In this document: positions 1-64,000 of the stretch, in pieces
How positions within the stretch are numbered: the first letter of the stretch is position 1
Layout of the letters: every line of letters starts with the position of its first letter
Assembly: GCF_003315245.1 (NCBI RefSeq)
Contig: NZ_QNRT01000002.1
Coordinates: 728,206-792,205 of the forward strand
DNA from: Arenicella xantha
GTDB taxonomy: Bacteria; Pseudomonadota; Gammaproteobacteria; Arenicellales; Arenicellaceae
Direction of reading: 5' to 3'
DNA: 64,000 nucleotides
Notes under the pieces: generated by a model
The model's database searches: none
Told to the model about the DNA's origin: nothing
Seen by the model: only the letters and a program-made list of their open reading frames with translations
Translations under genes and position numbers: made by a program

Positions 1-805
1 GCTCAACTCATATCGAATCGCCCCAACCTCTCGCACTAACTGTAGAAGAGTGGAAAATTTTTAAAGTTCGACGTGGCACTTATTTGCCGCCGTTGGCCAC
101 ACATACGTTCATAGTTAAACCCTCAACATGAACTACCAACAAGTGCCACTTTGTCGAACCTGTAGACTTAAAAATGTTCCCCCGAAACTCATCCACAAAA
201 ATAGCTTGTGCCAAATTTTTTAATTTGTCAAACACATTTTTTTTCAATTATTTATAATATAAATGATTAATATATAAGACATATTTTAAGTTTGAGTGAA
301 ATCTTTAAGCAACACATTCAAATGCTTAGCTGAAAAATAATATGCGCTTCGTGGCCTCCGCATTCCAGCGCAAGCGATATCAACAACACTATTCAGCACA
401 CTGATACTCGCATTTCACGTACGATTAAACCGCCTCGATTAGCGCATAAAATACGGTGATCATTGGTTCATAAAATTAGCTTTTTTCTACACTCAAACAT
501 GGTGTTAATCGACCTTTAGAATGGGCAAATTCAGTATCGAAAATTAGCGACTATTGAACATGCCCAAACTACTCAAAAAAGTCCAACTTGATCAATGAGT
601 CTAGCCGCCTCAAAACCCCGATAAATAAATGCCTTAAGCGTCATTTCTGAAACTTAGTCTGAATGACGAAGCGTTGCTTATCGCGAAATTTGCCACCGGT
701 GGCTAGATAGCCCTATTTACTTTAAACTGGGTATGAAAAAACAGCGCAAATAATACGCGCTATCGGGTCGTAATTAATCCATCAATATCTCGAGTAAATC
801 TAACT
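1..805. other. Non-coding stretch upstream of the first GH43 gene
   Basis: I see no convincing coding region in these 805 bases. The stretch is AT-rich, particularly around 230-300, and holds one long imperfect inverted repeat, described separately. No tRNA or clear sigma-70 promoter could be assigned. The gene to the left of the window is not visible, so this may be an unusually long intergenic region or the remains of a lost gene. Confidence 0.6.
52..180. repeat. Long imperfect inverted repeat
   Basis: The left arm runs 52-81 and the right arm 141-180. The inner part pairs GTTCGAC (66-72) plus GTGGCACTT (73-81) with AAGTGCCAC (141-149) plus GTCGAAC (153-159), with three extra bases in the right arm. 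The outer part pairs GGAAAATTTTTAA (52-64) with TTAAAAATGTTCC (168-180), one mismatch. The loop is about 59 bases. It could be a large transcription terminator of a gene left of the window, or a small non-autonomous element. No target-site duplication was recognised. Confidence 0.55.
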
Positions 806-1801
806 ATGAACGCATCTTTACTTTCTTTATTTCTCCCCTTTATTTTATCTATCGGTTTGCACAGCGAGAACGCTGCGGCTAAAAACCCATTAGATTTCGG
901 CAGTAATATTCGTACCGCCGACCCATCAGGACATGTTTGGAATGATGGACGAATGTATTTATACACATCACATGACCAAGAGTGCCAACCTGATTTTTAT
1001 ATGAAAAATTGGCATGCATTTTCTTCAAATAATTTGGTGGATTGGACTGATCACGGCCCAATTCTGTCGGTAGACGACCTCAGTTGGTCAGATAATTTCG
1101 CATGGGCACCAGACGCAGCGTACAAAAATGGCAAGTATTATCTGATTTTTCCAGCCGGCACTGGCTATAAGGACCGAGTTGAACCGGAAAAAAGTACTAA
1201 ATGGATGGGAATTGGTGTTGCGGTCAGTGACTCACCGACCGGACCGTTTAAAGATGCGATTGGCAAACCATTATGGACCGAACCCTACGCTAACGACCCG
1301 AGCTTGTTTATTGATGACGACGGACAAGCCTATTTGTATTTTCATGCGCAAGGCACGGATTACCATGTAGCCGAGATGTCCGACGACCTACTCAGCATCA
1401 AAGGTGACTTTATTGAAATGGACATGGGGGGCTATGAACCAAAAATGGAAGGTCCTTGGGTATTCAAACGCAACGGGCTCTACTATTTCACTATGCCTGA
1501 AAATAACCGCTCACTTAGTTACTACACCAGCGAATCACCCAAAGGACCTTGGACTTACAAGGGTATTTTTATGCAATCAGAAGGTGGTAATAATCATCAC
1601 TCAATCGTTGAGTACCACGGGCAGTGGATATTGTTTTATCACCGCTGGCTCGACATCAATTCAACTTGTCACCGCAAACAGCGACACACTGCGGCAGAAT
1701 ATCTCTACTTCAACGATGATGGCACGATTCAACCTGTAGAGCGTACCCTTGAGGGCGTCGGTGATTTTCCGTCAAAAATATCAGACACATCACAGCGCTA
1801 A
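806..1801 (+). CDS. Secreted glycoside hydrolase family 43 protein
   Basis: This is a probable exo- or endo-acting arabinan/xylan-type glycosidase with the five-bladed beta-propeller of GH43. A signal peptide covers about residues 1-25, with a hydrophobic core SLFLPFILSIGL and an AAA cleavage area. The expected GH43 acidic triad is visible: Asp39 in ADPSGHVW, Asp164 in NDPSLF and Glu215 in MEGPWVF. At 331 residues it is a single catalytic domain with no accessory carbohydrate-binding domain. The start at 806 gives a sound signal peptide, with a weak GAG ribosome site about 12 bases upstream. It faces a second GH43 gene on the opposite strand across a shared hairpin. The substrate cannot be fixed from sequence alone; arabinose- or xylose-containing glycans are likely. 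Confidence 0.88.
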   Translation: MNASLLSLFLPFILSIGLHSENAAAKNPLDFGSNIRTADPSGHVWNDGRMYLYTSHDQECQPDFYMKNWHAFSSNNLVDWTDHGPILSVDDLSWSDNFAWAPDAAYKNGKYYLIFPAGTGYKDRVEPEKSTKWMGIGVAVSDSPTGPFKDAIGKPLWTEPYANDPSLFIDDDGQAYLYFHAQGTDYHVAEMSDDLLSIKGDFIEMDMGGYEPKMEGPWVFKRNGLYYFTMPENNRSLSYYTSESPKGPWTYKGIFMQSEGGNNHHSIVEYHGQWILFYHRWLDINSTCHRKQRHTAAEYLYFNDDGTIQPVERTLEGVGDFPSKISDTSQR

Positions 1802-1816
1802 TCTATAAATCGCAAT

Positions 1817-1852
1817 GCTCTTGGTTTATGTGCGGAGTCATCAACCAAGAGC
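1817..1852. terminator. Bidirectional hairpin between convergent GH43 genes
   Basis: A perfect 10-bp stem pairs GCTCTTGGTT (1817-1826) with AACCAAGAGC (1843-1852), with a 16-base loop. It lies in the 57 bases between the stop codons of two convergent genes, so it probably ends transcription from both sides. A long U-run is missing. Confidence 0.65.
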
Positions 1853-1858
1853 TTAACC

Positions 1859-3565
1859 CTACTCGCCCTCGATCCGAGTGTGTAGACCGATGTAACTTCC
1901 GACAAATCCACCTGCCAGCTGTGTGCTCAAAATAGTCGCATCAGCGTCGTCCAAAACAGTTATCACTTGATCCGATGATTGATAAGAAAAGCTCGCGACC
2001 GCGCCTTGGATCTCCACTCGTAACCTTAGTTCAGTTGAGGCTTCACCGGGCTGAGCAGCCAGCAGAGCGACCTCCTTTAAGCGACTAATTACGCCGTTTT
2101 TGACTTGCTCAACAAATACGCTATAACCACTATCAACTCTCGCGACAGCGAAATAGAAGTGAAAGCCCTCACTTTGAAATGCCGCCATTCCGACCGAATA
2201 GCCCGATTCAACAGGTAAACTAAGCGCTGTTTCGGCGACGTAATTAGTGTGCTGTTGACGTCTACCTATAAATGCCGGCTGACCAAAATCACTCAAGCGA
2301 ATTGGTAATGCTGACAAACGAATGCCCGGCCGCCCCTTATTTATTTGGTACCAATCATGTCGAACCGAGGTACGTAAAAAGTTCCAATGATGTGCGAGCT
2401 GAGGTGAATCAAAGTTGTCGCGCCAGGTGAAGTTTCCAGTTGTAGGCTCAGCCCCGCCCTGATTCTGACTCAAACCTAACGGCAGCGGCAAACGACTCGG
2501 CACCGGCGTGTTTGGCGGCAAAATGGTTGGCCAACCATCGCGCCACTGAATCGGAAGTAGGAACGTCTCTCGACCGGTACTAAAATGTACTTTGTGGTAA
2601 TTTCGCACGCCGAGGAACACAGCCCACCAATCGCCATCTGGAGTCTCTACCAAGTCGGCGTGGCCAGTGGCATTTATAGGATTGGGACGGTCAGCCGGTA
2701 GATCACGTTGAGTTAAAATCGGATTTCCACCATAAGGCTCAAAGTCTGCGGTCAAAGACTTAGCACGAAACACAACTTGAGAGTGGCCGTCACCAGTGCC
2801 GCCTTCAGCCGCGGACAAGTAGTACCAATCACCTACTTTATAAAGGTGCGGCCCCTCAATCCAAACCGGTTGCTGCGATATATCAACGCCACCATCAACC
2901 AAGAGTCGCTTTGACTCTGGTTTAATCGAGTTGCGATCTAAGTCAAATTCCCATATCCACAGTGCACGATGCCCCTCATACTCCGGAGTGCTCGGCGGTG
3001 GGCCATTGTGCGCGATATACACTCGACCACCGTCAAAAAAGATATCGGGATCAATACCACCGTTCAGCTCGGGCAGCCATACTGGGTCAGACCAAGGACC
3101 ATTGATGTCCTTAGCCGTGATCAAAAAGTTTTCCCCAGCGTCAATTGCAGTGGATACTAGGTAAAACACACCATCGTGAAAGCGCAATGTTGGAGCGAAA
3201 ATCCCGCGAGACATTGTTACTTGTCGACGAAAATTGAGATCCCTCTGCGACTCTAGTGCGTGTGTGACAAACCGCCAGTTAACTAAGTCACGACTATGGT
3301 ATATCGGCAATCCAGGCGAGTATGAAAACGATGAGTTGACTAGGTAATAATCATCCCCTACCCGACAAATACTCGGATCCGGATGGAACCCAGCAAGGAT
3401 TGGGTTTTGATACATACCTTCCGGCAAGCGTGGAGAGAAGACGGAATCATTGCCTTGATACTCAAACCAATGAAACTCGCCTACCTTCTGGGAGCCTACC
3501 GCTAGCGGCCCTAGGAACGCATTACCCAAGGTTATAATTAGCAACAAGGCCAAGCGTAACTTCAT
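1859..3565 (-). CDS. Secreted GH43 beta-xylosidase / alpha-L-arabinofuranosidase
   Basis: This two-domain enzyme probably releases xylose or arabinose from side chains or oligomers of xylan-type glycans. A signal peptide spans about residues 1-25. The catalytic propeller begins with the classic YQNPILAGFHPDPSICRVG segment (general base Asp63), continues with GGIDPDIF (modulating Asp near 172-174) and has the general acid Glu237 in IEGPHLYK. Residues about 375-568 form the C-terminal beta-sandwich usual for this GH43 group, starting near FTWRDNFDSPQL. The length of 568 residues fits the family. It is convergent with the other GH43 gene, and the two may act on the same polysaccharide. The exact specificity is inferred only from family resemblance. 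Confidence 0.92.
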   Translation of the reverse strand: MKLRLALLLIITLGNAFLGPLAVGSQKVGEFHWFEYQGNDSVFSPRLPEGMYQNPILAGFHPDPSICRVGDDYYLVNSSFSYSPGLPIYHSRDLVNWRFVTHALESQRDLNFRRQVTMSRGIFAPTLRFHDGVFYLVSTAIDAGENFLITAKDINGPWSDPVWLPELNGGIDPDIFFDGGRVYIAHNGPPPSTPEYEGHRALWIWEFDLDRNSIKPESKRLLVDGGVDISQQPVWIEGPHLYKVGDWYYLSAAEGGTGDGHSQVVFRAKSLTADFEPYGGNPILTQRDLPADRPNPINATGHADLVETPDGDWWAVFLGVRNYHKVHFSTGRETFLLPIQWRDGWPTILPPNTPVPSRLPLPLGLSQNQGGAEPTTGNFTWRDNFDSPQLAHHWNFLRTSVRHDWYQINKGRPGIRLSALPIRLSDFGQPAFIGRRQQHTNYVAETALSLPVESGYSVGMAAFQSEGFHFYFAVARVDSGYSVFVEQVKNGVISRLKEVALLAAQPGEASTELRLRVEIQGAVASFSYQSSDQVITVLDDADATILSTQLAGGFVGSYIGLHTRIEGE

Positions 3566-3810
3566 GATATTGATACCTTCAATATTTTATTGTCAACAAG
3601 ACTATAACAATAAACGTCAGAGCACCAGCGCTGTATAGAGGGAGAGCAACAGGTGCGGTATCTCGAAAATCAGCCGTCACGCGTTTATCAATGCGTTTTT
3701 CTGATCTGTCGCAATGGTTGCGATTACACAATAACCTGTTTCCTCACAAGAGTTTGGGGCATACTAATGCGCTAATGCCTCTCATCAAGCGCATCGCTTA
3801 GAAAACGGTT

Positions 3811-4434
3811 TTGAACGCCACTAAACACTGCAAAATTTCCGTTCGTCGTTGGGGCGGGCAGGAAGACGACTATCGCCCAATCCACGATTTTATCGACAGT
3901 ACCAAAATCTTATGTGCTGATAGTCGGCACCGCGTGTTTCACACAATGTGGGCGGTCAATCTGATTGTGGTGCCGTTGTTCGGGCATACCATCGTCAATA
4001 GTGACGGTAACGAAGTCGACACCAAAGACTTATGTGAACGGGACCACCTGTTGGTCGATTATGCGAATAAATTCATTCCCACATTAAACGACTTTGTTGG
4101 CGCCATTGAGATAGACTCGGCGCCATTGAAAGTTACAATTAGGCAGCAGGTAGAAACCCTACACCAGCGCTACGCAACCAACAGTGAGCTAAGCAAACTA
4201 TTGCTCTCGCCACTAGATATCACCGGCAAATTTGAATCTCTACTACTGACTCATAACAGCTGGTTCTTAAATAGCGTCGCCACACAGTTGTTTGAGCTTG
4301 ATAGACGACTAACTGATTTCGACCTTTCACCTGACATCGCATTCACACATATGCGATTCGAATCTTGGATGGACAACGGCTTAACGTTTCCGCCCAGCGC
4401 TAAAAAACTACAAACTATAACCAGCAGGAGTTAG
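3811..4434 (+). CDS. DUF6915-like protein of unknown function
   Basis: This is a 207-residue cytoplasmic protein with no signal peptide or membrane segment. The N-terminal part (HCKISVRRWGGQEDDY, PIHDFIDSTK, HRVFHT, FGHTIVNSDG) follows the pattern I recall for the DUF6915 family, which lacks an assigned function. The only in-frame start before this conserved segment is TTG at 3811, so the gene appears to use a rare start codon. The C-terminal half contains no motif I recognise. The next gene begins 3 bases after its stop codon, so the two are almost certainly co-transcribed and may work together. The family assignment is from memory and moderately sure. Confidence 0.65.
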   Translation: MNATKHCKISVRRWGGQEDDYRPIHDFIDSTKILCADSRHRVFHTMWAVNLIVVPLFGHTIVNSDGNEVDTKDLCERDHLLVDYANKFIPTLNDFVGAIEIDSAPLKVTIRQQVETLHQRYATNSELSKLLLSPLDITGKFESLLLTHNSWFLNSVATQLFELDRRLTDFDLSPDIAFTHMRFESWMDNGLTFPPSAKKLQTITSRS

Positions 4435-4437
4435 CTA

Positions 4438-5202
4438 ATGGCTAAATATGTGATACGCCAGTATCAGTTTGGATACAACGATGAGTGCTACTATATAAGC
4501 GGCTCGAATATTCTTAAGGTTTACGATAACGAGGCTGAAGCTGAAGCCGCGTATCGTAAACTAGAAGTCGCACACATTCGCAGTGCCGAATTATCTGAGC
4601 AAAGCTCATTATGGGACGCAGGTGACGACGAACTCAAACCGCTGAACGACTTCGTGCAGTCAAAAACGGGCAAGCACTTGTTCGCCGGCGACCGACCTGA
4701 ATACAACGACTCACTTCCTACAGAGTTAACAGACGACGAAGTGCTTGAATTCGGCAAACTGGCGGACATTCAAGGCTACAAGCTAGTCACGTTTGAAAAC
4801 GAGCCACTGTTCTACGCTATTTGGATTTTCGGAGAAGACGAAGATTGGCACAAGGACTACGATGAATATTCAACCAGCCTGGTGTACTCAGAGTCACGTG
4901 AGGAGATTATCGAGAGCATCGGCGATGTCGCTTACGATCAATGGTACGACTACAAAATAAAGGGCACGCTCGAAGAATTGAGTGACAGCCCGGCTCTACT
5001 CGCCAGCCTCTTGGAAAACACCAAAAAGATGAAGTTCGTGGAAAAACCGAACAAGTCTTTCATTAAACTCAAATCTGAAGATGGTGCGGCGCTTACTGCT
5101 CTTAACGAACTACTCAAGGAACCGTTATTTGCGATAAAGGAATTGTCACTCGAGCAAGTGTTAGAGATAGAAGAAGAGCTGGCAGAGGAGTCAGAGTACT
5201 AA
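4438..5202 (+). CDS. Conserved hypothetical acidic protein
   Basis: I do not recognise this 254-residue protein. It is soluble, very rich in Glu and Asp, and lacks a signal peptide. The N-terminus MAKYVIRQYQFGYNDECYYISG is followed by an acidic helix, a middle section with aromatic residues (FYAIWIFGEDEDWHKDYDEYS) and a highly acidic C-terminus. It starts 3 bases after the DUF6915-like gene and has a purine-rich ribosome site (CAGGAG) inside the end of that gene, so translational coupling is likely. A perfect hairpin follows 34 bases after the stop codon. A partner or immunity-type role to the upstream gene is possible but nothing in the sequence proves it. Confidence 0.7.
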   Translation: MAKYVIRQYQFGYNDECYYISGSNILKVYDNEAEAEAAYRKLEVAHIRSAELSEQSSLWDAGDDELKPLNDFVQSKTGKHLFAGDRPEYNDSLPTELTDDEVLEFGKLADIQGYKLVTFENEPLFYAIWIFGEDEDWHKDYDEYSTSLVYSESREEIIESIGDVAYDQWYDYKIKGTLEELSDSPALLASLLENTKKMKFVEKPNKSFIKLKSEDGAALTALNELLKEPLFAIKELSLEQVLEIEEELAEESEY

Positions 5203-5236
5203 GTCTGCCTTAAACAAACTACCGACTAACTCTAAT

Positions 5237-5260
5237 GCCCCGCACTCAGTAGTGCGGGGC
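5237..5260 (+). terminator. Hairpin terminator after the two-gene unit
   Basis: A perfect 10-bp GC-rich stem, GCCCCGCACT (5237-5246) and AGTGCGGGGC (5251-5260), closes a 4-base loop. It lies 34 bases after the stop codon at 5202. It has no run of T after it, so termination may be incomplete. Confidence 0.6.
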
Positions 5261-5273
5261 AAGCTAATAGATA

Positions 5274-5330
5274 GCAAAAAGGGCAGACACATTGTTCTCT
5301 CGTTTAGAGGAAACTCCGAGCCTGCCCTTG
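5274..5330 (-). terminator. Terminator of the FN3/MACPF-like gene
   Basis: Read on the minus strand, AAGGGCAG (about 5329-5322) pairs with CTGCCCTT further on (about 5286-5279) and the second arm runs directly into a T-run. A short inner CTCT/AGAG pairing may extend it. It sits about 25 bases past the stop codon of the minus-strand gene that ends at 5354. Confidence 0.55.
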
Positions 5331-5353
5331 TTGGCTAATTGGCTATATTAAGC

Positions 5354-7462
5354 TTATGGAATAACCAAAAAGTTTTCAGTGATTGGGCACAAGCCCTCAA
5401 CTTCAACCGTGTAGTTCCAGTCTGCTGTAGTATCACCAAACGGTGGGTTGCCGGTCTTCAGATACACTTGCGTGCGCGCACAATGCTTAGGCGAAACCGT
5501 ATAGCTGCGACCGCCGCCTTTAGGGTTATCATAATACCCCGTGTATACCGAGTAACCTTTGCCAATGCCTGGGCCACTGCCTCGGAATTTATTAGTAAAA
5601 CACAGGCTGGATGCCAGACAGGTGCCGTCGTTGACTTGCAATGAGCCTCTATGCACATGATGGTTATAGCTCTGTGATTTAGTCGCTTCGTTCAGCTTTT
5701 TAACATTGCTAGATAACCAACCCAATAAGTATGTTCCAGGATTAGTAGTGGTTAAGCTTCCGGTGTAATACTGAAACGGATGCAGACAATTTGCCCACTC
5801 TCGGGTTTCACGACACAAATCCATGGCAATGCTTATCTCGGCTTCAGAAGTACCGCACTGAGTCGGCCGAGTTTGACCGTATTCAGCCCAAGGATCACAA
5901 CGCTCTTTGTGCTGAACACTCAAGTCTAACCAACGCTTCATCTGCGCTAACGGTCCTTGATTACCAGTGTATTTTGCGAAGATTTGCTCATGCGTGTATG
6001 CATTATAAGTAGTCGGTCGTTGATACAGATTAGTGGTGTAGTCGACTGCAGCCCAGTTCGCTGGATTAGTGTCTTGAACAAATTGATTGTACTTGGTCAT
6101 TACATTAGCCGGCGTAATACTGGCCGCTAGCCCCACAGGACCACCAACTTGATCGGCATTAATTTTCACCTCTAAGCGATCGAGCACTTCGGTTAGTGAG
6201 GACGACGAGCCGGCCGAACCATTAGCCGAGAACACATCACCGATTTTCAATCCTAGTTCAGCTTTAGCACTTTCGCGTTCTTCGTAGCTATATTTCTTAG
6301 CGTCAAAGGTAAAAACTAAGTACAGAGCCGAACCTAAATTAGCACTATTGATAAAATTATCGCCACAACGCTCACGGAAATCGGCCTTTGCTTCATCATC
6401 GTTCGGCGACAAAACTTGGCTGACTAACTCAGGATACAGCGCGTCAGTCGGCGTATTCAACTTCCAAAACTCACGACGATTATTCACTTTCACAACAAAG
6501 CGTACGTGGCTTTCGTCAGTCACCGATTTGACGTAACGTTCCTTTTCGCCAGACAGGCCCAAACTGAAATCATCACCGGTGAAGCCTATTTGAGCGGATT
6601 GCGAGACCTCAAGTAGTTCCGCTAATTGACGATTATCATTCACGTAGCTGATGTCAAATGTGCTCGGTTGTAACGGTGGTGTTTTAGTGATGACGAAACC
6701 AGGGTTGGTCACATCTAAACAGGTCTCTTTAAGCGTTCCACGTACTAAATCAAAACCATCGCCAAGGTAGAATCGGTCTTCGTTGTTGGTCATAGCACTG
6801 CTCTGACCGACCGCTTTAGCTCGTGCAAGCACTGTTTTAGCACCAACGGTTGATGCACGATATTGCAAGTTCTTTTGATCCATCGCTTGCATCGCTGTTG
6901 GATAGTCGGCGTACAGATTATCGTCTTGACGAGGGTTCACTACGGCGAGTCCACCGGTTTTATACGAGCTTTGATAGGCTGTGTTAGCGGCTCGAACTCG
7001 GTAGCTATACTTTCCTGCGCCACGATTAGTCAGGGTACGACTGCGGCTATAACCGTTATAGACTTGAGTCCATGCGCCATAGTTTTTGCGCTCATATAAT
7101 TCATAACGCACTGAAAAACCATAGCCGTTACTTGCTGCCCAGCTAACCTTAACTGATTTACTATTTGTATAAGGCGCATAACTAATCGATGCTGGAATAC
7201 TTGGTGCCCTATACGGTCCACCACCGCCGCCTCCTCCACCGCCATCGCAATCACCTATCGGTATTAGCTGCGTAGTTGGACTGGTGTCTTGGCTAGCAAG
7301 CTCTTCAATACAGGGTTCGATAATTTGCGGCGTCGCTTGGTTCCCGAGCTCGGACCGACTCGGCTGCAACTCGGCGGCGGATGCCATATGCATGCCAGCC
7401 ATCCATATGGCAGGGATTACTGATGCGACACTTAGAATCTTTATTTTTCTCACGATGACCAT
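5354..7462 (-). CDS. Secreted protein with FN3 domain and MACPF-like region
   Basis: This is a 702-residue exported protein, possibly pore-forming. A signal peptide ends near MASAA (about residue 29). A run of nine glycines near residue 75 is followed by a fibronectin type III domain (about 85-178: APSIPASISYAPYTNSKSVKVSW onward in pattern). Residues about 180-480 have the look of a MACPF/CDC fold: a YLGDGFDLVRG start, a long helix-rich central part, and RCGDNFINSANLGSALYLVF, which resembles the MACPF signature without its usual His. The C-terminal 200 residues are Cys-rich. The ATG at 7462 sits directly against AGAGGA; the GTG at 7453 has better spacing and gives a normal signal peptide, so it may be the true start. 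The divergent CadC-like regulator is a likely controller. The MACPF call is inference. Confidence 0.7.
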   Translation of the reverse strand: MVIVRKIKILSVASVIPAIWMAGMHMASAAELQPSRSELGNQATPQIIEPCIEELASQDTSPTTQLIPIGDCDGGGGGGGGGPYRAPSIPASISYAPYTNSKSVKVSWAASNGYGFSVRYELYERKNYGAWTQVYNGYSRSRTLTNRGAGKYSYRVRAANTAYQSSYKTGGLAVVNPRQDDNLYADYPTAMQAMDQKNLQYRASTVGAKTVLARAKAVGQSSAMTNNEDRFYLGDGFDLVRGTLKETCLDVTNPGFVITKTPPLQPSTFDISYVNDNRQLAELLEVSQSAQIGFTGDDFSLGLSGEKERYVKSVTDESHVRFVVKVNNRREFWKLNTPTDALYPELVSQVLSPNDDEAKADFRERCGDNFINSANLGSALYLVFTFDAKKYSYEERESAKAELGLKIGDVFSANGSAGSSSSLTEVLDRLEVKINADQVGGPVGLAASITPANVMTKYNQFVQDTNPANWAAVDYTTNLYQRPTTYNAYTHEQIFAKYTGNQGPLAQMKRWLDLSVQHKERCDPWAEYGQTRPTQCGTSEAEISIAMDLCRETREWANCLHPFQYYTGSLTTTNPGTYLLGWLSSNVKKLNEATKSQSYNHHVHRGSLQVNDGTCLASSLCFTNKFRGSGPGIGKGYSVYTGYYDNPKGGGRSYTVSPKHCARTQVYLKTGNPPFGDTTADWNYTVEVEGLCPITENFLVIP

Positions 7463-7769
7463 TCCTCTTGGGTTAATTTGGCCGACTCAAGATCGCACAA
7501 GGCAATGTAATGATGGTTATGCTGAGTTAAGGTCTAACGAATTTCAGTCTAATGACAAAGTAATGACTCGTGGCAAATCAACGCGAACCTTAATCAAACA
7601 GTCGTGCCTAAACTTCTATGACTATCTATCGAACACAGTCCACCACTCAGGTCTATGGTCGATGACTTCGTAGCGTAAAAAAACACTCTGTCCAGGAATC
7701 GGTCACTGAATCCGCATATTGTTATGTTAAAGTCTTATAAACCGCCACCACGGATTAAGCTGTAAATTG
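7463..7769. other. Divergent intergenic region with phased repeats
   Basis: This 307-base region separates the FN3/MACPF-like gene from the CadC-like regulator and should hold both promoters. It contains the direct repeat TAATGAC at 7550-7556 and 7561-7567, annotated separately. No small gene is convincing here. Confidence 0.6.
7550..7567. promoter_or_regulatory. Direct-repeat operator, 11-bp period
   Basis: TAATGAC occurs twice with start-to-start spacing of exactly 11 bp (7550 and 7561). A third TAATG lies at 7508. The sites lie 88-105 bases upstream of the minus-strand ATG at 7462. One-turn phased direct repeats are typical for OmpR/PhoB/CadC winged-helix proteins. The same repeat recurs at 10708-10736. 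The minus-strand form GTCATTA is also partly like a Pho-box half site. Confidence 0.55.
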
Positions 7770-9875
7770 ATGAGCATGAACGTCACTATTGGTGCCTGGC
7801 ATGTTACGCCGGACCAAAATAAACTCTCGCTCGATGCCAAAGACTACTTTGTCGAGCCTTTAGCTATGGCCGTACTGGTCTACTTTGCGCAAAACCCAAA
7901 CAAAGTCATCAGCCTAGATGAGCTGGTTGAATCAGTGTGGAAAGGCAGAGTGGTTGGCGACCACGCAATTTATCGGATAATCAATCAAATTCGAAAAATC
8001 CTCAGCGCCGACGAGAATGCTTCGTATATCACGACGATTCGTAAAAAGGGTTACCAACTGAATCAATCGGTCACATGGATCGAGCCGAACCAAACTAAAG
8101 AAACTGCACCAGCCAAGACGACCACGTCTCCACCAGAGACCGAGACGCTCGTGCAACAGCCCGCTAGTTCAAACAAGCTTTGGATGCTGGTGTCGCTGAT
8201 TCCACTCATCGCTTTTATACTTTGGTTTGGCTCAAAAAAATGGGTTGAAACATCGAGCTATAACGCCATGAAACCTTTCAATGTGGTTAAACCATTCAGC
8301 GTATTGATCGGCGAGGAAAAAGACCCGAGCTATTCTCCTGACGGAAAATATATTAGCTACAGTCATCATTCAAAATCAGGTCAAAACTTTAAGATCTTTG
8401 TGCAAGCCACCAGCGGTGAATCTCCCGTGCAAGTTACCTTTGATGCCGGCGAAGATTTCTCGCCATCATGGTCGCCAGATTCCACGGCTTTGGTGTTTCT
8501 CAGACACCTGAACGGCGTGTGTCAAATCATGCGAGTACAGATCGAGCCGCTTGCGCAACCGGAAAAAATACTCGACTGCAACGAGAGCGGGATTCCCAAC
8601 GAAGTCATCTGGGGGCCTAAAGACAATATTTATTACACGGACTCAGTGTCTGCTGTGGATCCTTACAAAATCTACAAATATTCACTCAAAACTTCTAAAA
8701 AAGAACAACTGACTAATCCGGCAAGTGGAAAATCTAAGGGCGATATCCACATGGCGCTATCAAATAATGGCGAGCAACTGGCGTTCGCCCGCGACCTAAA
8801 CTGGGGCAGTACCCAGATTAAATTGCTCAACCTAAAAAGCTCTAAACTAACGGATTTATTTAAACTAGCAGGCTGGCGTAAATCATTAGCTTGGTCATTT
8901 GATGATAAGCACCTTTATTTTGTCGACGAAAACGACAACATCAATGCCTACTCCATAAAATACGACTTCCGAAAAAAGGTGTTGGACAACACGCACACCT
9001 TACACTCGATTAGCGGCCATAAAAGTGAGGACAAACTGGCCATTATGACCGGCGAAACCGGCATCGATATTTGGGGGTCTCGACTGCAGGGTCCTCGTAC
9101 TGAAACGGTCTACATCGAGTCAAGCGAAATCGATCTGTTTCCGGAGTTTGCTAACACCTCACAAGACATCGCATTTATGTCATTGCGTAGTGGTCAACCC
9201 CAAATATGGATCAAGTCTCCCGAGGGTCGGGAGTATCAACTGAGTCACTTTAATGACGACCGTATGGTTCAACGGATACGCTGGTCTCCAAGCGACCAAT
9301 ATATTTTGGGTTCCAGTAGCAACGAGATCTACGTAATTGATGTTCCCACTCAAAAATATCAGTTAGTTTGGCAAAGCCAAGCTTCATTCAGAATTGAAGC
9401 CGCCAATTGGTCTGTCGATGGCAGGTCGATTTACTTTTCATCTGATATGGATGGTGACTGGCAAATATATAGAAAGGAATTTGGCACAGACTCAGAACCA
9501 GTTAGAGTGACCGACCGAGGCGGATATAGCCCAGTACTTCTAGACAGTGGCGAGATGCTTTACTACAAGTACCATCAGAATGGCATATGGAAAATGCAAT
9601 TGGATACCAAGTCTGAAACCAAGCTGGTCGAAGACACTAACGTGTTCGCCAACGACGCATTGTATGCGCGCAACAACGGCTTCTTCTATCTATCAATTCA
9701 AGATGACCTTAACTACCTAAGCTTCTACGACCTCGGTACGGGCAAATCATCAACTATTCAATCGATCGACAATCCTTTGCTGGATCTCAGCATTTCGAGT
9801 GATGCATCATTAATTTTGTCCCCGAAAGTATACAAAGAAGAAACTGAAATTCGAGTGCTTGAGAAACAATACTGA
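7770..9875 (+). CDS. CadC-like membrane-bound transcription regulator
   Basis: This protein joins a cytoplasmic DNA-binding domain to a periplasmic sensor. Residues about 1-100 are an OmpR/CadC-type winged helix (ISLDELVESVWKGRVVGDHA, then TTIRKKGYQL). A linker leads to one transmembrane helix near residues 135-153 (LWMLVSLIPLIAFILWFG). The remaining ~540 residues carry repeated PD40/TolB-type propeller motifs such as DPSYSPDGKYISYS, PSWSPDSTALVF and IRWSPSDQYIL. A TTG at 7767 and ATGs at 7770 and 7776 are possible starts; I chose 7770. It is divergent to the FN3/MACPF-like gene and upstream of the lipoprotein unit, and both target promoters share an 11-bp-phased repeat, so local control is likely. 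The sensed signal is unknown. Confidence 0.88.
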   Translation: MSMNVTIGAWHVTPDQNKLSLDAKDYFVEPLAMAVLVYFAQNPNKVISLDELVESVWKGRVVGDHAIYRIINQIRKILSADENASYITTIRKKGYQLNQSVTWIEPNQTKETAPAKTTTSPPETETLVQQPASSNKLWMLVSLIPLIAFILWFGSKKWVETSSYNAMKPFNVVKPFSVLIGEEKDPSYSPDGKYISYSHHSKSGQNFKIFVQATSGESPVQVTFDAGEDFSPSWSPDSTALVFLRHLNGVCQIMRVQIEPLAQPEKILDCNESGIPNEVIWGPKDNIYYTDSVSAVDPYKIYKYSLKTSKKEQLTNPASGKSKGDIHMALSNNGEQLAFARDLNWGSTQIKLLNLKSSKLTDLFKLAGWRKSLAWSFDDKHLYFVDENDNINAYSIKYDFRKKVLDNTHTLHSISGHKSEDKLAIMTGETGIDIWGSRLQGPRTETVYIESSEIDLFPEFANTSQDIAFMSLRSGQPQIWIKSPEGREYQLSHFNDDRMVQRIRWSPSDQYILGSSSNEIYVIDVPTQKYQLVWQSQASFRIEAANWSVDGRSIYFSSDMDGDWQIYRKEFGTDSEPVRVTDRGGYSPVLLDSGEMLYYKYHQNGIWKMQLDTKSETKLVEDTNVFANDALYARNNGFFYLSIQDDLNYLSFYDLGTGKSSTIQSIDNPLLDLSISSDASLILSPKVYKEETEIRVLEKQY

Positions 9876-9979
9876 GGAAACAACAGATTGGAACAACACG
9901 CGACTGGACAAAATACAAGAAGCCTGACAGCCACACCAACTCCTAGCGCAGCCATCAGACTATACCTCACACAACTTTT

Positions 9980-10186
9980 CTACTGATCTTCTAAGATCCC
10001 CAATAAAACTGTTTCTGTATCAACTTCGACCTTACAGCAAGGCTTACAAATTAGGCACAAAGGACCTGGATCTGGAGTAGCTACGGTATCAGCCACCGAG
10101 ACGCCAGAGATTGTTTCCGCGTTGCTCGTGCTCGCAACAGTAAATAAAGTAAACAGAAGCATCGATATAAAGGAGAGTCTATTCAT
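9980..10186 (-). CDS. Small exported protein with a cysteine motif
   Basis: This 68-residue protein has a clear signal peptide (hydrophobic FISMLLFTLFTVAS, cleavage near NAE at about residue 24). The short mature part of about 45 residues contains PDPGPLCLICKPCCKVEV, with a CxxC pair followed by a CC pair. It could bind metal or form disulfides, or could be a processed peptide. Its start codon overlaps the end of the upstream lipoprotein gene by 8 bases, which argues that it is a real, translationally coupled gene. I do not recognise the family. Confidence 0.55.
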   Translation of the reverse strand: MNRLSFISMLLFTLFTVASTSNAETISGVSVADTVATPDPGPLCLICKPCCKVEVDTETVLLGILEDQ

Positions 10187-10601
10187 GGTTTTGGGTCCGG
10201 TTAAAATTATGGTTACAAACGAGTTTTGAGTAGGGTTTTTCTGGCTGGCCTTTCATGTGGGTTATATTTGTAAAGACCAAGCCATTGGTTTTCAACTTAA
10301 ATGTTCCAGAAACATAGACATATTGGTTATTACATTTACCAATCTCATCGATCTCCGCAGCAGATAAATTGTTGAAAATTATCGAGTGATAGTCGTTGTT
10401 ATTAGCCGCATCTTCACGGCTAAGAAACAAGCGAACATTTTTTGATTTCCTAAGAAATCCATAGGTTGTCACATCGCGGTCATCGTATTCATTCGCATTG
10501 GCAACTAAAGCGACCATGGCCACTTCAGATTGCTGCGCAGGACCACAAGCCGCGACAGTGAGGGAAACTAGCAACAACGCGTTTTTATAATATGGCAACA
10601 A
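10179..10601 (-). CDS. Lipoprotein with OB-fold-like domain
   Basis: This 140-residue protein is a probable membrane-anchored lipoprotein, with lipobox LTVAAC and lipidated Cys19. The mature part runs VAMVALVANANEYDDRDV, then TTYGFLRK, then LFLSREDAANNND and IIFNNLS. This arrangement matches small exported proteins with an OB-like fold that begin with a VxLIANPxxYDGKxVxVxGFL-type pattern. The function of that group is not established. The gene overlaps the small cysteine-motif gene downstream. Three 11-bp-phased TAATG repeats lie 107-135 bases upstream of its start and link it to the CadC-like regulator nearby. Confidence 0.75.
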   Translation of the reverse strand: MLPYYKNALLLVSLTVAACGPAQQSEVAMVALVANANEYDDRDVTTYGFLRKSKNVRLFLSREDAANNNDYHSIIFNNLSAAEIDEIGKCNNQYVYVSGTFKLKTNGLVFTNITHMKGQPEKPYSKLVCNHNFNRTQNHE

Positions 10602-11144
10602 TCCAACTACCTTTCAGTTTATTGGTCTCGCCCCGCCGCTGAAACCGTCACAACACTATGTACATCTCCCGATGTGCGAACTGTATTGAAAATAGGTAAA
10701 TGCTTGTTAATGCCTGCTTAATGATTACTTAATGATTGAATAAGTCCTTTATTATCATAAACTTAAAATGCCAACAAGCGAGGCATTAACAGCCTTAGTA
10801 AAGCCATTAGCTTAACCTTAGTACGGGTATTCACCATACAGTTCGGGAAACTGCAGCACGCTAATCCATGAATTAATCCGCCAAATATAGCTATCATCCA
10901 GATGGATGACCTTAGTTCTATTCGACGTTGTCGACTGCACTCCATTTGTCGAGCAGGCAAGAGTCGCTCGGGACTCGCCAATATTTAAAGCAGCTCAAGC
11001 GGTTTCGCCGAAAGGTGTTCATCTCTGACATTCGATGAGGTGCGACACCACCACGCTTCTCGGTTATTTAAGCCCCCAGTAAACGTTCACTTAGGACGGC
11101 GCAAAGAATATGCCTTGCGCCTTCCCACGATGAGTCACACAAGC
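10602..11144. other. Intergenic region with phased repeats
   Basis: Between the lipoprotein gene and ompW lie about 540 bases. The only structure I see is the triple TAATG repeat at 10708-10736. A 72-codon open frame at 10763-10981 on the minus strand has no ribosome site or protein-like composition and is not called. Confidence 0.55.
10708..10736. promoter_or_regulatory. Triple direct-repeat operator, 11-bp period
   Basis: TAATG begins at 10708, 10719 and 10730, spaced exactly 11 bp each time. The last two copies are TAATGAT. Position (107-135 bases upstream of the ATG at 10601) and orientation match the TAATGAC pair at 7550-7567. A regulator of the OmpR/CadC winged-helix class is the natural candidate. 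Confidence 0.6.
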
Positions 11145-11810
11145 CTAGAACTTATAACCAAGGCCTAGCATGTAGACCCAAGGGTCGATTTCAACATCGA
11201 CTGTCACCTGGGCTACCGGTGAATCAATTGTTGCTTCAGTATCTAAATCGAGACGCCATAACGACGCGTTCACAAGCCATTTATCATTGATTGCGTAATC
11301 CACGCCAGCCTCAAGTGCTAAACCAAAGGAATCATCCAAGCTAATTGAGCTATCGCCCAAAGCGCCATTCAGCTCTCCGGAGGTTTTCTCAGAGAAAAAA
11401 GTGGTGTAGTTAATACCAGCACCGATATAGGGTTGCCATGCTGAATCACTATCGAAAGGAAAATACTGTAGCGTCAAGGTTGGCGGTAAGTGTTTAACCG
11501 TGGCCACATCAGCTACGCCAATACCAATCGCACTGACGTCATGACTAAATGGTGTAGCCGCCAATAAACCGATGCCAAACGAGTCGCTCACCATATAAGT
11601 ACCGGTAAGGCCCAGCTGAGTGTCATCATCAACATCGACAACAGAACCTGGCACTGCAACACCGGCTAATCGCACCTCACTACTGGATGCATCTGGACTG
11701 GCTGTTGCTGGCCCAGCTCGCAATACAACGTCGCCCGCCTCATAAGCCGATGCCGAGCCAAGCATCATTGATGTGGCAATAGTGCTTAGTAAAATGCTTG
11801 TTTTTTTCAT
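11145..11810 (-). CDS. ompW: OmpW-family outer membrane protein
   Basis: This 221-residue protein should form the eight-stranded OmpW beta-barrel, with a hydrophobic channel for small molecules. A signal peptide is evident (MKKTSILLSTIATSMMLGSASA). The mature protein starts YEAGDVVLRAGPATASPD, followed by GLTGTYMVSDSFGIGLLAATPFSHD, PPTLTLQYFPF, PYIGAGINYT and the C-terminal WVYMLGLGYKF ending in Phe, as expected for barrel insertion. All match the family. An FNR-like site lies 69 bases upstream of the start, which fits known oxygen-dependent control of ompW in enteric bacteria. Confidence 0.93.
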   Translation of the reverse strand: MKKTSILLSTIATSMMLGSASAYEAGDVVLRAGPATASPDASSSEVRLAGVAVPGSVVDVDDDTQLGLTGTYMVSDSFGIGLLAATPFSHDVSAIGIGVADVATVKHLPPTLTLQYFPFDSDSAWQPYIGAGINYTTFFSEKTSGELNGALGDSSISLDDSFGLALEAGVDYAINDKWLVNASLWRLDLDTEATIDSPVAQVTVDVEIDPWVYMLGLGYKF

Positions 11811-11843
11811 GGTTACTTCCTCAAAAAATTAAAAATCTTTGCC

Positions 11844-11892
11844 TATGTAGAATTTTAATTTCTGAGTAAAAACCGTAATTGATCTAGGTCAA
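11844..11892 (-). promoter_or_regulatory. FNR-like site and possible -10 box of ompW
   Basis: TTGAT-CTAG-GTCAA at 11879-11892 differs from the FNR/ANR consensus TTGAT-N4-ATCAA at one base. On the minus strand TAAAAT at 11857-11852 could be the -10 box, placing the transcription start near 11845 and the FNR site at about -41, the class II position. The start site is predicted, not known. Confidence 0.6.
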
Positions 11893-12001
11893 TCTTTGCT
11901 ACGACTGAGGGTAATCCGAAGCGCCAATGAATTAGTTATGCAAATAGGGAGTAGTAGGCAAACACACCGCGCATGACTGCATCGCAATCGAAACGACAAG
12001 C

Positions 12002-12718
12002 CTACACTGAATATCTGAGATTGAGGTTTGGGGCGACTATTTGAAGGCGTTGTTCGCTTACCGGATGGGTAAACTCAACACGACTTGCGTGCAACATAAG
12101 TCGTGGCGCTAGCGATTCGCTATTAATTCCGTCAATAGTGCTCCGGTATAAGTCGCAACCGATAATTGGATGACCAATGGCGAGGCTATGCACGCGCAAC
12201 TGATGTGTGCGTCCGGTTGTCGGAGTAAATTCAACATGAGTGGTCGCTACCCCACTAAGTGAATCAGCGGTGCGCTGGACGACACGATAATGACTTTGGG
12301 CCGGTTTACCCGTTTCAGTACACACTTTCTGATAGGGGAATTCCGCCTTGGCAATTGGCGCATCGATGACTCCTTCGTCATCCGGCAGACTCCCAAGCAA
12401 AACCGCCTGGTAGACCTTTACTATTGAACGCGCCTGAAATTGTTTAGTGAGCTGCGCATTGACCTCTTTACTCAGCGCTAAGATCATCAGACCCGAAGTA
12501 CCAAAATCCAGCCGGTGCGCTAAGGTCACTGAAGGGTAGTCTTGCACTAATCGATAATGCACGGAATCCCAATTTAGTGGATTTTTACCCGACAGGCTGA
12601 GCAGGCCACTGGGCTTATCGATGACCAGCAGATATGGATCTTCATAGAGGATCTGAATTTGCTGCGTGCAAACTGGCGCGACAAACGCGTCTGGCAATCG
12701 CTTACTAGCGTTACTCAC
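12002..12718 (-). CDS. rluA: RluA-type pseudouridine synthase
   Basis: This enzyme isomerises uridine to pseudouridine in RNA. The E. coli homologue modifies U746 of 23S rRNA and U32 of some tRNAs. Visible features are YEDPYLLVIDKPSGLLS, the catalytic motif HRLDFGTSGLM (Asp71), KVYQAVLLG, the ETGKPAQSHYRV segment, TGRTHQLRVHSLAIGHPIIG and PRLMLHAS. At 238 residues, without an S4 domain, it fits RluA rather than RluC or RluD. The ETGKPAQ stretch is very like enteric RluA. It follows the cyclase gene on the other side by 44 bases, with no sign of co-regulation. Confidence 0.9.
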   Translation of the reverse strand: MSNASKRLPDAFVAPVCTQQIQILYEDPYLLVIDKPSGLLSLSGKNPLNWDSVHYRLVQDYPSVTLAHRLDFGTSGLMILALSKEVNAQLTKQFQARSIVKVYQAVLLGSLPDDEGVIDAPIAKAEFPYQKVCTETGKPAQSHYRVVQRTADSLSGVATTHVEFTPTTGRTHQLRVHSLAIGHPIIGCDLYRSTIDGINSESLAPRLMLHASRVEFTHPVSEQRLQIVAPNLNLRYSV

Positions 12719-12762
12719 ACGTAACCGACAGTACTACCGCTCAACATCCGATTTATATCGAC

Positions 12763-14898
12763 CTACGCCAATAGCGAGTGGATTGAGTAGGTTAACACGG
12801 CCTGATCACGGTTTTTCACTTGGATAGGCTCCATTTCGGTGGATTTGACGCGTAGTTTTACGTCTTCGTATGTCGACAAGCTAATCAGCACTTCACCGGG
12901 GTTACAAGCTTGCTCGATCCGCGCAGCGACATTCACATTATCACCAATTACGGTGTAATCCATACGCTGTTCCGAACCAACATTCCCCGATATAACGCGA
13001 CCAGAGTTCATGCCTATACGTATTTCGACTTTCGCTAAATCCGCGGCAATGCTTCCCCATTTTTCACGCTCATTATCTACCGCTTCTTGCATTCTTACGC
13101 CCGCTCTTACCGCCGACATCGCATGCTCTGCTTCATTGTCAGTGAAAACCGCCATAATGCCATCGCCAATAAACTTATCAACGATACCGCCCTCTTGCTC
13201 AATAATATCGGACATAGCAGTCATGTATAAATTTAAGAAATCGACTACTTTCTCCGGCTCTAAGCGTTCCGACAAGCGGGTAAATCCAACAATGTCAGAG
13301 AACAAAATAGTGGCTCTAACCACCTTACCGCCCAATGCAATTTTCTCCTCGTGACTACGCGAGATTTGATCAACCACTTCTTTAGGTATATAGGCACCCA
13401 TTTTTTGTTTCTGAACTCTGAGTGTGCGTTCATTGTCTAGCGACACTTTAAGTTCGTCAGCGTAATTTTTGATATCGGAATACAAGCGTGAATTCTCAAT
13501 CGCAATGCCGGCTTGCACCGCAAATGATTCGATCAACAAAATATCGTTTTCATCAAAGCTATCGAGTTCTTGGCGATTGACCAACTGTAAGACCCCAATA
13601 ATTTCATCTTTGTTGATCAGCGGCGTGGTGAGAATCGAGCGTGTGACAAAACCAGTTTCAATATCAACCTGTTTATTAAAGCGCGGATCGTTATAAGGGT
13701 CAGCAACCACCTCAGTTTTACCGGTTTGTGCAACATGGCCGGCTAACCCTTGACCGAGCGCAATGCGAATACCTTTGAGTGATTCAGAAACCGTGCCCTT
13801 GACGGCATGAAAATACAGATCATTGTGTTCTTTATCGAGCAACAATATTGAACTGGCTTCGGCGTGTACCACCTCTCGACTCTTCTGCAGTATTGTATCC
13901 AGCACGGTATCGACATTACCGACACTACTAACCGCCATTGCCACCTCAGACAACGCTTTGCGCTCATCCAGTTGCACAACCAACTGGTCTCGCTGCTCCT
14001 CGATCGATTTAGTCGCTTGCCGAATGCGAATATTGAGGCTTCGAATAATCAACCAAGATATGGTCAACACAATCAAAACCACCATAAAATACAAACACAA
14101 GCGATAAAACTTGGCACGATCTAACGCATAGCTATACCAACGGTGATATTCGTTCGCGAAGCTCTCTAGCTCAACGGTAATCGGAATCGACATCAACTCT
14201 CCGATTAACGAATCGACCCCTGGCTTGACGCGCAGAATAGTTTGTCCTTGGAGACTCAAGTCTTCAATGCCGCTGATTGAATGCAGGCTGGTCTCGTTGA
14301 TATCAGTGAGATAGGTTTGTCCTGCTGCATCTAGCCGACCAATTTGATTTCTAATCGACAAGCCCAAGGCTGGATTGGTATCGAGATTGAACAATAAAAT
14401 ATCTCTTAACAAGACCTGAATTTTTTCAGTAATTGGTTTGCCTTGCTCAATTTCATTCAGGCTATCAATTAACTCTTGGCTCAATATTGGGTAATAAACG
14501 ATTGACGTTTTAAGGTTGGCATTTTCGGCCATAAAACGTTCTATCAATAACTTCTTACGCTCCATTACCTCTCGATAATTGGCTAAGATATCCATCAGAA
14601 TCGCGTGTCCTTTTGGTGCGATATACTCAGGTGGCCTAGCAATAATTGCATTCAATCGATTGATCGCGGCCAACTCCTGATTGACATTATCTACGCTAGT
14701 GGCAGAACCATTTCTTAGTCGTAGCAGGTGTTGGTCCAGAATGGCGTCACTCGCCTGTAAGTGTCGAATGCTCTCGATGTAACGCTGATGCTCACGCGTA
14801 TCGTCAATCGCGCCGGACTTCCAAAAAAACAATGCCATCAACACCACGCTAACGCAAATGACTACACACGCTATATAGTACTCAGACCGACTACTCAT
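12763..14898 (-). CDS. Membrane adenylate cyclase with DAHL-like and GAF domains
   Basis: This 711-residue class III cyclase probably makes cAMP. A first membrane helix lies at about residues 9-27. The periplasmic part (about 30-260) is all-helical with the HLLRLRNG pattern of DAHL ligand-binding domains. A second helix (about 268-288) and a coiled coil lead to a GAF domain (about 315-470). The cyclase domain (about 525-700) has both metal aspartates (LFSDIVGF and FIGDGIMAVF), the Lys of DKFIGD and Thr of DYTVIGDNVN that favour ATP, and the RIGMNSG motif. Its first codon overlaps the stop of the cytochrome peroxidase gene by 4 bases, so the two are an operon. Its signal is unknown. Confidence 0.9.
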   Translation of the reverse strand: MSSRSEYYIACVVICVSVVLMALFFWKSGAIDDTREHQRYIESIRHLQASDAILDQHLLRLRNGSATSVDNVNQELAAINRLNAIIARPPEYIAPKGHAILMDILANYREVMERKKLLIERFMAENANLKTSIVYYPILSQELIDSLNEIEQGKPITEKIQVLLRDILLFNLDTNPALGLSIRNQIGRLDAAGQTYLTDINETSLHSISGIEDLSLQGQTILRVKPGVDSLIGELMSIPITVELESFANEYHRWYSYALDRAKFYRLCLYFMVVLIVLTISWLIIRSLNIRIRQATKSIEEQRDQLVVQLDERKALSEVAMAVSSVGNVDTVLDTILQKSREVVHAEASSILLLDKEHNDLYFHAVKGTVSESLKGIRIALGQGLAGHVAQTGKTEVVADPYNDPRFNKQVDIETGFVTRSILTTPLINKDEIIGVLQLVNRQELDSFDENDILLIESFAVQAGIAIENSRLYSDIKNYADELKVSLDNERTLRVQKQKMGAYIPKEVVDQISRSHEEKIALGGKVVRATILFSDIVGFTRLSERLEPEKVVDFLNLYMTAMSDIIEQEGGIVDKFIGDGIMAVFTDNEAEHAMSAVRAGVRMQEAVDNEREKWGSIAADLAKVEIRIGMNSGRVISGNVGSEQRMDYTVIGDNVNVAARIEQACNPGEVLISLSTYEDVKLRVKSTEMEPIQVKNRDQAVLTYSIHSLLA

Positions 14899-15974
14899 AG
14901 TTTCTTGCCATTTTGTTCAATTGTGTCAGCGCCCAATTTGGCACCATTATATTCGCCGGTGAGGCTGGTTAGAAACGCCACCACCAGATGCACCTCTTCG
15001 TCGCTCAGTCTGCGACCCAGTTGATAAGTCACCATCGTTTGCACCGCATCCTCTAAGGTTGGCGCGCTGCTGTCATGAAAATACGGCGCAGTAAGCGCAA
15101 TATTACGCAAGCTTGGTACTTTGAAGCGGTGTCGGTCAAACTCATCGCCCGTCACGTTAAAGCGCCCCATGTCGTTCACCGTTAAGTCGTCTCGATTAGC
15201 AAAGTAATCTTTCTTAGCCCCCATACGCTGAAACATATTGCCGCCGATGCCTTGACCTTGATGACATCGAATACAGCCTAATTGCTCAAATAATTGATAT
15301 CCCGCCAATTGATCTGCCGTCAATGCGCTTTCATCACCTTTCAAATACTGATCGAAAGCGGAATTAGGCGTAACCAGAGATCGCTCAAATTCGGCAATCG
15401 CATGGCTAACGGTTTGTTGCGTAATCCCGTCTTCGTAGAGACTGCCAAATTGTTTTACATAATCGCTATTTGCTTTAAGGCGGCTAATCACACCAGGCCA
15501 GTTGGACCCCATCTCTAACGGGTTCTCGATTGGACCAGTCACCTGCTCCTCAAGCGTTTTTGCTCGACCATCCCAGAATTGCGCAAAATTCAAACTGGAG
15601 TTAAACACCGTTGGCACATTGATATGCTCGATGCCACCAGCGATACCGACCGACATAGGCAAACCGTTAGTGCCGCCCGCGTCTAGTCGATGGCATGAAG
15701 CACAAGCGATGGTGTTATCTTCGGAAAGGATCGGGTCGTCAAACAACGCGGCGCCAAGAGACACTTTATTTGCATCTAAACCGATCGCTGCTTCTATCGG
15801 TTGAATTGGCCCTAAATAGGTTTGAGTAGTTTGTGCCGGCGGAACACTACGATCCACTTCGGCTGGGGCTAACGGTGGCTCAGATGGGAAAAAAAATGTT
15901 GCTATTACTAAGGCCGCAACCACGACTACTATGAGTGAAACAATAAACTTCACACGTATCTCCTTGAATAACAC
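14895..15974 (-). CDS. Di-haem cytochrome c peroxidase (CcpA/MauG type)
   Basis: This periplasmic enzyme should reduce hydrogen peroxide with electrons from a cytochrome c, or act as a MauG-type oxidase. An N-terminal membrane anchor spans about residues 9-29 (FIVSLIVVVVAALVIATFFF). Two haem-binding CxxCH motifs occur at 91-95 (CASCH) and 234-238 (CIRCH). The segments GAALFDDPILS, NVPTVFNSSLNFAQFWDGRAKTLEEQ and KVPSLRNIALTAPYFHD are hallmarks of the family. The length of 359 residues is normal. It is the first gene of a two-gene unit with the adenylate cyclase, which is an unusual partner. Confidence 0.92.
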   Translation of the reverse strand: MLFKEIRVKFIVSLIVVVVAALVIATFFFPSEPPLAPAEVDRSVPPAQTTQTYLGPIQPIEAAIGLDANKVSLGAALFDDPILSEDNTIACASCHRLDAGGTNGLPMSVGIAGGIEHINVPTVFNSSLNFAQFWDGRAKTLEEQVTGPIENPLEMGSNWPGVISRLKANSDYVKQFGSLYEDGITQQTVSHAIAEFERSLVTPNSAFDQYLKGDESALTADQLAGYQLFEQLGCIRCHQGQGIGGNMFQRMGAKKDYFANRDDLTVNDMGRFNVTGDEFDRHRFKVPSLRNIALTAPYFHDSSAPTLEDAVQTMVTYQLGRRLSDEEVHLVVAFLTSLTGEYNGAKLGADTIEQNGKKL

Positions 15975-16180
15975 TTATCGATTATGACAAGAATTATAGA
16001 GTAACTTGGACTTCTCATGTGGATAAACTGTGGTATGCGCAACATGCACTAATTCAAGCAATAATCCGATGAGAGTATTTACAAACTTCCACTACCGACT
16101 AGCCGGTAAAAACAAGCTTACGCGGCGTAGCAAACTGTTCTTACCTAGACACTCTTTACTTTGAGTTATCCAAATAGAAG

Positions 16181-16975
16181 TTAAGCAAACACATCCTCAG
16201 GAGCACAACCAAGATACGCTGCAAGATGCTTAGCGTAGAGCTGCTCACAATGCGTGATCAATTCTGGCAAATCATTTAGTGTCATTCCGACAGTACAGAT
16301 CGATGGCAAAATTTTAATTTCATGTCGCCCGCCTTTAGCAATTTTGTTTGGAATATCCAGCACATAATGTAGCGGCTTCGAAATCATCGGTATGATAGGC
16401 ACTTGCGCTTCAATCGCCATGATGAACGCACCGCGTTTGAACTGCCCTAGCCCTTCACCATGACTTCGCGTGCCTTCCGGAAAAATCCATACATAACAAT
16501 CATCCGCTTGTAGCCGCGTGATCGCCTCGTCAACACCGGCACCATTCTTGCTCCCTTCGCCGTCGCCGCGCGCATTACGGTCAACCATAATATTATTGGT
16601 GGCGCGAAATAATCGACCCCAAAACGGAATCTTGAGTAGATCCTTTTTACCGATGATAATGGCATTTTTGGGAAACACCGGTCCTTGTAGCAAGGGATCA
16701 AAATTAGACTGGTGATTCATCGTAATCACGGCTGGCCCGGCTAACATATTGTCTCGTCCAACCACATCTACTTTGATACCCAATACAAAGCGCACACCAA
16801 CATTCAAGGCTTTTGCGTATGCCCACGATAACCACTTTCGCTGATAGAAAGGATAAGACAGTAAGTAGAAAACGATCGACACCAAAGTGCACCAAATTCC
16901 AACTAGGCTCATTTTAAGATTGAATTGTATTTTTCTAAGAAGTTGGCGCATAACGTCACTATGAAAATGTGGCAA
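16181..16975 (-). CDS. plsC: 1-acyl-glycerol-3-phosphate acyltransferase
   Basis: This inner-membrane enzyme transfers an acyl chain to lysophosphatidic acid in phospholipid synthesis. A membrane helix lies at about residues 22-42. The four acyltransferase blocks are seen: NHQSNFD (catalytic His88 and Asp93), the GKKDLLKIPFWG and ATNNIMVDR segment, FPEGTRSHGEG near 165, and VPIIPMIS. The length of 264 residues fits PlsC. It is a single gene with intergenic gaps on both sides. Confidence 0.92.
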   Translation of the reverse strand: MPHFHSDVMRQLLRKIQFNLKMSLVGIWCTLVSIVFYLLSYPFYQRKWLSWAYAKALNVGVRFVLGIKVDVVGRDNMLAGPAVITMNHQSNFDPLLQGPVFPKNAIIIGKKDLLKIPFWGRLFRATNNIMVDRNARGDGEGSKNGAGVDEAITRLQADDCYVWIFPEGTRSHGEGLGQFKRGAFIMAIEAQVPIIPMISKPLHYVLDIPNKIAKGGRHEIKILPSICTVGMTLNDLPELITHCEQLYAKHLAAYLGCAPEDVFA

Positions 16976-17293
16976 TTTTGTCTAGGCGCATCTTACTCTG
17001 GCTTTGCCTCCAAAAGGTGAAAAAATATGCGTTAAATTTGATCTATTGCTGGAATTACTATAACCGCCCCGTCAGCTCCCGCCGCCAAGCAAGCCACGCG
17101 ATCAACAACACCGATGCACGCTCATCAAGCACATATTGTTAATACAATACCGCCGAACCTAGCCGCCTAGTCCACATTGCCTAGCGCGCATATTCAACCC
17201 TGCGAGCATTGACACTATGACTTTGGTTTAGTGGTAAAGCTCAGGTTGCTGATGCACAATCATTGTCGTATTAATCGATAATAGGATGATCTG
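16976..17293. other. Divergent intergenic region, plsC and histidine kinase
   Basis: These 318 bases should carry promoters in both directions. A TTGACA hexamer at 17209-17214 could be a -35 element of the kinase gene, but no good -10 follows at 17 bp. An AGGATG ribosome site precedes the kinase start. I see nothing else. Confidence 0.4.
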
Positions 17294-19063
17294 ATGAGCG
17301 GTATTGAACTTCGCACTGAGCAACCCATGCCACGAAGTCTAGAACAGGAGTTCTTGATTTTGTCACGTAACAACGTGCGCCGAAATCCGGTTCCGGTGTT
17401 CATTGGGATGATCGTGATTGCGGTGGCAGCATTAGGTGCTTCGCCCGCTATATGGGTATTTACCTGGCTCGCGACATCAGTCTTGGCGCTCTTTGGGCGT
17501 GCTTGGTTCATTAACAAAATCCTGAGCTCCAATGCATACGACGACCCGCGGCGATTACGCTGGATCTATTGGTTAAGTTTCGGCAACACCTTTATTTTGT
17601 GCCTGTCTTTAGCCTTCTTTCCTGCCATGAGTGTCATCGATTCGGTGCTGGTAACCCTAGTGATGGGCTACCTAGTCATTGGCGTCGTTATCACCAATGC
17701 CGGATTCGCCAAAGCGACCGCGCCCTACGTCACTATTGTGCTGATCTCGCTGGCGATTATGTGGTCGCTATTTCCGCCGTTAGAGGGCACAGGCGTATGG
17801 AAAGTCTACGTGCTCAGCGCTTTTATCCTGTTTATGAACTATGCACTGCTTAGTATTTCTAAAGAGATCCACCAACTATTTAGAAGCTCAATAGAGATGC
17901 GGCAGAAATATGCGGATATCAACCACCGTTTATCTGAATCGCTAGGCGAATCGCAAGCCGCCAATGCCGCAAAAACTCGTTTTTTGGCAGCGGCCAGCCA
18001 CGACTTACGTCAACCGGTACACACCCTGTCATTGCTAACCGCCGCCCTAATATCTAGAAATGCGGCCAGTGAGAATAAAGATGAGCGGATCACTGACATC
18101 ACCAGCACTATGGATAAAGCACTGCATAGCCTAGCGGTGCAGCTGGACTCGCTCTTAGATATCTCTAAATTGGATGCAGGAATTGTCACGCCTAATTTTG
18201 GCAATACTGATGTAACTGCAATTCTGCGTCGGCTAAAAAATGAATTTTTGCCATTTGCCAATGAGAAACAACTCTCAATTCAACTCGATATTCCCGACTC
18301 AGCTCCGGCCTATACGGATGCTACTCTACTAGAAAGACTGCTACGTAACTTGCTAGCAAATTCAATCAAATATACTGAAACAGGAAGCATTCTGCTCAGT
18401 GTTAATTGCGACGATGACGTGTTGATTAGCGTCAAAGACACGGGCATTGGCATTGCTCAAGATCAACAAAAACTAGTGTTCGAAGAGTTTTATCAAATTG
18501 ATAACCCGCATCGTGATCGAAGCAAAGGGCTAGGCTTAGGGCTGTCTATCGTGAGTCGCTTATGCACATTATTAGACATCCGATTAACACTCCAATCGTC
18601 GGTCGGGCAAGGTAGCGAATTCTCACTCCACCTTAGCCGAGGCACGGCCATGGTGTCGACAGAAACACACTCCAAACCCACTTATTCGTTTAATCGTTTA
18701 CGCGTATTAGTGTTAGATGACGAAACCGATATATTGCTAGCGACGCAGGTATATTTGGAGGCACTCGATTGTGTGGTGATGTCGGCTGAGACAATCGAAG
18801 AAGCACTCGAATTCGCCAAGACCGACTCCCCCGAATTAGCCATTATTGACTTACGACTTCGCGACCACACCAGTGGCATCGATGCCTTGAAAGCGATTCG
18901 CGGCATCCATCCAAATATTCCAGCTCTACTAGTGACCGGTGATACCGCTCCAGACCGCCTGCAAGAAGCATCCAAGGCCAGTGCAAAATTGCTGCATAAA
19001 CCAATCTACTCAGAACAATTACAAACAGCCATTCGAAATGCGATTCAGAATGGCACAACCTAA
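17294..19063 (+). CDS. Hybrid sensor histidine kinase with receiver domain
   Basis: This 589-residue inner-membrane kinase has about six hydrophobic helices between residues 33 and 195 and very short loops, so it may sense a membrane or cytoplasmic signal. The HisKA domain has the phosphorylated His236 in AAASHDLRQPVHTLS. The ATPase domain shows the N box (LLRNLLANSIKYTETG), G1 box (VKDTGIGIAQ) and G2 box (GLGLGLSIV). A C-terminal receiver domain (about 472-589) has the acidic pair in LDDE and the phospho-acceptor Asp in AIIDLRL. There is no HPt domain, so the receiver may modulate the kinase itself. The convergent LuxR-type regulator is a possible partner by proximity only. Confidence 0.92.
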   Translation: MSGIELRTEQPMPRSLEQEFLILSRNNVRRNPVPVFIGMIVIAVAALGASPAIWVFTWLATSVLALFGRAWFINKILSSNAYDDPRRLRWIYWLSFGNTFILCLSLAFFPAMSVIDSVLVTLVMGYLVIGVVITNAGFAKATAPYVTIVLISLAIMWSLFPPLEGTGVWKVYVLSAFILFMNYALLSISKEIHQLFRSSIEMRQKYADINHRLSESLGESQAANAAKTRFLAAASHDLRQPVHTLSLLTAALISRNAASENKDERITDITSTMDKALHSLAVQLDSLLDISKLDAGIVTPNFGNTDVTAILRRLKNEFLPFANEKQLSIQLDIPDSAPAYTDATLLERLLRNLLANSIKYTETGSILLSVNCDDDVLISVKDTGIGIAQDQQKLVFEEFYQIDNPHRDRSKGLGLGLSIVSRLCTLLDIRLTLQSSVGQGSEFSLHLSRGTAMVSTETHSKPTYSFNRLRVLVLDDETDILLATQVYLEALDCVVMSAETIEEALEFAKTDSPELAIIDLRLRDHTSGIDALKAIRGIHPNIPALLVTGDTAPDRLQEASKASAKLLHKPIYSEQLQTAIRNAIQNGTT

Positions 19064-19142
19064 GCATCACCAAGTAGATCGAGTGTGACATTACTCTCAA
19101 AACTCCATCCATGGATGGTCTGAATCGTTGAGACCCGCACGC

Positions 19143-19183
19143 TAGCGATTAATTAGTCATCATCACCGATTAAATAATCGCTA
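19143..19183. terminator. Hairpin between convergent kinase and regulator genes
   Basis: A perfect 9-bp stem TAGCGATTA (19143-19151) and TAATCGCTA (19175-19183) closes a 23-base loop. It lies just downstream of both convergent genes. No strong T-run is present on either strand, so terminator function is uncertain. Confidence 0.45.
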
Positions 19184-19189
19184 ATGGCA

Positions 19190-19897
19190 TTACAAACCGA
19201 ATTTCAATTTAGCAGCAACGTACACGGCTTCAGTGCGATTTTTAACGTCGATCACTTTGTAGGCCATAGACAAATGGGCTTTAACGGTACCTTCAGCAAT
19301 ATCCAATTCACGTGCAATCACTTTATTTGATTTACCTTTGATAGCACCAATCAACACCTCAAATTGGCGCTTCGACAACTTGGACACCTGCGCGTGATCC
19401 AGCGGCAGGTTATCGTCCATATCGAAAAATGGATTTTTGTTGACTTGCTCTACTCGTTCCACCGAGCGAGCTAAACGATCTGGGTCGGCGTTATTGTCTG
19501 AGTAGGCAATCGGTGGCAAATAAATACCGCCAGCTAAAATCAATTGCAACGCCGCTATCATAATGTTCGGCGTCGATGACTTAGGAATAAAGCCGGCCGC
19601 GCCGGCATCAATAGCGCCTCGGATAATGGCCGGATCGTCTTCACTCGACAACAGCACCACGGTGGTCGCCGGAAAGGTGGATTTTATCTCCTTGAGTGCA
19701 TCAAACGTGCCATCACAATCCGGCAAATGAAAGTCTAGCAACACTAGCTCCGTGGTTTGCTCGCACACGGACATCGCCTGCCTACAGCTTTCTGCTTCTA
19801 TTATTTCAAGCGCTTGATCCAAATCTTCTAGCAGAAAGCACAACCCACTACGAAACAAGGCATGATCATCAACGAGTAATATTTTAAGTCCAGTCAT
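19190..19897 (-). CDS. NarL/FixJ-type response regulator
   Basis: This is a 235-residue two-domain regulator. The receiver domain (about 1-125) shows the acidic pair in LLVDDHALFRSG, the phospho-acceptor Asp in VLLDFHLPDCDG (about residue 55), the conserved Ser in VVLLSSEDDP and Lys in GFIPKSS. The C-terminal LuxR-type helix-turn-helix (about 170-235) has LSKRQFEVLIGAIKGKSNKVIARELDIAEGTVKAHL in pattern, so it binds DNA. It lies 27 bases downstream of the GMC oxidoreductase gene on the same strand and could be transcribed with it. The kinase that phosphorylates it may be the convergent hybrid kinase, by inference. Confidence 0.92.
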   Translation of the reverse strand: MTGLKILLVDDHALFRSGLCFLLEDLDQALEIIEAESCRQAMSVCEQTTELVLLDFHLPDCDGTFDALKEIKSTFPATTVVLLSSEDDPAIIRGAIDAGAAGFIPKSSTPNIMIAALQLILAGGIYLPPIAYSDNNADPDRLARSVERVEQVNKNPFFDMDDNLPLDHAQVSKLSKRQFEVLIGAIKGKSNKVIARELDIAEGTVKAHLSMAYKVIDVKNRTEAVYVAAKLKFGL

Positions 19898-19924
19898 GAT
19901 GATTTAGGGTCTAGGTGGCAAGCA

Positions 19925-22900
19925 TTAATGATGTTTCTCCAGCCAAGTGTACAGCATTGGAAAAATATCGACACTAGCCCTATGTCCAACAAAGCAATCC
20001 ATATGACCATAATTCTCAAACACATGTCGATGATACTTATGCGAGCTCTGGGGGTTGTGTGCACATAACCAGTGAAACGTACGTGCCGATGTTTGCGGTA
20101 AGAACTCGAGATTCATCCCTCCTGCCATAAAATCAATTGGCAAATCAAGTTGCTCGATAGTGTTCACGGCATGTGACCCTGACTGGGCGTGGGGGATCGC
20201 CCCTAAATAGGTGTTTTTACCATCGGCGTCCACAACATGACCGGCGCGAATAATGTGCGTAAGCTGTCTAAATGAATCGAGATTAATCGGACCGAACCAG
20301 TCAGCCATTTTGGTGTGCGTCGCTTGATTCAATTGCGCGTGTAAATATGATGGACCATAGACTGCCAATATTCGATGGCAGGCAGGATTAGTACACTCTT
20401 CGCCCAGCGGTGTCGGCACTTGATAAGTCATCACATCGAACATTCTATCGAAACCAGTGGTTCCCGCTCGCATACTGACCACATTATCCATTTTTTTGAT
20501 CAGCGGAATGCTTTCAAGTTGAGTCACCACATCCAAATCAGCTTTCGCATTGTTTAGCCAGTTGGTCACCGGATGTAACGTTAGTTGTGAGGACACGACC
20601 GAACGAATCGAGCGCTTATCAACGTATTCTCGTAACAAGCTCATAAGTAAACTCATCGAGCCGACACAGTGCGCAACAATCTGCACCTGCTCGGCTGTTG
20701 AGTTCGATAACACAAAATCAAGCGCCGCTGGCCAATCGTATTGTGCAATTTGATCGATACTAAATGCGCTATGCGACGAGCCTGAATCAGCACTAGCACG
20801 GTAGTCAAACAACCATACGTCGTGGCCTCTCTTGCGCAGGAAATCAACCAAGTTGCATTCGACGGTTTGTGCCGCAAATGACGATGCAGTGACCCCCATA
20901 CCTGGTGCAAGAATGATAGGTATTGCGGTGTCTTTCGCTTGCTTTGATGCTGCTGTTTGAGGTCGATAGCGAGTAAGCCTAATGGTCGCCCCATCGCCAA
21001 CTCGTATCAACGGAAACACCTCCTTGTCGGTATCGACCACCGTGCCCTTTTTCGCTAAACCCTTCTTCGGATAATTATTTAACGTCGCTAGCAAACCACC
21101 ATAAGCTCGAAACACCGTCTCGGCCAACGAAGCGCCCAGTTTAGCGACCTGAAATAAACCAATGCCGGCTTTAATCGTGTCGACTTTGCGGGCTGCCGCA
21201 ATCGCAATAAACAATACCTCTCCTAATACGTTTCGTAAGTCACTGGTTTTTAGCGTTGTGTTAAAGGTGCTTACTTGCTGAATGAAATCTTGTAGATTCA
21301 AACGCACAATCCCGCTGGATATGCGCTGCACTGGAGAACCATCGGCTGTGAAGATATCGACATAAAGCGTGGTTAGATCAGTCCACCAATGTGACCCAGG
21401 CATGCCCTGCAGGTTTTTTCGGCCGACCAATTTAAGCGCCTTACCTGCCCCATCGACATAATTAATTTCGTAGATCATCAACCAACGTTCAGCGGCATCC
21501 ACGTCTGGAACTAACAATTGAAACGTCCCAGCAATAATCGGATGCACCTGATTGTTGACCAGCACCTCACCTTGCGAAATCATGCACACCGTTTTGCGCT
21601 CTTGCGTGAGCTGATTGACCTCAGGAATACGAATGGTTAGGTTGAGCCTCAAGGACTGGCTATCAGACTCTCCGCAAGAAGCGGCTCGCATGTAGTCGTG
21701 CTTGCTCAGCACCGACGCGGACCGAGCATTGTTTACCCCATGAATAAAACCCGACATAGTTTCAGAAAACTCACAGGCCGTCTTCAATTGGTCCTTATTC
21801 AGATCGATAAATGACGTCGCCGCACTGGCTAGATCTTGTAACAAAACCTTTTCGGCATCGGATGAACTGGCGTAGGTCTCGTCATCAATAGCGTCGGAAT
21901 CGTCATCAAGGCCGATTACCGCCGAGGCAACTGGGTCGCTCTCGCCGAACAGTAGCTCTTCAGCCCATGCTTCTGGTTCGGCGCTATCAGCCAAATCGCC
22001 AGCCGATTGGATGGCTGGTGGTGCTGACGCCGTTGATGCTTGGTGCGCTGCCACACGACTTGCTGCATGATCCGTGTAATCAATATGCCAACCATGTTCG
22101 TTAGCCAGCAGGTCACAACACCGCTCAGCCAGCGCACTAATAGTAAGCAACGGATTGACGCCAATAGCACCAGGCATAATCGAACCATCGCAAATATAGA
22201 GACCGGCATAGACCGAGCTGTCTGAGTCACAATCGAACACTTGGCAACGGTCATTCACCACGCCTTGCTGATGCGTGTCAGCCATGCCGCAACCACCGAG
22301 CGGATGCACGGTAATCAGTTTATTACCAAATGCATCTTTACTGATTGGGTTCTTGATCAACTGCCCTTGCACCGCGTCATTAACCCGAGCCAGTGTGTCG
22401 TGATTAGCCTTTACAATGCTACTTTTTCCGACATCAGGCCAATCAATCTTTAGTCTATTTTGATCCAATTCAAGTTTACCAGACGACTCATCCATGCCCA
22501 TCACTAAGTATGTCTGAGTGCGGCTGATGGCGCCGGTATAGGCTAGATCACTAAGTGCCGAAGGGTCACTTTCCACCGCCGTCGCCACAGCTTGGACATC
22601 GCGCAATCTGGTTTCGGCTTGACCGGCTCCATAACGGAGAAAATTGGCATTGCCTGCGGCACCGAACATCAGCGTAGCTGAAATAACGCTAGCAAACGCA
22701 CCAGGAACCACGCCTTCCTCGATCACTAGCTGCTGTTCCGCAGCTTGACCATCATCACGCAAATCGATAACACCGGTAATACATGGCCCAGGCATTTGAT
22801 CGTCAGTCAGCTCATTCGTTCCCTGTCCAACACCGTAGACACTCTCGTAACGAGGTGCGCCGTCTTCACGCAACATTGGATCTGAGTGTTCATTATTGTC

Positions 22901-23923
22901 CTGCCAATAACTGTTGTAACCAAACGCCAGTAAATCGCCATTGCCGGAAAACTGCTGACCAAGTTGCTCCGAACACTTTAAGCCTGCCGCTTTTGAGCGC
23001 AACATAATCTCGGTCGAGCCTAAGGTGCCGCAAGCCAACACTAATACCTTGGCTTTAATTACCTTGTGCTTATAAGAACGCGAGCGACGTGCCGGACGTT
23101 CAGTCGGCTTAACATAGATTAACCATCCACCTTTAGTCTGCTCAATATAATCAACCGTGGTATTGCAGAACAGTTCCGCGCCATGCGCTTTAGCATCTGG
23201 CAGATAGTTCATCAGCGTAGTATTTTTTGCTCCAACATTGCAACCCGAACAACAATCACCGCATAGATTGCATTGTTCCTGCTGAAAGCCGAAGTGATTC
23301 GCGCGGCCTTGATCGAAGGTCACATTAATGTCAGGGCGAACCACCTCAACCCCAAGCGCGAGCGCGGATTTTTCAAGAGCTAATAGCTTGTTTAACGGCT
23401 TGTAGCCATGCTGATCTTGATCGTCCGACAATGGATATGGATTAGCGCCGAGACCCTCGCGAGCCAAGTCGTAGTAGCGCTTAAGCAAGTTTGGCTGTTC
23501 GCGAAACACGCTAGGCCACTGCAGGCCTTCGCGCGTGAAGACCGACTCCTTGAGTTCCAATGACACATTGGCGTTGATCAGCGAGGTACCGCCCAAACCG
23601 CAACCCACCAACGCGCTCATGTCTTCATTCACGCGCAAATCAAATAGTGCGGTCGGTTTACCGATCGGCGCGTTATCATGATTATCGGTGCGTATCTGAG
23701 TTTGTTGCTGAATTCCACCTAAGTCATTCGGGTACTGTCCTGGGCGCAACTCCTGGCCGCGTTCAAGCAAGCAAACATCTTGACCTGCGCGAGCCATTCG
23801 GGATGCCACAATACTACCGCCATAACCCGAACCGACCACTACCACAGAGGCCTGTTTATCCTTGGCGAGTTCGCCATAATCGTATGAAATTCTCGATTGC
23901 TCTGTTTGCGCTTTATTGTCCAT
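19925..23923 (-). CDS. GMC oxidoreductase fused to alpha/beta hydrolase
   Basis: This 1332-residue protein resembles cholesterol-oxidase-type fusions. Residues about 20-620 are a GMC flavoprotein: the FAD motif VVVVGSGYGGSIVASRMA, a Cys-rich insert CNLCGDCCSGCNVGAKNTT, and the HPLGGCGM and GVNPLLTISALAERC region of the active site. An acidic, Ala-rich linker follows (about 640-700), then a beta-rich middle domain (about 720-930). Residues about 990-1332 are an alpha/beta hydrolase with PIILAPGMGVTASSF, DYRASADSGSSH and IVAHCVGSM. The nucleophile position holds Cys1086 rather than Ser, as in PHA synthases. No signal peptide is visible. Its gene overlaps the phosphoesterase gene by 11 bases. 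Oxidation of a sterol or similar hydrophobic alcohol is inference. Confidence 0.87.
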   Translation of the reverse strand: MDNKAQTEQSRISYDYGELAKDKQASVVVVGSGYGGSIVASRMARAGQDVCLLERGQELRPGQYPNDLGGIQQQTQIRTDNHDNAPIGKPTALFDLRVNEDMSALVGCGLGGTSLINANVSLELKESVFTREGLQWPSVFREQPNLLKRYYDLAREGLGANPYPLSDDQDQHGYKPLNKLLALEKSALALGVEVVRPDINVTFDQGRANHFGFQQEQCNLCGDCCSGCNVGAKNTTLMNYLPDAKAHGAELFCNTTVDYIEQTKGGWLIYVKPTERPARRSRSYKHKVIKAKVLVLACGTLGSTEIMLRSKAAGLKCSEQLGQQFSGNGDLLAFGYNSYWQDNNEHSDPMLREDGAPRYESVYGVGQGTNELTDDQMPGPCITGVIDLRDDGQAAEQQLVIEEGVVPGAFASVISATLMFGAAGNANFLRYGAGQAETRLRDVQAVATAVESDPSALSDLAYTGAISRTQTYLVMGMDESSGKLELDQNRLKIDWPDVGKSSIVKANHDTLARVNDAVQGQLIKNPISKDAFGNKLITVHPLGGCGMADTHQQGVVNDRCQVFDCDSDSSVYAGLYICDGSIMPGAIGVNPLLTISALAERCCDLLANEHGWHIDYTDHAASRVAAHQASTASAPPAIQSAGDLADSAEPEAWAEELLFGESDPVASAVIGLDDDSDAIDDETYASSSDAEKVLLQDLASAATSFIDLNKDQLKTACEFSETMSGFIHGVNNARSASVLSKHDYMRAASCGESDSQSLRLNLTIRIPEVNQLTQERKTVCMISQGEVLVNNQVHPIIAGTFQLLVPDVDAAERWLMIYEINYVDGAGKALKLVGRKNLQGMPGSHWWTDLTTLYVDIFTADGSPVQRISSGIVRLNLQDFIQQVSTFNTTLKTSDLRNVLGEVLFIAIAAARKVDTIKAGIGLFQVAKLGASLAETVFRAYGGLLATLNNYPKKGLAKKGTVVDTDKEVFPLIRVGDGATIRLTRYRPQTAASKQAKDTAIPIILAPGMGVTASSFAAQTVECNLVDFLRKRGHDVWLFDYRASADSGSSHSAFSIDQIAQYDWPAALDFVLSNSTAEQVQIVAHCVGSMSLLMSLLREYVDKRSIRSVVSSQLTLHPVTNWLNNAKADLDVVTQLESIPLIKKMDNVVSMRAGTTGFDRMFDVMTYQVPTPLGEECTNPACHRILAVYGPSYLHAQLNQATHTKMADWFGPINLDSFRQLTHIIRAGHVVDADGKNTYLGAIPHAQSGSHAVNTIEQLDLPIDFMAGGMNLEFLPQTSARTFHWLCAHNPQSSHKYHRHVFENYGHMDCFVGHRASVDIFPMLYTWLEKHH

Positions 23924-25418
23924 GTTGCTTTACCCCATCACTTGAATTTCGGTCGAAAAATTGGTCTCGCACTTCCATCGCTCGTTGCTCCATTGCATTG
24001 CGCGCACTGTCTTGGAAAGCGCACCACTGCGTCTGATCTAACTGGGCCTGCATTCGCCGCAACAGATCGTTGTCGGCAACGCTCCCAAACTCTGCTCCTT
24101 CGACCGTAACCGGCGGCATCGCGCCATTCACCGGTGCTTGAAACAGTCGTAACGAAGCGGTATTGAGCTGAGCGTCAACAAAAATAACGGCGCCACCTTG
24201 CACTGAGCTGAAGTCGGGCTGGTCGACAACCCAACCGCCAGAGTTGAACACTTTCACCGGCAATTGAAAGCCATCAACACCTAGCGAATCTTGAAAAGGT
24301 TTATGCGTATGTCCAAATATGAAGGTGGTATCGGTAAGAACTAGCCGTGAGTCATGCGCGGCCGCCATCGCTGAATCTGGCGCATCGTCGAGTATCTGTT
24401 GGTGCAATGGCTTAGACAAATACCACTGCAACCCTTCCCAGCCCTCTTCTGACAATGCCGCATTATTATTGGCTCGCTCAGCCTGAAAACCACGTCCTAA
24501 AGTAGAGCTGATAATACCCGCCAATAGCTTTTCTAAGGTGAGGTTATTGATAATCGTATTGCTTGGCGACGTGCCCGATTTGCTACTCAAATACTCGCTT
24601 ACTAAACTGGCCAAACGCTGTGAATAACGATACGTCGCAGCGGGGTTTTGCATTATGTCGAATAACAATACCGTATTGTCTCGCTGTGCCGGTGACGCGC
24701 CTAGACTGGACCAAAAAAAGTTAATCCAACTACCGTTTTGGCGTTCTAACTCTTCGATATCAGGGTCACCGATGTCGCTCATCAGCTGATTGATAGTGGT
24801 CATCATTCGATATAGCGGTTCGACATAATGACCATGATGAAACACCACTTGCTTATCGCTGTGGCCGTCGTCACCAGCATGCCATAAACCCCAATTTGGG
24901 TAACGCATCTCAAACGACAGTCCGGTGGCCTTAGCGTACGGCAGTTGATCTAACAGCTTAGAGGTCAACGATGTCGACCGAAATAGATCAGTAGTCTGAT
25001 ACGGAATGCGTTCATCAGACTGATATTGGTCTTGTTGAAAACGCTCCAGAAACAAATTGTCTTTCTCGCTTTGCCAAAAGTGGTGGTCATGATTACCGGG
25101 CACGAAAACAACTTCTTTTTGAAAGACGTCAGGCTCATCGTCATCGAACAAAGCTCGCAACAGCACATCGAGCGAACGCACAATATCAGTCATCGAAGCA
25201 AAATCGAAGTCGACCAAATCGCCCAATAAAACAAGCTTAGGCAAATCATCGCCGTACACTTTCGGAATGTACTGACGCAGCCCCTTGATCAGTTCAAGCA
25301 GACAGTCGGAAGGTTTATCCACGTCAAACAGATCGTGCTCATTGCGGCTCGAGAGAATGCTGTAACGCGCGCCTAAATGTAAGTCTGACAAACATACGTA
25401 ATTGCAGTGGGGGTCCAT
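23913..25418 (-). CDS. Calcineurin-like metallophosphoesterase
   Basis: This 501-residue protein carries the full metal-binding set of the calcineurin-like fold: SDLHLGARYS (Asp12, His14), VLLGDLVDFD, VPGNHDHHFW, HHGHYVEP and FGHTHKPF. No signal peptide is seen, so it is probably cytoplasmic. The phosphorylated substrate cannot be read from sequence. It is the first gene of a unit with the GMC/hydrolase fusion, whose start lies inside its 3' end, so expression is coupled. A 16-bp palindrome lies about 50-65 bases upstream of its start. Confidence 0.9.
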   Translation of the reverse strand: MDPHCNYVCLSDLHLGARYSILSSRNEHDLFDVDKPSDCLLELIKGLRQYIPKVYGDDLPKLVLLGDLVDFDFASMTDIVRSLDVLLRALFDDDEPDVFQKEVVFVPGNHDHHFWQSEKDNLFLERFQQDQYQSDERIPYQTTDLFRSTSLTSKLLDQLPYAKATGLSFEMRYPNWGLWHAGDDGHSDKQVVFHHGHYVEPLYRMMTTINQLMSDIGDPDIEELERQNGSWINFFWSSLGASPAQRDNTVLLFDIMQNPAATYRYSQRLASLVSEYLSSKSGTSPSNTIINNLTLEKLLAGIISSTLGRGFQAERANNNAALSEEGWEGLQWYLSKPLHQQILDDAPDSAMAAAHDSRLVLTDTTFIFGHTHKPFQDSLGVDGFQLPVKVFNSGGWVVDQPDFSSVQGGAVIFVDAQLNTASLRLFQAPVNGAMPPVTVEGAEFGSVADNDLLRRMQAQLDQTQWCAFQDSARNAMEQRAMEVRDQFFDRNSSDGVKQHGQ

Positions 25419-25466
25419 AATAGCTTCCTGTTTTTCGCCTTAAGATCGACATCTGTCTAGTTGGAT

Positions 25467-25482
25467 TATGATCTCGATCATA
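25467..25482. promoter_or_regulatory. Palindrome upstream of the phosphoesterase gene
   Basis: TATGATC-TC-GATCATA is a 7-bp inverted repeat with a 2-base centre, 49-64 bases upstream of the start at 25418. Its place near the expected promoter suggests a dimeric repressor or activator site. The regulator is unknown. Confidence 0.4.
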
Positions 25483-25583
25483 GGCCATTTTTAGACATTC
25501 CCCTAGCAAGTCAGGCTAAACCGTACTGCTATAACCATCGTTTAGTTAACGGTTTTTTGGACCAAAATAGCAGCCGCTATTAG

Positions 25584-25614
25584 GTGTATTCATCGCATTA
25601 TCGATGCAATACAC
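25584..25614. repeat. Inverted repeat, 12-bp stem with one bulge
   Basis: GTGTATTCATCG (25584-25595) pairs with CGATGCAATACAC (25602-25614) leaving one bulged base and a 6-base loop. No T-run follows, so a regulatory site is as likely as a terminator. Confidence 0.45.
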
Positions 25615-25888
25615 ACCACTGAGATCAACCGCCAAAATCGCCTAGCCAGCGAGTAATGACACGGTTTTCGCGATGCCTATGGGCGCTAGTCGAAGTGTAA
25701 AGACGGCATAGAAATTAAGCATAAACGATCGTCTTACCGCCCAAGCGTGCGTCCTAAACGCGCTGCTTAGCCCTACTGGGATAGCTTTTATGTACTATTT
25801 TTTACGCCCTAAACACGGCCTATGCTGACTCAGTCGATTCAATTTGGCTTGGTCATTTTCAGGTAACTGCTCGCGGCCAACCAAAGCG

Positions 25889-25926
25889 ATTCGTGCCAAT
25901 CAAATGATTCGATTGGCAACACGAAT
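25889..25926 (+). promoter_or_regulatory. Two-part hairpin upstream of the fibre gene
   Basis: ATTCGTG (25889-25895) pairs with CACGAAT (25920-25926), and the nested CCAATC (25896-25901) pairs with GATTGG (25911-25916). The stem is 13 bp in all with a 3-base bulge and 9-base loop. It lies about 130 bases upstream of the fibre gene start, so it is either an operator or a leader RNA structure. Confidence 0.5.
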
Positions 25927-26054
25927 TAACAACGTTTACTAAAGCTTCAGAAAACTTGCTTACGCTAAATATGCGCAATGTATTCGGGCTCCAACACTCG
26001 TTCTTAATGCAATGTATTCACACACTTAATCGAACACTCATGAGGATTATCCAA

Positions 26055-27470
26055 ATGAACAAAATGACCAAAATAGCCGCGTTTATCGGCGTTGCACTTG
26101 TGGCAAGCGGTGCCAACGCAGCAGATTGGAACGTAACGCAAAGCGCCGATATTACTGTACCAGCACCGAGTATGACGCAAGGTGCAACCTCCAACGTCGC
26201 TAGCAGTAATCAAGCTCTCAACGGGATTGTTATTGACGCTGTCAATGATGATTTAGCGTCAGGCACACAAACCACAATCATCAGCTCATCGACCGGTGTG
26301 GACCTCACACAGGGGCCGTCAGTAGATGCGTCGAATCAAGCACTCAACCTGATCATTGGTAAGGATGTTGGATCAGTGAGTACGATCTCGCAAACGGTAA
26401 GTCAAACAGATTTTAGTACCACTGCGTTAACGCAAGCCGATACGTCTTCGGCCGGCGCTAACGTGCAAGCAGCGAACTTAACCGATGCCACCGGCGACAT
26501 CGACCGGTTGGTGCAGAACTACGATGAAGTGGGGAACGTCAACTTAACGCAATCAACCATGACTACTAGCGGCAACGTGCAGGGCATTAACTATGCTAAA
26601 GGGGTCAATGTGGCGACCTCAAACCTAACGCAATCAGTTAATGTCAGTGGTGTAAGTAGCATGACTCAAGGCGCGGGGAACAGCGGTGGCAATAACACCC
26701 AGATTGGTAATGCGGCCATTGCAACTACTGGCTCTCTAGATCTGACAACCCAGACTTTTACTGCCGCGGCCGACTTAACTTTAACGCAAGCTGCGTCAGG
26801 CGCTAGCAACGTGCAAGCAACTAACCTAATGAAAACGGAGTCTGGCGGTAACATTGGTGATTCCATTGGTTCCACAACTCAGACCACCACGATTGCCTCG
26901 GGCCCAGCTGACTTTTCGCAAACCGTCAGTGCGTCCGGCAACGTGCAAGCGGGGAACTTCGCTAGCTCAGACGCTGATATTTCAGATTTGACTCAAACGT
27001 TTGAAGCCTCGGGCGCTTTAGAGGTGGATTTCGATCAAACACCAACCGCAGCGGCCAACACACAAGCGGGCAATATGGCGGTGTTAGCCACAGGAACTGG
27101 CGACTTCATCGACGAAATCTCTCAAGTGTTTAACAGCTCAACGACTTTGACTGATCTTAATCAAGTCAGCGCTAGCAGCACATTAACGCAAGCTGGCAAC
27201 TTAATTGATATCACCACTGGCACCATTGATGACAGCGGAACTACGCAATTATTTACCGCGCTAGGCGGCGCCGTGACGATGAATCAGAGTGGTGCAGGCG
27301 CCGCATCAGGGAACTTGCAAGCACTTAATGCCATTGTTGATAACGCTGGAGCGGGTAGTGGCGGCACCGTCAATCAAGTGCTCACGATCGCGTCAACCTC
27401 GTTCAGCATGGTGCAGGACAACATCAGCGGTTCAGGGCAATACGGCAACTTCGTTGGCGTTAAGTATTAA
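26055..27470 (+). CDS. Exported Q/N-ladder repeat protein, putative fibre subunit
   Basis: This 471-residue protein has a signal peptide ending near GANAADWN and then consists almost wholly of about ten imperfect repeats of 35-45 residues. Each unit has the pattern LTQ, a short spacer, NxQAxN, a spacer, then LxQxF or similar; examples are NVQAANL, NVQGINY, NVQATNL, NVQAGNF, NTQAGNM and NLQALNA. Regular Gln and Asn ladders between small and beta-branched residues suggest a beta-solenoid or amyloid-like fibre. The repeats are related in style to curlin but lack its Ser-x5-Gln spacing. I chose ATG at 26055, which has AGGA eight bases upstream and gives a normal signal peptide; earlier in-frame starts lack this. 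A paralogue with the same N-terminus ends the operon. Confidence 0.8.
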   Translation: MNKMTKIAAFIGVALVASGANAADWNVTQSADITVPAPSMTQGATSNVASSNQALNGIVIDAVNDDLASGTQTTIISSSTGVDLTQGPSVDASNQALNLIIGKDVGSVSTISQTVSQTDFSTTALTQADTSSAGANVQAANLTDATGDIDRLVQNYDEVGNVNLTQSTMTTSGNVQGINYAKGVNVATSNLTQSVNVSGVSSMTQGAGNSGGNNTQIGNAAIATTGSLDLTTQTFTAAADLTLTQAASGASNVQATNLMKTESGGNIGDSIGSTTQTTTIASGPADFSQTVSASGNVQAGNFASSDADISDLTQTFEASGALEVDFDQTPTAAANTQAGNMAVLATGTGDFIDEISQVFNSSTTLTDLNQVSASSTLTQAGNLIDITTGTIDDSGTTQLFTALGGAVTMNQSGAGAASGNLQALNAIVDNAGAGSGGTVNQVLTIASTSFSMVQDNISGSGQYGNFVGVKY

Positions 27471-27489
27471 GCAACAAAGCCAATGACTT

Positions 27490-27524
27490 AATTGGCCGAG
27501 TCGCGGTACTGAACTCGGCCAATT
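27490..27524 (+). terminator. Intercistronic hairpin after the fibre gene
   Basis: AATTGGCCGAGT (27490-27501) and ACTCGGCCAATT (27513-27524) form a perfect 12-bp stem with an 11-base loop. It begins 20 bases after the stop codon of the large fibre gene and 49 bases before the next gene. No long T-run follows, so it may stop only part of the transcripts or protect the upstream mRNA. Confidence 0.65.
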
Positions 27525-27572
27525 ATCAACTCAAATTACTCCATTTAAACCTACCGAGAAAAGGCCTGCTTT

Positions 27573-28004
27573 ATGAAAACCACAGCCAAAAACCTTAACA
27601 TTCTGGTACTGCTATGCACGCTCTCATCGCCGACTCTATCGCAAACAATTAATGAGATTGGAGTACAAGAACTGCAGGAGTTTCGTCCTGGTTGGGCATC
27701 AATTCCGTCCTTGCAGCAACCGAGCTTTGCCTACGGCGAGGTCAACAACAGCAAGCTGCTAGCTGAAGCTGGGGAAAACCTAAACTACTTAACCAGCAAT
27801 AACTTGATTGTCGGCAATACGCGCGGCTATCAGGTGGTTGGTCCGAATGGCGAGGTCTTCTATGTTGACAATATTGACAAACCCAAATGCGCGGTTGTTG
27901 CGCAATACATCGAAACAGCCGGCGACTCACTACAAATTAACCAATCAGCGTCCGTGGTCAGCAACGTGTACATCGAACAAGTTGACTTTCAAGACTGCTA
28001 TTAA
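27573..28004 (+). CDS. Small exported protein of the fibre locus
   Basis: This 143-residue protein has a signal peptide (LNILVLLCTLSSPTLS, cleavage near SQT). The mature part has no repeats. It contains NTRGYQVVGPNGEVFYVDN and ends with VSNVYIEQVDFQDCY; two cysteines, near residues 103 and 142, could form a disulfide. By size and position between the fibre gene and the CsgG-like gene it could be the counterpart of CsgE/CsgF or HfaA, an export or anchoring helper. I see no clear sequence match to those families, so this is inference from context. The next gene starts 25 bases downstream. Confidence 0.7.
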   Translation: MKTTAKNLNILVLLCTLSSPTLSQTINEIGVQELQEFRPGWASIPSLQQPSFAYGEVNNSKLLAEAGENLNYLTSNNLIVGNTRGYQVVGPNGEVFYVDNIDKPKCAVVAQYIETAGDSLQINQSASVVSNVYIEQVDFQDCY

Positions 28005-28029
28005 AGACACACACACTAGAGAACCCACT

Positions 28030-29157
28030 ATGAAAACGCTACTTACAAAAATGATTATTTCCGGCTCTGTGGCCTTGCTAATGTCAGGTTGCTCGTCGGT
28101 ATCACGCTACAGCTTAGACACCGAATTTGATTCAGCTCCGGTCAAAACGAAAACCAAAATGTCTGAGGCGTTACAGTGTTTACGTCGCGAGCTCGACAAC
28201 AACTTAAGTAATCCCAGTGCTTATGTATTTATGGTACGCGACATCATTGACGGCACTATCAAACATAATAACTACTCAGATGGCCCACTATCAGACGCTG
28301 GGCGTATTCAAATGATCTCAACCTTGAGCGCCCACACCAACCCCAGCTATGGCATTGTGGTCGATCAATTCCCATTAATGTTTCAACCTATTATCAGCGA
28401 GCAAATTGGTCTGGATCGATTCGGATTTCCGTCGCAGTCGAACCTCGACAACTTTCTGCCGAAACTCACTACTGTGGCCAATACCAACCGTGCAGCAAGA
28501 GGTATGAGTGCAATACCATCGGTAACACCACTCATTATAGATGGCGCGTTCACACGGAACGATAGTTCACATCAGCGCTCGAAAGGCTATGGTCAAAATG
28601 GCGGGTATCGCGGCGACGTGGAGGAAGAAAAAAGTGGCGCACTCGACTTGGGCAAATCAGGTTCCGAGCGATCGGTTACCCTCGTAGTCAATATTATAGA
28701 TCCACAAACCAACATGATAATCGGCACGGAAGGATTCGATCTTAAGTATTACAGTAACAGCAAAACAGCCCGCTTTAGAATTGCCATTGATAACTACTAC
28801 TACGGTTTTTCCAATACCGATGTGCGGGTTGAAACCTTACATGCGGCACAACAAACCCTGCTCGATGGCGCTGCAGTTTGGATTCTCGATAACGCCTTTG
28901 GTAACAAAGTGGATTTCTCACCCTGTTTTGAGACAGCCGAAACTGTCGCATTAGGCCGTGACTCTCGTCAATTATACTCGAACGATAGTACAGCGGAACT
29001 CGCCAACTCTGAAACTCCAGCGCAGTCGCCGGATACTACTTTAGTCAGCAACAACGCAATCCAAAACGAATCGTCGCAGGCTCAGCTACGCGATGACCGA
29101 GCGCTGGCTGCAAACTGGAAAGTATGCACCAATGACTCCAACACTGACTGCGAATAA
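28030..29157 (+). CDS. CsgG/HfaB-like outer membrane lipoprotein
   Basis: This 375-residue protein is probably the secretion channel of the fibre locus. A lipobox LLMSGC gives lipidated Cys21. The middle part resembles CsgG/HfaB: an early YVFMVRDIIDGT strand, RIQMISTLS, PLIIDGAFTRND, then VTLVVNIIDPQTNMIIG, a beta-hairpin region, and a final helix VETLHAAQQTLLDGAAVWILD. These correspond in order to the CsgG fold, whose nonamer forms the curli pore. A C-terminal tail of about 75 residues rich in Ser, Gln and Asn is an addition. The start is ATG at 28030; the frame stays open upstream, but that part overlaps the preceding gene and lacks a signal peptide. The homology call is from pattern, moderately sure. 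Confidence 0.78.
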   Translation: MKTLLTKMIISGSVALLMSGCSSVSRYSLDTEFDSAPVKTKTKMSEALQCLRRELDNNLSNPSAYVFMVRDIIDGTIKHNNYSDGPLSDAGRIQMISTLSAHTNPSYGIVVDQFPLMFQPIISEQIGLDRFGFPSQSNLDNFLPKLTTVANTNRAARGMSAIPSVTPLIIDGAFTRNDSSHQRSKGYGQNGGYRGDVEEEKSGALDLGKSGSERSVTLVVNIIDPQTNMIIGTEGFDLKYYSNSKTARFRIAIDNYYYGFSNTDVRVETLHAAQQTLLDGAAVWILDNAFGNKVDFSPCFETAETVALGRDSRQLYSNDSTAELANSETPAQSPDTTLVSNNAIQNESSQAQLRDDRALAANWKVCTNDSNTDCE

Positions 29158-29174
29158 ACCCAGAGGCAATAATC

Positions 29175-29888
29175 ATGAAATCAACATTGAGTACAATTTC
29201 GATCATGCTGATCATCGCAGTCAATAGTCGTATGACATTCGCGGCGGATTGGAACGTTGATCAAACAACGTCAATCGCCGCCGAGTCGCCGAGCTTAATA
29301 CAGCATGATACCAACGTGTCGTTTCAGGCGATTAATGGCATCGCACTCGATGTTGGCAACGATGATCTAAGCAACAGCAATCAGACGACCACATTAGCCG
29401 GCAATAATATTGCGATAAGCCAAACCGGCACCAACACTAGCTCGAGTGTGCAAGCACTAAATAGCATCACCGCACACTCGATGCGAGACATCTCACAGTC
29501 GGTAGCTGGGTTTAATACAGTTGCAATGACGCAAACTGGCGCGCTCAGTGGTGGCAATATTCAAGCATTTAATTACGCGCATGCATCAACAACTATCGAA
29601 AACTTATCTCAGTCGACGAGCGGTGCAGAATGGACGGTTAGCAATGGCAATATCGGTAGCACTCAGGCGGTCAATTATGCACAAGCCAATCGCTACACCG
29701 GTAGTCTCGAGCAGTCAACGATACTGACCACCGTTAACGCCGCCATTACTGGCGGCTTAACCACTCGCATCAACAGTGTGCAAGGATCAATTATCGGACT
29801 AAGCACGCCAATCATGCAGAGCGCAAGGATTGGCACGCTAAATATAGTGGGCCGTGGCACAGTCATTATAAATCACGTCGCACCTTAG
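29175..29888 (+). CDS. Second Q/N-ladder repeat protein, putative minor fibre subunit
   Basis: This 237-residue exported protein is a shorter paralogue of the large fibre protein. After the signal peptide both begin AADWNVxQ and share QAINGIALDVGNDDL-like and NQTT patterns. About four to five ladder units follow (SFQAINGI, SVQALNSI, NIQAFNYA, STQAVNYA). The C-terminus changes to a non-repeat segment ending GRGTVIINHVAP. In curli the short second subunit nucleates the fibre, and in holdfast systems a repeat protein anchors it, so a nucleator, cap or anchor role is plausible but inferred. The start lies 17 bases after the CsgG-like gene, with AGAGGCAA as ribosome site. Confidence 0.78.
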   Translation: MKSTLSTISIMLIIAVNSRMTFAADWNVDQTTSIAAESPSLIQHDTNVSFQAINGIALDVGNDDLSNSNQTTTLAGNNIAISQTGTNTSSSVQALNSITAHSMRDISQSVAGFNTVAMTQTGALSGGNIQAFNYAHASTTIENLSQSTSGAEWTVSNGNIGSTQAVNYAQANRYTGSLEQSTILTTVNAAITGGLTTRINSVQGSIIGLSTPIMQSARIGTLNIVGRGTVIINHVAP

Positions 29889-29929
29889 CTAAAAAATAAA
29901 ACACCATTACGACGAGCGGCGCGGTTAAA

Positions 29930-31336
29930 TTAATTTTGCACCGCGGTTGCTTCGAACACGAGGACCCAATCCTGACCACGACCAGCGGTAGGCGGCGTGA
30001 ATATCTGATACGTTTGGTTGTCGCGGTCGCGCGGCGATACGCGGAATTCATAGCTCACGCCATAGCGTGGATCAAACCAGTATTTCTTTGAACGCACCGC
30101 ATTAAGCTGACTTTGGTCAAGGGTAAACGCTTCGCCCATCGGGGAGTAAACAATAATTCTGGAGCGGTCGACTGAGCGCATCGCACGAATTTTCGCCGGG
30201 CCACGTAAGGGACCATCCACCACCAAACTTTGGTCGGGGAGCAGCGTATGGAATCTATTGGCCTCCATAAAACGACGCATAAACCCAAGCTGCATCGCAC
30301 CAGGATGATCAAGCGCCTCCCACCAAGGAATATTGGCACCGATCGCTGGCTCACGTCCAGCCTGCCACATTTGCCAAATATTATTATTCCCATAAGTATG
30401 ACCACAGGCACCGGCCATCACCGACCACCATGCGGCCTGACGTACGTCGTCGTCATCAAAGCGTTCCAATCGATTATGGTCCTTCAAATAAAAACCAACG
30501 GGTATCCCTTCGTATCGAGGCTCACCATCAAGCGTCGGACGCAGCGGCTTGAGTGCTAAATCGCGCTCAGCATATAAACCTGTGTCCAAGTTACGGCCCG
30601 CATGTGAAGTCTGTGACATATGAAAATCAAGCCACTTTGCATCGTGCAACTGAGCAGACGATTGTCCCGGCCCCCGTGGATGAAAGGTAATCAGGTGGTT
30701 ACCATCATCGCCATCACGAAGCCCGGCAGCCATCGCATCAATGATGCCACGTTCTTCTTTGGTGACCACGTTTTGGTCTCCGCCTAAAATCCAAATGATC
30801 GGCTTATCTTTATAACGCTGCCCGAGAAACTGACCATAGCTATAAGCATTGTCAACGGTGAAGACTTTATTCGCATCGCCAGTTTTCCAGTATTTTCCCC
30901 AAGTCGGTAATAAACCAACAAACATACCTAATGCTTCTGCACGATCCACCACATAATCTGCATGCTTAAAATAGTTTTGATTCGGCTTAGATGGGTCTAA
31001 ATCAATCAGCGGTAATTCACCATAAGCGTTCGGTTCAATCAGTCCATTAAGCTCGGCTAATGCTACAGTTTGAATCACCGTGAAACCTTTCCTCGCTCGG
31101 TCATTAAGGTAACGATCCACTTCCTCACGATTCAAGCGGTGAATTAAACTCCACGCAGTGTCTCCCAAGTAAAAGAAAGGTGCTTGGTCGCGGTATTGCA
31201 AATACCGCCCATTTGATGAGACCTCTAGCCGAGGCAATACTGACTCACTTTGCGCTTGCGCTGTGGCGACTCGCCCGATCACAAGACTTAGACTTAATAG
31301 AAGCACTGGAATAATTGACTGAATTTTCATTGGCAA
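29930..31336 (-). CDS. Exported DUF4038/GH140-like glycoside hydrolase
   Basis: This 468-residue enzyme is a probable TIM-barrel glycosidase of the DUF4038 group, which includes GH140 apiosidase acting on rhamnogalacturonan II side chains. The signal peptide ends near residue 29. The barrel begins with FFYLGDTAWSLIHRL, then GFTVIQTVALAE, MFVGLLPTWGKYW and WILGGDQN (Asp187, likely acid/base), and TLDGEPRYEG (Glu272, likely nucleophile). The last ~90 residues (about 375-468) form the C-terminal beta domain often described as putative collagen-binding. The true substrate is not certain, though pectin-like or other algal/plant glycans fit the other hydrolases here. Confidence 0.88.
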   Translation of the reverse strand: MPMKIQSIIPVLLLSLSLVIGRVATAQAQSESVLPRLEVSSNGRYLQYRDQAPFFYLGDTAWSLIHRLNREEVDRYLNDRARKGFTVIQTVALAELNGLIEPNAYGELPLIDLDPSKPNQNYFKHADYVVDRAEALGMFVGLLPTWGKYWKTGDANKVFTVDNAYSYGQFLGQRYKDKPIIWILGGDQNVVTKEERGIIDAMAAGLRDGDDGNHLITFHPRGPGQSSAQLHDAKWLDFHMSQTSHAGRNLDTGLYAERDLALKPLRPTLDGEPRYEGIPVGFYLKDHNRLERFDDDDVRQAAWWSVMAGACGHTYGNNNIWQMWQAGREPAIGANIPWWEALDHPGAMQLGFMRRFMEANRFHTLLPDQSLVVDGPLRGPAKIRAMRSVDRSRIIVYSPMGEAFTLDQSQLNAVRSKKYWFDPRYGVSYEFRVSPRDRDNQTYQIFTPPTAGRGQDWVLVFEATAVQN

Positions 31337-32016
31337 ATCCTAATTGTCGGCATTGAAACCAGTTGATTCTAAGCTATAAGCAACTTACTTGCCTATAATC
31401 GCTGATATTCGATGTGGTCCAAGATCTATTTTTGCAATTTATATCGAAATTTAAACCGATGATTTCACATGCGCCTAACTCCGCCATCGGTAAAATAATG
31501 GGCATATTTATACCTGTTCTCTTGTACATTTAATTGTCAGCTTTTGAACATTCAGCATCAGCATTAGTAAAGAAGCTTTATGCAAGAAAGTTTTTAGGTT
31601 AAAATTTATATTCGTTATTACGGTCAATTTGTAGACTAACTTAGCAAACGTGCTCAAGGGGCTATTTAGCGTGTGATCTACCCTCAGTGGAGCTCTGATC
31701 TCATGATTGAACTGCGTGGTTTTTAAAAGTACAAAAACACCGGTAGCGCCCCTGCTTTTGACTTTATCGATTGTTTCGAATGCGCTATATTCCATTAACT
31801 ATGAATGACCTTGCTCCACGAGCTAAGACGATCCAACACGGTAAGATTGTCAGTAACACTCTAATGAGTGACTCGTGCGATGCAGCAGCAATTTATGAGC
31901 CGTCATTAATGACCATGACATACAGCGATTGTTGCGCGCCATTCACCATTGGCACGCATCAAATCTAGCTGAATGTTCACTCAAGGTTCGGGGAATTTCC
32001 GAGCAGGAACAGGTAT
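31337..32016. other. Intergenic region between GH140-like gene and Mrp operon
   Basis: These 680 bases lie between divergent units. ACCGATG (31455-31461) and CATCGGT (31485-31491) form a 7-bp inverted repeat that may be an operator of the glycosidase gene. Two open frames (31508-31795 minus and 31771-31968 plus) lack ribosome sites and recognisable content and are not called. The Mrp operon promoter should lie near the right end. Confidence 0.5.
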
Positions 32017-32493
32017 ATGCTAAATAAAGGGCTCGCCGCCTCTCTGATTTGTCTAACCGCGTTACTCTCGACTGAACAGGTCGAAGCGGTAGAACCGTTG
32101 CTAGCTAAAGAACTGGCCGAGCACTGCGCTCATTATGCCGCCCAGCCGATTGGCGAAGACGCTACATTTTGCGTGCGATATGTACAAGGTTTTATTGACG
32201 GAGCGGTAGCCACCGACGAACGGGTAGCCGCCAACGTTGCCGCTGAAATGAACAAAGAAGAAACGTTTTCGGAGCGAGCCATTCGATTGCGCGGCTCATC
32301 AAGACTAGAGTCTCGTTATGGGCCAACTGTTTACGCCGAGTTTTGCTTAGGCGAGCCGGTCGAACTCAAAGAAGTCGTTGAGCACGTCATTAATGACTTG
32401 ATGAATAGCCAAGTACTCGCAAGTACGCAGCTAGCACGCGATGCTGTTTACAAAGTGTTGCGACGAGACTTTCCATGTCAAACGGATCAATAA
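32017..32493 (+). CDS. Exported Rap1a/Tai-family protein
   Basis: This 158-residue protein has a signal peptide ending near VEAVEP. The mature part shows the Rap1a/Tai pattern: HCAHYAAQPIGEDATFCVRYVQGFIDGAVATDE, then YAEFCLGEPVELKEVVEHVINDL and a final FPC, with four cysteines likely forming disulfides. Some members are periplasmic immunity proteins against type VI amidase effectors. No effector gene is near, so that role is doubtful here. Its stop codon lies 2 bases before the MrpE start chosen here, so it heads the antiporter operon and may share its transcript. Confidence 0.75.
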   Translation: MLNKGLAASLICLTALLSTEQVEAVEPLLAKELAEHCAHYAAQPIGEDATFCVRYVQGFIDGAVATDERVAANVAAEMNKEETFSERAIRLRGSSRLESRYGPTVYAEFCLGEPVELKEVVEHVINDLMNSQVLASTQLARDAVYKVLRRDFPCQTDQ

Positions 32494-32495
32494 TA

Positions 32496-33008
32496 ATGAG
32501 CCAAAGCAATCAGGCGAGTAAATTGACGAGAAGATTAGGCAGAGCAGCAATATTGTTCGCACTGCTAATCGTGGCATGGGTTATTTGGTCGGGACACTAC
32601 CAGCCTCTACTGTTGATACTTGGGCTCTTTTCTTGTTTGCTCACGGTGTATCTAACCCATCGCATGGGCTATTTCAAAAATAATGTGTTCGCGCTGCGCT
32701 TTGGTGTTCGTCTATTAGGTTACTGGGCGTGGCTGGCCAAAGAAGTGGTTCGCTCAAGTCTCGATGTCGCACGAATCGTGCTCAGCCCAAGTCTGCCGAT
32801 TAGCCCGCAAGTGGTTGAGATTACCGCGACCGCTGACCACCCTGTTGATCAAGCAATGCTAGGCAATTCAATCACCTTAACGCCAGGCACCTTAGCCTTG
32901 GACGTATACGAAGGGCGAATCAAGGTTCACTGTCTGACTGCCGCTGGAGCTGATGATCTGCTCTCAGGTGGAATGGATCGACGCGTTGCGGCGCTACGGA
33001 AGAGATAA
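32496..33008 (+). CDS. mrpE: Mrp-type Na+/H+ antiporter subunit E
   Basis: This 170-residue membrane protein is the E subunit (MnhE/MrpE, MbhA-like) of a multi-subunit cation/proton antiporter. It has two or three helices near the N-terminus (AAILFALLIVAWVIWSG, LLILGLFSCLLTVYL, LLGYWAWLAKEVVRSS), followed by the soluble tail with SITLTPGTLALDV, a strong MnhE mark. ATG at 32496 follows the previous stop by 2 bases; an earlier ATG at 32475 would overlap that gene and is less likely. Confidence 0.92.
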   Translation: MSQSNQASKLTRRLGRAAILFALLIVAWVIWSGHYQPLLLILGLFSCLLTVYLTHRMGYFKNNVFALRFGVRLLGYWAWLAKEVVRSSLDVARIVLSPSLPISPQVVEITATADHPVDQAMLGNSITLTPGTLALDVYEGRIKVHCLTAAGADDLLSGGMDRRVAALRKR

Positions 33009-33010
33009 AC

Positions 33011-33292
33011 ATGTATTACGTTGTTACAATCGCGACCTTAGTCACCATGGCTCTCGCACTAGTACGAGCATTGCTCGGGCCCACGGTTTATGACCGCGTA
33101 TTGGCCGCAAACATGTTCGGTACCAAAACAGTTTTGTTACTCTCAGTGGTCGCCTTCTTGTATGGACGTCCAGACTTTCTCGATTTAGCACTTGCTTATG
33201 CGCTAATAAATTTCATCGGCGTGCTCGCCGTTCTCGAATACATTCGACGCCGCGCGAGCAGCGATACTGCCGATAACGGCACCGGCCAATAA
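33011..33292 (+). CDS. mrpF: Mrp-type Na+/H+ antiporter subunit F
   Basis: This 93-residue protein has three helices and the MnhF/MrpF core ALVRALLGPTVYDRVLAANMFGT, then FLDLALAYALINFIGVLAVLEYI. It is a small structural subunit of the complex. The gene starts 2 bases after mrpE and ends 4 bases before mrpG. Confidence 0.93.
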   Translation: MYYVVTIATLVTMALALVRALLGPTVYDRVLAANMFGTKTVLLLSVVAFLYGRPDFLDLALAYALINFIGVLAVLEYIRRRASSDTADNGTGQ

Positions 33293-33296
33293 TAGT

Positions 33297-33626
33297 ATGG
33301 AACTTTTTCTAGACATCGCCAGTTGGGCGCTGCTTTCGGTTGGCGGTGTGTTTGTCTTCATCGGTGGAATTGGCGTGTTACGCATGCCCGATCTTTATAC
33401 GCGCATCCATGCAGCGAGCTTAACTGACACCATGGGCGCAATAATGATTATTGTCGGCATTATGTTGCAGGCTGGCCTTTCACTTGCGGCCGTCAAGCTC
33501 GCCGCCACCTTACTGTTTTTACTCTTGACCAGTCCAACCGCGTCGAACGCGCTAGCAAGCGCCGCGCTACTCGCTGGTCAACGTGCTAACGACGCAGCCA
33601 AGCCGAACGAGGAACAACCAAAATGA
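33297..33626 (+). CDS. mrpG: Mrp-type Na+/H+ antiporter subunit G
   Basis: This 109-residue protein has three helices and the MnhG/MrpG pattern GGVFVFIGGIGVLRMPDLYTRIHAAS, then DTMGAIMIIVGIM and LLLTSPTASNALASAAL. It is a structural subunit of the antiporter. It overlaps the next gene by 4 bases. Confidence 0.93.
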   Translation: MELFLDIASWALLSVGGVFVFIGGIGVLRMPDLYTRIHAASLTDTMGAIMIIVGIMLQAGLSLAAVKLAATLLFLLLTSPTASNALASAALLAGQRANDAAKPNEEQPK

Positions 33627-34669
33627 CTGTGCTTTTTGGCGTCTTTTTGCTGACACTTATGGTGATCACCGCACTCGCGATGGTACACACCAAACATCTT
33701 TTCGTAGCGGTAGTCCTCAGCGGTATTTTTAGCCTGTTGATGGCCGCCAATTTCTTTTTACTGGATGCCGCCGACGTCGCGCTAACCGAAGCCGCTATCG
33801 GAGCTGGTATTTCTACCGTACTGTTTCTCGGCGCGTTGGCACTCACTGGCGAGCATGAGCACTCTCGCTCATCCAATAGATTTGTGGCACTCGGCGTTGT
33901 GGTTGTCACCACATTGATTGTGATCTACGCCACTTTTGACAAACCGCGCTTTGGTGACCCCATGGCTCCGGTCCACCAACACGTCGCCCCTTGGTATTTC
34001 GATACTACGCGTGAGGCGATTGATATTCCCAATGTAGTAACCGCAGTTCTGGCTAGCTTTCGCGGCTACGATACATTGGGCGAAGTTTTCGTTGTGTTTA
34101 CGGCAGGCATTGGGATCTTATTTCTGTTCAGTGTCTCGCCCCCGAGCCGAAAACCGATTCCGCAACCAGGCTCTAAAGGCATTCAACAAAACTTCAAACG
34201 GACTTTAGCTAAGGCGAAAGACACCGAAGTCGCCGAAGAAAGCGAAGGCCTACGACATTTTCTAATACCTCGAGTAGTCGGCCGATTACTAATTCCTTTT
34301 ATTCTATTATTTGGACTCTATGTGCAGTTTCATGGCGACTACGGCCCTGGCGGTGGGTTTCAGGCTGGTGCAATTATCGCTGCAGCCATAATTCTCTATG
34401 CACTACTCGAAGGAGAGGCTCAGGCGTTACGCGTGATACCGCAATCGGTGCTCACCGGACTGATTGCCGGAGGTGCCCTGCTCTACGGCGCAGTTGGCAT
34501 TGCCACCATACTACTTGGTGGCAATTTCCTTGACTACTCCGTGCTAGCTGCCGACCCTATTGCGGGGCAACACATCGGTATCATTGTAATAGAAGCTGGC
34601 GTCGGTATTACCGTCACCGGCGTGCTCCTCAGCATATTTCATGCCTTTGCTGGCCGTCGGAGAATTTAA
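33623..34669 (+). CDS. mrpB: Fused MbhD-MbhE-MnhB antiporter subunit
   Basis: This 348-residue protein joins three units that are separate in archaeal Mbh and form the tail of MrpA plus MrpB in classic Mrp systems. Residues about 1-100 match DUF4040/MbhD (VVLSGIFSLLMAANFFLLDAADVALTEAAIG). Residues about 120-175 match the MbhE-like tail (VVTAVLASFRGYDTLGEVFVVFTAGIG). Residues about 205-348 are MnhB (LRHFLIPRVVGRLLIPFILLFGLYVQFHGDYGPGGGFQAG). The fusion explains why there is no separate MrpA. It overlaps mrpG by 4 bases and mrpC by 1 base. Confidence 0.88.
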   Translation: MTVLFGVFLLTLMVITALAMVHTKHLFVAVVLSGIFSLLMAANFFLLDAADVALTEAAIGAGISTVLFLGALALTGEHEHSRSSNRFVALGVVVVTTLIVIYATFDKPRFGDPMAPVHQHVAPWYFDTTREAIDIPNVVTAVLASFRGYDTLGEVFVVFTAGIGILFLFSVSPPSRKPIPQPGSKGIQQNFKRTLAKAKDTEVAEESEGLRHFLIPRVVGRLLIPFILLFGLYVQFHGDYGPGGGFQAGAIIAAAIILYALLEGEAQALRVIPQSVLTGLIAGGALLYGAVGIATILLGGNFLDYSVLAADPIAGQHIGIIVIEAGVGITVTGVLLSIFHAFAGRRRI

Positions 34670-35031
34670 TGGACTTACTGGTACTTGACCTCTTTCACTA
34701 CTGGGTCTTTGCGGTTCTTCTTATGATCGGCTTTTACGCGGTAATCGCAAAGTCCAATCTAATTAAGAAACTCATTGGCTTATCAATCTTCCAAGCGGCG
34801 GTTTTCTTGCTCTATATCACTATGGGCAAAGTCGAAGGTGGCACCGCGCCGATTATTCAAGCCGGCATCGACAATGCCGTGTTTTCCAACCCATTACCGC
34901 AGGTCCTGATTCTCACTGCTATTGTCGTTGGTATTTCTACCACTGCACTAGGTCTGGGCATCGTGGTTCGCATTAAAGAAGAATACGGCTCGATTGAAGA
35001 GCACGATATTCAGGAGATTGACCGACGGTGA
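34669..35031 (+). CDS. mrpC: Mrp-type Na+/H+ antiporter subunit C
   Basis: This 120-residue protein is homologous to NuoK of complex I. Three helices are visible, with the MnhC/NuoK pattern GFYAVIAKSNLIKKLIGLSIFQAAVFLLYI, the PIIQAGIDNAVFSNPLPQVLILTAIVVGISTTALGLGI segment and an acidic tail. It probably lines the ion path between subunits. It overlaps its neighbours by 1 and 4 bases. Confidence 0.94.
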   Translation: MDLLVLDLFHYWVFAVLLMIGFYAVIAKSNLIKKLIGLSIFQAAVFLLYITMGKVEGGTAPIIQAGIDNAVFSNPLPQVLILTAIVVGISTTALGLGIVVRIKEEYGSIEEHDIQEIDRR

Positions 35032-36536
35032 TTGACTGGAGTGTCCATCTACCTGCCTTGCAGGTTATCGTGCCTATGCTCACTGCCCCGCTGGCACTGC
35101 TGTTACGGCCGCGCGGCCTAGCTTGGGCCGCGGCGCTAGCTGCCAGCTTATTTGCATTCGCGATTGCCATTATGCTCACGCTGGGCGTACTCAACGGCCA
35201 AACGTTTACATACCAAATGGGGAATTGGCCTGCGCCCTATGGAATTGAACTCGGAGTCGATGCTTTTAGTGCATTACTATTGTTAGTAATTACTGGCGCT
35301 TCAGCGCTCGCCTTACTTGGTGGGCGTCGCAGCCTTGACGCCGACATCGAGGAAGAACGACAACCGTTGTTTTACGCAGCATGGTTGTTGGCGCTGGCCG
35401 GCCTGGTCGGAATTCCGGTCGCAGCGGACGCATTTAATGTCTTTGTGTTTATGGAAATTTCATCCCTAGCGAGTTACGTACTTATCGCCGGTGGCCGAGA
35501 CCGTCGCGCACTACCCGCTGTGTTCAAGTACTTGATCATGGGCACCATTGGGGCAACCTTCTACCTCATCGGTGTCGGACTCATTTACTTAATGACCGGA
35601 ACGCTAAACCTCGCCGATATGGCGTTGAGAATTCAGGAAGTCGCCGATCAAAAACCGATCTTAGTTGCGGCCGGCTTTATAACTATCGGCTTGGCTCTTA
35701 AAGCCGCGGTATTCCCATTGCACGTATGGCTACCGAATGCCTACACACACGCACCGAATGTCGTCACCGTGTTTCTCGGCGCCTGCGCAACAAAAGTATC
35801 GCTGTACCTACTGCTACGCTTTGACTTTTTCGTTTTCCAACCAAACTTGGTTGGCCATGAATTGCAGTTTTCGTACTTCCTGATGCCACTCGCCGTGTTA
35901 GCCATTTTAATTGGCTCTGGCGTAGCCCTATTCGAAACCAACCTCAAACGTCTTTTTGCCTACTCCTCAGTAGCACAGATTGGATACATTCTACTTGGCG
36001 CCAGCCTGATAAGCGCAGCGGGTTTAACCGCAAGTGTGGTACTGATGTTCAATCACGCGCTTGCTAAGGGCACTTTGTTTTTGGCAATAACCTGCTTGGC
36101 AATGCGTCACTCTGGCCTGCACTTGAACAATATTGCTGATGCAGCAAAACACATGCCTTGGACCATGGGCGCTTTTGTAGTGGCCGGATTTAGTCTGGTC
36201 GGCGTACCTGGCACCGCTGGTTTTATTAGCAAATGGTATCTAATTACCGCGGCTTTGGAGCAAGGCACGATTGGCATAGCGCTGATCGCCGTGATTGTTG
36301 CTAGCTCCTTGATGGCACTAGTCTACGTCTGGCGAGTGATCGAGCCGGCATACTTTGGTGATGCAAAACCCGATGCGCAAGATTTCGAAACCGCAACGAC
36401 ACGTGAAGCGCCATCAGTTTTACTCGCGGTAACTTGGGTCGCAGCACTAGCCAATATTTATTACGGCTTGGCGCCATCGCTTCCCGTTACATTATCGTCA
36501 AATGCTGCTGAGATCTTACTGAGGTACGTGCCATGA
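35028..36536 (+). CDS. mrpD: Mrp-type antiporter subunit D (first antiporter-like)
   Basis: This 502-residue protein of about 14 helices belongs to the proton-conducting transporter family (ND2/ND4/ND5, MrpD). It shows the key Glu in FVFMEISSLASYVLIA, the Lys in FKYLIMGTIGAT, the GLALKAAVFPLHVWLPNAYTHAP loop and NLKRLFAYSSVAQIGYILLG. These residues are those used in proton transfer in related antiporters. The gene overlaps its neighbours on both sides by 4 bases. Confidence 0.93.
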   Translation: MIDWSVHLPALQVIVPMLTAPLALLLRPRGLAWAAALAASLFAFAIAIMLTLGVLNGQTFTYQMGNWPAPYGIELGVDAFSALLLLVITGASALALLGGRRSLDADIEEERQPLFYAAWLLALAGLVGIPVAADAFNVFVFMEISSLASYVLIAGGRDRRALPAVFKYLIMGTIGATFYLIGVGLIYLMTGTLNLADMALRIQEVADQKPILVAAGFITIGLALKAAVFPLHVWLPNAYTHAPNVVTVFLGACATKVSLYLLLRFDFFVFQPNLVGHELQFSYFLMPLAVLAILIGSGVALFETNLKRLFAYSSVAQIGYILLGASLISAAGLTASVVLMFNHALAKGTLFLAITCLAMRHSGLHLNNIADAAKHMPWTMGAFVVAGFSLVGVPGTAGFISKWYLITAALEQGTIGIALIAVIVASSLMALVYVWRVIEPAYFGDAKPDAQDFETATTREAPSVLLAVTWVAALANIYYGLAPSLPVTLSSNAAEILLRYVP

Positions 36537-38002
36537 GTTCGAGTACGGCCATTCTATTGTCACTAGCGCTGCCACTAGCCGGCGCGCTCGGCATTGCGCT
36601 AGCATCACGCATCAACAATAATGTGCGTGAAGCCGTCACACTAATAACCGCCGGCACATTGGCATGGACCGTTTGGGGTTTACTGCCTGCGCTACTGGCT
36701 GGTGAGCGGCCATCAATCAGTGTCGCCGAAGTGTTGCCTGGCATTGATATTGCATTCACCGTCGAGCCACTCGGCATGCTGTTCGCGGCACTCGCCTCGA
36801 TGCTATGGATTGTTAATTCCATCTATTCCATCGGCTATATGCGGGGTAACCAAGAGTTACATCAAACTCGTTTCTATATATTCTTTGCGATTGCGATCAG
36901 TGCGGTAATGGGCATCGCGTTTGCCGACAACTTATTTACCTTATTTCTGTTTTACGAGATCTTAACGCTCTCAACCTTTCCGCTGGTATCTCATAAAGGT
37001 GATGCCAAAACAGTACAGTCGGCACGCATTTACCTCAGTATCTTGCTCACCACGTCAATTGGCCTGCTGCTGCCTGCCATCATCTGGACCTATTTCATTG
37101 CAGGAACTGGCACCTTTACCGTCGGCGGTATTCTCGACGGCAAGTTAGAGGGTCCGGCGGTAGGCTTACTATTAGGCTTATTTGTGTTCGGCATCGGCAA
37201 GGCTGCGGTCATGCCTGTGCATCGATGGCTGCCCGCAGCAATGGTCGCCCCAACCCCCGTGAGCGCGCTATTGCATGCGGTTGCAGTGGTCAAAGCTGGC
37301 GTGTTTACGGTTACCAAAGTAATCGTTTATATATTTGGTATCGACTTTCTCTTCGCCGAACCTAGTGGTGGCTGGCTGCTGTATATCACCGCCTTCACCG
37401 TAATCGCCGCAAGCTTAGTTGCGTTGCGACAAACTAATCTCAAGCGCATGCTGGCGTATTCGACCATCGGTCAACTCTCTTTCGTGCTCATGGCTGCGGC
37501 AACGCTCAAACCGTTTGGTGAAGTTGGTGCAGCGATGCACATGGTGGCGCACGCTTTCGGCAAAATCACGTTATTTTTTGCAGCAGGAGCTATTTACACA
37601 GCGTCGAAGAAAACTGAAATTTTTCAGCTGCGCGGTATCGGCCACCGTATGCCATGGACTATGACCGCCTTTACTATTGGCGCACTTAGTATGATTGGCG
37701 TACCGCCGACTGGGGGATTCATTTCCAAGTGGTATATCCTAGCCGGCTCACTACAAGCCGAAAATTATGTGGCGATTGCGACCATCATATTAAGTACCGC
37801 ACTTAACGCAGCTTACTTTTTGCCGATCATCTACCTAGCATGGTTTACTAAGGAAGATACCGCCCCACCGCGCGAGCATGGCGAAGCACCGTTTGCTGCC
37901 GTGTTAGCGTTGACCATTACGGCCGCCTTGACCTTACTATTATTCTTTTTTAACAGTCCACTTCTTATACTCGAGACGCAACTCGTGCAGGGTATGCCAT
38001 GA
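36533..38002 (+). CDS. Second antiporter-like (MrpD-type) subunit
   Basis: This 489-residue membrane protein is a second member of the proton-conducting transporter family. It has SIGYMRGN, the conserved Glu in LFLFYEILTLSTFPLVSHKGD, the GKAAVMPVHRWLPAAMVAPTPVSALLHAVAVVKAG loop (closest in style to ND5/NuoL or MrpA N-terminal parts) and NLKRMLAYSTIGQLSFVLM. It may take the place of the MrpA N-terminal module. It overlaps the first MrpD gene and the following small gene by 4 bases each. Confidence 0.9.
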   Translation: MSSSTAILLSLALPLAGALGIALASRINNNVREAVTLITAGTLAWTVWGLLPALLAGERPSISVAEVLPGIDIAFTVEPLGMLFAALASMLWIVNSIYSIGYMRGNQELHQTRFYIFFAIAISAVMGIAFADNLFTLFLFYEILTLSTFPLVSHKGDAKTVQSARIYLSILLTTSIGLLLPAIIWTYFIAGTGTFTVGGILDGKLEGPAVGLLLGLFVFGIGKAAVMPVHRWLPAAMVAPTPVSALLHAVAVVKAGVFTVTKVIVYIFGIDFLFAEPSGGWLLYITAFTVIAASLVALRQTNLKRMLAYSTIGQLSFVLMAAATLKPFGEVGAAMHMVAHAFGKITLFFAAGAIYTASKKTEIFQLRGIGHRMPWTMTAFTIGALSMIGVPPTGGFISKWYILAGSLQAENYVAIATIILSTALNAAYFLPIIYLAWFTKEDTAPPREHGEAPFAAVLALTITAALTLLLFFFNSPLLILETQLVQGMP

Positions 38003-38268
38003 CCGATAACTCGAAGACTGATCATTGGTTAGTTAGAGCCTCCACTATTCGCTTGTTATGGCGTATTTTTATTGCCGTATTAGCCGCGACAGTACTCGCT
38101 CAACTAGCATTCCCAGCGAAGGGCTACTTTGGTGTCGACGGCTGGCTTGGCTTCGGTGCTATCTACGGTTTTTTTGCCTGCCTCGCGATGGTACTTGTTG
38201 CTAAAGCGCTCGGCTACGTACTGAAACGCGATCAAAACTACTATAGAGATCGAACATCTGATGATTGA
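37999..38268 (+). CDS. Small membrane protein of the Mrp operon
   Basis: This 89-residue protein has two predicted membrane helices (about 15-38 RLLWRIFIAVLAATVLAQLAF, and 52-74 FGAIYGFFACLAMVLVAKALG) and a charged C-terminus. I do not recognise it as a standard Mrp subunit. It overlaps both neighbours (by 4 and 8 bases), which argues strongly for a real, coupled gene. It may be an accessory or lineage-specific subunit. Confidence 0.75.
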   Translation: MTDNSKTDHWLVRASTIRLLWRIFIAVLAATVLAQLAFPAKGYFGVDGWLGFGAIYGFFACLAMVLVAKALGYVLKRDQNYYRDRTSDD

Positions 38269-39961
38269 TTTCCTACCTCCAGCCCTCTTTCTGCTCGCCG
38301 GTGCACTACTCACACCACTAACCCGCGGACACCTGCGTACCGCCGTAATTCTGGCAGCACCGCTGGCCACGCTATGGGCAATCTGGCTGGTGCCAGACGG
38401 TGTGGTATCGACTTTTACCTTTATCGACTACCAAATTGAGCCAGTCGAGGGCAGCGCTGTGCGTCGCCTATTTGCGACGATCTTCGCCATTATGTCTTTC
38501 GGCGGCGGGCTGTATGCGTTTCGCCACGCTAAAACAGCCGAACTCGCGGCAGCGCAAGCCTATGCGGCGGGCGCCGTCGGTGTATGCTTTTCAGGAGACC
38601 TCATCTCAATGTTTGTCTGGTGGGAGCTGATGGCGATCTTCTCAACAGTGGTGGTTTGGTGCGGCGGCACCAGCGACTCTCAGGCCGCCGGCATCCGCTA
38701 TGCCATCATGCATCTATTGGGCGGCATCATCCTTAAAGTTGGTATCGATGGTATCGCAGTGCAAACCGGCTCAGTGGATATGCAACCAATGTTGGCTACT
38801 AATTTCGCCACGTGGATGGTACTCATTGGCATTCTCATCAATGCAGCAGCACCACCGGTATCTGCATGGCTAGCGGATGCTTACCCAGAGGCCAGCCCAA
38901 CCGGCTCAGTCTTTCTGTCAGCATTCACGACCAAAACCGCGGTTCTCGCTCTCATTCTATTGTTCCCCGGCGAGCCTGTATTGATTGGCGTCGGACTGTT
39001 TATGGTGATGTACGGAATTTTGTACGCACTACTGGAAAATGATGCGCGCCGGATCCTGGCTTACTCGATTGTCAATCAAGTCGGATTTATGGTGTGCGGT
39101 ATTGGTATCGGTACTCAATTAGCATTGAATGGCGCTGCTGCTCACGCCTTTGCACATATAATCTATAAGGCTTTGCTGTTTATGAGTGCTGGTGTAGTGG
39201 TCTACCGCACCGGAAAATCTAAATGTACTGATCTTGGCGGCCTGTTCCGTACCATGCCACTAACTACCATTTGCGGCATCATTGGCGCGCTCGCTATCTC
39301 AGGATTTCCGCTGACCTCTGGCTTCACAACCAAGACGATGATTTCTCAAGCGGCGGCTTACGAGGGTTTAGCCGTAGTCTACATGCTACTTGCTGCTGCA
39401 TCGGCTGGCGTATTTTTACATGCTGGCATTAAATTCCCGTGGTTTGTGTTCTTTCAAAAAGACTCCGGACTACGGCCCAAAGACGCCCCATGGAATATGG
39501 CCGCGGCGATGGTAATATTTTCGGCGATTTGCCTGCTAATAGGAATTTTCCCAAATACCTTCTATCAGTTACTACCGTATACCGTTAAATACACGGCTTA
39601 CAGCGCGGCGAAGGTAGTGTTCTATTTACAACTATTGCTATTTTCAGGCCTCGCATTCTTCTTATTGCTGCCGCTAATGCAACGCACACTGACCATCAGT
39701 CTCGATACTGACTGGCTATGGCGGGTCTTATTCAATCGCGTGGCAAGATGGTGCACTGCGATAATCATAAGCGTCCAAACCAAGCTTGGGCAGTTAACTG
39801 ACAAGCTACTCGCCGCCTTGAAGTTAGGTGCGCAAGCGCGCTTCAGCGACAACCCTCATAGCGCTAGAGCAGGTGTATTTGCACGGGCCTGGAGTATCGG
39901 AACAACCGCTTTATGGATAGCCATACTGCTAACAGCATACGTGCTGGTATATGTGCTCTAG
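38261..39961 (+). CDS. Third antiporter-like (MrpD-type) subunit
   Basis: This 566-residue protein is a third proton-conducting transporter homologue, more divergent. It has the conserved Glu in FVWWELMAIFSTVVVWCGG, the loop NAAAPPVSAWLADAYPEASPTGSVFLSAFTTKTAV, NDARRILAYSIVNQVGFMVCG, and a long C-terminal extension with two more helices. It closes the operon; no strong terminator was seen in the 100 bases before the convergent ychJ-like gene. Confidence 0.9.
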   Translation: MIDFLPPALFLLAGALLTPLTRGHLRTAVILAAPLATLWAIWLVPDGVVSTFTFIDYQIEPVEGSAVRRLFATIFAIMSFGGGLYAFRHAKTAELAAAQAYAAGAVGVCFSGDLISMFVWWELMAIFSTVVVWCGGTSDSQAAGIRYAIMHLLGGIILKVGIDGIAVQTGSVDMQPMLATNFATWMVLIGILINAAAPPVSAWLADAYPEASPTGSVFLSAFTTKTAVLALILLFPGEPVLIGVGLFMVMYGILYALLENDARRILAYSIVNQVGFMVCGIGIGTQLALNGAAAHAFAHIIYKALLFMSAGVVVYRTGKSKCTDLGGLFRTMPLTTICGIIGALAISGFPLTSGFTTKTMISQAAAYEGLAVVYMLLAAASAGVFLHAGIKFPWFVFFQKDSGLRPKDAPWNMAAAMVIFSAICLLIGIFPNTFYQLLPYTVKYTAYSAAKVVFYLQLLLFSGLAFFLLLPLMQRTLTISLDTDWLWRVLFNRVARWCTAIIISVQTKLGQLTDKLLAALKLGAQARFSDNPHSARAGVFARAWSIGTTALWIAILLTAYVLVYVL

Positions 39962-40062
39962 ACCAACTTTGTAGACTAATATCGCAGATAGACAGAGCGC
40001 GCACCCTGATTAATAGCCAGTAAGCTCACTCAACGTGCTGCGATTCTGAACACACAGGAACG

Positions 40063-40449
40063 CTAAGTCTCCGCCACACCGGCATAATACCAACGTCCGG
40101 CAATACGGCGAAATAGCGATTTTTCGTGATGCACAGACTGCTGCCCTTGGTGTTCCACAAAGCGTGCTTGAAACTCAACTTGCCCAACATCTCCTTGTTG
40201 GCTTTTGCGCAAAATCGTAAGCCCCTGCCAGTCAAACGATCGAACCGATAGGTCCACCGCGGTCAAATTGGACGCATCACTTGGCAACCAGGTTTCCAAC
40301 AAGTATTCACCATAGCCTCCCAATGCATACGCGCTATAGCGTGAGCGCATCAGTTGTACCGGCGTCTTGGCTACACGCTGCTTAATTAACAGTGGCTGGC
40401 AGCACTCACTAAATAGTTTGTTAGGATTACACGGACAAGTCGTTGTCAT
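40063..40449 (-). CDS. ychJ: YchJ-family protein with SEC-C zinc motif
   Basis: This 128-residue protein carries an N-terminal SEC-C-type zinc motif (CPCNPNKLFSECCQPLL) and the YchJ/UPF0225 core: MRSRYSAYALGGYGEYLLETW and VEFQARFVEHQGQQSVHHEKSLFRRIAGRWYYAG, which has an NTF2-like fold. Its cellular role is not known. It stands alone, convergent with the Mrp operon. Confidence 0.9.
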   Translation of the reverse strand: MTTTCPCNPNKLFSECCQPLLIKQRVAKTPVQLMRSRYSAYALGGYGEYLLETWLPSDASNLTAVDLSVRSFDWQGLTILRKSQQGDVGQVEFQARFVEHQGQQSVHHEKSLFRRIAGRWYYAGVAET

Positions 40450-40631
40450 AAGATTAAGAGAAAGTTAGCGCAATTTTGGGTTCCGGCGACTCTAGCATAA
40501 ACGTATGCAACACTATGACTTTGCTGCCCCACTAAACGACCTGAACACAATCTCTGGGCCATCGTGACCGGCTATTGACGCTAACCAAACCTGCTTAGCG
40601 CCACGCAATCGGTTTTAACGATAACTGCTAG

Positions 40632-42941
<2,310 letters not shown>

Positions 42942-42965
42942 CTCAACGACAGATGGGATGATTTC

Positions 42966-43031
42966 CTAGACATAATTATTGTCTAGCATTAGAAGAACGG
43001 CGCTGCTTAATATAAGGAGCGCCGTTTTGTT
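42966..43031 (+). terminator. katG terminator with a preceding hairpin
   Basis: AACGGCGCT (42996-43004) and AGCGCCGTT (43018-43026) form a 9-bp stem followed by TTGTTTG, a good factor-independent terminator. Just before it, CTAGACA (42966-42972) and TGTCTAG (42980-42986) make a 7-bp stem with a 7-base loop. Both are downstream of the katG stop. Confidence 0.7.
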
Positions 43032-43064
43032 TGAGCGATACAAGGCACCACAAGAAAATGACCG

Positions 43065-44225
43065 CTAGCGTTTAAACGGTACCGACAGGCTTATCTCCGG
43101 ATTCTCGGCACTCATCGCTACCTTGAAAAATTTGGTCGCTGACTCCGCACGAGCGCCGTTCCTCAAATGCATATCAAAAAATGATCCAACGGCGATCCGA
43201 GTTAACCATTGCTGGGTTAAACCATTCATTGACTCACCAGGCAACTCAGGGCAAGGAGGGTTCACCACCACATCGCGCAGAACATTCCCAGTATTGGGAA
43301 TCACCGCACTCCACCGTTCTGGCAAATCGAGCCGAGGCAACATCATTCCCATAAAAAAGCACCCGAATGTGTCGGGATTATCCATCCAACGTATCGGATT
43401 ACTAATGTCGGCGAAGCCTAAGTGTGTACCTTTGTCCATGCTTAAAAACCATCCATTGGGATGCCGGTCTCTAACTTGTGTAGCATTCGCTGGCTCCGGC
43501 ACAACTCGATCCATAGAGCCCGAGATTAAAAGCGAAGCCACCTCGACGTTGCGATTAAAAAACTGATCGCTAAAAGCCTCCAACGGCGGCGCCATCATGA
43601 CAGCGGCTTTAATTCGCTTATCCATAAGGTCTGGATGAAATGCCGCTAATGCGGTAGTTAAACCGCCCAATGACAAACCCATCGCGCCAATATTGCTTGA
43701 ATCAATCCGCTGATAAAGCTCGCTATTAGGGTCCTCATTCAACGCCAATACATGATCAATCACGGCACGAACATCGGCCGGCTGATTGACCACATCCAAC
43801 AGTTGTGGAATACCGGCTGGAGAGCGCGTGTTACTCAACGGAAAATCGACCGCAGCGACCACATAGCCAATCCCAGCAAGATACTTAGTTACGTGACTAC
43901 TCTCTTTTTGATTACCGCCAAAACCATGACTGTAAACGATTAACGGATGCCCAGATGACTCACCTTTTGGAAGCCAAACAGTGCCATTGAGTGTGCGCTT
44001 GTCATCGCCTTTGAACTTAGCCATCGCTGGTGTCGGGCGTCCAGCATCAATTATTTTCAAATCGAGCTGCTCAACAGCATAATCCACTTGATTGAGTCTC
44101 GCCTCTGATTGACTGTTCTCAGCGAAATTTTCCGGCGCATTCAGCCACCATATGCCCGCGACCACGACGCCCACCACAGTCCAAAATAACAGTGTCCACT
44201 TAGCAATAATTTTTAGTATTTTCAT
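43065..44225 (-). CDS. Membrane-anchored alpha/beta hydrolase
   Basis: This 386-residue hydrolase has an N-terminal membrane helix (about 9-29, WTLLFWTVVGVVVAGIWWL), so it acts on the periplasmic side. The oxyanion region is YSHGFGGNQKESSH, the nucleophile elbow is GLSLGG (Ser near residue 186), an acidic residue lies near SGSMDRVVPEP, and the catalytic His is in KGTHLGFADI. The general form resembles PAF-acetylhydrolase/dienelactone-hydrolase-like enzymes. The substrate is unknown, an ester being most likely. It is convergent with katG. Confidence 0.85.
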   Translation of the reverse strand: MKILKIIAKWTLLFWTVVGVVVAGIWWLNAPENFAENSQSEARLNQVDYAVEQLDLKIIDAGRPTPAMAKFKGDDKRTLNGTVWLPKGESSGHPLIVYSHGFGGNQKESSHVTKYLAGIGYVVAAVDFPLSNTRSPAGIPQLLDVVNQPADVRAVIDHVLALNEDPNSELYQRIDSSNIGAMGLSLGGLTTALAAFHPDLMDKRIKAAVMMAPPLEAFSDQFFNRNVEVASLLISGSMDRVVPEPANATQVRDRHPNGWFLSMDKGTHLGFADISNPIRWMDNPDTFGCFFMGMMLPRLDLPERWSAVIPNTGNVLRDVVVNPPCPELPGESMNGLTQQWLTRIAVGSFFDMHLRNGARAESATKFFKVAMSAENPEISLSVPFKR

Positions 44226-44289
44226 ATCTCAATCTTAGCATGAGGCCGACATGATGAGCCTATACGTGGGAAACCGCAGGCTAACCTTG

Positions 44290-44607
44290 TTATAAACCTG
44301 ATTCTACTCGCAATGCCGTTGCTTCCAGCTCTTCCATGCGATCAAGCAAGTCTAACGCGAGTGCGGCGCCCGCTAAGTTCACGCCTAGGTCTTCAATCAG
44401 ACGCATCGCACGCTGAGCTCGTACCAAGGCTTCACCATGGAACTCCCAATCAGGAGCTGGGCCAGCCGCCTCAATTACACCTTCTTCAACCATGCGAATA
44501 ACGATTGTTTGATCGGCACCACATGCGCGACAAAACTCATTAGTGGTAAACGAGATATGCTTGGTCAGCACAATTCCGCTTAAGCTATCTTTTGTTACAT
44601 TAGTCAT
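44290..44607 (-). CDS. cbpM: Chaperone modulator CbpM
   Basis: This 105-residue protein belongs to the MerR-like CbpM group that binds the J-domain of CbpA and blocks its co-chaperone activity. The pattern FTTNEFCRACGADQTIVIRMVEEGVIEAAG, then WEFHGEALVRAQRAMRLIEDLGVNLAGAALALDLLDRMEEL fits the family. It lies 2 bases downstream of cbpA, the standard arrangement. Confidence 0.92.
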   Translation of the reverse strand: MTNVTKDSLSGIVLTKHISFTTNEFCRACGADQTIVIRMVEEGVIEAAGPAPDWEFHGEALVRAQRAMRLIEDLGVNLAGAALALDLLDRMEELEATALRVESGL

Positions 44608-44609
44608 CG

Positions 44610-45557
44610 TTACACTCCCAAACTAGATCGTGGGTTAAACGTCTGTGTTCGCTCCAATTCTTCATAAAGCGATTTTGCTTTGTCATCTACCGTGGCCGGC
44701 ATCACAATTTTTAGTTCAACGTATTCGTCACCAGGTGTCTTACCTGGTAGACCTCGACCTTTTAAACGCAGTTTCTTGCCAGCTTGAGAACCCGCAGGAA
44801 TTTTCAAATCGACCGGACCAGCCAAGGTCGGCGCCTTAACAGTTCGACCTAAAGCAGCCTCCCACGGAGTAATTGGCAGCACCACATAAATATCACGTTC
44901 ACGCGGCTCGTAAATCGGATGTGGCGCTAAATCAACTTGCAGGTACAGGTCACCAGATTGTGCACCAGCCCCCATACCCGCGCCACCTTGACTCTCCAAA
45001 CGGATTCGCTGACCAGCAAGGATACCTTTGGGTATCTTGACATTAAGCTTACGACGTCGATTGACCATACGACCAGAACTATCCATCTCGGGCAGGTCGA
45101 TCGAAATCTGTCTAGTCGCGCCTGAAAATGCATCTTCCAGAGAGACCGTAATGCGGGCATTCACATCTTGCCCGTCCATGCGCATATTACCGCGTGATTG
45201 GCCACCAAAATCAGCTCCTCCACGTGCGCCAAACAAGGAATCGAAAAAGTCGCTGTAACCTGCCGTTTGGTCAAAATCGCCCTGTGGTCGCCGTGTTTGC
45301 TGCGCCCAATCTGGTGGCGGTTGAAAGTCCTGCCCAGCTTTCCAGTCTTTACCAAACTTATCGTAAGCGGCACGATTATCAGCATCTTTAAGTACCTCGT
45401 AAGCTTCTTTCATCTCCTTAAACCGAGCTTCAGCATCGGCTTCTTTACTTACATCAGGATGGTACTTTCTAGCCAAACGTCGATACGCTGACTTAATTTG
45501 ATCGCCCGTTGCCGAACGCTCGACCCCGAGTATTTGATAGTAGTCTTTATATTCCAT
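44610..45557 (-). CDS. cbpA: DnaJ-class co-chaperone CbpA
   Basis: This 315-residue protein has an N-terminal J-domain (residues 1-70, with the HPD motif in RKYHPDVSKEA), a Gly/Phe-type linker, and two C-terminal substrate-binding domains (about 120-300) with the IPKGILAGQRIRLESQGG and IPAGSQAGKKLRLKGRGLPG motifs. It lacks the zinc-finger region of DnaJ, as CbpA does. It stimulates DnaK and is controlled by CbpM encoded next to it. Confidence 0.94.
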   Translation of the reverse strand: MEYKDYYQILGVERSATGDQIKSAYRRLARKYHPDVSKEADAEARFKEMKEAYEVLKDADNRAAYDKFGKDWKAGQDFQPPPDWAQQTRRPQGDFDQTAGYSDFFDSLFGARGGADFGGQSRGNMRMDGQDVNARITVSLEDAFSGATRQISIDLPEMDSSGRMVNRRRKLNVKIPKGILAGQRIRLESQGGAGMGAGAQSGDLYLQVDLAPHPIYEPRERDIYVVLPITPWEAALGRTVKAPTLAGPVDLKIPAGSQAGKKLRLKGRGLPGKTPGDEYVELKIVMPATVDDKAKSLYEELERTQTFNPRSSLGV

Positions 45558-45980
45558 CTTATGCCCACATAACGTTTCGTTCCGATTTGTGACCTTACTC
45601 CTAATATAAAGTCATTGTTGATAACTTTAAACAGAAGCCATTTTAAAGTGTGCGGCAGCTAGCCATTCGCAGCAACTATGTACAGTCACATTTAAGCCAC
45701 GCTCATCTCAATAGCCAAGTCTGCCCGACGATCAACATGGCGCATTGAGCTAGATCAACTTTAAGTACAATTTTGCGCAATACTTAGACACAACAACTTA
45801 ATAGCGTGGGCTTAGGTTGTATTGATCGTCTGTGGCAAGCGAGATAAACCGCATAGCGGAGAGCTCAGCATTAAAGCCCTCGATTTAAGTACATCCAATA
45901 GGAATCCACAGCAAGCTTGTCACACACATACTTTACTGAATTTCCGTCAATCAGTTCTAAATACTGTTAAATCGTTAAAA

Positions 45981-46012
45981 GTTTATATCGATCATTAATG
46001 ATCGATATAAAC
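45981..46012. promoter_or_regulatory. Perfect 32-bp palindrome upstream of hipBA
   Basis: The two 16-base halves are exact inverted copies; the left half begins GTTTATATCGATCATT and the centre is CATT/AATG. There is no loop, so as DNA it would suit a dimeric protein, and as RNA it would fold to a tight hairpin. It lies about 135-166 bases upstream of the hipB start. Confidence 0.75.
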
Positions 46013-46030
46013 CATATATTGGCAATTTTA

Positions 46031-46143
46031 AATCACATATGATATTAAAAACAATCTAATCTTGCATAAGCATTATCAATTACGATAAATATCATATATG
46101 ATATTTTCATAAGCTTTATAAGCATAAATCAATCACATATGAT
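46031..46143. promoter_or_regulatory. Three HipB-operator-like sites
   Basis: A perfect 20-bp palindrome at 46087-46106 is centred on TATCATATATGATA. The 13-mer AATCACATATGAT occurs at 46031-46043 and again at 46131-46143, exactly 100 bp apart, the second copy just before the hipB start. The TATC/GATA ends recall the E. coli HipB operator TATCC-N8-GGATA. Cooperative autorepression by HipB/HipBA is a reasonable inference. Confidence 0.65.
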
Positions 46144-46146
46144 CAA

Positions 46147-46476
46147 ATGAAAATATCACACCTTTCACCAGACAAGCTTATCCAACAAGAATTAGGCGCG
46201 CGCTTGCAGAAAATTCGCAAACAATATGACTATACCCAAACCCAGCTTGCTGAAGCAGCGGGTATTGGCGTAGCAACCCTGCGCCGCATTGAAGACGGTA
46301 AAGACAGTCAATTAAGTTCATGGATCAAGCTGATGAAAGCGCTCGAAATGAGCAACGCTATTGACCAACTTCTGCCTGAATCCTTCAACTCACCGATGGC
46401 TGAAGCACTTAGTCGCAAACGTCGCTCACGGGCAAGCGATTCACCAAGCCCTATCTGGCGCGATGAACTGAAATGA
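46147..46476 (+). CDS. hipB: HipB-like antitoxin
   Basis: This 109-residue protein has an Xre-type helix-turn-helix at about residues 12-65 (LGARLQKIRKQYDYTQTQLAEAAGIGVATLRRIEDGKD) and a basic tail (RKRRSRA). It should bind the operators upstream and neutralise HipA. It overlaps hipA by 4 bases. Confidence 0.9.
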   Translation: MKISHLSPDKLIQQELGARLQKIRKQYDYTQTQLAEAAGIGVATLRRIEDGKDSQLSSWIKLMKALEMSNAIDQLLPESFNSPMAEALSRKRRSRASDSPSPIWRDELK

Positions 46477-47771
46477 CCACAGCCACCGTTAAATTATGGG
46501 GCACAACAATTGGCTATGTGTCGATGGATCAAGGTGAACGTTTCGCTCGCTTCGAATACGACCCAGACTTTGTCAAAACCGGCATCGAACTAGCGCCACT
46601 AATGATGCCCGCTATCGAGCGACGCATCTATCAATTCAGCGACCTACATCCGCGCGCATTCCACGGCTTACCTGGCCTATTAGCCGATAGCCTGCCGGAC
46701 AAATACGGCAACAAGCTCATCGACGTATGGTTGGCGCAAACTGGACGTGAAAGCCAGAGTTTTAATGCGGTTGACCGACTATGTTATACCGGCACACGCG
46801 GCATGGGCGCGTTAGAGTTTGAGCCCTCGATGGACACAGCAGCACCTCCCAGTCAGCAACTAGAAGTACAAGAACTGGTCGAACTCGCCTCCATGGCCTT
46901 CGCTAGTAAACAGAACCTGCAAGCCAAATTTAACGACCAGGCTAAGGACCAAGATCTATTCGATATACTAAGCCTTGGCACATCAGCTGGCGGTGCGCGC
47001 GCCAAGGCGGTGATTGCATTCGACCCAAGCACATCGATCGTACGATCTGGGCAACTTAATCTCCCGAGCGGATACCAACACTGGCTGATAAAATTTGATG
47101 GCGTTGAATACAATGGCGACTGGGGCGTCGCCGACCCAGCTGGCTATGGATTACTCGAATACAGTTACTACGAAATCGCCAAACGCTGCCAAGTGACGAT
47201 GATGGAGAGTCGGCTGTTTAGCGAAAACGGGCGCAACCATTTTATGACTAAACGCTTTGACCGAGATGAAGCGGGCAACAAACAATTTGTCCAAACACTC
47301 GGCGCCCTCGCCCACTTTGACTATTGGGAAAGTGGCTATTACTCTTACGAGCAATTGTTCATGACACTCAAACAATTAGGGCTGCCACAAACTGACATAG
47401 AGCAACAATTTAGGCGTACTGTGTTTAATATTGTTGGCTGCAACCAAGACGATCACGTCAAAAACTTTGCGCTCATCATGAATCGTCAAGGCGACTGGCG
47501 TCTTAGTCCGGCGTACGATCTCTGCCATGCAGAAGGCAGTGACTTTACTAAAAACCACCAGCTCAGCATCAATGGCAAAACTAACAACTTCGAGCTGGCC
47601 GACTTAAAGCACCTAGCCGACTACGCTGGCCTACCGAGGGGCCGAGACAAACGGATACTCGAAGAAGTGGTGAGCGCCTTTGCACAGTGGCCACACTTAG
47701 CTAAGGAGCTAAACATACCGGCAAGATTACAACACCATGTAGAGAGTACATTGCGCCTAAAGTGGCACTGA
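46473..47771 (+). CDS. hipA: HipA-like serine/threonine kinase toxin
   Basis: This 432-residue protein is a HipA kinase. In E. coli HipA phosphorylates GltX and causes growth arrest and persistence. The N-terminal subdomain (about 1-110) has the couple_hipA pattern GYVSMDQGERFARFEYDP and HGLPGLLADSLPDKYG. The kinase core shows the ATP-loop-like GTSAGGARAKAVIAF, HWLIKFDG, the catalytic segment CNQDDHVKNFAL (Asp near 327) and the metal-binding LSPAYDL. All key segments look intact, so it is probably active. It is translationally coupled to hipB. Confidence 0.92.
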   Translation: MTTATVKLWGTTIGYVSMDQGERFARFEYDPDFVKTGIELAPLMMPAIERRIYQFSDLHPRAFHGLPGLLADSLPDKYGNKLIDVWLAQTGRESQSFNAVDRLCYTGTRGMGALEFEPSMDTAAPPSQQLEVQELVELASMAFASKQNLQAKFNDQAKDQDLFDILSLGTSAGGARAKAVIAFDPSTSIVRSGQLNLPSGYQHWLIKFDGVEYNGDWGVADPAGYGLLEYSYYEIAKRCQVTMMESRLFSENGRNHFMTKRFDRDEAGNKQFVQTLGALAHFDYWESGYYSYEQLFMTLKQLGLPQTDIEQQFRRTVFNIVGCNQDDHVKNFALIMNRQGDWRLSPAYDLCHAEGSDFTKNHQLSINGKTNNFELADLKHLADYAGLPRGRDKRILEEVVSAFAQWPHLAKELNIPARLQHHVESTLRLKWH

Positions 47772-47809
47772 CCAGCTAGGCGAACGTCAGCGCGAAAACA
47801 CTAATCGAC

Positions 47810-50353
47810 TTAATTTGCGCCATATTGATTATCGATGGTGCGTTGCCGGTCGATTTTCTCTATCTGCTCGCGCAGCACATCATCCTTACTTAGCATCTCA
47901 TTAAAATCCTTGGTATGGAGCACTAACAGCTCACTAAAACCATCGGACACTACGCCAGCCATTCGAGGTTTCTGATGTAACAGCGCCATTTCTCCGAAAA
48001 AATCACCACTACCGATTATCACTGTCTTGTTATCTAACTCAACTCTGACTGCGCCCGAAGAGATAAAATACATCGCATCCGGCGGACCATCCTTTTCAAA
48101 GATAACCTCATCAGGCAAGGCCAATCGAGGCTTTAGTAATTTAGCTATATCGTGCTGAACGCTTTGATCTAAGTTCTGAAAAAAATGCATTTTGGAAACC
48201 AACTCTTTGGCATCTAAGCCCAAATCAAGCTCCATATCTTCTTTTAACTCTTCATAGCGCATGCCCATATCCTCTTTTAATTTACTAGCAACTTCTTTGC
48301 TGATCAGTGAGTTTGCCATCATATCGTTGTATTGTCCTAGCTCCAAACGCATGGCGGTCTGCTGCAAAACTCTTTTTTCCAATGCCTTAGCATACTCTGG
48401 ATAGCACACTCTAAGCACTTGTAACGCCTGCTCTGTTTCAAGGTCGCGGCCTTCCAACACGCGCTGCAACTTAGCGGCCGCCGCTAGGCCGATCATATCG
48501 GTAAGCTGCGTGACAACATTATCGCGTAAATTATGCAATACAGTGCACTTCGCCTCCAACACCTGAAAGCGATTAGCTAGATTTTTTGCCAATAAACCAG
48601 TAATTCCTAAATGGCGCTGTAACGCCATGGCCAACTTTGTATGCCAGTGAAAACCGAGCTTCTTACGATAATCTTTTAGATAAGCATCAAGCCCACCGTG
48701 TTTTATGCTATCCATACCATCAGCCGCGTGACCAAATAGACTACGTGCCGTATCAGATGAAATTTCGCCTTGGTCCAACATTTTGGCATACGCTTTATTC
48801 TCGTTCATGCAAACCATGCGCAAGCCAATCAGCAACCACTCCTCATCAGTCAAATTATTTTCACCGACTCTTTGTGCGCTAGCAGTAATTAATTGCTCAT
48901 AAGGCTGCACCACCAAGCTTGTTTGCTCTTCACCAATATGCATGGCGCGAGCAGTTCCCTTGACGCGCTCACTAACACTAGCCATCGCTTTGGAGAATGC
49001 TCGGTCACGGATCGCTGTATCCGCAGGCCCGAGCTTGGCTAGGCCAAACGCGCGCATCACAAGAGACACCGTTGTGGCATTAACAGCCAAAGTGAATAAC
49101 ACAAACCCGGTCACCATGACGCCTAAGAACTCTTGAGTCTGCGGCGCAAAGCCATCATTTTCGATTACCGCAAGTGCCAACGCTAACGACACAGCACCAC
49201 GCAGCCCGCCCCAAAACATTACGGCTCGATAGCCGGTGCTGACCTGTGCCGACCAGCCTAGACGGCCCATAGCTGGCACCAAACCAAATATTATGGCAAA
49301 GCGCGCAACAAATCCGGCTAGCAACAAAACCCCTAGCCAGCCAAACTGTTGACTAGTCATAGCCGCCATAATCGACGGCACTTTAAGTCCAACTAAAATA
49401 AAGATCACGGAATTGGCGACAAAACCGACCTGCTCCCAAACTTCTTCCAAGCCATGCCAAGCACTTTGAGTAATGACGCTACGGCCACGTGAACCTAGTA
49501 CTAAAGCAGCAGTCACCACCGCCATAACCCCAGAGACATGCAAACTGTGCTCAGCGATAATGAAAGACAGATACGCCAAAGAAATAGTCAGGGTAACTCT
49601 GGGTAGATTAGAGTCGCCAATATGCACCAGCACAAAGCAGATCAGCCGAGCCGCAAGGTAGCCAACAATAATGCCGCCAAAGAACACCTTAATGAACGCG
49701 GCAATACCACTTAACAACGTGGGGTCAGACTGACCCAGCAACATCGCGGAGATAATGGTGAACACCACAATCGCGGTTGCATCATTGAACAAACTTTCGC
49801 CTTCGACCAAAATAGCCAAGCGCTGCGGCGCACCTAAGTCTTTGAATATAGCAACCACTGCCACTGGGTCAGTGGCGGACACAATAGCTCCCAAAAGCAA
49901 GCAGACGAGCAATGGAACATGGGTTAAGGCGGCCATAGAGAACCCAATTACCGCGGTTGAGATTAGCAAACCAACAATCGCCAACATTAAAATCGGCGAG
50001 AGGTCGTCGAACAAGCGCCGCACGTCGATCGACAGCGCAGACTCGAATACTAGCGCTGGTAGAAATACGAAAAATACCGCATCGGACGTGATCTGCAGAG
50101 AGTTAAGCGCGGTGACAAACTCGTGTAAAATGCCCAGCCCTGGCAGCATCAGAACAAACTCTGTGCCGAGACCAATTAACACGCCAACCGCCGCCAGCAT
50201 TACGGTAAACGGAATTTTGAGCCTAGCGGCTAACGGCACAACCAAGACCGCTAAAGCGAGCAAACCGGTAATACCAAGCACCAACAGCATAGTGTGATGG
50301 TCGGCAACCTGCGTTACTTGTTGAACGGTGCTAGTGGCGGTATTCATTGTCAT
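47810..50353 (-). CDS. CPA1 Na+/H+ antiporter with cNMP-binding domain
   Basis: This 847-residue inner-membrane protein exchanges sodium (or potassium) for protons. Residues about 20-430 form 12-13 helices of the CPA1/NhaP family, with GAIVSATDPVAVVAIFKDLGAP, VEGESLFNDATAIVVF (ion-binding Asp in FND) and GGLRGAVSLALAL. A helical cytoplasmic part of about 270 residues follows. The C-terminus (about 715-830) is a cyclic-nucleotide-binding domain with VIFEKDGPPDAMYFISSGAVRVEL and the phosphate-cassette-like GEMALLHQKPRMAGV. cAMP control is therefore likely, and an adenylate cyclase is encoded elsewhere in this window. The 5' leader may be structured. Confidence 0.93.
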   Translation of the reverse strand: MTMNTATSTVQQVTQVADHHTMLLVLGITGLLALAVLVVPLAARLKIPFTVMLAAVGVLIGLGTEFVLMLPGLGILHEFVTALNSLQITSDAVFFVFLPALVFESALSIDVRRLFDDLSPILMLAIVGLLISTAVIGFSMAALTHVPLLVCLLLGAIVSATDPVAVVAIFKDLGAPQRLAILVEGESLFNDATAIVVFTIISAMLLGQSDPTLLSGIAAFIKVFFGGIIVGYLAARLICFVLVHIGDSNLPRVTLTISLAYLSFIIAEHSLHVSGVMAVVTAALVLGSRGRSVITQSAWHGLEEVWEQVGFVANSVIFILVGLKVPSIMAAMTSQQFGWLGVLLLAGFVARFAIIFGLVPAMGRLGWSAQVSTGYRAVMFWGGLRGAVSLALALAVIENDGFAPQTQEFLGVMVTGFVLFTLAVNATTVSLVMRAFGLAKLGPADTAIRDRAFSKAMASVSERVKGTARAMHIGEEQTSLVVQPYEQLITASAQRVGENNLTDEEWLLIGLRMVCMNENKAYAKMLDQGEISSDTARSLFGHAADGMDSIKHGGLDAYLKDYRKKLGFHWHTKLAMALQRHLGITGLLAKNLANRFQVLEAKCTVLHNLRDNVVTQLTDMIGLAAAAKLQRVLEGRDLETEQALQVLRVCYPEYAKALEKRVLQQTAMRLELGQYNDMMANSLISKEVASKLKEDMGMRYEELKEDMELDLGLDAKELVSKMHFFQNLDQSVQHDIAKLLKPRLALPDEVIFEKDGPPDAMYFISSGAVRVELDNKTVIIGSGDFFGEMALLHQKPRMAGVVSDGFSELLVLHTKDFNEMLSKDDVLREQIEKIDRQRTIDNQYGAN

Positions 50354-50464
50354 CTGATTCTATTTTTGATCAGTATAACAGGTCACATAACCGTGACTCA
50401 GCCAGCCACAGCGATGACTATTCATGCAAACACAACAGTCATACCCAGATGAGTTACGCAAGAA

Positions 50465-50567
50465 CGTTAAGCACTTTCTACAAGTGCGGCTTGGCCTGGA
50501 TCGAACCCACCAATTACAAAGAAATCGGCAACGCCGATAATCATCCTACCAATAGGCGCTTAACGCC
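50465..50567 (-). promoter_or_regulatory. Possible structured leader of the antiporter gene
   Basis: On the minus strand, upstream of the antiporter, the segment CGTTAAGC (50565-50558) can pair with GCTTAACG (50472-50465), or instead GGCG (50567-50564) can pair with CGCC (50558-50555) in a short local stem. A separate ATCGGC/GCCGAT hairpin sits between (50524-50538). Such exclusive pairings are typical for regulatory leaders, but no known riboswitch class was recognised. It is about 110-210 bases before the start codon. Confidence 0.35.
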
Positions 50568-50621
50568 ACCATTAAGATGGCGCACTACGGAGAAGATCGA
50601 ATCCGCAGCGCGCGCCCTAGA

Positions 50622-51104
50622 TTATCGCGATATACGAAACACGTTAAATTGCTGCTGATCGATCACACCGGTCGATTTACTGCTCACGGTTATTTGGCTA
50701 CAAACGAAAAAACCAGGAGACGATGGCTCAGGGGTAGACGGTGAACGGCATGCACCGAGCTCAATGGACAAGGAGTCGTCCCCAAGCGGCACAGCCACTA
50801 ACTGCCCCGGCGCGATTTCGGTAACCGGTGCGGCAGTATCAAATCGAGAGTTGGTTTGACGAACATTAATGGGATAGCCACATACATTCTGCACTAAAGC
50901 CGTGCGATTAGTTCGCACTTGAACCTGCGCGAGACAGGCGATAGCGCCTTCACCGGCCTGAGTTGTCGGTGGCGCAGGGGTTGGTGTCGGTGCAGGCGTT
51001 GGCGTCACCGCATTGCCACCACCAGATGAGGTGCCACCATTGTCACAAGCTGAAATAAAAGTCAGGCATAGCGCCACCAACAGAATTTTTGAATAATAAA
51101 ACAT
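50622..51104 (-). CDS. Putative lipoprotein with Pro/Thr linker
   Basis: This 160-residue protein has a lipoprotein signal with lipobox TFISAC (Cys20). A low-complexity linker of Gly/Ser and TPAPTPTPAP follows (about 21-50), then a domain of about 110 residues with four cysteines, two of them in IACLAQVQVRTNRTALVQNVCGYPINV pattern. I do not recognise the domain. It is a single gene on the cell surface or outer-membrane inner face. Confidence 0.72.
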   Translation of the reverse strand: MFYYSKILLVALCLTFISACDNGGTSSGGGNAVTPTPAPTPTPAPPTTQAGEGAIACLAQVQVRTNRTALVQNVCGYPINVRQTNSRFDTAAPVTEIAPGQLVAVPLGDDSLSIELGACRSPSTPEPSSPGFFVCSQITVSSKSTGVIDQQQFNVFRISR

Positions 51105-51287
51105 GAATAGATGTCCTGAAATTGTCCCTAATTTGCGTCGAGGCGGGATAATAACGAAACCATCTAGGCATATCCAGCGCTATAGAGACAAATCAATCTC
51201 GGTATTGCACAGCTGGATTTCTTCGACTTGCGCATCTCTTATAAAAGCGCCACCACACTGACCGAGCCTCAAAAAGGAGATTCACAC

Positions 51288-51962
51288 CTACATCTCGAAT
51301 ACAGCGCTCGGCCGACCGTCTTTTTGTTTTGCTGACTGATAACTAGAAACTTGCTTGATACGCTGTACCCAAGCTCGACAATTCGGGTAATCGTTTTTGA
51401 GTAAACCTTTGCTATCAGCAGATTCCAATGGGTAACTCAACATCATATCTGCCGCACTTAACGCGTCTCCAGCAAACCAACCTGTAGCCGCCAAATCGGC
51501 TTCGGCCTTATCCAATAGAAGTTTCATTCTAGGTTTAACCATTGCCGATGACGCCTTACCAAGCACCGTTTTGATTAATGGCCGAATTAGTCTTGGCGAG
51601 CGTGTTTCCAACATCTGAAATACAATGCTCATCAACATCATTGGCATCATCGAACCTTGCGCGGCGTGAAACCAAAACAAATAGTCCGTGCGAGCAGCCG
51701 AGTGCGGCGCTGGCCTTAAAGGTGACTCGGGGTATTGATCTAGGATGTAATCAAAGATGGTACTAGTCTCGGCCAAATTAAGGTCGCCATCAGTGATTAC
51801 CGGTGACGTACCTAGCGGCGAAACCGCTTTATAATCAGCTGGTGCAAGCCGAGTCTGCTTATCACGTTCATACACTTTGAGCTCATAGGTAGCGCCTAAT
51901 TCTTCCAGCAGCCATAGCACCCGATATGATTGCGAATATTCCAAATGATGCAGAGTTAACAT
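51288..51962 (-). CDS. Glutathione S-transferase
   Basis: This 224-residue protein has the thioredoxin-like N-terminal domain (MLTLHHLEYSQSYRVLWLLEELGATYEL, with the active Ser/Tyr region near residues 9-13, SPLGTSPVITDGD and the glutathione-binding LAETSTIFDYIL) and an all-helical C-terminal domain (about 90-215) with GDALSAADMMLSYPL. It conjugates glutathione to electrophiles or reduces peroxides; the substrate is unknown. Confidence 0.9.
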   Translation of the reverse strand: MLTLHHLEYSQSYRVLWLLEELGATYELKVYERDKQTRLAPADYKAVSPLGTSPVITDGDLNLAETSTIFDYILDQYPESPLRPAPHSAARTDYLFWFHAAQGSMMPMMLMSIVFQMLETRSPRLIRPLIKTVLGKASSAMVKPRMKLLLDKAEADLAATGWFAGDALSAADMMLSYPLESADSKGLLKNDYPNCRAWVQRIKQVSSYQSAKQKDGRPSAVFEM

Positions 51963-52094
51963 TGTTATATACCTAACTTGGGTTACTTAGTTTGAAGCTA
52001 TTTACTCGCAATTATCGAGCCTGTTCCGAAATCCTATCACATGCCTTATTGCGTAAAGCCCATATAGTAAAAATTGACTATTCACAGACTACTC

Positions 52095-52781
52095 TTAGTT
52101 TACCTTGGCTAAATAAATAGTGTGTTTACTGCCTTTTCCTTTATGCGCCCTAACCGTTTTATAGCTGACGTCAAACCGCGCTTTTTTGAGCTTCTTAGTA
52201 AAACTGGGATCATGCCAAGCTGACCAGACCGCAAGCACACCTTTGGGGCGGAGCATCGCGCGAATTGTGTGCAAGCTATCGATTGAATAGAGCGCACTAT
52301 TATCATCATGCGTAAACGCTTCAGGGCCATTATCAACATCTAATAAAATTGCATCGTAGGTGGCTTGCTGAGTTAAGAACAACTCAGCTACGTCACCTAA
52401 GTAAACCCGCGTTCGCGTATCGTCCAGAGGTCTGCCAGCACATTCTCCCAACGGACCTTTATTCCACTCAACAACTTCGGGCACTAATTCCGCCACCACC
52501 ACCTCGGAGCTGATTGAGACCGCTTGCAGCGCAGCGCCAAGAGTAAAGCCCATCCCTAAGCCACCAACCAATACCTTGGCATTTTCAACGCCCTCTAGAT
52601 GTGCACAACCTAATTCAGACAACGCCACCTCCGACGAATACATACGGCTCGACATTAACTCGCCATGCACACCGGTTAACGAAATAGCGAAATCACCATC
52701 TCGTTGAGTTAACGTCAACTCGCCGCCGTCATTCGGAATAATAGCCTTGCCTAATAAGACCGTAGGTATCGTTTTTTTCAT
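52095..52781 (-). CDS. Spermidine-synthase-like methyltransferase-fold protein
   Basis: This 228-residue protein has a Rossmann-type nucleoside-binding fold of the spermine/spermidine synthase group: KVLVGGLGMGFTLGAALQ, VVVAELVPEVVEWNKG, VYLGDVAELF, YDAILLDVDNGPEAF and GVLAVWSAWHDPSF. It lacks the usual N-terminal tetramerisation beta-domain of true spermidine synthases, so polyamine synthesis is not certain. Single gene. Confidence 0.82.
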   Translation of the reverse strand: MKKTIPTVLLGKAIIPNDGGELTLTQRDGDFAISLTGVHGELMSSRMYSSEVALSELGCAHLEGVENAKVLVGGLGMGFTLGAALQAVSISSEVVVAELVPEVVEWNKGPLGECAGRPLDDTRTRVYLGDVAELFLTQQATYDAILLDVDNGPEAFTHDDNSALYSIDSLHTIRAMLRPKGVLAVWSAWHDPSFTKKLKKARFDVSYKTVRAHKGKGSKHTIYLAKVN

Positions 52782-53138
52782 GTAAAGTGATAGCCAGTAG
52801 ATAGCTGGTAATGTTTATGGGTAGTCGTTGTCAGCGCTTGCTGTTACCAACTATCACGACCAATAAGAACCGCATATTAACACTGCTTGTTTAGGCATTT
52901 AGCAAAGCTCTGCAGAAAACCGTACTACCAATCGATTTATTTACTTCACACGCTAGTTTTATGGTTGTTATTGCGACGCTACAACCAATCAAAGTAAGCG
53001 CTCTACTCTCTGACAAAACCACATCGCCGCAAAAAATGTTAGGCTAAACGGGCCATACGGCCGCCCCAATCTCAGATTCCCTTGCGATCACTCCCGTACC
53101 ATATTTCTCCAGCGACGAAATTATGTTATGACTTGGGA
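52782..53138. other. Intergenic region before the M36 protease
   Basis: These 357 bases are between divergent genes. I see no gene, strong inverted repeat or recognisable operator in them. Confidence 0.5.
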
Positions 53139-56132
53139 ATGAACCTATCAATTCCAAATCCGCGCCTCGGTAGCAGCATCATTATTTCGGCTATTTGCGC
53201 TTTAATAATGAGCAGTAATAGTGCGATCGCAGCGATTACTGTTGAATCACTAGAAGGCCTGAAGTCGGCACCATCAATCTTGGTGCTATCTAAAGCAAGT
53301 GCTTCAGATTTAGCGATGCGTACCAGCTTAGAAGCGCAACTGCCAGGCGCGAATGCTAGCATCTCGCTGCAGCAAGTCGCCGCGGTATCCCTGCGCAATG
53401 GCGGCACTGTGCAAAAATACACGCGTCGATTCCATGACATTCCGATCATAAACGACTGGGCCGTAGTTCGCCTCTCGCCACAACAGCGAATAGAGACCAT
53501 CAGCTATCATGTCAGTCGGCCAACCTCCAAACTCAACGTTGCATCACGGCTGTGGAGTTTGAACGAGCAAGCGGTATTAACAAAACTCGTTGAATATTCG
53601 ACTATCCAACCCACAATCCAACCACAAGCCCATACACTTAAACGCGGCTGGTTTAAGCGTGACAACACCTTGTTGCCCGCCTACACCGTGTCGGCCAGCC
53701 AAATGCTAAATGGACAACCGGCGTTATTTAGCCTAGTCATCTCAGCAGACAATGCAGACTTGCTAGCTAAATATCCGTTGTCCCACGACCTGACAGCTTA
53801 CACCTACAACATCTACGCTGATGGCGCCCCTGAACTTCCGCATCAAACGCCGCATGGTGACGTCTCACCACACGCAACGGGTGCGCCGAGCGCCACGCCA
53901 CCGAGCATGTTCGTAGCTCAAAGTGAATTCAATATTACTGAGTTATCAAACACGTCGAATGACCCGTGGCTGCCCGACAATGCCACTGAGACGGTTGGCA
54001 ATAATGCCGATGTGTTTTTCAACTTCACTCGCGACACTGATGGAGTTTTTGACTTCTTTGGCGATGGCTATGGCCCACAGTACCGAATTCGAGGAGATGC
54101 CTTCGATCAAGATTTTCGAGCACCGGTCACCGACAACAAATTAATCTTTGATTATTCACCAACGGACTATCAAAGCGACTACAACCAGCCGTTTGACAGC
54201 ATTAGTAATCCCAGCGCACAACAGGTCGAAGCGATTAACGCCCAACAAGTCCAAGCATTTTATCTCGCCAACTTGATGCACGATGTATTTTACGATGCGG
54301 GCTTCACCGAGTTGGCCGGAAATGCGCAGTCTTCTAATTATGGTCGAGGCGGCATCGAAGGGGATCCGCTAATAGTGCACATAAACAGCTTCACCTTCAT
54401 CACAACTACTGAAGACGGCACCTCACCCGTAATCCATTTAGGTCGATCACGCGGCGGCAGCACCGCCTTTGACACGTCGATCTTCGCTCATGAGTGGACT
54501 CATTACATGTATCGCCGACTGGTAAACCCTAACATACTAATCGCCGACAACCAGTCCAGCGCCATTAACGAAGGCTGGGCCGATGTCGTTGGTGTATTGA
54601 TGTCAATGAAGCCAAACCACCTCGATAATAGTAACTCGCTTGGCTTCACTAGCTCCTATTCACTAGGCGGCTACTTCACCCAAGAGCGACGTAGCGAAAC
54701 GTTTCCTGACCCTTATTTCTACGGTATTAGACGACTACCTTACGGTTCGGCCAACCCGTTCACCTTTGGTCATATTGCTCACAAAGCACCACTGCCTGCG
54801 AACATCGAGTATTCAGATTATAACGGCCGCGCCACCCAGAATTCGCAAATTCACACTGCCGGTGAGATATGGGCCAATGCCGTGCTCGCCTGCTTTCGCG
54901 ACGTCTTACTGCAACGCCCTAACATTGATTTTGCAACCAAGCGCAACCTACTTGCGAGCTATGTGGTTGGTGCCATGGCCAACACACCACCCAACCCAAC
55001 TTTTTTGGAAGCTCGCAATGCGTTGTTAAGCAGCATAAAACAAACCTCAACCAGCGACTTTGATGCCTGTCAAATTCGCTTCTCCAATAAAGGCATGGGC
55101 GCTGAAGCTATCGCTCCGCCGCGCAACTCAAAAACCTTTGCCGAGGTAGTCGAGAGCTTCTCATCCGCAAGTCTACATTTGAGCATTGTGAGTAGTACGC
55201 TGAAAGATAACATCGTCAGCCTAGACCAAGACGGTATTCTAGATCAAAACGAGACCGGACAGCTTGTGCTGAACCTACAAAACACCGGCTTTGAAACCAT
55301 CAGTCAAGCAAGCTTAAGCTTGGTGTTGCCATCGAGCGACTACCAAGTAAGCTCCGCCACACCGGTGCAGCTCACCAACCTGGCTCCGGGGCAACAGGCT
55401 CAAATAAAATTACCACTACGTTTACTGCATAATCGTCATTTTGATCTAAGCAACTTTGCCATCGCAGTCAACCTTAGTGGCAGCAACCCAAACTGGGAAC
55501 GCGACTATAACTTGGTCACGCAGCACCGCACCCATTACGATTTAGCCACTCAAACCTCAACTGACGCAATAGGTAATGAGTTCGACCTAACCATGCGTGA
55601 TTGGTCTCTGTCGCGCCAATCACCGCAGACCTACGTCGACTCTAAATGGCAAGAGGTATACGGCGCCAACAATTCAGTTTTCGAACTACAAGAACCAGTA
55701 TTAGGACAAGAAGGCTATGTAAGCCGAGCTTGGGAAAGCCCTTGGATGCAAGCCATTGGATCAGAAGTATCGCTTAATTTTGAGCATGCCTTCGAACTGA
55801 CAAGCGGTGAAGCATTGATCGAAATCTCCGAGAATGGCATCGACTGGACTCCGTTCGATGTAACAAGCAATCCGTATGAAGATACGTCCTCAAGTTTTCC
55901 GAATCTGGAACCACAACATCTAACCAGTCTTACCATACCGAATGGCACTCAATTTAAAATTCGTTTTCGAATCGAGGCTTTAGCACCACTCCGCTGGCAA
56001 CTAGACAACATCAGCATCAGCGGTGTGGCAAAACAGCCGTTCCAAGAAGTCCTGCCGGAAGATGGTAAAGACATTAGCGGATTTTGCTTGCCAATTAAAG
56101 TTGCCAATGGCGCCGTAGTGATTTGTTTGTAG
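53139..56132 (+). CDS. Secreted M36 (fungalysin-type) metalloprotease
   Basis: This is a 997-residue secreted zinc protease. The signal peptide ends near SNSAIAA. A propeptide of the FTP type (about 25-230) should keep the enzyme inactive. The M36 catalytic domain has zinc ligands in HEWTH (His451, His455; catalytic Glu452) and NEGWAD (Glu478), preceded by ANLMHDVFYDAGFTE. After about residue 690 come a CARDB-like beta domain (DQDGILDQNETGQLVLNLQNTG in pattern) and a final jelly-roll-like domain. The frame extends upstream to a TTG at 53082, but ATG at 53139 gives the proper signal peptide. It probably feeds on extracellular protein. Confidence 0.92.
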   Translation: MNLSIPNPRLGSSIIISAICALIMSSNSAIAAITVESLEGLKSAPSILVLSKASASDLAMRTSLEAQLPGANASISLQQVAAVSLRNGGTVQKYTRRFHDIPIINDWAVVRLSPQQRIETISYHVSRPTSKLNVASRLWSLNEQAVLTKLVEYSTIQPTIQPQAHTLKRGWFKRDNTLLPAYTVSASQMLNGQPALFSLVISADNADLLAKYPLSHDLTAYTYNIYADGAPELPHQTPHGDVSPHATGAPSATPPSMFVAQSEFNITELSNTSNDPWLPDNATETVGNNADVFFNFTRDTDGVFDFFGDGYGPQYRIRGDAFDQDFRAPVTDNKLIFDYSPTDYQSDYNQPFDSISNPSAQQVEAINAQQVQAFYLANLMHDVFYDAGFTELAGNAQSSNYGRGGIEGDPLIVHINSFTFITTTEDGTSPVIHLGRSRGGSTAFDTSIFAHEWTHYMYRRLVNPNILIADNQSSAINEGWADVVGVLMSMKPNHLDNSNSLGFTSSYSLGGYFTQERRSETFPDPYFYGIRRLPYGSANPFTFGHIAHKAPLPANIEYSDYNGRATQNSQIHTAGEIWANAVLACFRDVLLQRPNIDFATKRNLLASYVVGAMANTPPNPTFLEARNALLSSIKQTSTSDFDACQIRFSNKGMGAEAIAPPRNSKTFAEVVESFSSASLHLSIVSSTLKDNIVSLDQDGILDQNETGQLVLNLQNTGFETISQASLSLVLPSSDYQVSSATPVQLTNLAPGQQAQIKLPLRLLHNRHFDLSNFAIAVNLSGSNPNWERDYNLVTQHRTHYDLATQTSTDAIGNEFDLTMRDWSLSRQSPQTYVDSKWQEVYGANNSVFELQEPVLGQEGYVSRAWESPWMQAIGSEVSLNFEHAFELTSGEALIEISENGIDWTPFDVTSNPYEDTSSSFPNLEPQHLTSLTIPNGTQFKIRFRIEALAPLRWQLDNISISGVAKQPFQEVLPEDGKDISGFCLPIKVANGAVVICL

Positions 56133-56219
56133 TTAACGCGAACAATTAATTCTTGGATGCTTGACCTTAAGGCGCGTAACAAGAAAAGCACATCTAGGCC
56201 TGCACTATCCTACACGATA

Positions 56220-57134
56220 TTACGCGCAATCCATTGCCGGCCAAGTTTCAGGCTGAGGCCACCAATCGCCTTCGCCCAAAAAATTGGCTACCATGTCGCC
56301 CAAGCTGATATCGAATACCGAGTCAATCGCCGCTTCGCCACCGTCATCCCTATTTGCTTGGTTAGCAAATTCAACAAAGGCGGAGTAATTCTCAGACAAA
56401 TTAGTAACTAAAATTTGAGCAAGCTGATAGCTTAACGCTTGACCTTCATCAGGGCGAAAAAATGAATCCCCGCGCCAAAATTCTTGCATCTCGGCTTCGC
56501 CCCAGAACCGTTGATGTTTGTTAAACATCTCTCGGTCAAGCAGCACTGGCATTTGCCCGCAAATAGCGGCCTCCATATTCACCGCCATGCCCTCGTTTAA
56601 CCATGCCGGAATCGGCAGGTGATCAACTAGCGCATGCGTCATCTCATGTGCTGCAATCAACTCTGCGTTATCCAAGTTATCGTGTTGAAATACAAAATGC
56701 CCATACCCATAGTTCAGATACATGCCAGAACTTAACCCGTATGTACCCTCTTGCGGCCCGTAAAAACTTACATAGTCATAGTAATGATCAATCTCGCCAA
56801 AGATAACGACCACATGCTTCCCGTAACCTGCATCGCTCGCTATACCACGTAAAGTGCTTAGCAGGCGCTTACGACAGCGCTCTAGAAAACCTAAAAAATT
56901 ATTGTTGTAACGGATTGTCTCATTGCTAACCAAAATGAAGTTATCCGTCTCGGTCTGGGCATAGCCCGCCGGCAAGTGTGCAATCAACTCGCGCATCCAA
57001 GTCCGAGCGATATCACACCAAAGCGCGTTGTGATCTTGGCTCACTACGTTAGAGTCCACGTAACGATAGATGCCGTCCCAGTCAGGGCGGGGCAATTTTT
57101 CGTGAAGCGAGAAATGTGAATTTATCCAATCCAT
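56220..57134 (-). CDS. Gluzincin-like putative metalloprotease
   Basis: This 304-residue protein contains ELIAAHEMTHALVDHLPIPAWLNEGMA, an HExxH zinc motif (His163, Glu164, His167) with a third ligand candidate Glu181 in NEGMA, as in DUF1570/peptidase-MA-like proteins. The rest is not familiar. It has no signal peptide, which is unusual as many such proteins are exported. It is convergent with the M36 protease, which has its own HExxH, but the two share no visible homology outside the motif. Confidence 0.75.
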   Translation of the reverse strand: MDWINSHFSLHEKLPRPDWDGIYRYVDSNVVSQDHNALWCDIARTWMRELIAHLPAGYAQTETDNFILVSNETIRYNNNFLGFLERCRKRLLSTLRGIASDAGYGKHVVVIFGEIDHYYDYVSFYGPQEGTYGLSSGMYLNYGYGHFVFQHDNLDNAELIAAHEMTHALVDHLPIPAWLNEGMAVNMEAAICGQMPVLLDREMFNKHQRFWGEAEMQEFWRGDSFFRPDEGQALSYQLAQILVTNLSENYSAFVEFANQANRDDGGEAAIDSVFDISLGDMVANFLGEGDWWPQPETWPAMDCA

Positions 57135-57347
57135 ATGATGAAATATTGTAAACGTCTCAAACTTAATAATTCGAATTACCTTATAACAGAAACCATCATT
57201 TAGCAGGTCAAAACTAGAGAATAAAAACGCCCGAAATGCACATCCCGATTAGCCAATGAGATGATACTAGTTGACAAATAATTACTTCGAAGCAAGCAAC
57301 GTAGATTCGGCAAGATATTACTTGTAGACCTAACCCCAACTTCTACA

Positions 57348-57380
57348 GCAAAAAGCCCCGCATCAAGCGAGGCTTTTTGC
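57348..57380. terminator. Bidirectional terminator
   Basis: GCAAAAAGCC (57348-57357) and GGCTTTTTGC (57371-57380) pair perfectly, with CGC/GCG pairing inside. The stem is flanked by A-run and T-run on its own arms, giving a factor-independent terminator in both directions. It lies just after the stop of the minus-strand gene that ends at 57389. Confidence 0.82.
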
Positions 57381-57388
57381 TTACTACA

Positions 57389-57859
57389 TTATTGCTCGAT
57401 AGTGCCGCCACCACCGCCGCCTGAACCGCCGCCAGTGCCGGTGCCTTCACGGCACTGATTAAACCATGGTGGTCTAGGCCCAATAAGCCCAACCTCTATT
57501 TTAAAATTTATATAATTAGACTTCGGGTTAGTCGGCGAACCCACTGCAACACGCTCTGCATGATAGGTTCCGCAATAGACAGGATCATTTGCAATAATTG
57601 CCTCAATGATCAAAGCTCCGCTACCGTCTGTGTATCCAATAATATCGCCGTTATAGCCAAGCGGGCCGGGATCACCATCAAATTTTACATGCGTACGCCA
57701 CGAATAAACCGCCGAATAAGGCTGGGCCGGATGCGTTGTTATCGTATGCGAGGCATATTGGCCCAGTAGGTAAGCCGTCGAATTGCGCGATGAATAAGTA
57801 GTCGCGAATGCCGAGCTGCAAACACAAAATAGCAAAACTGTTGTTAATACTCTTTTCAT
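57389..57859 (-). CDS. Small exported protein with glycine-rich tail
   Basis: This 156-residue protein has a signal peptide ending near AFAT. The mature part has about 115 residues of beta-rich character (HTITTHPAQPYSAVYSWRTHVKFDGDPGP, then YINFKIEVGLIGPRPPW) with two cysteines, and ends in a Gly/Ser-rich tail. I do not recognise the family. It has its own terminator, so it is probably a single gene. Confidence 0.68.
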   Translation of the reverse strand: MKRVLTTVLLFCVCSSAFATTYSSRNSTAYLLGQYASHTITTHPAQPYSAVYSWRTHVKFDGDPGPLGYNGDIIGYTDGSGALIIEAIIANDPVYCGTYHAERVAVGSPTNPKSNYINFKIEVGLIGPRPPWFNQCREGTGTGGGSGGGGGGTIEQ

Positions 57860-58938
57860 AAAATTATCCTTTATTTATTAGTTAACAATGAATTCGATAA
57901 CGGGCGCCCGGTCAGATGTTATGGAATCAACGGTCGCGGTGGCACTATTCACTGTAATTAAGAAGAGTCGAATATGTAATTAAGGACCGAGCCAGCAGGC
58001 AACGCTCTATAGGAATGCTCGCTTACAGCACGGCTATTCCAAAATTTCCATATTATTCCCCCCAAGAGAATGCGCCTAAAAGGCTAATCCAAGTTAGCCG
58101 TACGATCAAGCTATTTACGGTACTTTTGTCCATTAAAGTGAGCCGCCGAAAGTAAACGTTGCTCACTCCGCCAGCCGTCACAAATGAATGACATTTTGGT
58201 ATTACCAATTATGTAAGTCAGGCAATACCTTGAGAGTAGTAAAACTATATATCATGAGCTTTTGACTATCATTCGCAGTAAAAACACAGCAACCACCGAC
58301 AAACTCTCGCAGTTTTTTACAATTATTACTTTAGTCAAAATGGCCCAATTTATAGGCCAATTTCGTGCATTACATGTCAATAATCGACCAGTAATAAGAA
58401 ATTCTGTATAACGCTGACGCCACGCAATTCAAAGTTAGTCAACCTTTGGTATTTCAACTAGCTCTAATATTGTATTACCAATAAAAGAAACATTGTTATA
58501 CAGGATTGCTTGATGTTTCAATTTTATTAAGATTAAATGCAAGGGTTAAGAAAATTCTTAACATGTGTCATACAACTTTTTAGATCGACATTTTGCTCTA
58601 AACGGCTACTTATTGACGATGCGACTGTGACGACTCCAGGCCAATTATTTTCTCGGAAACAGTTTTGTGAACGCAGCCCTACTCACAAATCTTGACTAAC
58701 AATTAGTGCGAATTATCCGAGTAAAACCTCGTGACTCCAGTCTACAAACTTGCAACTAACTCAAATTAAAAAATAAAGAGTTAGTGCAAACACACCACAC
58801 AGAGGAACATCTTTAATGAAAATACTTATAAAAATAGTAATGGCGATGCGCTGATCAGTAGCACATCAACTTGTTGTAATTAGGGTGTAAAGCATTTCTC
58901 ACACCTCGAAAAATTCTCCAACATTTAGGAATTTAATT
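57860..58938. other. Long non-coding stretch upstream of the alginate lyase gene
   Basis: About 1080 bases without a convincing gene. The region is AT-rich from about 58200. Near the right end a good ribosome site and a 12-codon frame occur (58801-58854), listed separately. A degraded gene, a small RNA gene or a long promoter region are all possible; I see no strong terminator or palindrome to choose between them. Confidence 0.5.
58801..58854 (+). other. Possible 12-codon leader frame
   Basis: AGAGGA at 58801 is followed ten bases later by ATG at 58816 and the short frame MKILIKIVMAMR with a TGA stop at 58852-58854. The sequence looks like the start of a signal peptide. It lies 84 bases upstream of the lyase start. 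It could be a leader peptide or the remnant of a broken exported-protein gene. Confidence 0.35.
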
Positions 58939-61900
58939 ATGAATTTCAAGTACCTAGCTATTATCTACACCTATTCATGCATAATCTTCTCGGCAGCTAC
59001 ACACGCCACGAATGTGGTCAATGACGACTTTGCGACTGACGGAACAATAACCACCGACGCGGCCTATTTCGCTTCTAGCAGTTCAGACGCCCTTGAGATA
59101 AACGCAAACTCAATCGGCTTAGTCAGCGGCTCGTCCGGCCGTCAGGTCCACGCCTTATTCAACACTCAATCTCTAGACAATGCCGGCGATATGCTTAAGG
59201 CATCGATCACCTTCACGACACCAGCAACCATCGCGTCTAGCAACGAAGACCTTCGGATCGGCCTGTTTGATCACCTAGAGAGGAATTCCGCCGCGCAACT
59301 GGCGCAAAACACCAGCTACGACTCATCAAACCCCAATCCAGATTTCTCGGGCTTACCTGGGTTTTACCTTGAATTAGATGTCGAAAGCGCCGATCCAACC
59401 ACAGACCTACAGCTTCGCCGTTCTGACCCGTCGACAACAGGTCGTCTACTGTCAACATCAACGGGTTTCACAGCTCTTGGCGACAGCGCAGACCTAGGCT
59501 ATTCAATAGCCGCCAACACTGAATACAGCGTCGAGTTAACAGTGCTAAGAACCAGTGCCGATACGCTGTCGATCACCGCTGATTTCGGCGAGTACACATT
59601 TACCACGACCGATCTATTACCCGCCTCCTTTAACTTTGGCATGTTAGCAATGGGATCTTCGTCTGGAGCTTTCGGTTCCACTAACGTGCCAGATGTAGAC
59701 CCCGCAACGGTTAATGACAATGGCATCGACATCAATAACTTCACCGTTGAATTCATACCGACTACCGATGTTATTGTTGATGAGTCCAAGGTCGTCAATG
59801 ACGATTTTGCAGCCGATGGAACCGCCGCTACCGACGCCGCCTACTTCGCCTCCAGTGGTAGCACGGCAATTGAAGTTAATACAAACTCCATCGGGTTGGT
59901 AAGCGGCTCGTCAGGCCGTCAGATTCACGCCTTATTCGACACTCAATCTCTAATCAATGCTGGCGACACACTCAAGGCTTCAATTACCTTTACAACACCG
60001 GTAACGGTGGCGGCCAGCAACGAAGATATTCGTATTGGCCTATTTGACCACTTAGACCGTGACAATGCGGCTCAATTGGCTCAGAACACCAGTTATGATT
60101 CGTCTAATCCTAATGCAGATTTCTCCGGCTTACCTGGTTTCTATGTCGAACTAGATGTCGAAAGTGTTGACCCGACTTCGGACTTACAAGTTCGCCGATC
60201 AGACCCATCGACAACCGGTAGCTTGCTGTCCACATCGACTGGTTTCACAGCGCTTGGAGATAGCGAAGATCTAGGGTATTCGATTGTCGCAAACACTGAG
60301 TACACTGTAGAGCTGTCCCTAATGCGCACCGAAACAGATTCGCTAGCGATAACGGTAGATTTCGGTGGCGACACTTTCACCGTTAGCGATACAACACCGG
60401 CGTCCTTTAACATTGGCATGTTAGCGCTCGGCTCATCATCTGGAGCCTTCGGTTCTTCGAATACGCCAGGAGCCGACCCAGTAACCGTTAATGACAACGG
60501 CATCGACATCAATAAATTCACCGTCGAGTTAATTCCGTTTGAACCAGGAGATGGTGGCGACACCGGCAATTCGAACACGGCAACCGTTGTTGATGACAAT
60601 TTTCTTGCCGATGGCACTGCTGAGCTTGATGCGGATTACTACACCTCAAGCAATCTCAGCGCGCTTGAGTTCAATAATAATTCAATCGGCTTAGTAAGCG
60701 GATCCTCTGGCCGCGCAGCTCATGCCCTATTCGAAACTCAAACTCTCGAGAAGGCAGGAGACATATTAAGAACCGCTATTACGTTCATTACACCAGCAAC
60801 CGTTGCATCAGGCGGAGAAGATTTTCGCATCGGCTTATTCGATCATTTAGGCCGCAATAATCAACAACAGCTTGCGCAAAACACCACCTACAGTTCGTCT
60901 AACCCCAATCCCGATTTTGTCGGCTTGCCAGGCTTTTACTTAGAATTAGATGTTGAACAATCCAGCCTACAATCAGACTTAGATATTCGTAAATCCAGCC
61001 CCACCACAACAGGCCGCTTGATCAATACCACTGGTGGTTTTACTGCGCTGGGAAATGGCCCAGATCTTGGCTACACCTTTCAGCCCAACACGGAATACAC
61101 CGTGTATTTGGAAATTGTGCGTACTGCCAACGATGAGCTTGATGTCAGCGGAATTTTTCTAGGTAGAACATTCACCGTTACCGACACAGCTCCGTTGTCG
61201 TTTAATTTTGGCCTGTTAGCGTTAAACGCATCGTCAGAAGCATTTGGCTCAACTAACTCGCCGGGCACCGACCCCACTACCGTCAATGATAACGGCATCG
61301 ACATCACCAGTGTCAAAGTCGACTTTATCCGCACGTCGGCAGTTAATGATGATTTTGCCAGCAATGGAACTACCGCAGCAAGTGACTCCTATTTTGCCTC
61401 CAGCAATTCGAGCGCAATCGAGTTTAACAACAACTCTGTCGGTCTAGTTAGCGGCACATCCGGGCGCCAAATTCACACGCTATTCGACACTCAAACACTA
61501 GTCAATGTCGGTGACACACTCGAAGTTTCCGTTGACTTCTCTACTCCAGCGACAGTCGCAGCGGGCAATGAAGACCTTCGCTTTGGAATCTTTGACCACT
61601 TAGGTCGCATCGCAGAGGATCGTCTGGGCCAAAACACCAGCTTTAGCTCGTCAACGCCAAACGCCGACTTCGCTGGCCTTCCGGGGTATTACCTTGAACT
61701 GGACATTGAAAGCGCAGACCCTGCAACCGACTTAGATATTCGACGGTCTAACCCGTCGACTACGGGTCGCTCATTAACAAGCTCTGATGGGTTCACATCC
61801 TTAGGCAATGGAGACGATATCGGTTATGTAATTGCTGCTGACACCAGTTATACAGTCAGTTTTACGATTGAACGCACTGGCACCGATGAGCTGGATATCA

Positions 61901-63225
61901 CCGCTAGGTTCCTCGGTAATTTGTTAAGAGTTACCGACGTAGCACCCGAATCGTTTGATTTTGGTATGTTAGCTATCTACGCGAACTCTAACGCTGTTGG
62001 TTCATCGAGCACTCCCGGCACCGACCCCGCTATAGTCAACGATAATGGAATCGATATTACCGGTGTCACGATCAACTACAACCCATTTTTTGAGGTGGAA
62101 GAAGTGGAAATTCCGCCGATCAACCCACCAATCGGCGACCATCCAGACGTTGAGATCATTCCCGGACTTCCTCCCGGCGAAGAACTCCCATTTGAACCGC
62201 CTGTTGATCAACCTGGCGACGGCACTCCATCCGCCCCATCTGAGAACTTCATTGGCGCTCTACCGGCCATTACATTGCTCTTGCTGAACGACGATGTAGA
62301 ACTGACTAACGCCGAAAAAGTCGCTAATTACTTTGGCTTGAACCCTAGTTTCGCTCCATGGGAAAACTTTGATTTAAGTGATTGGGCACTTGACGCACCT
62401 AACGTGGACCCATTGGGGTTAGATCCCAATAACGACGGTGTAATAGGCGATGGATTTTCCGCGCGGACTGACGATGCGGCATTCGCTCGCGGCGAACTTT
62501 TTCCCGGCTCAGAGCCTTTTTTCTTTACTGGCTCAGATGGTGCAATGGTATTTAAATCGACCGTAGGCGGCGCTAGAACATCGCAAAACACCAGTTATGT
62601 TCGATCAGAGTTACGAGAAATGTTGCGCGCCGGTGACACATCGATTAGCACGCAAGGAGTCAGTGCCAACAACTGGGCTTTAGGCTACCAGCCTGAGAAC
62701 CCAGATATCGGCGCGCGCGGCGGTAGGTTAACCGCAACCCTAAGTATCGACCAAGTCACTACTACCGGAGTCAGCGGCCAAGTTGGCCGAGTGATCATAG
62801 GGCAAATCCACGCGGAAAATGATGAGCCGCTACGCCTCTATTATCGAAAGCTACCCGGCAATACTAAAGGTAGCATTTACGCCGTGAGTGAGATCCGTAA
62901 TGGCGATGACCTACCGCACTTCAATCTCATTGGAGACTCGTCAAGTAGTGCAGTCGATCCGGTAAACGACGGAATTACGCTTGGTGAGCTATTCTCTTAT
63001 GAGATCACTAATATTGCGGGAGAAATAGAAATCATCATCCGCAGAGGTGATCGCGATGGCGAAATTATTGCTACTGAAACAATTGACCTAATTGCTGAAA
63101 ACAGCGGCTACGATGTTGTCGATGAGTGGATGTATTTCAAAGCCGGCGCTTACACGCAGGACAACACGGGCGTTAGTAATGACTTTGCGCAAGTACGCTT
63201 TTATCGTTTAGAGAATAGCCATTAG
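58939..63225 (+). CDS. Secreted PL7 alginate lyase with four tandem repeats
   Basis: This 1428-residue protein begins with a signal peptide (about 1-24). Four homologous repeats of about 250-265 residues start near residues 26, 285, 550 and 801. Each has VNDDFAxDG, SIGLVSGSSGRQxHALF, RIGLFDHLxR, LPGFYLELDVE, and ends NDNGIDI; they look like beta-sandwich carbohydrate-binding units. A proline-rich linker follows (about 1055-1105). The PL7 lyase domain fills the C-terminus: SYVRSELREM (Arg1222), GQIH (Gln1289, His1291) and YFKAGAYTQ (Tyr1399, Tyr1405), the catalytic set that cleaves alginate by beta-elimination. The catalytic call is strong; the repeats have no name I can give. Confidence 0.92.
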   Translation: MNFKYLAIIYTYSCIIFSAATHATNVVNDDFATDGTITTDAAYFASSSSDALEINANSIGLVSGSSGRQVHALFNTQSLDNAGDMLKASITFTTPATIASSNEDLRIGLFDHLERNSAAQLAQNTSYDSSNPNPDFSGLPGFYLELDVESADPTTDLQLRRSDPSTTGRLLSTSTGFTALGDSADLGYSIAANTEYSVELTVLRTSADTLSITADFGEYTFTTTDLLPASFNFGMLAMGSSSGAFGSTNVPDVDPATVNDNGIDINNFTVEFIPTTDVIVDESKVVNDDFAADGTAATDAAYFASSGSTAIEVNTNSIGLVSGSSGRQIHALFDTQSLINAGDTLKASITFTTPVTVAASNEDIRIGLFDHLDRDNAAQLAQNTSYDSSNPNADFSGLPGFYVELDVESVDPTSDLQVRRSDPSTTGSLLSTSTGFTALGDSEDLGYSIVANTEYTVELSLMRTETDSLAITVDFGGDTFTVSDTTPASFNIGMLALGSSSGAFGSSNTPGADPVTVNDNGIDINKFTVELIPFEPGDGGDTGNSNTATVVDDNFLADGTAELDADYYTSSNLSALEFNNNSIGLVSGSSGRAAHALFETQTLEKAGDILRTAITFITPATVASGGEDFRIGLFDHLGRNNQQQLAQNTTYSSSNPNPDFVGLPGFYLELDVEQSSLQSDLDIRKSSPTTTGRLINTTGGFTALGNGPDLGYTFQPNTEYTVYLEIVRTANDELDVSGIFLGRTFTVTDTAPLSFNFGLLALNASSEAFGSTNSPGTDPTTVNDNGIDITSVKVDFIRTSAVNDDFASNGTTAASDSYFASSNSSAIEFNNNSVGLVSGTSGRQIHTLFDTQTLVNVGDTLEVSVDFSTPATVAAGNEDLRFGIFDHLGRIAEDRLGQNTSFSSSTPNADFAGLPGYYLELDIESADPATDLDIRRSNPSTTGRSLTSSDGFTSLGNGDDIGYVIAADTSYTVSFTIERTGTDELDITARFLGNLLRVTDVAPESFDFGMLAIYANSNAVGSSSTPGTDPAIVNDNGIDITGVTINYNPFFEVEEVEIPPINPPIGDHPDVEIIPGLPPGEELPFEPPVDQPGDGTPSAPSENFIGALPAITLLLLNDDVELTNAEKVANYFGLNPSFAPWENFDLSDWALDAPNVDPLGLDPNNDGVIGDGFSARTDDAAFARGELFPGSEPFFFTGSDGAMVFKSTVGGARTSQNTSYVRSELREMLRAGDTSISTQGVSANNWALGYQPENPDIGARGGRLTATLSIDQVTTTGVSGQVGRVIIGQIHAENDEPLRLYYRKLPGNTKGSIYAVSEIRNGDDLPHFNLIGDSSSSAVDPVNDGITLGELFSYEITNIAGEIEIIIRRGDRDGEIIATETIDLIAENSGYDVVDEWMYFKAGAYTQDNTGVSNDFAQVRFYRLENSH
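59014..62090 (+). repeat. Four tandem coding repeats, ~0.75-0.8 kb each
   Basis: Units begin near 59014, 59791, 60586 and 61339. They encode the repeated domains of the alginate lyase. The first two units are the most alike in protein and DNA, which points to a more recent duplication of that pair. Confidence 0.8.
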
Positions 63226-63292
63226 TCCGTAACGACCTGGGCGAACTAACGTAGATGTTAAATTGTCTAGCTGCTTGCCCAATTCGCTGCTT

Positions 63293-63321
63293 AGGAGCTC
63301 CTTATAAGGAGCTCCTTATAA
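63293..63321. terminator. Palindromic tandem repeat, likely terminator
   Basis: The 14-mer AGGAGCTCCTTATA occurs twice in tandem (63293-63306, 63307-63320). AGGAGCTCC and GGAGCTCCT form a 9-bp stem with loop TTATAA. A 20-bp perfect palindrome covers 63302-63321. It lies between the convergent lyase and DUF2207-type genes. Confidence 0.6.
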
Positions 63322-63360
63322 TTAGGCACACCTAAGCGGCATCTTGCTGCTACTGAACGA

Positions 63361-63999
63361 CTACCAGCCACCGCCACCACCACCGCCTCCGCCGCCTCCG
63401 GAAAAGCCACCACCAGACGAAGACGAAGAACTCGGCGGAGTCGAAGCCGCGACCACACTGCTGGCTAAACCGGCCGCGATAGCAGGTGCAAACGACCCCA
63501 TAGACGAGCCACTGCCACCGGCATACCAAGCTGAGCGCTGCGAGTGCTTATCTGAATCCCAATTCGCAGCGGCCAACACATCGGTAAACTGACCGGACCA
63601 TTCTGTTTCTAAATCAAGCGCAATGGCAAACGGCAATAGCTCTTCATAAAGCTGTGGTGTTTTTTCAGGGAGGTCTAATCGCTTCAAGCTTTCGTGCTCA
63701 GCTTTTGATAAATACAAGCGAAAACCTTCGATTTGATCTAGCGTGCCAACTGCGGCCTGTTTCGGTGCTGGCATCAGATAACTAAACAGCCCAAGCAATA
63801 CTCCAAAAACGACAAACCCCAGCGCCATCAATGTATTGGCGTAGTAAAAATTGATCGCAGCCACCGCTAAGCTAATGGTAGCGAGCGAATAACCAAACGG
63901 CCAATCTTTTCTACGCACCACCATGATTGAAATAAAGGCTACGACAATCGCAACTACCAGCATGATGCCGATTAAACTATCCTTACCAGTCAAGCCCAC
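63361..63999 (-). CDS. DUF2207-type membrane protein, 5' part cut off
   Basis: Only the C-terminal 212 or so residues are in the window; the frame is open at the edge, so the start lies to the right. Three or four hydrophobic helices (LIGIMLVVAIVVAFISIMVV, YSLATISLAVAAINFYYA, LMALGFVVFGVLLGLFSYLM) precede GFRLYLSKAEHESLKRLDLPEKTPQLYEELLPFAIALDLETEWSGQF, the typical DUF2207 segment. It ends in a Ser-rich part and FSGGGGGGGGGGGW, as is common for this family. Function unknown. Confidence 0.85.
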   Translation of the reverse strand: MGLTGKDSLIGIMLVVAIVVAFISIMVVRRKDWPFGYSLATISLAVAAINFYYANTLMALGFVVFGVLLGLFSYLMPAPKQAAVGTLDQIEGFRLYLSKAEHESLKRLDLPEKTPQLYEELLPFAIALDLETEWSGQFTDVLAAANWDSDKHSQRSAWYAGGSGSSMGSFAPAIAAGLASSVVAASTPPSSSSSSGGGFSGGGGGGGGGGGW

Positions 64000-64000
64000 C

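Follow-up and report, generated by a model that had tools for sequence, protein, structure and literature searches.

What might four closely spaced genes of Arenicella xantha, which encode two exported repeat proteins, a small exported protein and a lipoprotein, build together, and do they belong to curli, to the holdfast anchors of Caulobacter, or to neither? The locus lies in a genome of 4.4 Mb (29 contigs, 99% complete) and was examined within a window, by which is meant the whole stretch of 64,000 nucleotides that was analysed. An earlier note had placed four open reading frames on one strand with short gaps, and this layout was recovered, in the order R1, S, B, R2 on the + strand and with gaps of 102, 25 and 17 bases:

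26055..27470, + strand: R1, exported repeat protein of 471 aa (ORF call)
27573..28004, + strand: S, small exported protein of 143 aa (ORF call)
28030..29157, + strand: B, predicted lipoprotein of CsgG/HfaB type, 375 aa, lipobox Cys21 (ORF call; profile-profile and fold comparison)
29175..29888, + strand: R2, second exported repeat protein of 237 aa (ORF call; homology to R1)

The four genes are under coding constraint (pN/pS 0.07-0.54 across R1, S, B and R2), and scans for promoters and terminators returned signals at chance level only. Searches of Pfam, NCBIfam and PHROGs gave no useful match for any of the four products.

The ladder repeats described from the sequence are above chance in both proteins. 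In R1 the gaps between glutamines have a coefficient of variation of 0.31 (5000 shuffles: mean 0.92, minimum 0.55), and it has 10 copies of the motif [NST]xQxxN (1.0 on average in shuffles, at most 7) and 18 of [LIVMF][TSND]Q (3.3 on average, at most 11). For R2 the regularity lies in the gap variation (0.34; minimum of 5000 shuffles 0.39), whereas its counts of the same motifs (4 and 5) do not go beyond what shuffles reach (4 and 7 at most). When cut by hand at the glutamine triplets, R1 falls into 11 units of 43, 41, 41, 39, 40, 43, 38, 43, 41, 43 and 37 aa with three glutamines each, and R2 into six degenerating units, from 40 down to 31 aa; the proposed unit of about 40 rather than about 22 residues is thereby borne out for R1. 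The Q-x7-10-Q count of R1 (12) lies within shuffles (mean 5.2, max 15) and its BLOSUM autocorrelation shows modest peaks (z 2.6-2.7 at lags 25, 39 and 42), so that the units resemble one another in their pattern rather than in their exact residues. An AlphaFold model of R1 (pLDDT 70.2, pTM 0.78) has three strands in 8 of the 11 units, and its structure matches are beta-solenoids, with a CsgA structure at rank 1 but at an rmsd of 9.1. Five weak matches of the repeat profile to the PDB (best E 0.037) were taken as chance.

A profile comparison of R1 with R2 (E 6e-19 over 188 columns) shows the two to be homologous, and both carry the stretch A[DE]W[NV][VI]xQ directly after the signal (5/5 rows). 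The N-terminal segment of CsgA is its targeting signal for CsgG, and by analogy this stretch may be a channel-targeting signal for B. R1 is likely the main structural subunit. R2 is the fastest evolving of the four genes: between the window and one relative (G005), in which dS was saturated for several gene pairs, dN was 0.60 for R2 against 0.195 for R1, 0.155 for S, 0.17 for B and 0.185 for the neighbouring phosphoesterase. It is thus the variable member, as would be expected of a tip or contact protein, and is likely a minor, tip or anchor subunit.

For lipoprotein B, searches of sequences and families (Pfam, NCBIfam, PHROGs, PDB sequences) returned nothing useful, and a 4-row profile of B had 0 matches to PDB sequences at E ≤ 10, so the link to CsgG rests on profile-profile and fold comparison. 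Against a joint profile of HfaB and CsgG, none of 1000 and none of 500 shuffled controls scored as high as B; a first, smaller comparison with 6 HfaB rows gave a probability of only 30% (E 5e-4). The profile alignment continues through B ~166-263, which we take to be the stretch corresponding to the membrane hairpins of CsgG. Cys50 of B aligns with an invariant Cys of HfaB, and Cys299 with another that lies close to the C-terminal end of HfaB. Structure prediction of the monomer was of low confidence (pLDDT 39.1), and CsgG filled ranks 1-6 of the fold matches to this model. Pfam PF03783 did not match B, while 13/13 reference CsgG proteins matched it at 181-275 bits; the only PF03783 match of the genome is a CsgG-family protein on another contig (L001, G000:C3). 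In a tree of B, HfaB and CsgG, the branch of B (length 8.3) is too long to place, with CsgG forming one side at 100/100 and B outside it. The CsgG/HfaB character that had been read from the order of motifs survived tests that could have refuted it, namely the profile comparison with shuffled controls and the low-confidence structure prediction, with the predicted affinity being to HfaB or the joint profile and not to CsgG alone.

The small protein S is 71-74% identical in two relatives and has two conserved cysteines (C106 and C142). It had no match in Pfam or NCBIfam (E ≤ 1) or PHROGs, and one chain among PDB sequences at E 1.5. S could be an accessory factor or a nucleator.

The locus is rare. 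B was found in 3/18 genomes of the genus, in 4/109 of the order and in 2/369 sampled across the class, both of the latter from the genus; R1/R2-type repeats were found in the same 2/369, adjoining B. Among 398 genomes of the phylum, B was credible only in that of the window, and 12 further genomes (E 0.004-0.1, pieces of 27-128 model positions, some with internal stops) were dropped as chance. The plasmid collection held no match to B. A weak survey of genome contigs, using two peptide patterns only, gave 38 matching stretches, of which 2 encode relatives, both from genomes already counted. The same four-gene order, for which a neighbourhood survey had been suggested, recurs in two further genomes from the genus (G005/L006 and G015/L007), and in another family of the order B and R2 lie side by side at a contig edge (G051/L008). 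The B homologue there (L008:119-1405, 59% identical) carries a C-terminal SPOR domain (E 1.8e-12). A literature search, with most subscription journals and preprints outside its scope, found no paper joining 'CsgG' and 'SPOR domain'. A W-x-V close to the C-terminal end of B in the window, seen by eye only, is not claimed as a remnant of that domain.

Conservation extends to the divergent side of the locus, and putative control elements lie on both sides of R1:

17294..19063, + strand: hybrid histidine kinase (conserved neighbour)
19190..19897, - strand: response regulator with LuxR-type DNA-binding domain (conserved neighbour)
19925..23923, - strand: GMC oxidoreductase fused to alpha/beta hydrolase (conserved neighbour)
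23913..25418, - strand: metallophosphoesterase, divergent neighbour (conserved flank)
25894..25918, no strand assigned: near-palindrome ~140 bases before R1 (candidate operator)
27489..27525, + strand: hairpin with 13 bp stem and 11 nt loop, in the gap from R1 to S (perfect inverted repeat)

Both relatives (G005 and G015) have the metallophosphoesterase, the GMC-hydrolase fusion, then the response regulator and the histidine kinase, the kinase of G005 being only partly visible where its contig ends; past R2, neither matches the window. Within the genus the metallophosphoesterase is full-length only in the 3/18 genomes with B, and a further genome (G007) has the GMC gene and, as a fragment at a contig edge, the end of the metallophosphoesterase, but lacks B. 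This co-occurrence of the four genes and their flank suggests that the block was inherited as one patchy unit. The response regulator is a candidate regulator of the locus and the hybrid histidine kinase a candidate sensor. The absence of a csgD-like regulator, as first described, accordingly holds inside the four-gene block and fails in the conserved flank, where the LuxR-type response regulator lies. The sites corresponding to the near-palindrome in L006 and L007 are, by eye, also palindromic with changed letters. The hairpin, which has no following T run, is kept in 3/3 genomes with 38/39 cells paired and 5/13 pairs changed on both sides, a covariation reached by 3/500 shuffles, although three sequences are few; it may set the dosage of R1 or protect its mRNA. 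Genes for polysaccharide breakdown also lie around the locus (window 806-3565, 29930-31336 and 58939-63225), and encode two GH43 proteins, an apiosidase-like protein and a protein of 1428 aa that has an alginate lyase domain at its C-terminus and, as judged by eye, repeated domains in its N-terminal part.

The model that we favour, and consider reasonably probable, is that B exports R1, R2 and probably S, and that solenoids outside the cell build a surface fibre or anchor. B would be a lipoprotein of the outer membrane with the CsgG/HfaB fold, and its copies would form a ring that serves as the channel for export. Sec signals would take R1, R2 and probably S across the inner membrane, and in the periplasm these proteins would remain unfolded until they pass through B. 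Once exported, they would fold into beta-solenoids, the open ends of which would stack, with R1 (11 turns) as the bulk subunit, the short and fast-evolving R2 as a tip, anchor or nucleating subunit, and S as an accessory factor, while the hairpin after R1 would allow an excess of R1. The product of the four genes would be a fibre, an anchor or an amyloid, with a putative role in adhesion and putative regulation from the flank.

The most probable alternative is that these genes form a genuine HfaABD holdfast anchor that has diverged strongly, with S as HfaA, B as HfaB and R1/R2 as HfaD, which would tether an exopolysaccharide adhesin to the cell; HfaABD anchors a polysaccharide in Caulobacter (PMC6707917). 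B leans to HfaB, with one cysteine aligned to an invariant one of HfaB, and the order hfaA-hfaB-hfaD at L012, L013, L021 and L023 resembles S-B-R2. HfaD likewise has a long unit: among the ten ORFs (L012-L015, L017-L021 and L023; z 2.3-5.7), the best autocorrelation lag was 46-48 aa in seven (z 2.7-5.7), 43 in two and 58 in one, against 37-43 aa in R1. Short collinear stretches common to S and HfaA can also be seen by eye. The cargo, however, argues against this reading. Four pairs (S-HfaA, R1-HfaD, R2-HfaD and R2-HfaA) were compared in two modes each, giving 8 tests with 60 shuffles each. S scored 19.4 against the HfaA profile in a very shallow alignment, with 2/60 shuffles as high, and R1 and R2 scored no better than shuffles against HfaD; R2 against HfaA in global mode (17.4, above all 60 shuffles, max 15.3) was set aside as one of eight tests. 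Neither NF037935 (HfaB; E ≤ 0.001) nor NF037936 (HfaD) matches anywhere in the genome, and S lacks an NCBIfam match. As controls, NF037935 was over its cut-off in one named genome, with matches in Caulobacter vibrioides and E. coli, and NF037936 matched in Caulobacter. Identity of the locus with the HfaA/HfaD system is not supported, and a diverged HfaABD is considered unlikely.

Within 1.5 kb flanks, 10/17 HfaB loci had an HfaA-like and 10/17 an HfaD-like ORF; 4 and 5 of these, respectively, had gone into the models, and frames that contain masked letters were not counted. The more divergent HfaB loci L070-L074 contain, by eye, repeat or beta-rich proteins of 250-1030 aa together with small exported proteins, and some have LuxR-type regulators nearby. 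HfaB-type channels thus seem to be accompanied by varied cargo, a pattern that the locus in the window fits without detectable cargo homology. In a literature search by titles and openings of abstracts, with most subscription journals and preprints outside its scope, no HfaB-type systems were found described in Gammaproteobacteria.

It is still less probable that B is another periplasmic or outer-membrane lipoprotein, such as a PelC/LptE/PqiC-like ring or plug, and that R1 and R2 are adhesins secreted by another route. CsgG fills the first six fold ranks, the alignment of B spans the presumed CsgG membrane hairpin stretch, PelC/LptE/PqiC-like proteins are not known to have such hairpins, and Pfam and NCBIfam revealed no further gene for export among the four. 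A divergent curli operon is very unlikely: the modelled fold of B is CsgG-like, CsgA leads the R1 matches at its large rmsd, and the second glutamine pair of the R1 units (Q-x7-10-Q, count within shuffles) lies near the curlin QX10Q kernel, but the curlin repeat (PF07012) and CsgF (PF10614) have 0 matches in the genome, each with a matching E. coli control, B lies outside the CsgG side of the tree, and R1 has units of 37-43 aa, mostly of three strands, instead of the 23 +/- 5 aa of curlin (PMC10192328).

Export through B could have wider meaning. We tentatively suggest a third branch of CsgG-type secretion, apart from curli and holdfast anchors, which would export its own class of fibre subunit (a beta-solenoid with three strands and three glutamines per 41-residue turn), and whose channel, in one lineage or more, would be held to peptidoglycan through a SPOR domain. 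If so, CsgG-type export would be broader than curli and holdfast anchors and missed by current Pfam and NCBIfam models, and bacterial surface fibres would include a further solenoid geometry (two strands in curlin, a Greek key in FapC, here mostly three strands). The channel could also be a nanopore scaffold. The SPOR tether would place the export of fibres at the division site and thereby at a new pole, so that the fusion offers a testable link of fibre export to cell division.

Membership of HfaABD or curli is not claimed, because defining features of each that were looked for did not appear. Like HfaABD, the locus combines a CsgG-type lipoprotein with a small exported protein and a repeat protein of long unit, and B and HfaB have two cysteines in common, the first in their N-terminal part and the second close to their C-terminal end. 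Unlike HfaABD of Caulobacterales, it has two repeat proteins rather than one, lies in a gammaproteobacterium with B on its own deep branch, and has S, R1 and R2 that are not detectably HfaA or HfaD. Fap proteins are exported through the FapF barrel, whereas this locus has a CsgG-type lipoprotein. Fap of Pseudomonas resembles R1 in its imperfect Gln/Asn repeats and in a solenoid of greater complexity than that of curlin, an arch, but almost always has three repeats (PMC12822426), against 11 in R1. Curli are similar in the modelled CsgG fold affinity of B and in Gln/Asn repeat cargo of one longer and one shorter beta-solenoid protein; they differ in having two-strand units of 23 aa instead of mostly three-strand units of ~41 aa. 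The curlin repeat and CsgF had no match in the genome, the earlier note had described the locus as lacking true curlin repeats, and no CsgE appeared among the Pfam matches of R1, S, B and R2 at E ≤ 1. The locus looks like a rare relative, as yet without a name, of the machineries by which bacteria move sticky beta-sheet proteins across their outer membrane.
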